DNA of 64,000 nucleotides from Antedon bifida. Its lineage: Eukaryota; Echinodermata; Crinoidea; Comatulida; Antedonidae. Each line of letters begins with the position of its first letter. Positions within the stretch are counted from its first letter, which is position 1. The stretch is from positions 19,907,001-19,971,000 of the forward strand of contig OY727095.1 in the NCBI GenBank assembly GCA_963402885.1, written 5' to 3'. Shown one piece after another: positions 1-64,000 of this stretch. The position numbers and the translations under genes were made by a program. The notes under the pieces are model-generated. The model was not told the origin of the DNA and made no database searches. It saw nothing but the letters and a program-made list of their open reading frames with translations.

Positions 1-949
1 ACATCATAATATGCAGTGTCGAACAGCTCTTCTCAGGTTATAGTAAATTGGATTGCATAATGTTCAAACATCAAATCATGTTCTTAATTACAGAAATAAT
101 TCACCAGGCAATTGCTCACAGGTCAAAATAGCAAATCTTTGTTACTTGAATAATAATGTTCCTATTCTTTTTTCTCCATTTTCCATTGTTTAATCTGAAT
201 CAAAATGTTCATTTTTACAACATGTTCATATTATTTTTAACATTCCAAAACAAAACAGTTCCTCTTGCACAGCAGGAGAGCCTCTAAAATGTAATTAATT
301 TATAGGTAATCCATCGTTTTACAGTTTGTTCTGTAAATGATGTGATAAGACGTTCTGTTGATTGAATCAACTGTTTTATACTAAACTGGAATTTTAGCTC
401 TGCAGCTAAAACACAGTCAAGTAAGGAACAGCCTCTTCTCATCAAAACATCATAGAATATGCAGCAATATCTTCTTATTGACGAAATAAATTTCTTTTTG
501 TGGACGTTAATTCTCGTATGTTGTAGTTAAGGTCACTGAAGTGTGCAGTATCTTGAAAATATCCAAGTTCATACAGTCAAAATGTCCGACTTATTGAACA
601 GGAAAATAAGTTGCATTTAAAGTCTACAATATTGATGAATTGTTTTCTGCTTGAGTTTGGTCCCAAAAAAAAATGATTTGGTAGTTTGATAAGCTTCTCT
701 TTACAAATCTCTGTACTTGTATTGGAAACCTGCTAATCGAGACACGATTCCAATAAAATGGTACATTTTATTGCTGACCCTCTTATTGCTTTATTTTATG
801 GAACGCGGTGAACTGCTGAAATTGTTCACAAATACAGTAGCTGGATTTTGATTATTTTGTTAATAATAAATTTAATTTTAAATTACAATTATTTTATTTA
901 CACAGTATTAGTAGCTGACCTACAGTAGTTTGTACTGTAATATTAAGAA
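1..949. other. AT-rich stretch without a recognised gene
   Basis: I see no coding exon, RNA gene or repeat structure here on either strand. It is low-GC sequence with only short open frames. Confidence 0.5.
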
Positions 950-954
950 ACAAA

Positions 955-1135
955 GTTTGAAACTTTATTGTCAATTGAAATAAATACAATGCAATGTAAC
1001 GAGATGAAAGACTGAAGGCACTTGACTTGAGAAAGTTGTTGTAAGGTTGTCAATACAAAAAAATATCTGAGAAATACTATTAGACAGCACCAACATGGTG
1101 ATAAGGGTACCAATAATATAATTGGGTGCAAATTA
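955..1135 (-). repeat. 3' end of a retroposon (LINE/SINE type)
   Basis: Read on the minus strand the segment ends in a polyadenylation-like tail (GACAATAAAG) after an AT-rich stretch. That is the usual look of the 3' end of a 5'-truncated non-LTR element or a SINE. The family cannot be named from the sequence alone. No reverse transcriptase codons are present. Confidence 0.35.
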
Positions 1136-1211
1136 AAATAGATACAAATAATGCATCAACACAGTGAAAAGGATTTTTTTTCAATAGTATCTATTTTCCG
1201 TTTTAATACAA

Positions 1212-1269
1212 ATTGATGGCAGAAGCCAACAGTTTCATTACTGTTGGGGTGTATGACGAGGGACGATGA
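1212..1269 (+). pseudogene. Terminal-exon repeat, copy 1 (degenerate)
   Basis: First of four related segments on the plus strand. It encodes LMAEANSFITVGVYDEGR and then a stop. The AG acceptor that precedes copies 2 and 3 (TTACAG) reads TACAA here, so normal splicing into it looks lost. The product is not recognised; the relation rests on the shared pattern L-(V/M)-x-(E/K)-(A/D)-N-(S/N)-F-I. Confidence 0.4.
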
Positions 1270-1367
1270 CAAAGGTGGACGAAAGCTAAGACGTTCTAGA
1301 TAAATATAAAAATGTAACTGTTAGAGGGCACTCATATTAGTTGTTTCTATTTTCTGTTTTATTACAG

Positions 1368-1503
1368 ATTAGTAAGAGAAGCCAACAACTTCATTACAAC
1401 TGAAGTTTACAGCGGGGGACGATGTTGGACGACACAGGTAAAGACTGTAACACCAACTACCAGACCACGTAGATCGCGTAGAAATTTAGCAGCTAGGCGT
1501 TAA
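1368..1503 (+). CDS. Candidate 3'-terminal coding exon, repeat copy 2
   Basis: A polypyrimidine tract and TTACAG acceptor are followed by an open frame of 44 codons in phase 2 (the first base completes a codon), beginning LVREANNFITTEVYSGG and ending in a basic tail LAARR before TAA. Copies 1, 3 and 4 of the same exon lie at 1,212, 1,660 and 2,422. The sequence after the stop (an ATAATA-rich tract following GGATAAAGATAGGATAGTA) is also shared with copy 4, so the duplicated unit includes flank. I do not recognise the protein family. The basic, arginine-rich C-terminus is the only clear property. It could be an alternative last exon of a gene that starts left of the window, or a decaying duplicate. 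Confidence 0.45.
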
Positions 1504-1659
1504 AAGGGTAATACACTAGCTAGGATAAAGATAGGATAGTATATAATAATGATAATAATAATAATAAATAGTAATAGTAATAATTAATAATATTAGCAGG
1601 CGTTATACCATGCACTCTCAGTAGTCGTTTCATTGCATCTGTTTTCTGCTTTATTACAG

Positions 1660-1702
1660 ATTGGTACGCAAAGATAACAGCTTCATCCGAACAGAAGTGT
1701 AG
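1660..1702 (+). pseudogene. Terminal-exon repeat, copy 3 (shortened)
   Basis: A good acceptor (TTATTACAG) leads into LVRKDNSFIRTEV and then a stop at 1,700-1,702. It is the same exon as copies 2 and 4 but lacks the basic C-terminal tail. It would give a shorter C-terminus if it is used, or is simply broken. Confidence 0.4.
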
Positions 1703-1807
1703 GCATATAGCGGGAGAAGTAAAGACTATCCATAGTTAAAATTAGAAAGTAAAAATTAGGACATTTCAAATTAAATTCATACATAAATTTTTATCTGAAG
1801 TTTGCAG

Positions 1808-1906
1808 AGGCAATGGTTGAAGAAGGAACATTTATTTTACAGGCCGACTCCAAATCTGTACAACAGTACAGAAAAGACATTGGTTTGGAGATCTTAATGG
1901 CATCTG
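1808..1906 (+). CDS. Orphan coding exon, unidentified gene
   Basis: A 99-nt open segment between a TTTGCAG acceptor and a GTAAAT donor, phase 1 at both ends. It encodes AMVEEGTFILQADSKS followed by VQQYRKDIGLEILMAS. The composition looks like a real globular exon rather than chance AT-rich frame. It is phase-compatible with the candidate exon beginning at 3,098, and not with the terminal-exon repeats, which are phase 2. I do not recognise the family, and no initiating exon is seen in the window. Confidence 0.4.
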
Positions 1907-2364
1907 GTAAATATTTTTAGCTTTAGCTTGCTTTAATTTGAATTCCAACTAAAAACTTATGAAAGCAGGTATACAAAAAATGCTACAATATTTTACACTT
2001 AAATTAATTCTAAATGGTTTATACAAATGGATGTCACACAAGTGAACAATGTGTCATACTCGAGAATATGGCATGAAATATACACAGACCACCTAAGTTG
2101 TTGATTAGTGCATTATGGTTGTTAATGTAATCATTTATAGAGTTTAATATCATAGGGTTGATTATGGATTGATATCATTTTGTTGCGGTTTGTATTTTTG
2201 TTTGTCTTTTGAATTCAGAATTGCATATGTACATCCACAGGTTAAAGTATAAAAATATAACATTATGTATAGTATAAAAACTACCTTAGCACAAAAATCA
2301 AAAAGTTGTATAACAAATTGTATAATCAAAATTAATATTACCTTTTGAATTTAGAATTTTACAT

Positions 2365-2565
2365 ATGTATGCCATTATGAATAAAAGAATATATTTGTGT
2401 ATAGCTTCTATTAATTGCTCATTGGTACGCGAAGCTAACAGTTTTATTAAGACGGAAGTCTATAGCTACGGGGTACGACGACGACGACAGACGACAAATG
2501 CACAGACCATTGACTTGTCAACCAGACTCCCACGTAGATCAAGTAGAATAGCAGCTAGGCGTTAA
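2365..2565 (+). pseudogene. Terminal-exon repeat, copy 4, in a 66-codon ORF
   Basis: Fourth copy of the terminal-exon repeat: LVREANSFIKTEVYS, a run of arginines, then LPRRSSRIAARR and stop. The repeat proper begins at 2,422. The AG acceptor is replaced by GCTC, so it is not obviously spliced, but the frame is open upstream to an ATG at 2,365. Either it is read as a small independent ORF or, more likely, it is an unused duplicate. The function is not recognised. Confidence 0.4.
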
Positions 2566-3097
2566 AATATATAGGTAACACCTAGTTAGGATAAAGATAG
2601 GATAGTACATAATGATGATAATAATAGAAATCTTAGTAATAATTTAATAATAAAAAAGTATTAATAGTAATGATAATAAAGATCAAATAATACTAATGTT
2701 TTGTCTGTCAATAATGTTCGTCAATTGTAACCTGAATCATGAACTACTATAGAAAAAATGACACAGAATGCGAAACAACTTGTGTGGTTTAGTGTCACTG
2801 CATTGTCTCATTAGCAAGAAACTCGCACAAATGTACAATGTGACACACCAACAATGTAATGAATAATCACCTTATAATCTATTATATATATATTATTATA
2901 ATCTTATATCACAAATTCAATATAAACCATATCAATTTCTACTGTAGAAGCTATTGCATTAAGGGGTGTATTGAAGGCCAATTCTAGTCAGGATAGAACA
3001 CCCTAATGCATTCAATATTGATCGATCCCAGGTTGTTGAAGTTATCGATGAAACAGATATCACTTTTCAATTATTACTTTCTTTTTCAAACCTGTAG

Positions 3098-3369
3098 TAG
3101 ATCTAAGTAATCCCACAACCATTGACCACACAGATAACGAAACCTGGACTATTATAAAATGGGATGGAAAGACCTCAGAAAAGGACACCCATATCCTACC
3201 CCCAGATTTCCAGGGACAAAAACAACAATTTCTCTTAGAACATGGGAAAACCCTGAACGATCTTAGGCTAGATTCCATCCCCTCCAACACCAAAGAAGTA
3301 ATGGTAAAACTTCGGTTACGACAGTTTTCGGGACGGGTGCCAATCCCTTCAAATGAGGTCGACTTTTAA
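3098..3369 (+). CDS. Orphan terminal coding exon, unidentified gene
   Basis: After a long pyrimidine tract and the acceptor CCTGTAG there is a plus-strand frame of 89 codons closing with TAA at 3,367-3,369. It starts DLSNPTTIDHTDNETWTIIK and includes the stretches WDGKTSEKDTHILPPDFQ and KEVMVKLRLRQFSG. Entry phase is 1, matching the exit phase of the exon at 1,808-1,906, so the two may belong to one gene. An AATAAA at 3,583-3,588 could be its polyadenylation signal. The minus-strand open frame over the same bases is a shadow. I cannot assign a family, and nothing in the window provides a promoter or first exon. Confidence 0.45.
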
Positions 3370-3599
3370 GGGATGATAGCTTATCACAGGCTGAACAAAA
3401 AGAGCATCTTAAGTCACAGTCTCTTTCCTCCAGCACTTAATATCCTCAAAAGAATGGAAGAAGAATATGACAAGGTATATAATTACCTGATCAATTGTAT
3501 TTATCTAGAGGGATGTTCCAAAGATAAGAAAAGAATGATTATAAGGAAATGAAATTGCTTAAAAAATGAAACATACAATTGAAATAAAGGAATTATTGT

Positions 3600-5000
3600 A
3601 TTAAGAGCTCAAATCATAAAATTAAAAAAAACTAGTCTCTTTTAAATACTTTGTAATAATACTCCTTGTTGTGGATGATTACGGTAAGACACTAGCCTAA
3701 ATTAAGCCTTATACATTCCAACTGGATTGCCTGCCATTTCGATACATTAAAAACAATCTCATTTGCCGACTGATACGTAGCCCTACACCAGTTTTACTTA
3801 AAAATGTATAGCTTTTATTTTATATAGAAAAAACGTCACCATTTACATAAAAGGGGGAATCCCGGATTTGTTAGTTTTAGCGGTAGCGCCTGCAGGGCAC
3901 GCGTGCAGCTCAATAGAGGACTACGCCGCTGCTTCGGCAGCAAAAACAAAATATCAGTTAATTTTTCAACCAATAAAAGTGCGCATGATCAGTCATATCA
4001 ATCACATTGCAACAATTTGTCCTTCAACGTCAGAGGTTAAAAATTAACGCATTTATCCGATAATTATCTGATTTGAATGAGAAAAAAGAATCTCCGCGTG
4101 ATTGATCGAACCCTCTTCCTTTGATATTTCGTCAAACAAATAAACAATGCATCGCGCGTCATCGCATGTTTATTGAAATTTAATAGGAAGTGTGCTAAAA
4201 GACCACATAAAAAAAAGATACGTCTACTTGTTTAGCGCATAGTCAATCAATCAATCAATCATACACATTTATTCAGTTATTATAACTGTTTATAGCATCG
4301 GATTTTTAGCCCGCCTAATATTGACGAAATGCGCCCGAAAAGAAAAATCACCTCAGATATGTATACGGTTATTATCGTTAGCGGTGGTTTCAAAGATAAG
4401 GTATTAAAACCAAGGCACTAATGTTTGATGAGCCTTGTAAAACTCATCCTAGGGCATTTTTATTGGAAATTATAAATTAAACTTCCCTTATATCGCAAAG
4501 CCATCATTTCTTTTAATAAGGAGGTGAGTTTTTTTATATGCCAGCCAAAAACACTTTTATTCGTATGGTTTATATTTATTACATTCATAAAGAAACACAT
4601 TGTTACAAAGCACGGGACCTGTAAAATAAAAAATAATAAAAATGTAATCAATATTCATTTTGATCAAAATATTCAAACGGTAAAAAAAAAAACTGTATTT
4701 AGCCCATTGCACAGCTGATCTCTGGTTTAAATGGCCATATCTCTCTGTGGCGTTCCATAGACTTGCTAAAGTTATTTTTTTACTGTATTAAATAATGTAC
4801 AGTTATTTTTGACTATTTCAATGATCATGCCATATTTTGTCCTTTTTGGAGTTTTATGAATTTGGTCGTTACATAACCGGCGGTCGAAATGATTGGCGGC
4901 CGATATGCACTGTGACCTTAGATTTTGGGTGTCACGAAACCTAAGATTACGAAAGTTAAGACCCCCTAAGACCTAATAGATCGCGAAACCTAAGACCCAA
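3600..5000. other. Intergenic, AT-rich, no gene seen
   Basis: It holds a short GC-rich patch near 3,870-3,960 and a retroposon-like tail at 4,236-4,300. The overlapping open frames around 4,460-4,720 on both strands are AT-rich and look like chance. No supported gene. Confidence 0.5.
4236..4300 (-). repeat. Retroposon 3' tail with (ATTG)n
   Basis: On the minus strand a GAATAAATGTG segment is followed by four ATTG units. A microsatellite of this kind directly after an AATAAA is typical of the 3' end of CR1/L2-like retroposons. The body is too short to classify. Confidence 0.4.
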
Positions 5001-5029
5001 GACCTAAGATTACCAATAGTTCTCTTTCG

Positions 5030-5540
5030 CACCTGCCTTGTATTTATTAACTCTAAATTTGTTAACCAACTTTATCCTAAATACCACACCTTAGAATTAG
5101 ATGAAGAAGAATCAATAAATAACAATAAATTCTTTAAATAAATTGATGATCTTACAGACGTTTTTCTCATGCGAATTTCTCATACTCAATATTTTGTTTC
5201 TATGGAACGCCAAAAGAGCAACATTAATAGAGGGCTAAAAACAAGTGGAATCCATCTATTTTCACTCATTTTTTGTGAAAATTATGTTTAGGCCTAATTC
5301 AATATATTTTGTCCATACAAATAAAATGTTACTGTTGATACTTTACACGGTTTCTTTAACTTTAAGAATAAAATCGACAAATTCATCATATTCCCTTAGG
5401 TCGCCCCTAATACATTACTAGGCCATGGGTAAGTAGTGACGCTGATTTTAAGATCGATTAATATTCTTTGAAAATAGAAAAGTATCAGCAGTAACATATT
5501 ACAGCATTTTTATTGACAAATTGACAAAATATTTTGAACA
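5030..5540. repeat. Foldback (inverted-repeat) sequence, copy 1
   Basis: The left half (tract TACCACACCTTAGAAT, then TTTCTATGGAACGCC and AATGTTACTGTTGATAC) recurs in inverted form in the right half (GTATCAGCAGTAACATATTA, then CAGCATTTTTATTGACA). The same sequence recurs at 8,100-8,760, so it is a dispersed foldback or MITE-like repeat. No coding capacity. Confidence 0.5.
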
Positions 5541-5724
5541 AATTAAACGTGCATTTCACCAATAGGCCTAAATGCATTAAATGTAGACGCATTCCGTCCG
5601 TGGCCCCGATCGTCTGTTCCCCTCTCAATATTATCGATAAGATACGACACGATAACACTTTATTGTCACAACGGCAAAAATATACAGTTATGAGATATGG
5701 TTTCTTATCAGCATTTTCAATCAT

Positions 5725-6182
5725 ATGGTATATAAAAAAATGCTTTAACGAACTCAATATAACCTTTATCCTTTTCTGCATTTTCAGGAATTCCTCTAAT
5801 TACGATATTGTTACGTCTACTTCTAATTTCTAAGTCATCATTTTTTGCATTTTGCAGTAATATTGTTTCGATAATGTGTTATCTAGTTTTACCTTGATTT
5901 CTTCTACTCTGTTTCCATATTATTAACTCCCATTTCAAGATCTTGAATAGCGCTATTATGATCACTGTTAATTTTCCTGAGCTCTGCCAGACCCTGATCA
6001 ACTGTATCAAGTTGAGTATGTACACTGATAGACTACCTTTCTTTTAGCGTGGTTATAATAGAATGCAACTGGGTTGGAATGTCCAGTACGTCACGTGCCT
6101 CATTTGAATCTACCGCCTGCATTTCAGTTGCTTCACTCAAAACTTTGACTTTCCTAGTGGTATAACCACCACTTTTACTCAT
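5725..6182 (-). pseudogene. Decayed LINE ORF1 (coiled coil plus RRM-like part)
   Basis: From an ATG at 6,182 the minus strand reads MSKSGGYTTRKVKVLSEATE, then continues after stops through LAELRKINSDHNSAIQDLE (heptad-like, coiled coil) and, in another frame near 5,740-5,835, LEIRSRRNNIVIRGIPE. The RRNN-(I/L)-x-I-x-G-(I/L)-P motif is the hallmark of the RNA-binding domain of L1-type ORF1 proteins, and the order coiled coil then RRM fits. Several in-frame stops (after LKER, after METE and after KKSR) and at least one frameshift between the coiled coil and the RRM make it dead. No matching ORF2 is adjacent. Clade (L1/Tx1 against other ORF1-bearing LINEs) is not decided. Confidence 0.65.
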
Positions 6183-6385
6183 GGTTATTTGATTTAGATT
6201 AGTAAAAGTAGAGTCAAATATAGTAAACACTTATCTTGAGACAGTCAAAGGCGATTCCAATAATATCCTCTATAGTAAATTACAACAAAATAGGTGGTTG
6301 AGCGGAGCTTGCTAAGACACGTCTTACTCGCACATACTAACAGTAGGCCTAAATACTGTATACAATATAACAGTGAATAACTATT

Positions 6386-6930
6386 TATTATAGGGGGTGC
6401 AATATTATTATGGACTGTCTAGAATATTAGGTACCCCGTGACAGATTGCACCCCCTATAATATAACAGAATAATAACTATTTATTATAGGGGGTGCAATA
6501 TATTATGGACTGTCTAGAATATTAGGTACCCCGTGACAGATTGCACCCCCTATAATATAACAGGACAGTAACTATCTATTATAGGGGGTGCAATATATTA
6601 TGGACTGTCTAGAATATTAGGTACCCCGTGACAGATTGCACCCCCTATAATATAACAGGATAATAACTATTTATTATAGGGGGTGCAATATATTATGGAC
6701 TGTCTAGAATATTAGGTACCCTCGTGACAGATTGCACCACTATAATATAACAGTTAATAACTATCTATTATAGGGGGTGCAATATATTATGGACTGTTTA
6801 GAGGTACCCCCGTGACAGATGGCACCCCCTATAATATAACAGGATAATAAATATCTATTATAGGGGGGGTGCAATATATTATGGACTGTTTAGAGGTACC
6901 TCCGTGACAGATTGCACCCCCTAATATAAC
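6386..6930. repeat. Tandem array of ~95-bp units with internal inverted repeats
   Basis: Six head-to-tail units begin near 6,391, 6,486, 6,582, 6,676, 6,771 and 6,861. Each starts TATTATAGGGGGTGCAAT and ends with its inverted complement (TTGCACCCCCTATAATA), separated by a conserved middle with GGACTGTCTAGAATATTAGG and GTACCCCGTGACAGA. So every unit can fold into a hairpin. The first units are most alike; the last two carry small deletions in the middle. Confidence 0.85.
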
Positions 6931-7014
6931 AGGATAATAACTATCTATTTTGACCCATCTGGCATCTAGCATTTATGCTAGGCACAATTTTAGAAAATCT
7001 AGCATAATCTGGAA

Positions 7015-8915
7015 GTGTTGACAAAGTGCGAGGCAGCGAGGCAAGCGAGGTATGCGAGGTATGCCAAATACTTGTGCGAGGCATCAACATATATCATTTC
7101 GAAAAGTGCGAGGCATGCGTGGCATACAATTTCAAAAAGGTGCGAGGCATATCTTAACGTGCTATTATGCTATATTATAGGCCTAATAATTAATTATTTA
7201 TATTTTTATAATAGGCCTACCGTATCTAAATAGATTCGTGTATGTTGTTTATTTTTATGTAACGATTGTTTGTTATTTTCATTCAAGTCATATCGTGTCA
7301 AATTTTACTTTTACAAAAGTGCCCAAACTGTTCAAAAGTATTTAAAAATCTGAACGACTCTTCAACTTTCGATAAACCGTAATTGTTATAGCGACACTCA
7401 TATAATGACTGCCATGCTTGTTGGCATTTCGAGCGTGTTCACTTTACAATTAATTTAACTCTCGAACATAGCAGAGTGAAAATAATATTTTGTCACACCC
7501 CCGCGCCTCGATCCGGTAGACCTAAGATGGAAAATCCCTCTTTGTTATTTAACAGGTAGCGGAACGATTCTGCCCTGAGAGGATTCGGCCTTGTGGCGAT
7601 TCCCCTCCTATAGCACGTGGTTTCAGCAGCAACGCACATACTTCTCTCTGAGCGGCGTGCCAAAGATATTTTTGACATTTTATTCTCTAGGAAGTCAACA
7701 CGTGTACCTCTCTCGCAAATAAAGTGAACAGCGATGGCCAAGACAAGTTCAATAACTGGCGGTGAATAAAAGGTACCGTAACTAATATGCCGGTCAAATA
7801 ACATGCCGCAAAGAAAAAAATTGCGAGAGAATTCTGAAGCGCGTGTGAAAAAGACTTACGTCCGACAATCGTAATACTAGGCCTAAAATTAAACTTTAGC
7901 TAATATGCTTAGCCCTAACCTAGAGGCCTATGTAGACAATAATTTATTCAATTTTGATATAATAATAATTGGTGTAATATTAATAATGATACACTATTCC
8001 TGTTTTAGTAGGCTAGGTATATTACGAACGATTTTTATTTATTGTTGTCCATGTACGTACTAATAAACCTGGCGCTAGTTTCCTTCGCTTGTATTTTGAC
8101 TCCAAAGTTGATAACTTTATCGTGTGAATACCACACCTTACAGGCGTGTTTCTCGCACACTGTTCGCGAATTTCACTTATTCAATGTTCAATATTTTTGT
8201 TTCTATGGAGCACCAAAAAGACCAACAATAATAGAGGACTCAGTGGAATGCGTCAATTTCTCATGTATTTATTGGTGAAAAATTAATTTCAATATATTTT
8301 TTAATTTGGGTTGTCAATAAAAATGCTGTAATATGTTACTGCTGATACGTTGTTCGGTTTTCAAAGAATACTAATCGATCCTAAATATTATCCTAGATCC
8401 TAGATATTATGATGAATTGATCTATTTTATTCTTTAAAAGGTTAATGAAATCGTGTACAGTATCAACAGTAACATTTTTCCTTTCTGACAGTGACAAAAT
8501 CTATTGAAATTATACGTGATTTTCAACAAATAATGCGTTAAATATATGGATTCCACTCATTGAGTTAGCCCTCTAATTAATTTTGCTCTTTGGCGTTCTA
8601 TAGAAACCAAAATATTTAACGGATTTATTGTTACTTTTATGTGATTTTTCTTCATTAAAGTAGGCCTACTAATTCTAAGGTGTGGTATTCAGGATAAAGT
8701 TGGTTAACAAATTTTGAGTTAAAATACAAGGCAGGTGCAAAAAGGAACTAGCGGGCCTAGGCTACTTCAATTTCGATGATTTCCTGCCTCGCAATTTTGG
8801 GAAATGATAAAAATAATGATGCCTCGCATTATTTGATGATGGTGTAAAACGATGCCTCACATACATTTCTGACTTGCCTCGCTTGCCTTCCCTGCCTCGC
8901 GTGCCTCGCATTTTC
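7015..8915. mobile_element. Candidate non-autonomous element with GCGAGGCA subterminal clusters
   Basis: About five copies of GCGAGGCA and near variants occur at 7,025-7,150, and about five of its complement TGCCTCGC at 8,785-8,910. Clusters of one short motif at both ends in opposite orientation resemble the subterminal transposase-binding repeats of several DNA transposon superfamilies. The interior holds the second foldback copy (8,100-8,760) and a GC-richer patch (7,490-7,800), with no transposase. The exact termini and a target-site duplication are not clear, so the boundaries are approximate. Confidence 0.4.
8100..8760. repeat. Foldback sequence, copy 2
   Basis: The left arm (8,125-8,390) and right arm (8,430-8,760) are inverted copies around an axis near 8,400: TAATATGTTACTGCTGATAC on the left against GTATCAACAGTAACAT on the right, and TACCACACCTTAC against CTAAGGTGTGGTA at the outer ends. 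It is related to the sequence at 5,030-5,540. Confidence 0.55.
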
Positions 8916-9059
8916 TTACTACCCGTTGTTGATCAATGTATTTTGACCTTCCCATAATGCATTGGTGCGTGTGGAATAAGGTAGTCAGGATGATGTGAGG
9001 AATTGTTTATTGATGATTTGTGAATTCTCATATTTATATAAAGTACAAGTACAAGTACA

Positions 9060-9235
9060 AGTTCTGAAAAGAACTGACGTGAGTTTCTTACCGTTTCGAT
9101 CAATATTATGCTTTGATTGTCCGGTCCATAGATATCATGATGATCATGAGGAGTAGTGTTTTCTGATTCTCCTGAGGACGACCAAAGTATAAATTTATTT
9201 GATTGAAACGTCGAGAAACTTAACAATTCATTCAT
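9060..9235. repeat. Head-to-head pair of hammerhead-like, Penelope-type motifs (unit 1)
   Basis: On the plus strand CCTGAGGACGACCAAAG leads to TTTGATTGAAACGTCGAG; on the minus strand GACAATCAAAGCATAATAT leads to TTGATCGAAACGGT. CUGANGA, a short stem and GAAAC is the hammerhead core order, and such motifs are known from Penelope-like elements. The inverted pair recurs at 44,100-44,235. It is a remnant only; no protein-coding part is nearby. Confidence 0.4.
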
Positions 9236-9696
9236 TTTAGAACTATATATATACGCGTGGTGTATGTACTGCAAACTTTATATAATATTTGATTTCGTCA
9301 TGAAAACCTTCAAACAATTCTCATATTCTTCCATTTTCTTTCTTTGTCAAGTCGGCATTCATCATTTTTATACCTTTTACATATTTGATATTGTTTTTAT
9401 GCTAAAACTGGCATCTTTGCACCGTCCTCATATTATGACTCCGCATTATCGCATCGTCACTGCGCCGACAATATTACAAAACAATTGTTGTTGAATTGTA
9501 TTTAAATTCTGGGTAGAAAAAAATAAACGAATTTGGTTATATTTTGATATCGACATAGTGATAAAATATTAAATTGATAAAATAAATTATTTTTCAAAAA
9601 CTGGTACAGTCTCATTGTCCGTTGAAGGCGCTCTTTGGTTTTTTATTTAAAAAACGAGTAGAGAGCAGGTGGTTACAGCGCGGCCTTTATGAATAA

Positions 9697-9745
9697 TATA
9701 AAAGGTGTAGGCCTAGCCTGTTCTTCTAAGAGCCACAAAACTTAG
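9697..9745 (+). promoter_or_regulatory. TATA box, short leader exon and splice donor (unit 1)
   Basis: TATAAAAG at 9,697-9,704 lies 42-49 bases upstream of a perfect donor (CTTAG followed by GTAAGC at 9,746). This leaves room for a start site near 9,727 and a leader exon of about 20 nt. The same arrangement recurs at 25,259, near 40,635 and near 43,680; in unit 3 (near 44,760) the first T of the TATA box is changed. Downstream is the exon starting ATGACAGTGCGTGAC. Confidence 0.45.
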
Positions 9746-10077
9746 GTAAGCTGGTTGTTTATAGTTTTTTCTGTTTTGGTATTACGGTAGGCCTACTGGT
9801 GGTGCCTGCCTGGCACCTAACTAACGTGACAATTATCACACACAGCCAGCCAGCAGGGTGCACCACTCTTTTCTCCCCTACCTAGGCCGAATACAGATCA
9901 CTCCGACCGCGCTTCACTCCGGCCGCGCTTCACTAGCCCACAAACAACTCCGGAGAGTCGGAGGAGAGGGAAGTGTGAATTCTACTTTTAGCTAGCCTAG
10001 TTTAGTAGTCTACTACTAGGACTAATTAACGTAGGTGACCTCAATGTCTGATCAGAATTGTCTTCATCTTCTCACAG

Positions 10078-10232
10078 CAGGATGACAGTGCGTGACATAC
10101 GTGAAGATTACAGCTGCTATACAGACCATCCATGGAGTTATTATAATACCTCCAATACGACCATGTAGACCTACATTGATATACCTTCATGTACAGAGAC
10201 AGAACTACTGTCGTCTAGATGACTGTTGACAG
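10078..10232 (+). pseudogene. Small first coding exon of the HELLS-adjacent cassette, copy 1
   Basis: It lies between a CTCACAG acceptor and a GTAAGC donor. An ATG at 10,082 gives MTVRDIREDYSCYTDHPW and stops after 28 codons, before the donor. In unit 2 the same exon stays open through the donor; in unit 3 it is open for 43 codons in yet another frame. The N-terminal 15 residues are conserved while the rest is frameshifted between copies, so it is probably decaying. No family is recognised. Confidence 0.4.
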
Positions 10233-10243
10233 GTAAGCACTCA

Positions 10244-10407
10244 AGCTTGGTTCCCACTAGAACGTAACGCAAGGACGTAAACGCAACGCAAGCGTTTTAA
10301 CCAATGACAAGTTGGCAGCACAAGCGAATAAGCCATCGCTTGTGATTGGTCAATTCACTTGCGTTGCGTTGCGTCCTTGTGTTGCGTCGCTAGTGGGAAC
10401 CACGCTT
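10244..10407. mobile_element. MITE, ~164 bp, inserted only in unit 1
   Basis: The ends are inverted: AGCTTGGTTCCCACTAG on the left and CTAGTGGGAACCACGCTT on the right. Inside, CGCAACGCAA repeats are mirrored as TTGCGTTGCG. Units 2 and 3 lack it and read straight from GTAAGCAC into ATGGATACAG, so it is an insertion just behind the donor of the small exon. A diverged relative is at 18,902-19,045. Confidence 0.7.
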
Positions 10408-10801
10408 TATGGATACAGAGTAAAGAAAATCTATTTTTTTGCCAATTTGTAAATGTAAATTATAGTTAATGCACAATTAATGGCCAGTTGATATAGACAT
10501 TTCACATTCTGATTTTAGCAGCAACTAGGCCTACTGCATGCTGTATTATTACGTTTCTGTGTTTTTTTTAGAATGAGTGCAAGAATGTTTTTACTGATAG
10601 ACAACATGTAAGCATTCAAGAATACGCCAGAGTAAAGAGAAAACTTAATTCAGTTGGCAAATATGTGTTTGTCTTCATTTTTACACGTCCAAGTAATGAT
10701 AACTATCTTTAATACAATAATATCAGTTGGACTTTTGTTTTTTTTCATAATAATAGCAGCCATGAATCATGTTAATTTGTTTTTCAATTATTAAAAAATA
10801 G

Positions 10802-11930
<1,129 letters not shown>

Positions 11931-12041
11931 GTTCACATACTGTATACCCAATATTGCACAAATTGAAATCTGGGATCGTTAATGGTATTTATGACATTTA
12001 TTTCTATGCAAGTAGTTACTGTTGTTTTCTGCACAGCACAG

Positions 12042-12625
12042 TGTTCAGGTTTAATCTATTGTTAACACCAAGTGTTATTACAAGTCAGCACAGTGTTCAG
12101 GTTTAAACTATTGTTAACACCAAGTGTTATTACAAGTCAGCACAGTGTTCAGGTTTAAACTATTGTTAACACCAAGTGTTATTACAAGTCAGCACAGTGT
12201 TCAGGTTTAATCTATTGTTAACACCAAGTGTTATTACAAGTCAGCACAGTGTTCAGGTTTAAACTATTGTTAACACCAAGTGTTATTACAAGTCAGCACA
12301 GTGTTCAGGTTTAAACTATTGTTAACACCAAGTGTTATTACAAGTCAGCACAGTGTTCAGGTTTAAACTATTGTTAACACCAAGTGTTATTACAAGTCAG
12401 CACAGTGTTCAGGTTTAAACTATTGTTAACACCAAGTGTTAGTACAAGTCAGCACAGTGTTCAGGTTTAAACTATTGTTAACACCAAGTGTTATTACAAG
12501 TCAGCACAGTGTTCAGGTTTAAACTATTGTTAACACCAAGTGTTATTACAAGTCAGCACAGTGTTCAGGTTTAAACTATTGTTAACACCAAGTGTTATTA
12601 CAAGTCAGCACAGTGTTCAGGTTAT
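12042..12625 (+). repeat. 52-bp minisatellite, about 11 units (unit 1)
   Basis: Unit TCAGCACAGTGTTCAGGTTT, then AAACTATTGTTAACACC and AAGTGTTATTACAAG. It contains the palindromes GTTAAC and TTTAAA and is nearly homogeneous. The orthologous arrays have about 6 units (28,000-28,295) and 8 units (49,712-50,125), so copy number varies between segmental copies. Confidence 0.9.
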
Positions 12626-13276
12626 TAGTGTTCAGTGTTATTACTCTTACAACATAAAGAAAATCAAAGACTGTACACAAATATATCTTATGTAGAACTT
12701 TTAATATAATACAAATAGTGATAACAAAAATGGTAATCCATAACTTATCAACTTTAAATTTATTTTATACAGAATTATATTTCACTATTTCTACATCATA
12801 TAGAAAAAATATTTCTACATCAAAAAATATATTTAAAAACACAGCAATGAAACTACAGTAAATGCAAAATGCATTGATATCAAACTATATTATATAATGT
12901 CTTCATTGTTTGATTTTTGTCATTTTTAGTTTTACAAATTCTACTACAACTTTGTTCTGTTGTTGTTACTGTGCCAAAGACATCTCATAATGTGTTTATT
13001 TGTTAATATAATTTCTAATTACGTTTTCATTTAATAAAACTGCTGTTGATAACAAATTACGTTTCATCATTAATATGTTAATGTTATGTTTTATAGTTTC
13101 AAGTTGTACCACTTTACTTTTAGTATTTAACCATCCAACCTAATTATAAAGAGTTGTATTAATTACATTTAATATAATATTATCACATAATTACTTTAAA
13201 ACACGCACAACCAATTCTATACAATATATCAAGTAAAAAACATTGCATTATTATAAAAGAATCATTTTCATTAAAT

Positions 13277-13417
13277 ATGGCAGCACAGCTTATAAAGATT
13301 ATAATGAATAAGAAACAAACATTCTTGTTTATCTGCATGCTACAGCTGTTAATAATTATTACTTCCGTTGCTAGTGTGCCGCGTGCGGAAGTACGCGCGC
13401 GCGCTCCGTCGATGAAG
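13277..13417 (+). CDS. Signal-peptide-like first coding exon (unit 1)
   Basis: From ATG 13,277 (or in-frame ATG 13,304) the plus strand reads MAAQLIKIIMNKKQTF, a hydrophobic core LFICMLQLLIIITSVASV, then PRAEVRARAPSMK, and meets a strong donor GTAAGT at 13,418 in phase 0. Positive n-region, long h-region and small residues at SVASV fit a signal peptide or signal anchor. No downstream exon is identified; the next plus-strand sequence is antisense to the NLR gene, so the rest would lie far away or is missing. It sits tail-to-tail with the NLR, about 230 bp beyond its stop codon. Conserved in unit 2, with a frameshift. The family is unknown. Confidence 0.45.
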
Positions 13418-13645
13418 GTAAGTATGTCAAAATAAAATGTTTAAAAACATTTTATGTTTTAGATTATCATATTGATTTAATCTACTATACGATTTATATA
13501 TAAAAGGTCGTTTTTATATTGTATACAAATTTAATGTTAGAAATGCAATTATTTGCGATATTCAAAATTGACACCTGCTTGCTGCGAGATTTAAAAATGT
13601 GTCTGTTATATAGTAGAAGTAACATACGTTATCAGTGAAAACTAA

Positions 13646-15633
13646 CTAATGATAAAATGTAATATTTCTTATTGAACACTTTTCAGACACGTGACGAATG
13701 TCGTCAGCTGATAGATTGCAATGCATCATGATAAGCCTCCTCAGCTTAGGACACATAATGAGAAATGAAGAAAATGTATTAACATCAATGTTGTGAAGGT
13801 TACTATCAGAGATATAGAGCTCACGTAATGCTAATTGAACTTGTTTGAGAGAACATTCTGATACAAAGTCATTAAATACATCACGTGATAGATTCTGAAT
13901 CAAAACATCGTCACATTTATCTTGAATGCCTAAAATGTGTGCAATAACTCTTCCCTTTTGCTCCAATGCCATCTTATCACAAAAGACACTGACACTAAGA
14001 CGATTATATTGCATACAATACAATTGCATACAATACAATTGCATAATTAGACGTATGAAATGCCCGTCACATTGTACACCTGGACTAATGTAATCAATAA
14101 ACATTCTTATGGAGGTAGATATATCATCCAAATGATTATTTATTTCTAAATCTTTGCTTGTCATGTAATTAATTAATTCATTTACCACAGCATCTTTATG
14201 TTGTTTTTTAACAAAGTTTAAATTTCTCGGCAGATTGCGATATGTTGACAAACGATCTGTAACCCAGTGCTTGAGGAAACCGCCAGCTTTATCACCAAGG
14301 AAACCAGTTGCAAACTCTGTCGCTCTGTATAAATGCTCACTCTCTCGTATCACCTCCCACTCATCATCATCCAATGGTGTAAGTAATGTTCGTACATCTG
14401 AGCACTCAATCTCCATACCTTCCCTTTCACATAATTTGCACAAGTAAAATCCCACCAATGACTCTACTATCAATTTGTGAGGAGGCATATAAATGTTATC
14501 AAATTTAGATTTTGAAATTGGTGCTTCTTCATAAACGAACCCGAGTTTTAAGGCCATATCAGCCATATCTCTGTTCGAATGTTCAGTCAAATACGTTTTG
14601 TTTATTGAAAGTTGATTTACTTTTAAGCTTTTATACATACATTTTCCTAATAAAACCATAGCATTTACGTACTTCATTGGTGTTTTTTCAAAATCAGAAA
14701 TCTTTTGTTCATTATCGTGTTTGATAAACTGATTTAAAATACTACGAAATAGTTCTTTAAAGAGGTCAGTTTTATCTTCGGGGAGACTTTGATTATCTTC
14801 CCACAATATACAGAGTGAAAGAAGTAGCATCGGGTTTTTGCACATTGCATACGCTTCAGGGTGTTTTTGATCCTCCTCTGACGACGACGACTCATATATG
14901 TCTAACTCTTGTCTAAGGTATTTTCCCAATTCTGGTTTTTCTAAATACTCAAAATGTTTGTCAATGTACTCTCCTATGCTCTCGTCATTAAATCCCTTAA
15001 CTCTTACATGTACGTTACTCTCTTTTACGAATTCATCTATGTTTTCTGATCGTGAAGTAAGTATCACGGTACTTTTCTCTAAATATTTATTTCTGAAAAG
15101 ACTAATTACGCTTGGATTATTAAATCTTAATTCATCTAACCCATCTAGTAGCAGTACAACTTTATCGTCATGTTTCATTATGAATTTCTTAATTAACCGT
15201 GGATCATTTGGGAGATCGGTATCTAAATTAAAATTTGTCATATTAATTTGCTTTACAATTAAATCAGAGATGTCGTCATCATTTTCTAAATCTCTTAAAC
15301 TTAAAAAAAATACAATTTTACCTTGAAATACTTTAATTGATTGACCAGTAGCCCAATTGTACGATAAATGTCTTAATATGGTAGTTTTACCTATCCCGCC
15401 CTCCCCATCTATAAGAGCTCTACATCCAGGTGTGGAGCTGATAACATCTACCACTTCTGTTAATGTTGTTTGCTTGCTTCCTTTATTGTTTTCACGTTCT
15501 TTCAGTAGTTCTATATCGGTAAACATCTGTGAAATGTCAACTGTGTATCTACCATGCATTGTTGCTGGTGTAAATTTACTGGCCTGGCTACACAATTTCT
15601 TTTGTCTTTGAAGCAGATATTCTTTAATCTTTT
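13646..15633 (-). CDS. NLR paralogue 1, NACHT exon (exon 6, C-terminal)
   Basis: Final coding exon of a NOD-like receptor. The acceptor (CATTAG) at 15,634 joins in phase 1, so the protein continues EKIKEYLLQRQKKL. Counting from the ORF's first Met at 15,655, Walker A GEGGIGKTT is near residues 84-92 (about 15,380-15,406) and Walker B KVVLLLDGLDEL near 165-176, followed by the sensor-like TSRSE. The HD2-like motif MPPHKLIVESLVGFYL follows, and a single leucine-rich repeat (MCPKLRRLIMMHCNLS) ends the protein at 13,646. A canonical ligand-sensing LRR array is absent. NACHT proteins are ATP-driven oligomerisation switches in cytosolic immunity or cell death. Against paralogue 2 it lacks about 14 acidic/serine residues after YESSSSEE and carries a 5-residue duplication (LYCMQLYCMQ). 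A candidate AATAAA on this strand is near 12,995-13,000. Plus-strand open frames in this interval are antisense shadows. Confidence 0.93.
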
Positions 15634-15714
15634 CTAATGAGAATAAAAATGTCAAGAAAGATATTTAGTTTAAATTAATTTTAATTAATAAAGGCTTATA
15701 ATTTGCAATTTCCT

Positions 15715-16225
15715 TCGTTAGTGGCCACCTCCTGTATGCGGCCACCTCCGTTAACGGCCGCACTTTCAACAACAAAAGCCCATTGTTCTTCCTATCTAAT
15801 TAGTGCATTAGATTTTTTGTAAGGTAAATTACCTCCCGTAAGCGGCCACCCGAAAAATTCGTATTGAATTTTGACAAAAATACAATGTGTATACATATTG
15901 TGCTTTATATAGGCCTATTACCTTTATTTCGAAGCGGTTTTAAAAACATTTCTGTGATTTTTATAGTATATTTTGACCGACCATTTTCATAATATGATAA
16001 AGTTTTTAAAATTTGTCTGAAAATAAAAAATAACACTAAAACATAAAATACAATTTAGGATTTAGAGAACCGTTGCGTTAAGAACGCCGACAAATATCGT
16101 GCATAGCCATAATACTGTACGTGATCTTGGCCCTGTATCGGGCAGAACCTCGCGTAATTAAGCGGTCACTTTTCCCGGTCCCGAGAGTGGCCGCATACGT
16201 TCAACTGTCGTAATACAATTGTGTA
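15715..16225. mobile_element. TIR element remnant with GCGGCCAC ends in the NLR1 intron
   Basis: The left end has GTGGCCACCTCCTGTATGCG and GCGGCCACCTCCGTTAACGG; the right end has the inverted GAGAGTGGCCGCATACGTTC. Unit 2 keeps only the right part (31,400-31,545), with the left half deleted between short ATTTTCATA-like matches. No transposase. The superfamily is not determined. Confidence 0.5.
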
Positions 16226-16938
16226 GTGGTTAGGGAGCTGACGAACACCCAAGTAAATTACTCGGATTTTCTACATTAACGGTTTCACGATATTAGCGGT
16301 TGTGAGACGCATGAATTAATTTGTTTGTAGGTTAATTAAAAACTAAATTGAAGATTTTTCAGGTATATCAGTAGTACAACTTCTGCTTATACGACAGCAA
16401 TAACAATAGTTTAAAACGCCATTTGTTGCCATCTTGAGGACGTTTATTATTGAAACTAAACTCACAATTATCTACGTCATAATTACATTCATTATATCCA
16501 CAATATTGTATTCCAAATGACATACACTTGTGCATTATAGGCCCTAATTAATACTGTACAGTAAAAGGGATTATAGAGGGCGGCAAACAAAATATATCAT
16601 TAATCAGAACGAAACTTTAAAAATGTGTTTGAGTTAATATGATTGGAACTACAGTACATCAGCATGAAATAGTACGGTCAATTACTATTTTTGAATTTGA
16701 TTACAAAATTGTTTTATGGAGACATTTTATTTTCAAATTAATTATGATTAAATGAGCAAAATTAAAGTAAGACAATGTGATTTTGTTTGGTAAACATTTC
16801 TTCAAACATAAATTATATATCTATCTAAAACTCATCAAACTAAGTTTCTAAATAGAAAATTTATTTTTTGGTGATATTATTAATTTTTTTAAATACCATA
16901 TTATTATGTAATGCGTACATATAACTGAAGTAACTCAC

Positions 16939-18786
16939 CTGAATCTGATTTTTTCAAGCCCAATTTTTCGAGAGTGATAACAAACCAAGATTTTCCTCGT
17001 GAGGCAGAGTCATTATATTCTCTTCGCTTTCCCTTTTCTTCTTGAGTCGTCGACACGTCCTCATCTGTTTAAGGAAAAATAACTAATTCTATCTTTTCTG
17101 AATATATTTTTTTGTGGAAAATATTAATAATATTATTACATTGCCGATTATCAATTGATCCATTATGCATTTTTTTACTAAATTAAACTATTTATGTTTT
17201 TTCAGGGCTAGATAATATCATGATGATTGTTAATGCATAAGAATGTTTTATTGTTACAGAAACTTCGTTTTTCCATTGATTGTAGTATAGGCGGAATTAT
17301 AGAGGACAGCAAACACAATTTTCAATCCTTCAGGGGTTGTCTAAATATGTACAACAGAGGGCAGCAAACAGAAAAATAAACATTTTCAGAGCCGTACACC
17401 GTGCTGAGTGCGTGTATTAAAATGCTAGTAAAACATAAATATTTACTCTGAAAATCTAACTTTTTAGTAGACATATTTTTATTTGTATTCAGTAAACAAA
17501 CTTTGCAATGCGGATTAGAATTAAGCTTATTGAATCTCAAAGAATAATAATATGTGTAATATGAGTCTTACTTATTTACGATGTTAACAACATTTCGTTT
17601 TTAAAACAATGAAGCTTCATAATTATTATATCGTTCTACATGTGGTCAGGATTGGAAATGTACATCAAAAAAAAATTTTGTTTAAATATTATTATTCTGA
17701 AATCAATAGACCTGTTTCTGATTTACCCTCTTTTCGAATTTCTTGTTCTTCATTACTACTGGTTGCCACTTGCCCTGTTTTAATAATAGAATAAGTAAAA
17801 AATTAAAAAACTATTATTATTCTACGTAAAAAACTACCGATTGAGAGCAAAATTATACGGTACATTATTAGTAACTAACCTGTTTCTGATTTAACTTCTT
17901 TTCGCATTCCTTTTTCTTCATTACTACTGGTCGCCACTTGCCCTGGTTTAATAAATGACAAAAATATAAATGTACAATGATATTCTATATCTCTTTTAAA
18001 AATATGTTTCATTATGTATAAGAAAGTAACATAACAAAGATATATAATGTTCATAGCATGCACCTTTATTCGGACTCAGACTTCACATGGATTTAATTTT
18101 GTTATATAATGTTTGTGGTACCATGTTATAACGCTTCGCACTAACTTACCTTCAGTCGGAAGTTTCACTCTTGATTCCAATCCAATCTTTCTTAGATCAT
18201 CAATAAACTCTTCTTTTCTTTGTTTACAAATTATTTTTCTCTGTTCCAAATCCCAAATCATACTCCAAGCATCTTCATAATTCTTTAACGCACTGCTATT
18301 GTACAGTGCATCAATTTTGTCGATATCTTCTTTGGTCAGTGCATTTCCTAAATTGACAATCCAGTGTCGATATGGGGTGAAATGTGTAATCTTGATTTCT
18401 TGAACATCGAGAAAAGATTGTTGGAGAACTTTGATGACACCAAACGTTTGAGTTATTTTGATTGTTTGGTAAAGTAAGGATAGCTCGCTCGAACTCAAAT
18501 ATCCTGATTTAATTAATTGATGCAGTAAGTCTATCGTTTTACGTGCTTTATCTATGTCCGCTACTGCAATTAAATCTCGGTATAAAACTTGCAGCTGTCG
18601 AAAGAGGTGGTGGTCATCATACCAAGTTGAAACGTTCACTAAATCAACATTAAAATCTACAAAACGGTGAAAACATAAAATTATAAAAATTGATAATTCC
18701 AATACACTACCGTTTACTCAATGCAACACAATAAACAATCAATATTTGTTACCTGTTGCCATGGTGTCTATTTTGTGTCTTCATTT
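16939..18786 (-). CDS. NLR paralogue 1, exons 1-5: tandem death-fold module and linkers
   Basis: Exon 1 (18,753-18,786) starts coding at ATG 18,762 and gives MAT; an upstream out-of-frame ATG lies in the same exon. Exon 2 (18,150-18,656) encodes DFNVDLVNVSTWYDDHHLF onward: two helical death-effector-like halves, the first with GYLSSSELSLLYQTIK, the second with LGNALTKEDIDKIDALY and WSMIWDLEQRKIIC. Exons 3 (17,880-17,942) and 4 (17,712-17,774) are 63-nt duplicates encoding GQVATSSNEE repeats. Exon 5 (16,939-17,064) encodes DEDVSTTQEE and SWFVITLEKLGLKKSDS. All junctions are phase 1 and match GT/AG; exon 4's donor (GTCTAT) is the weakest. Death folds recruit signalling partners by homotypic contact. 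DED is the closest reading; CARD or Death is possible. Confidence 0.8.
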
Positions 18787-18901
18787 CTGAAAAATAATTT
18801 AATTTACAAATGAATAAATCTAATTCCGGTGGGATGTTTATGAAGTGTCGTTTCATACGTTTTCATTCCAACTTAAGAATTGAAAGGCGTGCTCAGTCTT
18901 T

Positions 18902-19045
18902 AAGCTTGGTTCCCACAAGAGGATGCAACTCGCAAGCTAGTTGATGACAAGCGCGCGACAGTCGAAATGAACCATCGCGCGACATGATTGATTGATTGTT
19001 TACTTGCGTTGCGCGCGTATGTATTTGCGTCCAAGTGTGTTCCAT
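18902..19045. mobile_element. Diverged MITE related to the one at 10,244
   Basis: It begins AAGCTTGGTTCCCAC and ends with GTGTGTTCCATTAG, with CGCGCGAC and GTTGCGCGCG segments between. Family resemblance to 10,244-10,407 is at the ends only. Confidence 0.4.
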
Positions 19046-19559
19046 TAGTTTAGAGGATCCGGGTCATTTACAATGTTCAACTTTATAGGTTGGTGTGAAA
19101 GGGGTATCTCCCGAGTTTCTCGATGTTTTGAATGGTCGTAAACCCCGGGGTGTCTCCGGAGATCACTCTGGAGTTTTGGTGTGAAGATTAAAGTTTTGCT
19201 ATGAAGACTACTTTTAGGATTATGGTCAGGTTCGGCAATCAGTTGCAAACTAAACGCATAAGTAGTCTCACCAAATAATTAAATATTATTAGCCAAAAAT
19301 AAACGAATAAAAGCAGATATTTTGTTTATTGTGATGGCCACATTACCGGAGAGAAACTCGACTGGTTGTTATTATTGTGTGTGGTCCCGGTGTGTGGTAC
19401 AGTCATTTTCCAAAACAATAAGCATATTAATACAATCAGAATATTCAGCCTACTATTGTTTTGGCAATATCTGATGGATGTTTCGAACAAATTAAATAAA
19501 ATCTATTTTGCAAACTTACACATTATTTATTTAAAACTGGACTGTAGGATCTCGTACTA

Positions 19560-19860
19560 AATTGTATGGACTCAATTATTCCGATGAAGTCAATCTTTGA
19601 CGATTTCGTAGCAGCAACTGCACCATTGAGGTCAACTTTAATAATCGCGATCATGTCGCTATTGACTTTGGTCGTGACGTCACAAAAGCTGTTCCACAGT
19701 CTAGTGCAGGTCTTTCTGTAGAAGCACAATAGGATTACTGAAGTCTATACTTATTCACTCAAACTTCCACAGATACTATTTTTAGAAAAACACACAGAAT
19801 CCTTGATTTAAATGTATCAATACCTGTAATAGACTTTTTAAAGAAATTCTATTTAATTGG
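19560..19860. repeat. Dispersed repeat with a CRE-like TGACGTCA
   Basis: It carries GTCGTGACGTCACAAAAGCT and then TGCAGGTCTTTCTGTAGAAG. Related copies lie at 23,830-24,070, 40,030-40,290, 40,893-41,058, 43,080-43,330 and 43,944-44,070; more distant ones are at 21,370-21,560 and 37,960-38,130. The CRE-like octamer is intact only in some copies. Whether it acts as a regulatory site is unknown. Confidence 0.5.
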
Positions 19861-20094
19861 TGCCAATCATTGAGTTTATTAAAACACACACACACACTTA
19901 CAATACAAAACACCTATAAAACAGCAACAACATTATAGTTTTAGCGATTAGACGGATGGATGGCTTATATGTGTATTTGGGCAGAGTCATTTTTAAACCC
20001 TTTTAATTGTAACTTAAGATCATGGAAAAAAAGCTTCTCAATGGTAAGATCAGTGTTCCAATTAGTGATTTAATTTAGATTATTTTCAAGTTTT

Positions 20095-20580
20095 ACTACT
20101 TGTGAACCTATTAGGCAATGTGGTGCTGTGTTCGTACCTCCGCAAGAATACCATCTTGATGTAAGGGCCAGTGTATTACTACTTGTGAACCTATTAGGCA
20201 ATGTGGTGCTGTGTTCGTACTTCCGCAATACTATCTTGATGAAAGGGCCCGTGTATTACTACTTGTGAACCTATTAGGCAATGTGGTGCTGTGTTCGTAC
20301 TTCCGCAATACTATCTTGATGAAAGGGCCCGTGTATTACTACTTGTGAACCTATTAGGCAATGTGGTGCTGTGTTCGTACTTCCGCAATACTATCTTGAT
20401 GAAAGGGCCCGTGTATTACTACTTGTGAACCTATTAGGCAATGTGGTGCTGTGTTCGTACTTCCGCAATACTATCTTGATGAAAGGGCCCGTGTATTACT
20501 ACTTGTGAACCTATTAGGCAATGTGGTGCTGTGTTCGTACCTCCGCAATAATACCATCTTGATGTAAGGGCCCGTGTATT
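20095..20580 (+). repeat. 80-bp minisatellite, 6 units
   Basis: Units begin TTGTGAACCTATTAGGCAAT at a spacing of 80 bp (83 for the first) and include GTGTTCGTACTTCCGCAATA. The four inner units are practically identical; the outer ones carry shared variants (GTACCTCCGC). The equivalent place in unit 2 lacks this array. Confidence 0.9.
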
Positions 20581-20680
20581 TCTTATTTCTGAATTTACTC
20601 TTAATTTTCTTTTACTTAATTTTACGTTCCACTTTATTTGACTGAGAACATCTTAGTCGTTATCTGAATTTTGTGTAAAG

Positions 20681-20850
20681 CTCTGTCTACACTATCAAAC
20701 TAGTGTGACAAAAAAAGTGTGATGTGCCCAAATATGGTAGTGATATGCCCAAAAACATGCTAGTGCTATGACATCATAATGTCTATATATAGGCACATCA
20801 CATTATTTTGTCACATAACATTTAATAGTGTAGACAATGCTATATTATTA
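20681..20850. mobile_element. MITE with GTCTACACTAT inverted ends
   Basis: Left AGCTCTGTCTACACTATCAA, right ATAGTGTAGACAATGCTATA, with mirrored GTGATGTGCC and GGCACATCAC inside. Length about 165 bp. No coding capacity. Confidence 0.65.
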
Positions 20851-21089
20851 TGATATAATTGTTTATTGTGTGATCAGGGACAACTCTCTATTGTGATGGC
20901 ATTCTTCTGTTCAGAGAAACTTGCTGTTTATTGTTACGATTATTATGTGGAATAGGGCCTACGTTCAGTATAACAAAACCACGTGAAGCCACACCCTATC
21001 CTCTAACTAAAAAACAATAATCAGATCTACACCTAAATTCTCATTATTGTTTTAGAAATAAATGTTCCGAAATAATTAAAATGAAATTG

Positions 21090-21365
21090 TAAACTTACAA
21101 TTGGCTTAAGACTGGACTGTAACTGGATCTCGTATCTGGACTATCAATATACCGATACAGTTAAATGTGACGATTTGTACCACCAACTACACCACTCCCT
21201 TTGACGTCAACTGCTGTATAATTAGTTTAAACTTACAAATTGGCTTAAGACTGGACTGTAACTGGATCTCGTATCTGGACTATCAATATACCGATACAGT
21301 AAAATGTGACGATTTGTAGCAGTAACTGCGCCACTCCCTTTGACGTCAACTACTGTATAATTATT
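21090..21365. repeat. Tandem pair of ~139-bp units (unit 1)
   Basis: Two copies beginning AAACTTACAA and containing GACTGGACTGTAACTGGATC and CCGATACAGTTAAATGTGAC. The same pair exists in unit 2 at 37,700-37,965, so the doubling predates the segmental duplication. Confidence 0.8.
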
Positions 21366-22855
21366 ATTCATAATCCACGTATATGTATGCTATATTGACT
21401 TTTGCCGTTACGTCACAAAAACTTTTCCACGGTCCAACTGTCTTTCTGTTGAAACACAATGTACACGATTATATCGGCAGCGTCGTACGACGTCTATAAA
21501 TATTCCATTCAAAATTCCATAGAAAGTATTTTTAGAAAATTACCAGCTAAAATCTTTTTAAATAATACTTAAAAACTGCAAAATGAATGTTATGGAAACA
21601 CCTAAGGGGAATTGTTTTAAATACTACAAGAAATGAGAATTCACATTTTTGTATAAATATAGACGGCAATCAATGTTTTAATACTTGTACTATCTAATCA
21701 TTTTAATAACTATTTTTATAATATTGCTTCTGATCTGGTATCTGAACTCCCTTTGTGCAATACTTTATATACTGACTCTAAATTTATTTAATCATTTTAC
21801 ACCTTATATCTATTTTTTTTTTATTTATTTATTTTTTTTTTAGCTTTTTATATTTATACTAACAAACATCTTTTTATTAATATTATAATCATAACAATAA
21901 ATATTTAAAAAATATATATAAAATCATTTTTATCGCATAATATATACAGTCTAGGATAATTAATTGATATACAAAATCATTACACCCAACTATCTTCATC
22001 TCCTTATACGGAACATCATTTGAATAATAGAACAATTAGTCACACATCTACACAATCAAACATTGTATACTCTATCTCTAACAATATTTCAATCTTCTAT
22101 TGACTAAAGCCGAAGTATAGTCGTTATCTCGGAACCGTTCTATGGTCACCACCAGGTAGGCTTATTCATCAAGGCTTCTATGAATGGATGACGAGTTAGG
22201 AGCAGGAACGCTAGAGACCAAACCCACCGTTTTGATTACGATCAATCGGGAAAATACCTCACGACGTTGTATTGATAACACTTTTTCCCCAACATTACAA
22301 TGTACTCACAGGGCAGTATTTTAGGCCCGCTCCTTTTTATTTGTTATATTAACGATAATATGTCTATTTGTATTGATAATGATTGCAAACTATTATTATA
22401 TGCCACTGACAGTGCCTTATTGGTGGCTCATCGTGATCCATTATACATTTCACATTAACTAGGTCATGGTATGGAATTATGTTACAATTGTGGTAGTTCA
22501 AAATAAGTTGTCCTTGCACCCACAAAAAACAGAATGCATTTTGTTGAGAGAAAAGTTTAAAATATTGAGAATTTCAAATCACTTTTAATGATCATAATAT
22601 CCTTAGTCATGATTCCATAAGCACCTTGGTTTACAAATTGATAACTGTATTTCAAATGAAGAATATGTTACAAACTATTATGAAACTAAAGCAAATTCGA
22701 CCACCAGATTGAAATGTCTGTACAGGCAGGCTAGTAGGAAACATTTGTGCTCTGCATTAATTAATTCAGTGTATACAGACTGGTATTCTGGTATAACGTC
22801 ATTCCTTCAAAATAACCTCCAGGTAACCTTAAACAAAATTGTACGTTTTATTCTC

Positions 22856-22972
22856 GACATTGACCCTAGTGCTCACATTGGCCCTAGCGCACACATTGAC
22901 CCTAGGGCACACATTGACCTTAGGGCACACATTGCCCCTAGGGCACACATTGCCCCTAGGGCACACATTGGT
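22856..22972 (+). repeat. 18-bp minisatellite inside the LINE (copy 1, about 7 units)
   Basis: Unit CCTAGGGCACACATTGAC, encoding PRAHI-(D/A/G) in the LINE frame just before QLKAVGYLNINN. Because the unit is a multiple of three, the frame survives expansion. Confidence 0.9.
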
Positions 22973-23043
22973 CAGGAACAACTCAAAGCTGTTGGTTATC
23001 TGAACATAAACAACACCGAGTTAAATTTCTAAGATAGACTTCA

Positions 23044-23320
23044 GGTATTATAGGCCCACGCCTATAAGATATACCATGATGTATATTACAGTATTATAGG
23101 CCCACGCCTATAAGATATACCATGATGTAGATTACAGTATTATAGGCCCACGCCTATAAGATATACCATGATGTAGATTACACAGGCCCACGCCTATAAG
23201 ATATACCATGATGTAGATTACAGTATTATAGGCCCACGCCTATAAGATATACCATGATGTAGATTTCACTATTATAGGCCCACGCCTATAAGATATACCA
23301 TGATGTAGATTTCACTTTTT
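23044..23320 (+). repeat. 46-bp minisatellite inside the LINE (copy 1, 6 units)
   Basis: Unit ATAGGCCCACGCCTATAAG, then ATATACCATGATGTAGAT and TACAGTATT. The core encodes AHAYKIYHDV in one frame. Spacing is 46 bp except one unit of 40. Confidence 0.9.
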
Positions 23321-24380
23321 AAGCAGACAATTTTACAAATATTTCTAAACAACATACGTACTGTACAAGGAAATTAAATAAAAATATTGTAATTCCTAAT
23401 ATGAATGGGTTAGCTTCGAAAACATTTTAATATAATACTATTAAATATTGGAATAATCTTCCATCAAACATAAAAGCTATAAAAACACTTGATGAGTATA
23501 AACGTGTTATAAAGCTTTAGTAATGGGCATAACCAGACTGATGTATTGTGACTGTTGTTATGTTTGTGTGAATTTTTTCTATGTTTTTGTTATAAGGACC
23601 TCATTGGAAAGCTCTTCTTCTAGATCTATGGGTAATCCTTGGTATGTTGATTGTACCGAATAAAACAAACAAATGTATCCGACTTATTTATAGTAAATGT
23701 TAAAATTGCAATTTGTGATTGCAGATAATATTTTTTCTGGTACAGTAGGTATATTGATGATTGTATCCAAACACACTTATACAAATATAAATTGCAAAAG
23801 AACTATCAATTATTTCAATATTCATTTGGAAGCAACTGCACCCTTTTTAGGTCAACTTTAATATCACGATCACATGCCGCTATTGACTTCACAAAAGCTG
23901 TTTCACAGTTTAGTGCAGGTCTTTCTGTAGAAGCACAATAGGATTACTACTAAGTCTATACTTATTCACTCAAAATTACACAGAAACTATTTTTAGAAAA
24001 ACACACAGAATCCTCGATTTAAATGTAAAAGATCAATCCATGTAATAGAATTGTTAAATAAAACGTATTTGGTTATAGTGTTTTTTATGCTAAAACTAGT
24101 GGCATCGTTGCACTGTACCGTCATCATGATGATGACTCAGCTAGCATTATCGCATCGTCACTGCGCCAACAATATTACAAAACAATTGTTGTTGTATTGT
24201 ATTTAAATCCTAGGTAGGAAAAAATAAACGAATTGGGTTATATTTTGACATCGACATAGTGATGAAAAATTAAATTGATAAAATAAATTATTTTTCAAAA
24301 ACTGGTACGGTGTCATGTTGTCCGTTGAAGGCGCTCTTTGGTTTATATTTAAAGCGATAGAGCAGGTGGTTTGGTATCAT

Positions 24381-25218
24381 CAAAGAATATATATCACAAG
24401 AATGAGTATTCCGCAATTTTTGCATGAGAAATTTGTAACAGAGAGCTCCAGAGAGTGATGCCCGCCCTCATAAGGGCGGATGTATACATACTAAATAAGA
24501 CTTGATTTAATAGATATTATACATGTCACATTAAATAGAATTATGATAATATATTTTGCAATTGTAAACTATTTTATAATACATATTTATTAACAAACTA
24601 GTTTGCACTTCACTTTTACAGACAATTATTTACTAACATGCTAAATTAGTTCACAAAAAAGGCCTAACACAGCAACACCAAAAATCAACGAATCGTTACT
24701 CAACACGGCATATTCTTTACCATTGCCGCGTACTACTCTACGCCCGGTAAATTAAGTATTGTTTTTATGATATAAATTAGTATAAAATACATGTTATTAA
24801 TAGGATAAAATGTTAAATTTCATTAACATTTATTTGTTTTACCAGAAACAAGTTAAATATAGGAATATTATTAAACTATCCTTCGTGAAAACGCGTAAAC
24901 ACCAACACGCCCGGTCACGCTATCGTAGCGCCCGGTTGATAAAGCGAGCTGTTTATACGGCAGTTTTTACTAAATAAATTACCTAAAACGAACAATTAAA
25001 TATCCAAACAGCATTTAACATGATGTTGGCATGTAGTTGATAACATTTTTTACCATGAAAATACTACCGGTGGTCCAGCCTTTGATTAGTGAAACCGTCA
25101 CAAAAAGTTGTATACATCCCAGATACATCCTCACTTATGGCGGCGCCCTACCACATGGACAATATTACTGTTACAGGGAAAATCGCGGATTACTCATTCT
25201 TGTGATATATATTCTTTG
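24381..25218. mobile_element. 838-bp TIR DNA transposon, non-autonomous, only in unit 2's left flank
   Basis: The ends are inverted over about 34 bp: CAAAGAATATATATCACAAG on both strands. A 7-bp duplication GTATCAT flanks it at 24,374-24,380 and 25,219-25,225. The other units run through without it. No transposase frame. A 7-8-bp duplication fits hAT or P-like superfamilies, but the TIR start does not settle it. Confidence 0.8.
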
Positions 25219-25258
25219 GTATCATTCAGACAGCGCGGCCTTTATGAATAATAATAAA

Positions 25259-25316
25259 TATAAAAGGTGTAGGCCTAAGCCTGTTGTAGTTTCTTCTAAG
25301 AGCCACAAAACTTAGG
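25259..25316 (+). promoter_or_regulatory. TATA box and leader exon (unit 2)
   Basis: TATAAAAG at 25,259-25,266, then a short leader ending at the GTAAGC donor at 25,317. Same spacing as unit 1. Confidence 0.45.
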
Positions 25317-25587
25317 TAAGCTGGGTGTTTATAGTTTGTTTCTGTTTTGGTATTACGCTAGACTCTACATGGCACCTAACTAACGTGACAATTATGAACA
25401 TATCAATTGTTATCTTTCCACCACACAGCCAGCCAAGGCGTACCATACTTTTCTCCTTTTCTAGCCCATAAACACTGGAGGAGAGTGTGAATTCTAACTA
25501 GTTTAGTAGCCTACTACTAACTAGGCCTGGGCCTAGAATTTAGATGACCTGAATGTCTGATCAGAATTGTCCTCATCTTCTCACAGC

Positions 25588-25729
25588 AGGATGACAGTGC
25601 GTGACATACGTGAAGATTACAGCTGCTACACAGATTGTTATTATAAATACCTCCACCACGACCATGTAGACCTACATATACCTCCATGTACAGAGACAGA
25701 ACTACTGTCGTCTACATGGCTGTTGACAG
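25588..25729 (+). CDS. Small first coding exon of the HELLS-adjacent cassette, copy 2 (open)
   Basis: ATG at 25,591 gives MTVRDIREDYSCYTD, then CYYKYLHHDHVDLHIPP and CTETELLSSTWLLT, open to the GTAAGC donor at 25,730 in phase 1. It is the only copy whose frame stays open to the donor. Splicing directly to the HELLS exon at 26,186 would put that exon in a frame that stops at once, so the cassette is not simply a new start for HELLS. The family is not recognised. Confidence 0.35.
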
Positions 25730-26185
25730 GTAAGCACCCATGGATACAGAGTAAAGAAACAACTATGTTTTTGCCAATTTGTAAATGTAAATATAGGTAA
25801 TGCACAATGAAGAATGGCCAGTTAATATAGACATTTCACATTCTGATTTTAGCAGCAACTAGGCCTACCGCATGCTGTTACGGTTTCTGTTTTTTTTTTT
25901 TTAAGAATGAGTGCAAGAATGTTCTTACTGATAGACAATATGTAAGTATTTCAGAATATGTCAGAGCAAAGAGAAAACTTAATTCAGTTGGAAAATGTGT
26001 TTGTCTTAAATTTTACACATCCAAGAATGATAACTATCTTTAATACAATAATATCAGTTTGACTTATAGCAGGCCACAGACCATGTTTTGTTTTGTTTTT
26101 TTCATAATAATAGCAGCCATGAATCACGTGAATTTTTTTTTCAATGATTAAACAATAGTGGAAGGTTGTTTTCTTATCTTCTTAG

Positions 26186-27771
<1,586 letters not shown>

Positions 27772-27999
27772 CTAACCTGTCTTCGACAATCTATTGCAAG
27801 TTTGATCGCTGCATATTCATTCAATTCTCCATCAAGATATCCACATCAAATCCATGGCTCCTGGCTTTAAATTTACTACAGTACTGGGTTCACATACTGT
27901 ATACCCAATATTGCACAAATTGAAATCTGGGATTGTTAATGGTATTTATGACATTTATTTCTATGCAAGTAGTTACTGTTGTTTTCTGCACAGCACAGT

Positions 28000-28295
28000 G
28001 TTCAGGTTTAAACTATTGTTAACACCAAGTGTTATTACAAGTCAGCACAGTGTTCAGGTTTAAACTATTGTTAACACCAAGTGTTATTACAAGTCAGCAC
28101 AGTGTTCAGGTTTAAGCTATTGTTAACACCAAGTGTTTTTACAAGTCAGCACAGTGTTCAGGTTTAAACTATTGTTAACACCAAGTGTTATTACAAGTCA
28201 GCACAGTGTTCAGGTTTTAACTATTGTTAACACCAAGTGTTATTACAAGTCAGCACAGTGTTTAGGTTTAAACTATTTTTAACACCAAGTGTTAT
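28000..28295 (+). repeat. 52-bp minisatellite, about 6 units (unit 2)
   Basis: Same unit as 12,042-12,625, with more variants between units (TTTAAGCTA, ACTATTTTTAAC). Confidence 0.9.
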
Positions 28296-28897
28296 TACTC
28301 TTACAACATAAAGAAAATCAAAGACTGTACACAAATATATCTGAACATTAAGTAGAACTTTTAATTATTCCAATCTATATATTTTCACCCTTAAATTTAT
28401 TTTATACATAATTATATTTCACTGTTTCTACATCATAACATAAAAAATAAGTCTACATCAAAAAATATATTTAAAAACATGAACATGAAACTAATCATTG
28501 ATATCAAACTATATTATATAATGTCTTCATTGTTTGATTTTTGTCATTTTTAGTTTTACAAATTCTACTACAACTTTGTTCTGTTGTTGTTACTGTGCCA
28601 AAGACATCTCATTATGTGTTTATTTGTTAATTTAATTTCTAATTACGTTTTCATTTAATGAAACTGCTTTTGATAACAAATTACGTTTCATCATTATGTT
28701 AATGTTATGTTTTGTAGTTTCAAGTTGTACCACTTTACTTTTAGTATTTAACCAGCCAACCTAATTATAAAGAGTTGTATTAATTACATTTAATATAATA
28801 TTATCACATAATTACTTTAAAACACGCACAACCAATTCTATACAATATATCAAGTAAAAAACATTGCATTATTATAAAATAATCATTTTCATTAAAT

Positions 28898-29040
28898 ATG
28901 GCAGCACAGCTTATAAAGATTATAATGAATAAGAAACAAACATTCTTGTTTATCTGCATGCTACAGCTGTTAATAATTATTACTTCCGTTGCTAGTGTGC
29001 CGCGTGCGGAAGTACGCGCGCGCGCGCTCCGTCGATGAAG
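28898..29040 (+). pseudogene. Signal-peptide-like exon, unit 2 (frameshifted)
   Basis: Identical to the unit 1 exon through PRAEVRA, including the GTAAGT donor at 29,041, but the alternating CG tract is two bases longer. The frame then runs into a TGA just before the donor. Confidence 0.5.
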
Positions 29041-29262
29041 GTAAGTATGTCAAATAAACATTTTATAAAAGTTAATGTTTTAGATTATCATATTGATTTA
29101 ATCTACTATACGATTTATATATAAAAGGTCGTTTTTATATTGTATACAAATTTATTGTTAGAAATGCAATTATATGCGATATCAAAAATTGACACCTGCT
29201 TGCTGCGAGATTTAAAAATGTGTCTGTTATATAGTAGAAGTAACATACGTTATCAGTGAAAA

Positions 29263-31283
29263 CTAACGATGAAAAAATGTAATATTTCTTATTGAACACT
29301 TTTCAGACACGTGACGAATGTCGTCAGCTGATAGATTGCAATCATACATCCAAAGCTCCCTCAGCTTAGGACACATAATGAGAAATGAAGAAAATGTATT
29401 AACATCAATGTTGTGAAGTTTACTATCATAGATACCGAGTTCACATAATGCTAATTGAACTTGTTTGAGAGAACATTCTGATACAAAGTCATGAAATACA
29501 TCACGTGATAGATTGTGAATGAAAACACCGTAGTCATATTTACCTTCAATGCCTAAAATGTGTGCAATAACTCTTCCCTTTCGCTCCAATGCCATCTTAC
29601 TACAAAAGTCACGGACACTACGACGACCATATTGCATACAATACAATTGCATAATTAGACGTATGAAATGCCCGTCACATTGTACACCTGGACTAATATG
29701 ATCAATAAACATTCTTATGGAGGTAGATATATCATCCAAATGATTATTTATTTCGAAATCTTTGCTTGTCATGTGATTAATTAATTCATTAACCACATCA
29801 TCTTCGTGTTCTTTTTTAACAAAGTTTAAATTTCTCGGCAGATAGCGATATGTTGACAAACTATTTGTAACCCAGTGCTTGAGGAAACCGCCAGCTTTAT
29901 CACCAAGGAAACCAATTGCAAACTCTCTCGCTCTGTATAAATGCTCACTCTCTCGTATCACCTCCCACTCATCATCATCCAATGGTGTAAGTAATGTTCG
30001 TACATCTGGGCACTCATTCTCCATACCTTCACTTTCACATAATTTGCACAAGTAAAATCCCACCAATGACTCTACTATCAATTTGTGAGGAGGCATATAA
30101 ATGTTATCAAATTTAGATTTTGAAATTGGTGCTTCTTCATAAACGAACCCGAGTTTTAAGGCCATATCGGCCATATCTCTGTTCGAATGTTCAGTCAAAT
30201 ACGTTTTGTTTATTGAAAGTTGATTTACTTTTAAGCTTTTATACATACATTTTCCTAATAAAACCATAGCATTTACGTACTTCACTGGTGTTTTTTCAAA
30301 ATCAGAAATCTTTTGTTCATTATCGTGTTTGATAAACTGATTTAAAATACTACGAAATAGTTCTTTAAAGAGGTCAGTTTTATTTTCGGGGAGACTTTGA
30401 TTATCTTCCCACAATATACAGAGTGAAAGAAGTAGCATCGGGTTTTTGCACATTGCATACGCTTCAGGATGTTTTTGATCCTCTGACGAGAACGATAACG
30501 ACGACACCGAATGTGACGACTCCTCCTCCGACGACGACGACTCATATATGTCTAACTCTTGTCTAAGGTATTTTCCCAATTCTGGTTTTTCTAAATACTC
30601 AAAATGTTTGTCAATGTACTCTCCTATGCTCTCGTCATTAAATCCCTTAACTCTTACATGTACGTTACTCTCTTTTACAAATTCATGAATGTTTTCTGAT
30701 CGTGAAGTAAGCATCACAGTACTTTTCTCTAAATATTTATTTCTGAAAAGACTAATTACGCTTGGATTATTAAATCTTAATTCATCTAACCCATCTAGTA
30801 GCAGTACAACTTTATCGTCATGTTTCATTATGAATTTCTTAATTAACCGTGGATCATTTGGGAGATCGGTATCTAAATTAAAATTTGTCATATTAATTTG
30901 CTTTACAATTAAATCAGAGATGTCGTCATCATTTTCTAAATCTCTTAAACTTAAAAAAAATACAATTTTACCTTGAAATACTTTAATTGATTGACCAGTA
31001 GCCCAATTGTACGATAAATGTCTTAATATAGTAGTTTTACCTATCCCACCCTCCCCATCTATAAGAGCTCTACATCCAGGTGTGGAGCTGATAACATCTA
31101 CCACTTCTGTTAATGTTGTTGGTTTGCAGCCTTTATTGTTTTCACGTTCTTTCAGTAGTTCCATATCAGTAAACATCTGTGAAATGTCAACTGTGTATCT
31201 AGCATGCATTGTTGCTGGTGTAAATATACTGGCCTGGCTACACAATTTCTTTTGTCTTTGAAGCAGATATTCTTTAATCTTTT
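29263..31283 (-). CDS. NLR paralogue 2, NACHT exon (exon 6, C-terminal)
   Basis: Counterpart of the NACHT exon of paralogue 1 and well above 90% identical over the NACHT core, including GEGGIGKTT, KVVLLLDGLDEL and MPPHKLIVESLVGFYL. It carries an extra acidic/serine segment after YESSSSEE (the added residues include SSHSVSSLSFSSED). C-terminal differences cluster in the single leucine-rich repeat: MCPKLRELWMYDCNLS here against MCPKLRRLIMMHCNLS in paralogue 1, and GIYDSKLHNID against YISDSNLHNID. The acceptor at 31,284 is in phase 1 and the stop is at 29,263. Likely role: an ATP-dependent cytosolic sensor or signalling hub. The frame is intact over 2 kb, which argues it is functional. Confidence 0.93.
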
Positions 31284-32292
31284 CTAATGAGAAGAAAAAT
31301 GTCAAGAAAGATATTTAGTTTAAATTAATTTTCATATTATGATAAAGCTTTTAAAACTTAACTGAAAATCATAAATAATACTAAACCATAAAATACAATT
31401 AGCTGGAGAATTTAGAGAACCGTTGCGTTAAGAACGCCAACAAATATCGTGCATAGCCGTAATACTGTGATTTTGGCCCTGTATCGGCAGAACCTCTCGT
31501 AAGCGGTCACTTTTCCCGGTCCCGAGGGTGGCCGCTTACGGGAGCTTTAACTGTAAAACAATTGTGTAGTGGTTAATAGGGAGCTGACGTACACCAGAGT
31601 AAATTATATAGAGGGCGACAAACACAATATATTATCAATCAGAAAGAAAACTTGTTTGGAACGACTGGGTCGCCAGAGCTGCTAATGTAACCGTAATATG
31701 TAGCAAATGCCGCTTATTTAGTAAACCGCAAGCTATAATGTGGTCGCTTACAAGATGTCCGCTTTTAGAAAGGCGCTCAAGAGGTGGATAGACGGACAAG
31801 TGTAGCACACATTTTATAGACAAAAGTTTTGTAAAATAAAGTAAACGTATATCTGTTTCTCGTTACTACATTCTTTACTCCATGCACGTTACCTGTCGGG
31901 CGCGTGCTACATTAGCTGGTGGTGAATTGTAGTATAACAAATTTTAATATTTTTTAGGTGTATCAGCATTCAGTACATACAGTATACGACAGCAATAACA
32001 ATATTTAAGTTATTATAGGTTAAAAGGCGATTTGTTGTGTTGAACATTTATGATTTATTACTGAAACTAAACTCACAATCTACGTAATAACCACATTCAT
32101 TTATGATCATCCACAATTTTATGCCGAATGACATACGCTTGTGCATTATAGGTCCTAATTAATACAACAGTGCCTATAACGTGTATACATGAAAATAAAA
32201 TGGATTATAGAGGGCGGCAAACAAAATATATTATTAATCAGAACGAAACTGTGTTTGAGTTAATGTCAATTGAAATTTTGAATTTGATTACA

Positions 32293-32570
32293 AAATATCA
32301 TTCATTCATTCATTTATTCGGTCATAATCAACATACAATACATGATTACATAACAAAGTTACAATACAGAAAGTTAAAACTTGAGATTCACAATTAAAAA
32401 GAAGGGAAAAATGTTATAAACAATCTAAAACAAGCAAATGTCTAAAATGAAAAATAAAAAATTAAAAATGGTTTTAAAAAGGTTTAAAATAGCATAAAAA
32501 CAGCCCTCTGTTGAGCATATTTCGACACCTCCTGATAGATTAAAAATTATGTTTGTCGCCCTCATGAATT
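32293..32570 (-). mobile_element. Retroposon (SINE-like or LINE 3' end) in the NLR2 intron
   Basis: Absent from unit 1, where GATTACAAAA continues directly into TTGTTTTATGG. On the minus strand it starts GAGGGCGACAAACATAA and ends GTATGTTGATTATGACCG, AATAAATG and (AATG)n. The end resembles the 3' end of the CR1-like LINEs here (GTATGTTGATTGTACCG, AATAAAAC), as expected of a partner or fragment using the same reverse transcriptase. Confidence 0.6.
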
Positions 32571-32784
32571 GTTTTTGACATTCTATTTTCAAATTAATTA
32601 TGATTAAATCAACCAAAACGATTTGATTTTATTTGATAAACATTTTTTCAAACATTCTATCTAACCAATCAAAGTTTTACTTAATATACTTTCTAAATAG
32701 GAATTTTTTTTTTTTTTTTGTGCAATTATTAATTTTAAATACCATATTATTATGTAATGCGTACATATAACTGAAGTAACTCAC

Positions 32785-35595
32785 TTGAATCTGATTTTTT
32801 CAAACCCAATCTTTCGAGAGTGATAACAAACCAAGATTTTCTGTTTCCTCGTGAGGCAGAGTCATTATATTCTCTTCGCTTTCCTTGTTCTTCTTGAGTC
32901 GTCGGCACTTCCTCATCTGTTTAAGGAAAAATAAATAATTCTATCATTTCTGAATTTATTTTATTTTGGAAAATATATATTACATTACTGATTAACAATT
33001 TATCTTTTGATCCATTAGGCAGTATTTTTACCAAATTAATATGAATGTAATCATGTTAACTATTTATTTGAAGTTTTTGCAGGGCTAGATAATATCATCC
33101 GTGAATAAGTGCATTTTGTAGGATTGGATTTCCAGTAAGTAGCAGTAGACCGGATCAAGCCATCAGCCAAGATGGCGAAAGCTAAAGAATGTGATTAATT
33201 TCATTACTGGATTTGTCAAACAAAATGATTTATTTAGATAATATCATGTTTTTAATGCATTAAGAATCTTTGATTGTTTTCACTTTCAAATTTTCCCATT
33301 TATATATAATTGTTGTTAATTTTTTTCGCCAGTATCAGAAACTATAATCACATACTTATTAATGAAGTTAGTGCAATTGCAACTTTCGTTAGTTTTTTCA
33401 TTAAATTGTTGTATAGGCGGAATTATAGAGGGCGACAAACATAATTTTTAATCCATCAGGAGGTGTCGAAATATGCTCAACAGAGGGCAGCAAACAGAAA
33501 AATAAAGTTTTCATTCACCAAAATGATTCTGGATGTCAAACAATAATGTTATCGCAGTTCAACAAATGATTCTCCATGGAGAAGGAACCAACAAGATGGC
33601 GGCTGCAATCGACCAATCAGATATGCCCTACGCAGTACGCACTACTACGCCTGTGTTGTTCAGAGCCTATAATCTGCGTGAGAACGATACGCAACGCAGT
33701 GTGTTAAGCGTATAAAAGCGAAGGCATTCTATATTATGATCCTCGTATTAAATAGATTACCAAGAAATTATTCATCCTACTGTGATTAACAATTATTATA
33801 TTTAATTGTATAAAAACTTCACTGTGCTTTGACAAGAATATGTGTTGTAATTTATGTGGTCTTAATGTATTATATTAGATTATTATTTTTTATATTAAAT
33901 AATGTTTTTGAACACATTGATGGCCGCAATCTTGTTGGTTCCCCCTCCTGTTTTTGGAATCACTTTTCAGTCTGGAGTACGCCATCTAGCCTTCGGCTTA
34001 CATCTCACTGGGCCGAACACAATGCGGAGTTTTAGTGAAACGTAATAAAAACAAATTTTAAAAGTAATAAAATCTTCCTAAAACCGTATAAAGTATAAAA
34101 ATGTCATTATTATTCCTTGCCAGTAATTTGGTAAAATTCCTAATTCCGTTCCAACAATTACAGACAATTCATGTCCCGCCGACTGCATTGAGAGTGTGCA
34201 ATAATATGGAATCGAATCTGGGCAGATTTCTGTTCCGATTATCTTGTAAACTGTAACGCTATAGTTTGTAACTTGTTGTGAAGGTCATATTGAAAAAGTT
34301 AGTTTCGTATTTTTAGTGTGGGAATGTATTCTTTTGATGTTTTTTGCTTATTCTTTGTTTTAAATATTATTATTTTGAAAGCAACTAACCTGTTTCTGAT
34401 TTACCCTCTTTTCTCATTGCTTGTTTTTCATTACTACTGGTCGCCACTGTTTTAATAATACAATAATAATAACAACAAATGAAATACTTATTCTACCTAA
34501 AAAAACACCGATTGAGAGCAAAATTATACGGTACATTATTAGTAACTAACCTGTTTCTGATTTAACATCTTTTGGCATTCCTTGTTCTTCATTACTACTG
34601 GTTGCCACTTGCCCTGTTTAATAAATGACAGGAAAAAACCTGAATTTAGGCTACAATGATATTCTATACTGGACTTCTTTAAAAATATCAATTACTGCAT
34701 TAATATTTTTCATTGTATATTCAAAATAATAATTAACATAACAAAACAACAGCAATGTTCAGTCGGCGGACATGGATTTAATGTTGTCAGACTGTTTTTT
34801 TTATTTCTTTTTACCAAACTAATGTTTTTTACGCTTTTCGCACTAACATACCTTCAGTCAAAGGTGTTACTTTTGATTCCAGTCCAACTTGTTTTAGATT
34901 GTGAATGAATTCTTCAATTTTTTCTTCACAGATTATTTTTCTTTGTTCTAAATCCAGAATCATACTCCAAGCATCTTTATAATTCTTTAACGCACTACCA
35001 TTGTACAATGCATCGATTCTGTCCACATCAGCCTGTCTAAGTCCATTTCCGAAAGCTACAATTTGTAGTCGATACCGAGTGAACTTTGTAATTTCTTGAA
35101 CTTCAAGAAAAGAATGTTTGAGCCGATCTATGACACCAAACTGTTTAGTTACTTTTATTGTATCGTATATTAATATACGATTGTCTGAACTTAAACGTCC
35201 ATTTGCCCTTAATTCCTGTAGTAAGTGTATTGTGTTGGTGGCGCTGTCTATTTTCGCTACTGCAATCAAATCTTGGTACAAAACTTTTAGCTGTCTCAAG
35301 AGGTTGTGCTCATCATACCAAGTTGAAACATTTACTAAATCAAGATCAAAATCTATAAAATGGTGAAAACAGAACAATAAAAAAAAAAAGTATTACTATT
35401 CAATGCAACACTAGGATTACTGTATATACAGCATTGTCATTTTTCAGTAATTTTGCCTATATAATCCGGACCCATCTTTTTTTTTTATGTCGGTACTTAT
35501 TATACTAATATGTTTATAATATTGTATTAAGTCTTTATGAGTGAATACATTATCAGTGTACCTGTTGCCATTTTTTCAAATTTCTCTCTTCAATT
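32785..35595 (-). CDS. NLR paralogue 2, exons 1-5: tandem death-fold module and linkers
   Basis: Exon 1 (35,562-35,595) starts at ATG 35,571 and gives MAT. Exon 2 (34,852-35,352) encodes DFDLDLVNVSTWYDEHNLL onward, with the two death-effector-like halves (NGRLSSDNRILIYDTIKV; FGNGLRQADVDRIDALY; LDLEQRKIIC). Exons 3 (34,551-34,613, 21 codons) and 4 (34,390-34,446, 19 codons, two codons shorter at its start) are the paired linker exons. Exon 5 (32,785-32,916) is two codons longer than in paralogue 1, and its last base is A instead of G, still before GTGAGT. All junctions are phase 1. Exon 2 is only about two thirds identical in protein to paralogue 1, far less than exons 5 and 6. Confidence 0.8.
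33510..34330 (+). other. Insert in NLR2 intron 4 with a CCAAT/TATA promoter-like arrangement
   Basis: About 800 bp with no counterpart in unit 1. GACCAATCAG (CCAAT at 33,613) and TATAAAAG (33,711-33,718) are spaced like a polymerase II promoter on the plus strand, antisense to the NLR. Downstream are short open frames without recognisable protein. The element class is not determined; no clear terminal repeats were found. Confidence 0.4.
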
Positions 35596-35695
35596 CTGAA
35601 AAATAAGTGTTAAATCGGATCATAATTCACAAATATATCTACTTCCGATAGGCTAATGTGTATATACTTAGTAAATGATGATCGTTTCATACTAA

Positions 35696-36778
35696 GGCCC
35701 TGTTCAGACCCATGGCGTTAGACCGTTTTAGCGTACGACGCTAAAAGAATGTGTGTCTGAACAGTTGGGGATTAGCGTACAACGCGTTGTACAACGGTTG
35801 TAACGTTGTAGTGGAAAACGGTTGATAGTACCGTTTTAGCGTACGACGCTACTGTAAGTCAACGTTGTATCCAATCAGAACGTTTCCTGTTATGACGCGA
35901 AACAAGGTTTGACCTAGGCTGACATCTTGTATCGTCAATGTGTGAGAGATGGATTTCAACAACAAAAAGGCCAGAATAAATAAGGCCTAACTAGACTACA
36001 AATACAACTGTTAAAAAAAACTAGGCTACAAACTACATGTATCAATTGATTACCATTATATTTTCTAACAAATGAAATAAATAAATGCACCTTGTATTTA
36101 AACATAGTGACTACGATCCCGTCCCCTTTTAGGCCTAGCTAAGAGCCATTCACGCATTTCATTCAAGCTAAAAACTAGCGTGGTGGGACATCAAGTCATT
36201 CATTCATATACAAGGCAGACTAGACCGGACAAGTTTAATGCTGAAAACCCCCTAACTCCTAAAAAATTCAATAAACAAACAAGGGGAGCTGTGTCATTTT
36301 TATTAGCAAGTTAAGGGTTTTTTTTAACTGACTGGTCTGGACTATCACAATCAATTTTTTCCACCCATGTGGTTAACACAATCTCCATCTTCATCATTAG
36401 GAGGCCTACTTTATTTTCGTAACACAAGAGCCTGGGGAAAATGTTTTTTTACTACAAAATAAAACAATAGAAACAGAAATTTGGCTTTATTATATTTTAC
36501 TTAAATAAATGCTGAGGTATGTTTTATTTACGGCAAATTTTGTCATAATTGTAGGGCTGAGATCTAGGCCTATATACAGTGGAAATAATGATGAAAACAC
36601 GTGGGTAAGAGCACATGAATATGCAACTAGAACCAACCTGAATGACGCACTTCCGTTGTAACGATAATTGTACGCTATGGGTCTGAACACCTCATTTTTT
36701 TCTCTGCGGTTTGTAATGTGACCTTGCTAGTAACGTTGTACGCTAAAACGGTCTAACGCCATGGGTCTGAACATAGCC
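35696..36778. mobile_element. PIF/Harbinger-type MITE, 1,083 bp
   Basis: The ends are inverted: GGCCCTGTTCAGACCC and GGGTCTGAACATAGCC, with the match continuing through ATGGCGTTAGACCGTTTTAG. It is flanked by TAA at 35,693-35,695 and 36,779-36,781, the 3-bp TWA-type duplication of PIF/Harbinger elements. No transposase or Myb-like ORF. It lies about 100 bp upstream of NLR2 exon 1, in its leader intron or promoter, and is absent from unit 1. Confidence 0.8.
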
Positions 36779-37312
36779 TAAGTTCAATGTAACGATAAGA
36801 TCAATGATTGAACTGTCTGCAGTTTGTTTATAGTCAATAAGTGTGGAGCATCCGGGCAATTTATATAGTGTTCTTTATGTCTTGCTACCCGTGCGTACTT
36901 TAGGATTGGACAGGACAGGTTGGGCATCAGTGACAAACTGAACACAAAGTAACTTCACACATTAATGGAATATTAGTCAAAATTAAACGAATTTACTGTA
37001 TTACACTAGTATAGTTAAAATATAAAAACAGAAAGATAAGTATGCATCTGATTTGTTTATTGTGATGGCCACATTCTGGATTGAGAGATGAGAAAAATGT
37101 TTGCTTGTTCTTTATAGGGTGTACAGATACGTTCAATTAACAGGAACAGGTCATTTTCGATCCACAACCACATACTCGCTCCCTCCCATTAAACGTAAAA
37201 ATAACTATAGTAAGTCTATAAATGGGGTCCAAGTCAATTTAATATTATTGTAGTTGGCGGTGCTAGTATTGCTCAGAACGCAAGAGGAGTGAACACCCGC
37301 TATATTTAGGAT

Positions 37313-37425
37313 TATGATCAGGTTCGGCAACAATCACCCGAGGATTATGATCAGGTTCGGCAATCACCCGAGGATTATGATCAGGTTCGGCAATCACCCG
37401 AGGATTAAGATCAGGTTCGGCAATC
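37313..37425 (+). repeat. 30-bp minisatellite, about 4 units
   Basis: Unit AGGATTATGATCAGGTTCGG, then CAATCACCCG. A single copy of the core is in unit 1 near 19,215 (AGGATTATGGTCAGGTTCGG), so the array expanded only in unit 2. Confidence 0.85.
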
Positions 37426-37699
37426 ACAATCACAAAATGAGATTGAATGTTAGCCTTGTATAGAACCGTACTTAAATATAAAAAACATACATAAGTATAT
37501 TATCTTATAATAGGATATATTGTTTATGGTGATGGAATTCTTCAGAGAACTCGCTGTTTGTTGACGTGTGGCACACAGATAGTACGTTCAGTGATATTAA
37601 CAAGACATTTACTACAACCCAATAACCATGGAAACATAACCACCAGAATTATACTTATATTCTCATATTATTGTTCCGAAATATATTAATGAAATATTG

Positions 37700-37965
37700 T
37701 AAACTTACAAATTGGACTGGACTGTAACTGGATCTTGTATCTGGACTATCAAGTATACCGATACAGTTAAATGTGACGATTTGTAGCATCAACTGCGCCA
37801 CTTCCTTTGACGTCAACTACTGCAATTAGTGTAAACTTACAAATTGGTTTAAGACTGGACTGTAACTGGATCTCGTATCTGGACTATCAAGTATACCGAT
37901 ACAGTTAAATGTGACGATTTGTACCTCCAACTGCGCCACTCCCTTTGACGTCAACTACTGTATAA
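37700..37965. repeat. Tandem pair of ~132-bp units (unit 2)
   Basis: Counterpart of 21,090-21,365, beginning AAACTTACAAATTGG. Confidence 0.8.
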
Positions 37966-38670
37966 TTATTATTCATAATCCACGTATATGTATTCTATAT
38001 TGACTTTTGCCGTTACGTCACAAAAACTTTTCCACGGTCCAACTGTCTTTCTGTTGAAACACAATGTACACGATTATATCGTACGACGTCTATAATTATC
38101 CCATTCAAAATTCCATAGAAAGTATTTTTAGAAAATTACCTAGACTCTTTTTAAATAATATTTAAAAACTGCAAAATGAATGTTATGGAAACACCTAAGG
38201 GGAATTGGTTTAATTACTACAAGAAATGAGAATTCACATTTTTGTATAAATATAGACGGCAATAAATTTTTTAATACTTAAATAATTTTTATCGAATAAT
38301 ATATACAGTCTAGGATAATTAATTCATATACAAAATCATTACACCCAACTACTATCTTCATCTCCTTATGCGGAACATCATTTGAATAATAGAACAAGTC
38401 TCACACATCTACACATAATCAAACATCGTATATACTCTATCTCTAACAATATTTCAATCTTCTATCGACTAAAGCCGAAGTATAGTCGTTATCTCGGGAC
38501 CGTTCTATGGTCACCACCAGGTAGGCTTACTTCATTAAGGCTTCTGATGGATGACGAGTTGGGAGCAGGAACGCTAGTAGACCAAATCCAGTACCGTTTT
38601 GATTACGATCAATCGGGAAAATACCTCACGACGTTGTATTGATAACACTTTTTCCCCAACATTACAATGT

Positions 38671-39880
38671 ACTCACAGGGCAGTATTTTAGGCCCGCTCC
38701 TTTTTATTTGTTATATTAACGATAATATGTCTATTTGTTTTTATATATTTGTATTATGTATTTGTTGTTTTTGATTGCAAACTATTATTATATGCCAATA
38801 TGCTCATCGTGATCCATTATACGTATTTCACATTAACTAGGTCATGGTATGAAATTATGTTACAAGTAGTTAGTTGAAAATAAGTTGTCCTTGCACCCAC
38901 AAAAAACAGAATGCATTTTGTTGAGAGAAAAGTTTAAAATATTGAGAATTTCAAATCACTTTTAATGATCATAATATCCTTAGTCATGATTCCATAAGCA
39001 CCTTGGTTTACAAATTGATAACTTTATTTCAAATGAAGAATATGTTACATGTATTATGAAACTAAAGCAAATTCGACCAGATTGAAATGTCTGTACAAGC
39101 AGGCTATACTGTTTGGACAAAGTAGGAAACTGTTATGCTCTGCATTAATTAATTCAGTGTATACAGACTGGTATTCTGGTATAACGTCATTCATTCAAAA
39201 TAAACTCCAGGTAACCCTAAACAAAATTGTACGGTTATTCTCGACATTGACCCTAGGGTACACATTGACCCTAGGGCACACATTGACCCTAGGGCACACA
39301 TTGGCACTAGGGCACACATTGGCCCTAGGGCACACATTGCCCCTAGGGCACACATTGCCCCTAGGGAACACATTGGCCCTAGGGCACACATTTCCCCTAG
39401 GGCACACATTGGTCAACTCAAAGCTGTTGGTTATCTGAACATAAACAACAGAGTTACATTTCTAAGATAGACTTCAGGTATTGGTCCACGCCTATAAGAT
39501 ATACCATGATGTAGATTCACTTTTTTAGCAGACAATTTTACAAATATTTCTAAACAACATACGTACTGTACAAGGAAATTAAATGAAAATATTGTAATTC
39601 CTAATATGAATGGGTTAGCTTCGAAAACATTTTATTATAATACTATTAAATATTGGAAAAATCTTCCATCAAACATAAAAGCTATAAAAACACTTGATGA
39701 GTATAAACGTGTTATAAAGCTTTAGTAATGGGCATAACCAGACTGATGTATTGTGACTGTTGTTATGTTTGTGTGAATTTTTTCTATGTTTTTGTTATAA
39801 GGACCTCATTGGAAAGCTCTTCTTCTAGATCTATGGGTAATCCTTGGTATGTTGATTGTACCGAATAAAACAAACAAATG
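38671..39880 (+). pseudogene. CR1/L2-like LINE 3' half, copy 2
   Basis: It begins at the GSILGPLLF region and lacks the YADD core because of an internal deletion and replacement near 38,735-38,810. It keeps LLCSALINSVYTDWYSGITS and the 3' tail. It carries an 18-bp minisatellite of about ten units (39,243-39,413) but only one unit of the 46-bp sequence (39,480-39,520). The long open frames over the 18-bp array on both strands come from the repeat and are not genes. Confidence 0.75.
39243..39413 (+). repeat. 18-bp minisatellite inside the LINE (copy 2, about 10 units)
   Basis: CCTAGGGCACACATTGAC units, the longest of the three arrays. Confidence 0.9.
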
Positions 39881-40599
39881 TATCCGACTTATTTATAGTA
39901 AATGTTAAAATTGCAATTTGTGATTGCAGATAATATTTTTTCTGGTACAGATAGGTATATTGATGATTGTATCCACATACTTATACAAATATAAATTGCA
40001 AAAGAACTATCAATTATTCCAATATTCATTTGGAAGCAACTGCACCCCTTTAGGTCAACTTTAATATCACGATCACATGCCGCTATTGACTTTGGCCGTG
40101 ACTTCACAAAAGCTGTTCCACGGTTTAGTGCAGGTCTTTCTGTAGAAGCACAATAGGATTACTACTAAGTCTATACTTATTCACTCAAAATTACACAGAA
40201 ACTATTTTTAGAAAAACACACAGAATCCTCGATTTAAATGTAAAAGATCAATCCATGTAATAGAATTTTTAAATAAAACGTATTTGGTTATAGTGTTTTT
40301 TATGCTAAAACTGTCATCTTTGTACTGTACCGTCATCATGATGATGACTCAGCTAGCATTATCGCATCGTCACTGCGTCAACAATATTACAAAACAATTG
40401 TTGTTGTATTGTATTTAAATCCTGGGTAGGAAAAAATAGACAAATTGGGTAATATTTTGACATCGACATAGTGATGAAAAATTAAATTGATAAAATAAAT
40501 TATTTTTCAAAAACTGGTACGGTGTCATGTTGTCCGTTGAACGCGCTCTTTGGTTTCTATTTAAAGCGATAGAGCAGGTGGTTAATGGTTTGGTATCAA

Positions 40600-40890
40600 T
40601 TCACACAGCGCGGCCTTTATGAATAATAATAAATATAAAAGGTGTAGGCCTAGCCTGTTCTTCTAAGAGCCACAAAACTTAGGTAAGCTGGGTGTTTATA
40701 GTTTGTTTCTGTTTTGGTATTACGCTATATTCTACTTGTGCCTGCATGGCACCTACTAACGTGACAATTATGAACACATCAATTGTTATCTTTCCACCCA
40801 CAGCCAGCCAAGGCGTACCATACTTTTCTCCCTTTTCTAGCCCTCAAACACTAGAGGAGAGTCGGAGGAGGGAAGTGTGAATTCTAACTA
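40600..40890 (+). other. Truncated promoter cassette copy, 3' end of unit 2
   Basis: Contains GCGCGGCCTTTATGAATAAT, a TATAAAAG and the GTAAGC donor as in the other cassettes. It breaks off at CTAACTAGTTTAG, where it joins TGCAGGTCTCTCTG from the 19,560-type repeat. The exon with MTVRDIRED and the HELLS exons are absent. The 62-codon open frame here (40,692-40,880) is intronic in the complete copies and probably not a gene. Confidence 0.6.
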
Positions 40891-41569
40891 GTTTAGTGCA
40901 GGTCTCTCTGTAGAAGCACAATAGGATTACTGAAGTCTATACTTATTCACTCAAAATGACACAGAAAATATTTTAGAAAAACACACAGAACCTCGATTAA
41001 ATGTAAAAGATCAATACATGTAATATAATTTTTAAATAAAACGTATTTGGTTAGATGTAATGAAAATAAAAGGTAGCTACCCCGGACCCCCCACTGGATA
41101 CGCCACTGTTTATACTAACAAATATCTTTTTATTAATATTATAATCATAACAATAAATATTTAAAAAATATACATAAAATAATTTTTATCGCATAATATA
41201 AAGTCTAGGATAATTAATTGATATACAAAATCATTACACCCAACTACTACTATCTTCATCTCCTTATGCGGAACATCATTTGAATAATAGAACAAGTCTC
41301 ACACATCTACACATAATCAAACATCGTATACTCTATCTCTAACAATTTTTTCAATCTTCTATCGACTAAAGCCGAAGTATAGTCGTTATTTCGGGACCGT
41401 TCTATGGTCACCACCAGGTAGGCTTACTTCATCGAGGCTTCTATGAATGGATGACGAGTTGGGAGCAGGAACGCTAGTAGACCAAACCCACCGTTTTGAT
41501 TACGATCAATCGGGAAAATACCTCACGACGTTGTATTGATAACACTTTTTCCCCAACATTACAAAATGT

Positions 41570-42939
41570 ACTCACAGGGCAGTATTTTAGGCCCGCTCCT
41601 TTTTATTTGTTATATTAACGATAATATGTCTATTTGTATTGATAATGATTGCAAACTATTATTATATGCCGATGACAGTGCCTTATTGGTGGCTCATCGT
41701 GATCCATTATACATTTCACATTAACTAGGTCATGGTATGGAATTATGTTACAATTGTGGTAGTTCAAAATAAGTTGTCCTTGCACCCACAAAAAACAGAA
41801 TGCATTTTGTTGAGAGAAAAGTTTAAAATATTGAGAATTTCAAATCACTTTTAATGATCATAATATCCTTAGTCATGATTCCATAAGCACCTTGGTTTAC
41901 AAATTGATAATTGTATTTCAAATGAAGAATATGTTACAAACTATTATGAAACTAAAGCAAATTCGACCACCAGATTGAAATGTCTGTACAATCAGGCTAG
42001 TAGGAAACATTTGTGCTCTGCATTAATTAATTCAGTGTATACAGACTGGTATTCTGGTATAACGTCATTCCTTTAAAATAAACTCCAGGTAACCCTAAAC
42101 AAAATTGTACGGTTTATTCTCGACATTGACCCTAGTGCACACATTGGCCCTAGGGCACACATTGACCCTAGGGCACACATTGACCTTAGGGCACACATTG
42201 CCCCTAGGGCACACATTGGTCAGGAACAACTCAAAGCTGTTGGTTATCTGAACATAAACAACACTGAGTTAAATTTCTAAGATAGACTTCAGGTATTATA
42301 GGCCCACGCCTATTAGATATACCATGATGTATATTACAGTATTATAGGCCCACGCCTATAAAATATACCATGATGTAGATTACAGTATTATAGGCCCACG
42401 CCTATAAGATATACCATGATGTAGATTACACTATTATAGGCCCACGCCTATAAGATATACCATGATGTAGATTACAGTATTATAGGCCGACGCCTATAAG
42501 ATATACCATGATGTAGATTTCACTATTATAGGCCCACGCCTATAAGATATACCATGATGTAGATTTCACTTTTTTAGCAGACAATTTTACAAATATTTCT
42601 AAACAACATATGCACTGTACGAGGAAAATAAATGAAAATATTGTAATTCCTAATATCAAAGGGTTAGCTTCGAAAACATTTTATTATAATACTATTAAAG
42701 ATTGGAATAATCTTCCATCAAACATAAAAACTATAAAAACACTTGATGAGTATAAACGTGCTATATAAAGCTTTATTCTAGTAATGTGCATAACCAGACT
42801 GATGTACAGGTATTGTGACTGTTGTTATATTTGTGTGAATTTTTTCTATGTTTTTGTTATAAGGACCCCATTGGAAAGCTCTTCTTCTAGATCTAAGGGA
42901 ATCCTTGGTATGTTGATTGTACTGAATAAAACAAACAAA
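41570..42939 (+). pseudogene. CR1/L2-like LINE 3' half, copy 3
   Basis: Best-preserved reverse transcriptase core of the three: GSILGPLLFICYINDN and LLLYADDSALLVAHRD, with the YADD box intact, but the frame closes soon after. The C-terminal part and 3' tail are as in copy 1. It contains six units of the 18-bp repeat (42,122-42,219) and six of the 46-bp repeat (42,292-42,570). 5'-truncated and dead. Confidence 0.75.
42292..42570 (+). repeat. 46-bp minisatellite inside the LINE (copy 3, 6 units)
   Basis: Same unit as 23,044-23,320, with private changes (GGCCGACGCC, TATTAGATAT). Confidence 0.9.
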
Positions 42940-43639
42940 TGTTTCCAACTTATAATAATATTAAAATTGCAATTTTTGATTGCAGAAAATAATTTTTCTG
43001 GTATGTAGATTGATGATTGTATCCAAACACACTTATACAAATATAAATTGAAAAGAACTATCAAATATTCATTTGGATGCAACTGCGCCCCCTTTAGGTC
43101 AACTTTAATATCACGTTCACATGCCGCTATTGACTTTGGCCGTGACTTCACAAAAGCTGTTCCACGGTTTAGTGCAGGTCTTTCTGTAGAAGCACAATAG
43201 GATTACTACTAAGTCTATACTTATTCACTCAAAATTACACAGAAACTATTTTTAGAAAAACACACAGAATCCTCGATTTAAATGTAAAAGATCAATTCAT
43301 GTAATAGAATTTTTAAATAAAACGTATTTGGTTATAGTGTTTTTTATGCTAAAACTGTCATCTTTGTACTGTACCGTCATCATGATGATGACTCAGCTAG
43401 CATTATCGCATCGTCACTGCGCCAACAATATTACAAAACAATTGTTGTTGTATTGTATTTAAATCCTGGGTAGGAAAAAATAAACGAATTGGGTTATATT
43501 TTGACATCGACATAGTGATGAAAAATTAAATTGATAAAATAAATTATTTTTCAAAAACTGGTACGGTGTCATGTTGTCCGTTGAACGCGCTCTTTGGTTT
43601 CTATTTAAAGCGATAGAGCAGGTGGTTAATGGGTTGGTA

Positions 43640-43940
43640 TCAATTCACACAGCGCGGCCTTTATGAATAATAATAAATATAAAAGGTGTAGGCCTAGCCT
43701 GTTCTTCTAAAAGCCACAAAACTTAGGTAAGCTGGGTGTTTATAGTTTGTTTCTGTTTTGGTATTACGCTAGATTCTACTGGTGCCTGCATGGCACCTAC
43801 TAACGTGACAATTATGAACACATCAATTGTTATCTTTCCACCCACAGCCAGCCAAGGCGTATCATACTTTTCTCCCTTTTCTAGCCCTCAAACACTGGAG
43901 GAGAGTCGGAGGAGGGAAGTGTGAATTCTAACTAGTTTAG
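43640..43940 (+). other. Truncated promoter cassette copy, in the extra duplication
   Basis: Near-identical to 40,600-40,890, with TATAAAAG and the leader donor, ending at the same TTTAG breakpoint. Confidence 0.6.
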
Positions 43941-45122
43941 TGCAGGTCTTTCTGTAGAAGCACAATAGGATTACTGAAGTCTATACTTATTCACTCAAAA
44001 TGACACAGAATCCTCGATTAAATGTAAAAGATCAATACATGTGAATAGAATTTTTAAATAAAACGTATTTGGTTCTGAAAATAACTGACGTTAGAGTTCA
44101 ACGTTTCGATCAATATTATGCTTTGATCGTCCCATTCATAGATATTATGATCGTCCTTAGGATCGAGTGAGGAGTTATTTATGATTTTCCCGAGGACGAT
44201 CAAAGTAAATTATTGATTGGAACGTCGAGAAACTTAACAATTCATTCATTTCAAGAACTGTATATACGCGTGGTGTACTGCAAAATTTATATAAACATTT
44301 AATATTTTCATGCAACTCTTCATACAATTCTCATATTCTTTCATTGTCTTTCTTTGTCCAGTCGGCATTCATCATTTTATACATTTTACATAATTATTTG
44401 CTATAGTGTTTTTTATGCTAAAACTGGCACCTTATACCGTCCTCATGATGACTCAGCATTATCGCATCGTAACTGCGCCGACAATATTACAAAACAATTG
44501 TTGTTGTATTCTATCTAATGCTGGTAGAAAAAATAACGAATTGCGTTATATTTTGACTTCGACATAGTTATAGTGATAAAAAATTAAATTGATAAAATAA
44601 ATTAAACTAAAAATTCTAATTCGATTAAAACTAGTAGGCCCTACGGTCTCATGTTGTTCGTTGAAGGCGCTCTTTGGTTTCTATTTAAAACGAGTAGAGG
44701 AGGAGAGCAGGTGGTTAATGGTTTGGTATCAATTCACACAGCGCGGCCTTTATGAATAACATAAAAGGTGTAGGCCTAGCCTGTTCTTGTAAGAGACACA
44801 CAACTTAGGTAAGATCCATGTTTATAGTTTGTTTCTGTTTTGGTATTACGCTAGATTCTACTGGTGCCTGCATGGCACTAAACTAACGTGACAAATAATA
44901 TGAACACATCAATTGTTATCCCTCCACCACACAGACAGCCAGCCAGGGCCTAGGCCTACCACTTTTTTTTCTCCCTTTTCTAGCCCACACAAACTAGAGA
45001 GTCGCAGGAGGGAACTGTGACTTGTAACTAGCCTAGTTTAGTAGCCTACTACTATATAGGCCGGTGCCTAGATGACCTCAATGTCTGATCTTAATTGTCC
45101 TCATCTTCAATCTCACAGCAGG

Positions 45123-45254
45123 ATGACAATGCGTGACATACGTGAAGATTACAGCTGCTATACAGACCACCATGGAGTTATTATAATACCTCCACCACGA
45201 CCATGTAGACCTACATATACCTCCATGTACAGAGACAGAACTACTGTCGTCTAG
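45123..45254 (+). CDS. Small ORF of the HELLS-adjacent cassette, copy 3
   Basis: MTMRDIREDYSCYTDHHG, then VIIIPPPRPCRPTYTSM and a stop after 43 codons, before the donor. It shares only the first 16 residues with copies 1 and 2; the rest is read in another frame. Proline/arginine-rich tail. Either a fast-evolving microprotein or, more likely, a decaying exon. Confidence 0.3.
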   Translation: MTMRDIREDYSCYTDHHGVIIIPPPRPCRPTYTSMYRDRTTVV

Positions 45255-45693
45255 ATGGCTGTTGACAGGTAAGCACTCATGGATACAGAGTAAAAAAACT
45301 ATGTTTTTGGCAATTTGTAAATGTAAATTATAGTGAATGCACAATGAAGAATGGCCAGTTGATATAGACATTTCACATTCTGATTTTAGCAGCAACTAGG
45401 CCTACCGCATGCTGTTACGGTTTCTGTTTTTTTTTTTTTTAAGAATGAGTGCAAGAATGTTCTTACTGATAGACAACATGTAAGTATTTCAGAATACGTC
45501 CGAGTAAAGAGAAAACTTAATTCAGTAGGAAAATGTGTTTGTCTTAAATTTTACACATCCAAGAATGATAACTATCTTTAATACAATAATATCAGTTGGA
45601 CTTGTAACAGGCCACAGACCATGTTTTGTTTTGTTTTTTTCATACTAGCAGCCATGAATCACGTTAATTTGTTTTTCAATGATTAAACAATAG

Positions 45694-49680
<3,987 letters not shown>

Positions 49681-49711
49681 TTCTATGCAAGTAGTTACTG
49701 TTGTTTTCTGC

Positions 49712-50125
49712 ACAGCACAGTGTTCAGGTTTAAACTATTTTTAACACCAAGTGTTATTACAAGTCAGCACAGTGTTCAGGTTTAAACTATTTTTAACATC
49801 AAGTGTTATTACAAGTCAGCACAGTGTTCAGGTTTAAACTATTGTTAACACCAAGTGTTATTACAAGTCAGCATAGTGTTCAGGTTTAAACTATTGTTAA
49901 CACCAAGTGTTATTACAAGTCAGCACAGTGTTCAGGTTTAAACTATTGTTAACATCAAGTGTTATTACAAGTCAGCACAGTGTTCAGGTTTAAACTATTG
50001 TTAACACCAAGTGTTATTACAAGTCTGCACAGTGTTCAGGTTTAAACTATTGTTAACACCAAGTGTTATTACAAGTCAGCACAGTGTTCAGGTTTAAACT
50101 ATTGTTAACACCAAGTGTTATTACT
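49712..50125 (+). repeat. 52-bp minisatellite, about 8 units (unit 3)
   Basis: Same unit as in units 1 and 2. Confidence 0.9.
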
Positions 50126-50346
50126 CTTACAACATAAAGAAAATCAAAGACTGTACACAAATATATCTTATGTAGAACTTTTAATATAATACATATAGTG
50201 ATAACAAAAATGGTAATCCATAACTTATCAACTTTAAATTTATTTTATACAGAATTATATTTCACTATTTCTACATCATATAGAAAAAATATTTCTACAT
50301 CAAAAAATATATTTAAAAACACAGCAATGAAACTAAATGCAAAATT

Positions 50347-53300
50347 TATGGCAAGCCTCAGCTGTCTGAAGTATTCAAAATATTATATTATTATATCATT
50401 TTTTTATTATATTATATATTGTATTGTAATGAATTATACGTTTTGCATTATATTACTTGGTTTTAGCATTATATTATATCTATTTCTAATATATTATGTG
50501 AAAAATGTAACAAATTATTGACTTTTTGTATTATATTATTCGGTTTTGGCATTATATTATGAACATTTACTATTATATTATTAATAAAATACATTATATT
50601 ATAATATAATTGTATTATATTAAACCCATTTACCTTACTTTATAACATACAACATTATTATATTATACGGATTCGTTAGTTATATTATTATTTTGTATGA
50701 TGTTTATTATACGTCACGGCTCATTTCAGTTCTTCTAACTCTTTCTCTCCCTCCCCCTGTTCACTAGCAATCAGCGGCAGAATCTGAATTGTGTGACTGT
50801 TGAAGAATAACTATACTACGTACTAGGCCTAGCCTAGGCCTACTAGGGGATCTAGCCTAGACGTAGCTAGTTAGACAAGTGACCAAGGACCACCGGACAG
50901 CTACAACTAATACTACAATACAATAATACTACTAATGCAATAACTACTACTGCTAATACTTAGGCCTAGCTAGTAGAGTACTAGGTAGGTTAGCTACTAC
51001 TAGGCTCTAGGGGGGTTAGGGCGTATGTATGATGTTAACTACTAGGCCTAGGCCTACTAGTACTAGCCTAGGCTAGGCCTAGACTTAAGTTGTAGTAGGC
51101 TAGGGCCGGGCCTGCTGCCTTAGGCTAGGCTAGGCTACTACTACTACTACTACTACTAGGCAGCCAGCCCATGATGGTTACGAGTAAGCCAAAATTTTGG
51201 ATATAAGTAAACCAAAATTTGGGTACGAGCGAGTTGGCATGGGTACGGGTTGACCTGTATCCTTCTTTCTAGCTAATCGTACTATGCCTAGGCCTCAAGT
51301 AAGTCTACGCTACCCAGTCCGGCTACAATATGGTCTATTTTGTTTTATAGCTTTATTGATAGCTGGGTTCAAATCTGGGTTGGGACGGCTTTTTCTCATT
51401 CTAAAACAGAGTTCCTTATCATAATAAAATAATATATGAATTTATTTGTAATAGTACCTAGGCCCTAATTGCCATTGCATTTATTATTATTAATTATATA
51501 TTATACAGTTACCCCTTAATTATACTATAGTATAATTTCCTTGTTATATTTTACAATATTTTCTTTATAATTCTACAATTTTGTCTTTCACAGCACAAAT
51601 TTATCATACTGTATTTGTCCAAGCTACTCCAGCTACATGGTATTGCCTTGAGGCTAAACTACACGGTATACTGGCACTACCATCATTCCTGGCTCGTCAA
51701 CCTGGACCACATAAGCACAGTTTCAGTTTCAGTTTATTTACCATTTCAATTTCTGAACATAAGAGATGAACAACTTATATGGATGGATAACCATAAGAGG
51801 CTCGTTTACCGGTCACCCGTTAGTGCAGTGACATTACGGACAACATAAAGACAGGGCAAAGGTGCAATACATAACAAGACATGTGAACACTTGTGTTTGC
51901 AACCCCTTGGATAAAATAATATATTTATATAAAGGAGAAAGATAGATATTATAATATTTCTTTTTTATCATACAATACATAGTACCTATTGGTATTATAT
52001 CTAAAAATACAAAGGCGGCTAACACAGATAGTTCCATATATACAGTACTCTCTTATAAATAGATGTATCTCTCCAATCTACCTAATCTAATAATAGTACT
52101 ATTAGCATACTACTATACACTTTGTAGACAAGAAGTAAGTTGTATACACCTAGAGGACTTATGGTAGTACAGTCGAACGCCCTCTCACTGGCCCGGTCAA
52201 CATAATCTATACCTAGATTATTACAGTAATTAAAGTACATTATTACAGAGATTTTTTTTTTTTTTTTGCAGAAATCAAAGTTATGTGTATAGAAAGCAGT
52301 ACTCGTATTAAAAACTAAGCAGGTTGTACTCTTGAACGCAAACTGGCAGGATATTTTGAATATTTTTTATTGTTGAAATGAATGGAATCCTAACTTCTTT
52401 GCAACAACTGGAGACGAAGACATATTATGACCCTTTTATTTAAATTTATTTGAATAGACCTTCATGTAAATTCATTAAAGGCTATATGTTTGTTTTATAT
52501 TTTAATATGTGATAGTAGAAAATCATTGTGTATAATGAGGACTAAGAATCTGATATTCACTTGCATTCTCATCTTTTAAAAATTTTTATTTATAATGCTG
52601 GTAATGAGTTTAAAATTTAATTATATTGACTAGTTTTGATGATCATTATTTCTTTTGTGTAATATAGTTCATATATTATGTATTGAATAAATTGGTAAGG
52701 CCCTATACTGTTATTATTTAAGGAAAGTTTATATACACTTATTTTATGCCTACTTAGTATTAATTGTTTATATAAATATTTTGTCTAATTGCCTTGATTT
52801 TTTGTATAGGCCAATGGCATCAATGTTTTTCTCAACGCAAATTAGCCTAATAATGCCACATTTAAACACATGATTCATTGATTTCTGATATTCTGTACTT
52901 GAGTATGCATTACTAAAATAACCAAGTAGTTAATATATTTCATTTGTAATGTATGTATAAACATTAAGTTTTTTTTCACATTTTTAAATTTAAAAATTAT
53001 TACAATACCTACCTTTCTGATATTGTTACTATTTTATAATATATTTTGAGGCAGCAATAAAAAAAAATTAAAACAATTAATTTGACTAATACTGTACTAT
53101 TTTAGTTCAGGATATGAAATGTGTGTGGGCATCTGGTGTGTTGGAGGTTGGTGATGTGAGGTGTATATTTGTCACTTTAAGACCTAAATTAGATGTTTTC
53201 TGAAGAAAAGAAGTAAGAGGATACGCTTTCAAACAATTCCAAGAAGATTCACACAAAAATAATTACTTTCCAATAAAATAGTATAACAGTGTATATTACA

Positions 53301-56300
53301 GTACATTGAATAAACTCGAGCGGAAAAATAACGCACATAAAAAAACACTCATATTCTTGTCGAAAAGTGCCCTCTATAGTTTTCTATTAATTTATTAATA
53401 ATTATTATTAATTAATGAGTAATATGAACATATTTTTAACATTCAATGCTGGAAACTGGTTCTACTCCTAACAAAGTTTCATACCTCCAAATTTCATCAA
53501 CGTATTCAAAGCACTTCAATATTAAATATCACATTTAACATAAAAAAATTCGGGTTTTGGATAGAATTTTGCTTAAAAACATATACAAAAAACATCGATA
53601 AAAAATACTTTTCGTATTCAAAAACAGATGATACTTGGTATAAATGTTCACTATAGGTTGCTCTATTCACAGAAACAAAATTGCATTCATGAACGTTTTT
53701 TGTTGGTTGTTTTTTCAAAATAGTTATTAGCTTGAAAAAAATGAGTTGGAATTGTATAGTCTTTCATAAGTGTACATTTTGTAAAAACGTAAATTTAAAA
53801 AATCAGTGATATGGCTTGATAGTTATTTTTTTTTTTGCAATATGGATGGAGCAACCTATATTGAACATTTATACCAAGTATCAAATGTTTTTGAATACGA
53901 AAAGTATTTTTTATCGATGTTTTTTGTATATGTTTTTAAGCAAAATTCTATCAAAACCTGGATTTGTAATGTTAAATGATATTTATTTAAGTGCTTTGAA
54001 TACGTTGATGAAATTTGGAGGTATGAAACTTTGTTAGGAGTAGAACCAGTTTCCAGCATTGAATGTTAAAAATATGTTCATATTACTCATTAATTAATAA
54101 TAATTATTAATAAATTAATAGAAAACTAGAGAGGGCACCTTTCGACAAGAAAATGAATGTTTTTTTATGTGCGTTATTTTTCCGCTCGAGTTTATTCAAT
54201 GTACTGTAATATACACTGTTATACTATTTTATTGGAAAGTAATTATTTTTGTGTGAATCTTCTTGGAGTTGTTTGAAAGCGTATCCTTTTACTTCTTTTC
54301 TTCAGAAAACATCTAATTTAGGTCTTAAAGTGACAAATATACACCTCACACCAGATTCTGCCCACACACACTTCATCTCCTGAACTAACATAGTACAGTA
54401 TAAGTCAAAATAATTGTTTGTTAAAATTTTTTTTTATTGAAAACAATCTGCCTCAAAAAATATCATACAATAGTAACAATATCAGAAAGGTAGGTATTGT
54501 AATAATGTTTAAATTTAAAAATGTGAAAAAAAAATGAATGTTTATACATACATTACAAATGAAATATATTAACTACTAGGTTATTTTAGTAATGCATACA
54601 CAAGTACAGAATATCAGAAATCAATGAATCATGTGTCTAAATGTGGCATTATTAGGCTAATTTGCTTTGAGAAAAACATTGATGCCATTGGCCTATACAA
54701 AAAATCAAGGCAATTAGACAAAATATTTATATAAACAATTATACGAATAATGGTAGGCATAAAATAAGTGTATATAAACTTTCCTTAAATAATAACAGTA
54801 CAGGGCCTTACCAATTTATTTAATACATAATATATGAACTATATTACACAAAAGAAATGTAAATGAATTTATAAGGACATAATTATTATCAAAACTAGTC
54901 AATATAATTAAATTTTAAACTCATTACCAGCATTATAAATAAAATTTTAAAAAGATGAGAATGCAAGTGAATATCAGATTCTTAGTCCTCATTATACACA
55001 ATAATTTTCTACTATTAGTATCACATATTAAAATATAAAACAATCATGTAGCCTTTAATGAATTTACATGGAGGTCTATTCAAATAAATTTAAATAAAAG
55101 GGTCATAATATGTCTTCGTCTCCAGTTCGTAGAAAATGAAGTTAGGATTCCATTCATTTCAACAATAAAAAATATTCAAAATATCCTGCCAGTTTGCGTT
55201 CAAGAGTACAACCTGCTTAGTTTTTAATACGAGTACTGCTTTCTATACACATAACTTTGATTAGGTAGTTGGGAGTAGATTGGAGAGATACATCTATTTA
55301 TAAGAGAGTACTGTATATATGGAACTATCTGTGTTAGTTGCCTTTGTATTTTTAGTTATACTGTAATACCAATAGGTACTGTGTATTGGGATGCAATTCA
55401 ACAGTTATGAATAAAAATAGTCCTATGTACTCTGTATGTTGGAGGAAATAAGCATAAGAGCAAGTCTTGACCACAGGGTGTAAGTCAGTCACTATTTTGA
55501 ATCAGTAGTATGACTTCTTAGGATTTAATTAATTTTTAAATTATCATTGTATGATCGAAAAGAAATATTATAATATCTAACTTTCTCCTTTATATAAATA
55601 TATTATTTTATCCAAGGGGTTGCAAACACAAGTGTTCACATGTATTGCACCTTTGTCCTGTCTTTATGTTGTCCGTAATGTTACTGCACTAACGGGTGAC
55701 CGGTAAACGAGCTTCGCTCTTACGGTTATCCATCCATATAAGTTGTTCATCTCTTATGTTCAGAAATTGAAATGGTAAATAAACTGAAACTGAAACTGTG
55801 CTTATGTGGTCCAGGTTGACGAGCCAGGAATAATGGTAGTGCCAGTATACCGTGTAGTTTAGCCTCAAGGCAATACCATGTAGCTGGAGTAGCTTGGACA
55901 AATACAGTAGAAATTTACGAGACTTGGTGTGTGATGATTCAGTATGATAAATTTGTGCTGTGAAAGACAAAATTGTAGAATTATGAAGAAAATATTGTAA
56001 AATATAACAAGGAAATTATACTATAGTATAATTAAGGGGTAACCGTATAATAAATAATAATAAATGCAATGGAAATTACTTATATTATGTATACATTACA
56101 ATATTACAAATAAATTCATATATTATTTTATTATGATAAGGAAATCTGTTTTTGAATGAGAAAAAGCCATCCCAACCCAGATTTGAACCCAGCTATCAAT
56201 AAAGCTATAAAACAAAATAAACCATATTGTAGCCGGACTGGGTAGCGTAGACTTACTTGAGGCCTAGGCCTAGTACAATTAGCTAGAAGGATACAGGTCA

Positions 56301-57169
56301 ACCCGTACCCATGCCAACTCGCTCGTACCCAAATTTTGGTTTACTTATCCAAAATTTTGGCTTACTCGTACCCATCATGGGCTGACTGCCTAGTAGTAGT
56401 AGTAGCCTAGCCTAAGGCAGCAGGCCCGGCCCTAGCCTACTACAACTTAAGTCTAGGCCTAGCCTAGTACTAGTAGGCCTAGGCCTAGTAGTTAACATCA
56501 TACATACGCCCTAGAGCCTAGTAGTAGCTACCTAGTACTCTACTAGCTAGGCCTAGGTAGTAGCAGTATTAGTTATTGTAGTAGTATTATTGTATTGTAG
56601 TATTAGTTGTAGCTGTCCGGTGGTCCTTGGTCACTTGTCTAACTAGCTACGTCTAGGCTAGCTCCCCTAGTAGGCCTAGGCCTAGTACGTAGTAAAGATA
56701 ATTAGTTATTCTTCAACAGTCACACAATTCAGATTCTGCCGCTGATTGTTAGTGAGCAGGGGGAGGGAGAGAAAGAGTTAGAAGAACTGAAATAAGTCGT
56801 GACGTATAATAAACATCATACAAAATAATAATATAACTAACGAATCCGTATAATATAATAATGTTGTATGTTATAAAGTAAGGTAAATGCGTTTAATATA
56901 ATACAATTATATTATAATATAATGTATTTTATTAATAATATAATAGTAAATGTTCATAATATAATGCCAAAACCGAATAATATAATACAAAAAGTCAATA
57001 ATTTGTTACATTTTTCACATAATATATTAGAAATAGATATAATATAATGCTAAAACCAAGTAATATAATGCAAAACGTATAATTCATTACAATACAATAT
57101 ATAATATAATAAAAAAATGATATAATAATATAATATTTTGAGTACTTCAGACAGCTGAGGCTTGCCATA
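50347..57169. mobile_element. Giant palindromic element, copy 1 (~6.8 kb, arms ~3.3 kb)
   Basis: It starts TATGGCAAGCCTCAGCTG and ends with its exact complement; flanking AAAATT on both sides (50,341-50,346 and 57,170-57,175) looks like a 6-bp target duplication. Left arm 50,347 to about 53,670 and right arm about 53,846-57,169 are inverted copies with scattered indels; a loop of about 175 bp (53,671-53,845) is unique. From the tip inward each arm has a TATATTAT-rich zone of about 300 bp, a TAGGCCTA-rich zone, a segment with a retroposon-like tail, and long AT-rich sequence. No transposase, integrase, polymerase or capsid-like frame is seen. The unit 1 counterpart of the flank continues without it, so it is an insertion. 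Confidence 0.8.
51590..51790 (-). repeat. Retroposon-like tail inside each arm of the palindromic element
   Basis: On the minus strand: AGAAATTGAAATGGTAAATA followed by (AACTGA)n. The same segment is in the other arms near 55,690-55,970, 58,430-58,700 and 62,760-63,000. The open frames of 60-105 codons found there on either strand are probably by-products. Confidence 0.45.
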
Positions 57170-57191
57170 AAAATTCATTGATATCAACTAC

Positions 57192-60100
57192 TATGGCAAG
57201 CCTCAGCTGTCTGAAGTATGGCAAGCCTCAGCTGTCTGAAGTATTCAAAATATTATATTATTATATCATTTTTTTATTATATTATATATTGTATTGTAAT
57301 GAATTATACGTTTTGCATTATATTACTTGGTTTTAGCATTATATTATATCTATTTCTAATATATTATGTGAAAAATGTAACAAATTATTGACTTTTTGTA
57401 TTATATTATTCGGTTTTGGCATTATATTATGAACATTTACTATTATATTATTAATAAAATACATTATATTATAATATAATTGTATTATATTAAACGCATT
57501 TACCTTACTTTATAACATACAACATTATTATATTATACGGATTCGTTAGTTATATTATTATTTTGTATGATGTTTATTATACGTCACGACTTATTTCAGT
57601 TCTTCTAACTCTTTCTCTCCCTCCCCCTGCTCACTAACAATCAGCGGCAGAATCTGAATTGTGTGACTGTTGAAGAATAACTAATTATCTTTACTACGTA
57701 CTAGGCCTAGGCCTACTAGGGGATCTAGCCTAGACGTAGCTAGTTAGACAAGTGACCAAGGACCACCGGACAGCTACAACTAATACTACAATACAATAAT
57801 ACTACTACAATAACTAATACTGCTACTACCTAGGCCTAGCTAGTAGAGTACTAGGTAGCTACTACTAGGCTCTAGGGCGTATGTATGATGTTAACTACTA
57901 GGCCTAGGCCTACTAGTACTAGGCTAGGCCTAGACTTAAGTTGTAGTAGGCTAGGGCCGGGCCTGCTGCCTTAGGCTAGGCTACTACTACTACTACTAGG
58001 CAGTCAGCCCATGATGGGTACGAGTAAGCCAAAATTTTGGATAAGTAAACCAAAATTTGGGTACGAGCGAGTTGGCATGGGTACGGGTTGGCCTGTATCC
58101 TTCTAGCTAATTGTACTAGGCCTAGGCCTCAAGTAAGTCTACGCTACCCAGTCCGGCTACAATATGGTTTATTTTGTTTTATAGCTTTATTGATAGCTGG
58201 GTTCAAATCTGGGTTGGGATGGCTTTTTCTCATTCAAAAACAGATTTCCTTATCATAATAAAATAATATATGAATTTATTTGTAATATTGTAATGTATAC
58301 ATAATATAAGTAATTGCCATTGCATTTATTATTATTTATTATATATTATACGGTTACCCCTTAATTATACTATAGTATAATTTCCTTGTTATATTTTACA
58401 ATATTTTCTTCATAATTCTACAATTTTGTCTTTCACAGCACAAATTTATCATACTGAATCATCACACACCAAGTCTCATAAATTTCTACTGTATTTGTCC
58501 AAGCTACTCCAGCTACATGGTATTGCCTTGAGGCTAAACTACACGGTATACTGGCACTACCATTATTCCTGGCTCGTCAACCTGGACCACATAAGCACAG
58601 TTTCAGTTTCAGTTTATTTACCATTTCAATTTCTGAACATAAGAGATGAACAACTTATATGGATGGATAACCGTAAGAGCGAAGCTCGTTTACCGGTCAC
58701 CCGTTAGTGCAGTAACATTACGGACAACATAAAGACAGGACAAAGGTGCAATACATGTGAACACTTGTGTTTGCAACCCCTTGGATAAAATAATATATTT
58801 ATATAAAGGAGAAAGTTAGATATTATAATATTTCTTTTCGATCATACAATGATAATTTTAAAATTAATTAAATCCTAAGAAGTCATACTACTGATTCAAA
58901 ATAGTGACTGACTTACACCCTGTGGTCAAGACTTGCTCTTATGCTTATTTCCTCCAACATACAGAGTACATAGGACTATTTTTATTCATAACTGTTGAAT
59001 TGCATCCCAATACACAGTACCTATTGGTATTACAGTATAAATAAAAATACAAAGGCAACTAACACAGATAGTTCCATATATACAGTACTCTCTTATAAAT
59101 AGATGTATCTCTCCAATCTACTCCCAACTACCTAATCTAATAATAGTACTATTAGCATACTACAATACACTTTGTAGACAAGAAGTAAGTTGTATACACC
59201 TAGAGGACTTATGGTAGTACAGTCGAACGCCCTCTCACTGGCCCGGTCAACATAATCTATACCTAGATTATTGCAGTAATTAAAGTACATTATTACAGAG
59301 ATTTTTTTGTTGTTGCAGAAATCAAAGTTATGTGTATAGAAAGCAGTACTCGTATTAAAAACTAAGCAGGTTGTACTCTTGAACGCAAACTGGCAGGATA
59401 TTTTGAATATTTTTTATTGTTGAAATGAATGGAATCCTAACTTCATTTTCTACGAACTGGAGACGAAGACATATTATGACCCTTTTATTTAAATTTATTT
59501 GAATAGACCTCCATGTAAATTCATTAAAGGCTACATGATTGTTTTATATTTTAATATGTGATACTAATAGTAGAAAATTATTGTGTATAATGAGGACTAA
59601 GAATCTGATATTCACTTGCATTCTCATCTTTTTAAAATTTTATTTATAATGCTGGTAATGAGTTTAAAATTTAATTATATTGACTAGTTTTGATAATAAT
59701 TATGTCCTTATAAATTCATTTACATTTCTTTTGTGTAATATAGTTCATATATTATGTATTAAATAAATTGGTAAGGCCCTGTACTGTTATTATTTAAGGA
59801 AAGTTTATATACACTTATTTTATGCCTACCAATATTAGTATAATTGTTTATATAAATATTTTGTCTAATTGCCTTGATTTTTTGTATAGGCCAATGGCAT
59901 CAATGTTTTTCTCAAAGCAAATTAGCCTAATAATGCCACATTTAGACACATGATTCATTGATTTCTGATATTCTGTACTTGTGTATGCATTACTAAAATA
60001 ACCTAGTAGTTAATATATTTCATTTGTAATGTATGTATAAACATTCATTTTTTTTTCACATTTTTAAATTTAAACATTATTACAATACCTACCTTTCTGA

Positions 60101-63100
60101 TATTGTTACTATTGTATGATATTTTTTGAGGCAGATTGTTTTAAATTAAAAAAAATTTTAACAAACAATTATTTTGACTTATACTGTACTATGTTAGTTC
60201 AGGAGATGAAGTGTGTGTGGGCAGAATCTGGTGTGAGGTGTATATTTGTCACTTTAAGACCTAAATTAGATGTTTTCTGAAGAAAAGAAGTAAAAGGATA
60301 CGCTTTCAAACAACTCCAAGAAGATTCACACAAAAATAATTACTTTCCAATAAAATAGTATAACAGTGTATATTACAGTACATTGAATAAACTCGAGCGG
60401 AAAAATAACGCACATAAAAAAACATTCATTTTCTTGTCGAAAGGTGCCCTCTCTAGTTTTCTATTAATTTATTAATAATTATTATTAATTAATGAGTAAT
60501 ATGAACATATTTTTAACATTCAATGCTGGAAACTGGTTCTACTCCTAACAAAGTTTCATACCTCCAAATTTCATCAACGTATTCAAAGCACTTAAATAAA
60601 TATCATTTAACATTACAAATCCAGGTTTTGATAGAATTTTGCTTAAAAACATATACAAAAAACATCGATAAAAAATACTTTTCGTATTCAAAAACATTTG
60701 ATACTACTTTGTATAAATGTTCAATATAGGTTGCTCCATCCATATTGCAAAAAAAAAATAACTATCAAGCCATATCACTGATTTTTTAAATTTACGTTTT
60801 TACAAAATGTACACTTATGAAAGACTATACAATTCCAACTCATTTTTTTCAAGCTAATAACTATTTTGAAAAAACAACCAACAAAAAACGTTCATGAATG
60901 CAATTTTGTTTCTGTGAATAGAGCAACCTATAGTGAACATTTATACCAAGTATCATCTGTTTTTGAATACGAAAAGTATTTTTTATCGATGTTTTTTGTA
61001 TATGTTTTTAAGCAAAATTCTATCCAAAACCCGAATTTTTTATGTTAAATGTGATATTTAATATTGAAGTGCTTTGAATACGTTGATGAAATTTGGAGGT
61101 ATGAAACTTTGTTAGGAGTAGAACCAGTTTCCAGCATTGAATGTTAAAAATATGTTCATATTACTCATTAATTAATAATAATTATTAATAAATTAATAGA
61201 AAACTATAGAGGGCACTTTTCGACAAGAATATGAGTGTTTTTTTATGTGCGTTATTTTTCCGCTCGAGTTTATTCAATGTACTGTAATATACACTGTTAT
61301 ACTATTTTATTGGAAAGTAATTATTTTTGTGTGAATCTTCTTGGAATTGTTTGAAAGCGTATCCTCTTACTTCTTTCCTTCAGAAAACATCTAATTTAGG
61401 TCTTAAAGTGACAAATATACACCTCACACCACCAACCTCCAACACACCAGATGCCCACACACATTTCATATCCTGAACTAACATAGTACAGTATAAGTCA
61501 AATTAATTGTTTTAATTTTTTTTTATTGCTGCCTCAAAATATATTATACAATAGTAACAATATCAGAAAGGTAGGTATTGTAATAATTTTTAAATTTAAA
61601 AATGTGAAAAAAAACTTATTGTTTATACATACATTACAAATGAAATATATTAACTACTTGGTTATTTTAGTAATGCCTACTCAAGTACAGAATATCAGAA
61701 ATCAATGAATCATGTGTTTAAATGTGGCATTATTAGGCTAATTTGCGTTGAGAAAAACATTGATGCCATTGGCCTATACAAAAAATCAAGGCAATTAGAC
61801 AAAATATTTATATAAACAATTAATACTAAGTAGGAATAAAATAAGTGTATATAAACTTTCCTTAAATAATAACAGTATAGGGCCTTACCAATTTATTCAA
61901 TACATAATATATGAACTATATTACACAAAAGAAATAATGATTATCAAAACTAGTCAATATAATTAAATTTTAAACTCATTACCAGCATTATAAATAAAAT
62001 TTTTAAAAGATGAGAATGCAAGTGAATATCAGATTCTTAGTCCTCATTATACACAATGATTTTCTACTATCACATATTAAAATATAAAACAAACATATAG
62101 CCTTTAATGAATTTACATGAAGGTCTATTCAAATAAATTTAAATAAAAGGGTCATAATATGTCTTCGTCTCCAGTTGTTGCGAAGAAGTTAGGATTCCAT
62201 TCATTTCAACAATAAAAAATATTCAAAATATCCTGCCAGTTTGCGTTCAAGAGTACAACCTGCTTAGTTTTTAATACGAGTACTGCTTTCTATACACATA
62301 ACTTTGATTTCTGAAAAAAAAAAAAAAAAATCTCTGTAATAATGTACTTTAATTACTGTAATAATCTAGGTATAGATTATGTTGACCGGGCCAGTGAGAG
62401 GGCGTTCGACTGTACTACCATAAGTCCTCTAGGTGTATACAACTTACTTCTTGTCTACAAAGTGTATAGTAGTATGCTAATAGTACTATTATTAGATTAG
62501 GTAGATTGGAGAGATACATCTATTTATAAGAGAGTACTGTATATATGGAACTATCTGTGTTAGCCGCCTTTGTATTTTTAGATATAATACCAATAGGTAC
62601 TATGTATTGTATGATAAAAAAGAAATATTATAATATCTATCTTTCTCCTTTATATAAATATATTATTTTATCCAAGGGGTTGCAAACACAAGTGTTCACA
62701 TGTCTTGTTATGTATTGCACCTTTGTCCTGTCTTTATGTTGTCCGTAATGTCACTGCACTAACGGGTGACCGGTAAACGAGCTTCGCTCTTATGGTTATC
62801 CATCCATATAAGTTGTTCATCTCTTATGTTCAGAAATTGAAATGGTAAATAAACTGAAACTGAAACTGTGCTTATGTGGTCCAGGTTGACGAGCCAGGAA
62901 TGATGGTAGTGCCAGTATACCGTGTAGTTTAGCCTCAAGGCAATACCATGTAGCTGGAGTAGCTTGGACAAATACAGTATGATAAATTTGTGCTGTGAAA
63001 GACAAAATTGTAGAATTATAAAGAAAATATTGTAAAATATAACAAGGAAATTATACTATAGTATAATTAAGGGGTAACCGTATAATATATAATTAATAAT

Positions 63101-64000
63101 AATAAATGCAATGGCAATTAGGGCCTAGGTACTATTACAAATAAATTCATATATTATTTTATTATGATAAGGAACTCTGTTTTAGAATGAGAAAAAAGCC
63201 GTCCCAACCCAGATTTGAACCCAGCTATCAATAAAGCTATAAAACAAAATAGACCATATTGTAGCCGGACTGGGTAGCGTAGACTTACTTGAGGCCTAGG
63301 CCTAGTACGATTAGCTAGAAAGAAGGATACAGGTCAACCCGTACCCATGCCAACTCGCTCGTACCCAAATTTTGGTTTACTTATATCCAAAATTTTGGCT
63401 TACTCGTAACCATCATGGGCTGGCTGCCTAGTAGTAGTAGTAGTAGTAGCCTATAGCCTAGCCTAAGGCAGCAGGCCCGGCCCTAGCCTACTACAACTTA
63501 AGTCTAGGCCTAGCCTAGGCTAGTACTAGTAGGCCTAGGCCTAGTAGTTAACATCATACATACGCCCTAACCCCCCTAGAGCCTAGTAGTAGCTAACCTA
63601 CCTAGTACTCTACTAGCTAGGCCTAAGTATTAGCAGTAGTAGTTATTGCATTAGTAGTATTATTGTATTGTAGTATTAGTTGTAGCTGTCCGGTGGTCCT
63701 TAGTCACTTGTCTAACTAGCTACGTCTAGGCTAGATCCCCTAGTAGGCCTAGGCTAGGCCTAGTACGTAGTATAGTTATTCTTCAACAGTCACACAATTC
63801 AGATTCTGCCGCTGATTGCTAGTGAACAGGGGGAGGGAGAGAAAGAGTTAGAAGAACTGAAATGAGCCGTGACGTATAATAAACATCATACAAAATAATA
63901 ATATAACTAACGAATCCGTATAATATAATAATGTTGTATGTTATAAAGTAAGGTAAATGGGTTTAATATAATACAATTATATTATAATATAATGTATTTT
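57192..64000. mobile_element. Giant palindromic element, copy 2, opposite orientation (runs off the window)
   Basis: The 25-bp terminus beginning TATGGCAAGCCTCAGCTG is present twice in a row (57,192 and 57,217). The first arm (57,217 to about 60,735) matches the right arm of copy 1; the second arm (about 60,925 onward) matches its left arm. The loop (60,736-60,924) is the reverse complement of the copy 1 loop. So copy 2 is inverted relative to copy 1. It is separated from copy 1 by 22 bp of host sequence (57,170-57,191). No coding capacity is recognised. Confidence 0.8.

Follow-up and report, generated by a model that had tools for sequence, protein, structure and literature searches.

A family of 7-kb palindromic foldback elements in the crinoid Antedon bifida, probably non-autonomous DNA transposons of the IS3EU type

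Introduction

At the right end of a 64,000-nucleotide stretch of Antedon bifida DNA (termed the window; C8:19907001-19971000 in a genome of 315.6 Mb and 27 contigs) large inverted repeats follow each other. A preliminary description, made from the letters of the window, took them for a single hairpin built of two hairpins and suggested a foldback family of unknown kind. This raises two questions: did the structure originate as one unit, and to which class of mobile elements do its parts belong? In our view it is the work of a non-autonomous cut-and-paste DNA transposon of the IS3EU type, the body of which is a 7-kb imperfect palindrome; it went through a burst, followed by local insertions and a deletion (probability about 0.82).

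Architecture of the locus

The window ends in foldback elements of alternating orientation. They were genuine, yet three rather than the two described; the third, wholly outside the window and reaching to 71194, was seen after rightward extension of the sequence. The features are:

50341..50346, left target-site duplication (TSD) of element 1, AAAATT
50347..57169, minus strand, element 1, 6823 bp, opposite in orientation to element 2, with TATGGCAAGCCTCAGCTGTCTGAAG at each end
53664..53848, loop of element 1, approximate (interval left between the inverted BLAST matches)
57170..57175, right TSD of element 1, AAAATT
57176..57191, host DNA, 16 bp, resembling with small differences the empty-site paralog near 12870-12887
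57192..57216, plus strand, extra 25-bp terminus copy preceding element 2
57217..64000, plus strand, in-window part of element 2 (true end 64220)
57308..57503, plus strand, direct repeats, subterminal and AT-rich, with spacings of 21, 63 and 83 and a motif around GCATTATATTAT
58457..58491, plus strand, 35-bp segment specific for a single arm type, that of arms 2 and 3, approximate
60737..60914, loop of element 2, approximate (gap between inverted BLAST segments)
64221-71194 in extended coordinates, element 3, inverted relative to element 2

Self-BLAST of the window confirmed that each element is an imperfect palindrome. Inside the elements the main arm segments matched in inverted orientation at about 92-93%, and in ten shuffled versions of 50347-64000 the best inverted matches were merely 14-32 bp. 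Thus, long inverted repeats constitute most of the element, as is expected of a foldback. Direct repeats within the terminal inverted repeats (TIRs), another foldback property, were present as modest, AT-rich subterminal motifs. Elements 1 and 2 are inverted relative to each other (50586-55262 versus 64000-59320, 99.2%), and 55259-59140 matches itself in inverted orientation at 98.4%. The segment previously given as 36 bp covers 35 columns; arms 2 and 3 have it, arms 1 and 4 lack it. The earlier size of 6.8 kb fits element 1 (6823 bp), the others being about 7.0 kb; the exact bounds of the first two are 50347-57169 and 57217-64220. Of the 22 bp between element 1 and the extra terminus, six are the right TSD and 16 are host DNA. 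TATGGCAAGCCTCAGCTGTCTGAAG was found at all ends of elements 1-3 with the exception of the right end of element 2, where the last 19 bp are missing in the normal orientation and element 3 begins.

Copy number, size and age of the family

The family termini, TATGGCAAGCCTCAGCTGTC, occur 109 + 92 = 201 times as exact matches in the whole genome, which substantiates the proposed dispersed family. With up to two mismatches 222 termini were found; a reversed-pattern control yielded 0. Bracket matching of 192 listed termini gave 82 pairs and 28 unpaired termini. Of these pairs 53 had a size of 6.6-7.3 kb, three of 6.4-6.6 kb and eight were below 6.4 kb; 18 exceeded 7.5 kb, sizes which in part represent nesting, as bracket matching may mis-pair nested ends. 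Only two of the 82 were near 1 kb. The typical copy of 7.0 kb has arms of about 3.4-3.5 kb each and a loop of about 180 bp. Element 1 was aligned with nine other full-length copies of 6974-7036 bp and is about 180 bp shorter. Both arms were present in 10/10 of these copies, so the reservation that there might be one element only, or that other copies might lack the palindrome, was not borne out in the assembly.

Arm divergence was determined in the ten full-length copies from the outermost 1750 bp of every arm. Copies of the same arm differed by 0.46% (left) and 0.25% (right), compared with 6.03% between left and right arms within elements and 6.04% between elements. Therefore, divergence of the arms preceded the burst, and no homogenisation has followed. 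In the ten copies the arm types are separated by 85 fixed substitutions plus fixed indels, the 35-bp segment among them, and no sign of mutual conversion was detected. The mean full-length divergence was 0.43%; the family is young and the divergence of its arms predates the burst. The burst would then have spread one ancestral palindrome, the arms of which differed already. The outer 175 columns were identical from arm to arm in 2/3 copies tested; in element 1 this applied to 27 columns. One 5.2-kb copy, C13:11377637-11382797, has both halves of a single arm type and no TSD; it is likely a recombination product.

Target-site duplications and the empty site

TSDs were scored in 26 insertions or composites, a non-random selection from those fetched. 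The ends were TATGG..CCATA in 26/26 (asserted by the script). A perfect TSD of 6 bp was present in 14/26 and one of 7 bp in 1/26 (C9:7682855-7696947); TSDs of exactly 4, 5 or 8 bp were absent (0/26). When flanks were swapped as a control, 5/650 matched. Among the twelve without a perfect 6-bp TSD nine were nested or rearranged, including the C9 composite, and three were non-nested short variants of 1088, 1015 and 3372 bp, in which 4, 5 and 2 of 6 bases matched. Element 2, element 3 and C10:13436194-13443295, the flanks of which disagree, were not scored individually.

The host DNA of the window is a tandem repeat unit and thus supplies paralogs of the insertion site:

12800..12887, plus strand, empty paralog of the element 1 insertion site, within a duplicated host segment
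12888..13337, plus strand, paralogous counterpart of the 450-bp host segment absent between element 1 and the composite of elements 2 and 3

Paralog 1 reads AATGCAAAATGCATTGATATC; its counterpart in the window reads AATGCAAAATT, element 1, AAAATTCATTGATATC. Paralog 2 likewise lacks element 1; a small deletion affects its site. To the left of the composite the host DNA agrees with paralog 1 as far as 12887; to the right of element 3 the agreement begins at 13338 in paralog 1 and at 28959 in paralog 2. Hence, about 450 bp of the paralog are missing here. The composite is flanked by AACTAC and TGCTAC, which have CTAC in common; its original TSD may have been TGCTAC, with a subsequent deletion at the microhomology.

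Because its parts are separable, i.e. an element with its own TSD and empty site, a composite and a 450-bp host loss, the hairpin of hairpins was not supported as a single unit. The 'palindrome of palindromes' looks like the outcome of separate events: insertion of element 1, of a two-element composite, and a host deletion of 450 bp. In the order which we consider plausible, one copy (element 1) would have inserted with the TSD AAAATT, the nested composite (elements 2 and 3) would have inserted close to it, and the 450 bp in between would have been lost afterwards.

Search for a transposase and assignment to IS3EU

In a Pfam scan none of 10 ORFs of the region reached the curated cut-off. Inside the 82 paired copies we located 0/46 hits of rva_4, in Pfam an Integrase core domain, and 0/150 listed rve hits (150 scored of 638 candidates). 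The rva_4 hit closest to a foldback copy was 44.6 kb off. Accordingly, with respect to rva_4 and the listed rve hits, a transposase-bearing copy with exactly the foldback termini was not found among the 82 pairs. The earlier remark that the element lacks its own transposase applied to every copy read. Larger copies were considered as the autonomous partner and rejected: a 12.26-kb copy at C1:14.02M was read whole, 5 kb each were read of a 12.2-kb copy at C1:12.78M and a 10.56-kb copy at C8:3.16M, and two copies of 8.5 and 9.3 kb at C8:16.4M were read as well. They owed their additional length to other DNA, and on visual inspection no transposase was recognised among the ORFs listed.

IS3EU elements have TA..TA ends and a TSD of usually 6 bp (PMC10045372); in fungi TAYGG..CCRTA ends, a 6-bp TSD and a TIR of >30 bp were described (PMC12730594). 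The foldback has TATGG..CCATA ends, a 6-bp TSD and a TIR of >30 bp, and integrase-bearing relatives exist in the same genome. It differs in that a transposase is absent and the inverted repeat extends over nearly the whole 7 kb. Repbase contained 45 IS3EU families, 17 of which were autonomous (PMC10045372). Autonomous members have their own integrase-like transposase; the foldback does not, and can be filed solely as non-autonomous.

The relatives are seven paired elements ending in TATGGAAAGCCAAACCCGCCAAAA (TATGGAAAGCC..) which enclose rva_4 integrase hits. Three were checked and all had a 6-bp TSD (GAAGCC, CGCGCG, ACCGTT). Ten of their 11 outermost bases are common to the foldback; a further terminus set, TATGGCAAGCCAAGTCCGCC, agrees in 11/11 (16 exact, 59 with <=2 mismatches). 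Past these 11 bases the foldback termini are unlike those of the integrase elements. A direct search around four rva_4 loci for TA..TA ends with a 6-bp TSD found none; the ends of one rva_4 element family were obtained by comparing copies. With blastn, an arm matched nothing in three of these loci and short AT-rich stretches in the fourth (L033), none convincing. Sister termini sharing the first 14 bases and differing at the 15th gave 2 hits only, so that this search revealed no close sister family.

The kind of family, formerly left open, is indicated by the termini, the TSD length and the related integrase-bearing elements, all of which point to IS3EU. We read rva_4 as the putative IS3EU transposase, which these ends and TSDs support; no paper was found that equates the two. 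Because no integrase hit is inside any of the 82 pairs, we infer movement in trans, probably by an IS3EU-type transposase encoded elsewhere in the genome. The foldback ends are those on which such an enzyme would act; the transposase of the related elements would move the foldback and duplicate 6 bp of target.

Several observations on the integrase loci were made in passing. At C1:3955500-3963000 an ORF encodes a 410-aa rva_4 integrase with four equal-scoring copies; a neighbouring ORF matches HECT weakly and falls short of the Pfam cut-off. At C14:7.7-8.5M and C11:11.1-11.6M near-identical rve hits recur each 25-30 kb, most with one internal TAA; here an integrase-bearing unit forms a large tandem array. 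IS3EU-like terminus pairs 130-170 bp apart (C8:7599880-7600047, C10:31223249-31223412, C12:21769387-21769518) are probable small MITEs of the integrase-bearing families.

Clustering, nesting and composites

The copies are strongly clustered: between neighbouring foldback copies 21 end-to-start gaps were <1 kb. When 96 elements were placed at random in 2000 runs, such gaps numbered 0.24 on average and at most 3 (overlaps are included in the simulated count, and 20 Mb was used as the rounded length of one contig). As a control, 72 IS3EU-like termini had 20 end-to-start gaps, the smallest of 96 kb; this set is older and more mixed, i.e. not age-matched to the foldback. At ten loci a terminus was located in or directly at the end of another copy: C8:19.96M, C9:7.69M, C11:5.50M, C11:5.56M, C10:13.44M, C10:14.76M, C10:22.81M, C7:34.90M, C14:11.50M and C1:22.99M. 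The inner copies C9:7689866, C11:5504418 and C10:14760167 have perfect 6-bp TSDs of their own (CTTCAG, TCAGAC and ATAAGG, respectively). The copy C1:22980379-22987426 carries an extra end of 25 bp, C14:11500328-11507425 one of 90 bp, and in both a perfect 6-bp TSD is outside the extra end. This suggests that composite ends move as units. At C7:34.90M the 90-bp breakpoint is as at C14, yet a TSD is absent. Elements 2 and 3 together match the composite C9:7682855-7696947 except for an inverted 19-bp terminal piece between CTTCAG and CTGAAG; our guess is that hairpin or cruciform processing inverted it.

Possibly the family targets itself: termini might be preferred landing sites at which copies pile up, and composite ends as well as two-element composites might move on as new units. 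We put this forward tentatively. If true, palindromic arrays would grow by self-targeting instead of recombination. The self-clustering is a testable case of a transposon targeting its own ends.

Alternative explanations and known systems

Foldback reads are a known class of artefact (PMC12870357), long palindromes are difficult to assemble, the palindrome structure was read from the assembled sequence and the 19-bp flip at 64221 is a detail which an assembler could get wrong. It is nevertheless highly improbable that the palindromes were produced by foldback reads or by the collapse of inverted repeats: a foldback read would not yield arms 6% apart with fixed differences in 10/10 copies, and the copies reside at many loci with differing flanks, have exact 6-bp TSDs in 14/26 cases and are matched by an empty paralog. 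The clusters, in turn, could be segmental duplications or inversions of existing copies rather than insertions in or beside copies. In support of this, the host genes form a tandemly duplicated cluster, several composites are without a TSD, and the rearranged copy at C13:11377637, in which one arm type occurs twice without a TSD, demonstrates that rearrangement does occur. This would leave unexplained the three different TSDs of three neighbours at C8:16.41-16.44 Mb and the perfect TSDs of the inner copies on C9, C11 and C10, and we regard it as unlikely, if less so than an artefact.

An origin from another superfamily, Mutator/FB-like, P/Galileo-like or Polinton, with IS3EU-like ends by chance, appears quite unlikely as well. 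In its favour, we infer the acting transposase from related elements, and according to the Tetris paper most foldbacks are seemingly Mutator (PMC4079207). Tm1 (Mutator) and Tetris (suggested Mutator) share with the present family long inverted repeats, subterminal direct repeats and mostly transposase-less copies, yet their TSDs have 8-10 bp (8-10 in Tetris, 9 in Tm1) compared with 6 here; Mutator/FB, for which a TSD of about 9 bp is required, was rejected on this ground. Tm1 elements are 0.17-2.5 kb long (PMC3169594), versus 7 kb here. The ends, moreover, fit the published IS3EU consensus TAYGG..CCRTA and the integrase-bearing elements of this genome. Galileo of Drosophila (P superfamily, hence another one than IS3EU) similarly has long TIRs, and its copies with the longest TIRs lack a transposase; these TIRs are about 1.26 kb in D. 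mojavensis (PMC3573991), and the foldback arms of about 3.4-3.5 kb are almost three times this cited maximum.

Polintons/Mavericks have ends which start with AG and carry a DNA polymerase gene. They were rejected since the foldback ends start with TATGG and no polymerase gene was recognised in the Pfam scan of 10 ORFs; a 6-bp TSD is found in Polintons also (PMC10045372).

MITEs are under about 0.6-1 kb in length. They too are non-autonomous, defined by their ends and moved in trans, as the foldback presumably is. With 53/82 pairs at 6.6-7.3 kb, about ten times the usual MITE length, this class was rejected, in keeping with the preliminary description. Clustered insertion has been reported for the Stowaway-like family DcSto of carrot (PMC3695323).

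Among the literature matches listed, no IS3EU foldback in print was found, and a database-only or unpublished one may exist; one listed paper, PMC8268682, has both words, 'foldback' being part of a cited title there. Foldbacks presumably have independent origins in different transposon lineages, Mutator above all, to which IS3EU would now be added. That a 7-kb palindrome reached about 100 places in a short time, its arms staying 6% apart, bears on the tolerance of animal genomes to long palindromes.

Host region and RNA matches

The host segment in window positions 1-50300 is tandemly duplicated with a spacing of about 15.6-16.4 kb. It contains NACHT genes at 13646-15661 and 29263-31311, both on the minus strand, as well as two DED-like ORFs, at 18076-18714 and 34829-35389, which fall short of the Pfam cut-off; it is an NLR-like immune gene cluster. 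Adjacent inverted copies within such an immune-receptor-like cluster are a likely source of local rearrangement, of which one loss of 450 bp was seen. A miRNA was rejected: three weak Rfam matches to miRNA families at 57133-57228, on both strands, scored 33.7 versus a gathering threshold of 83; they sit on the junction of inverted termini and were taken as hairpin artefacts. A 52-bp minisatellite occupies the equivalent place in each duplicated host unit, at 12034-12623, 27991-28298 and 49713-50124, with 11.3, 5.9 and 7.9 copies, respectively.
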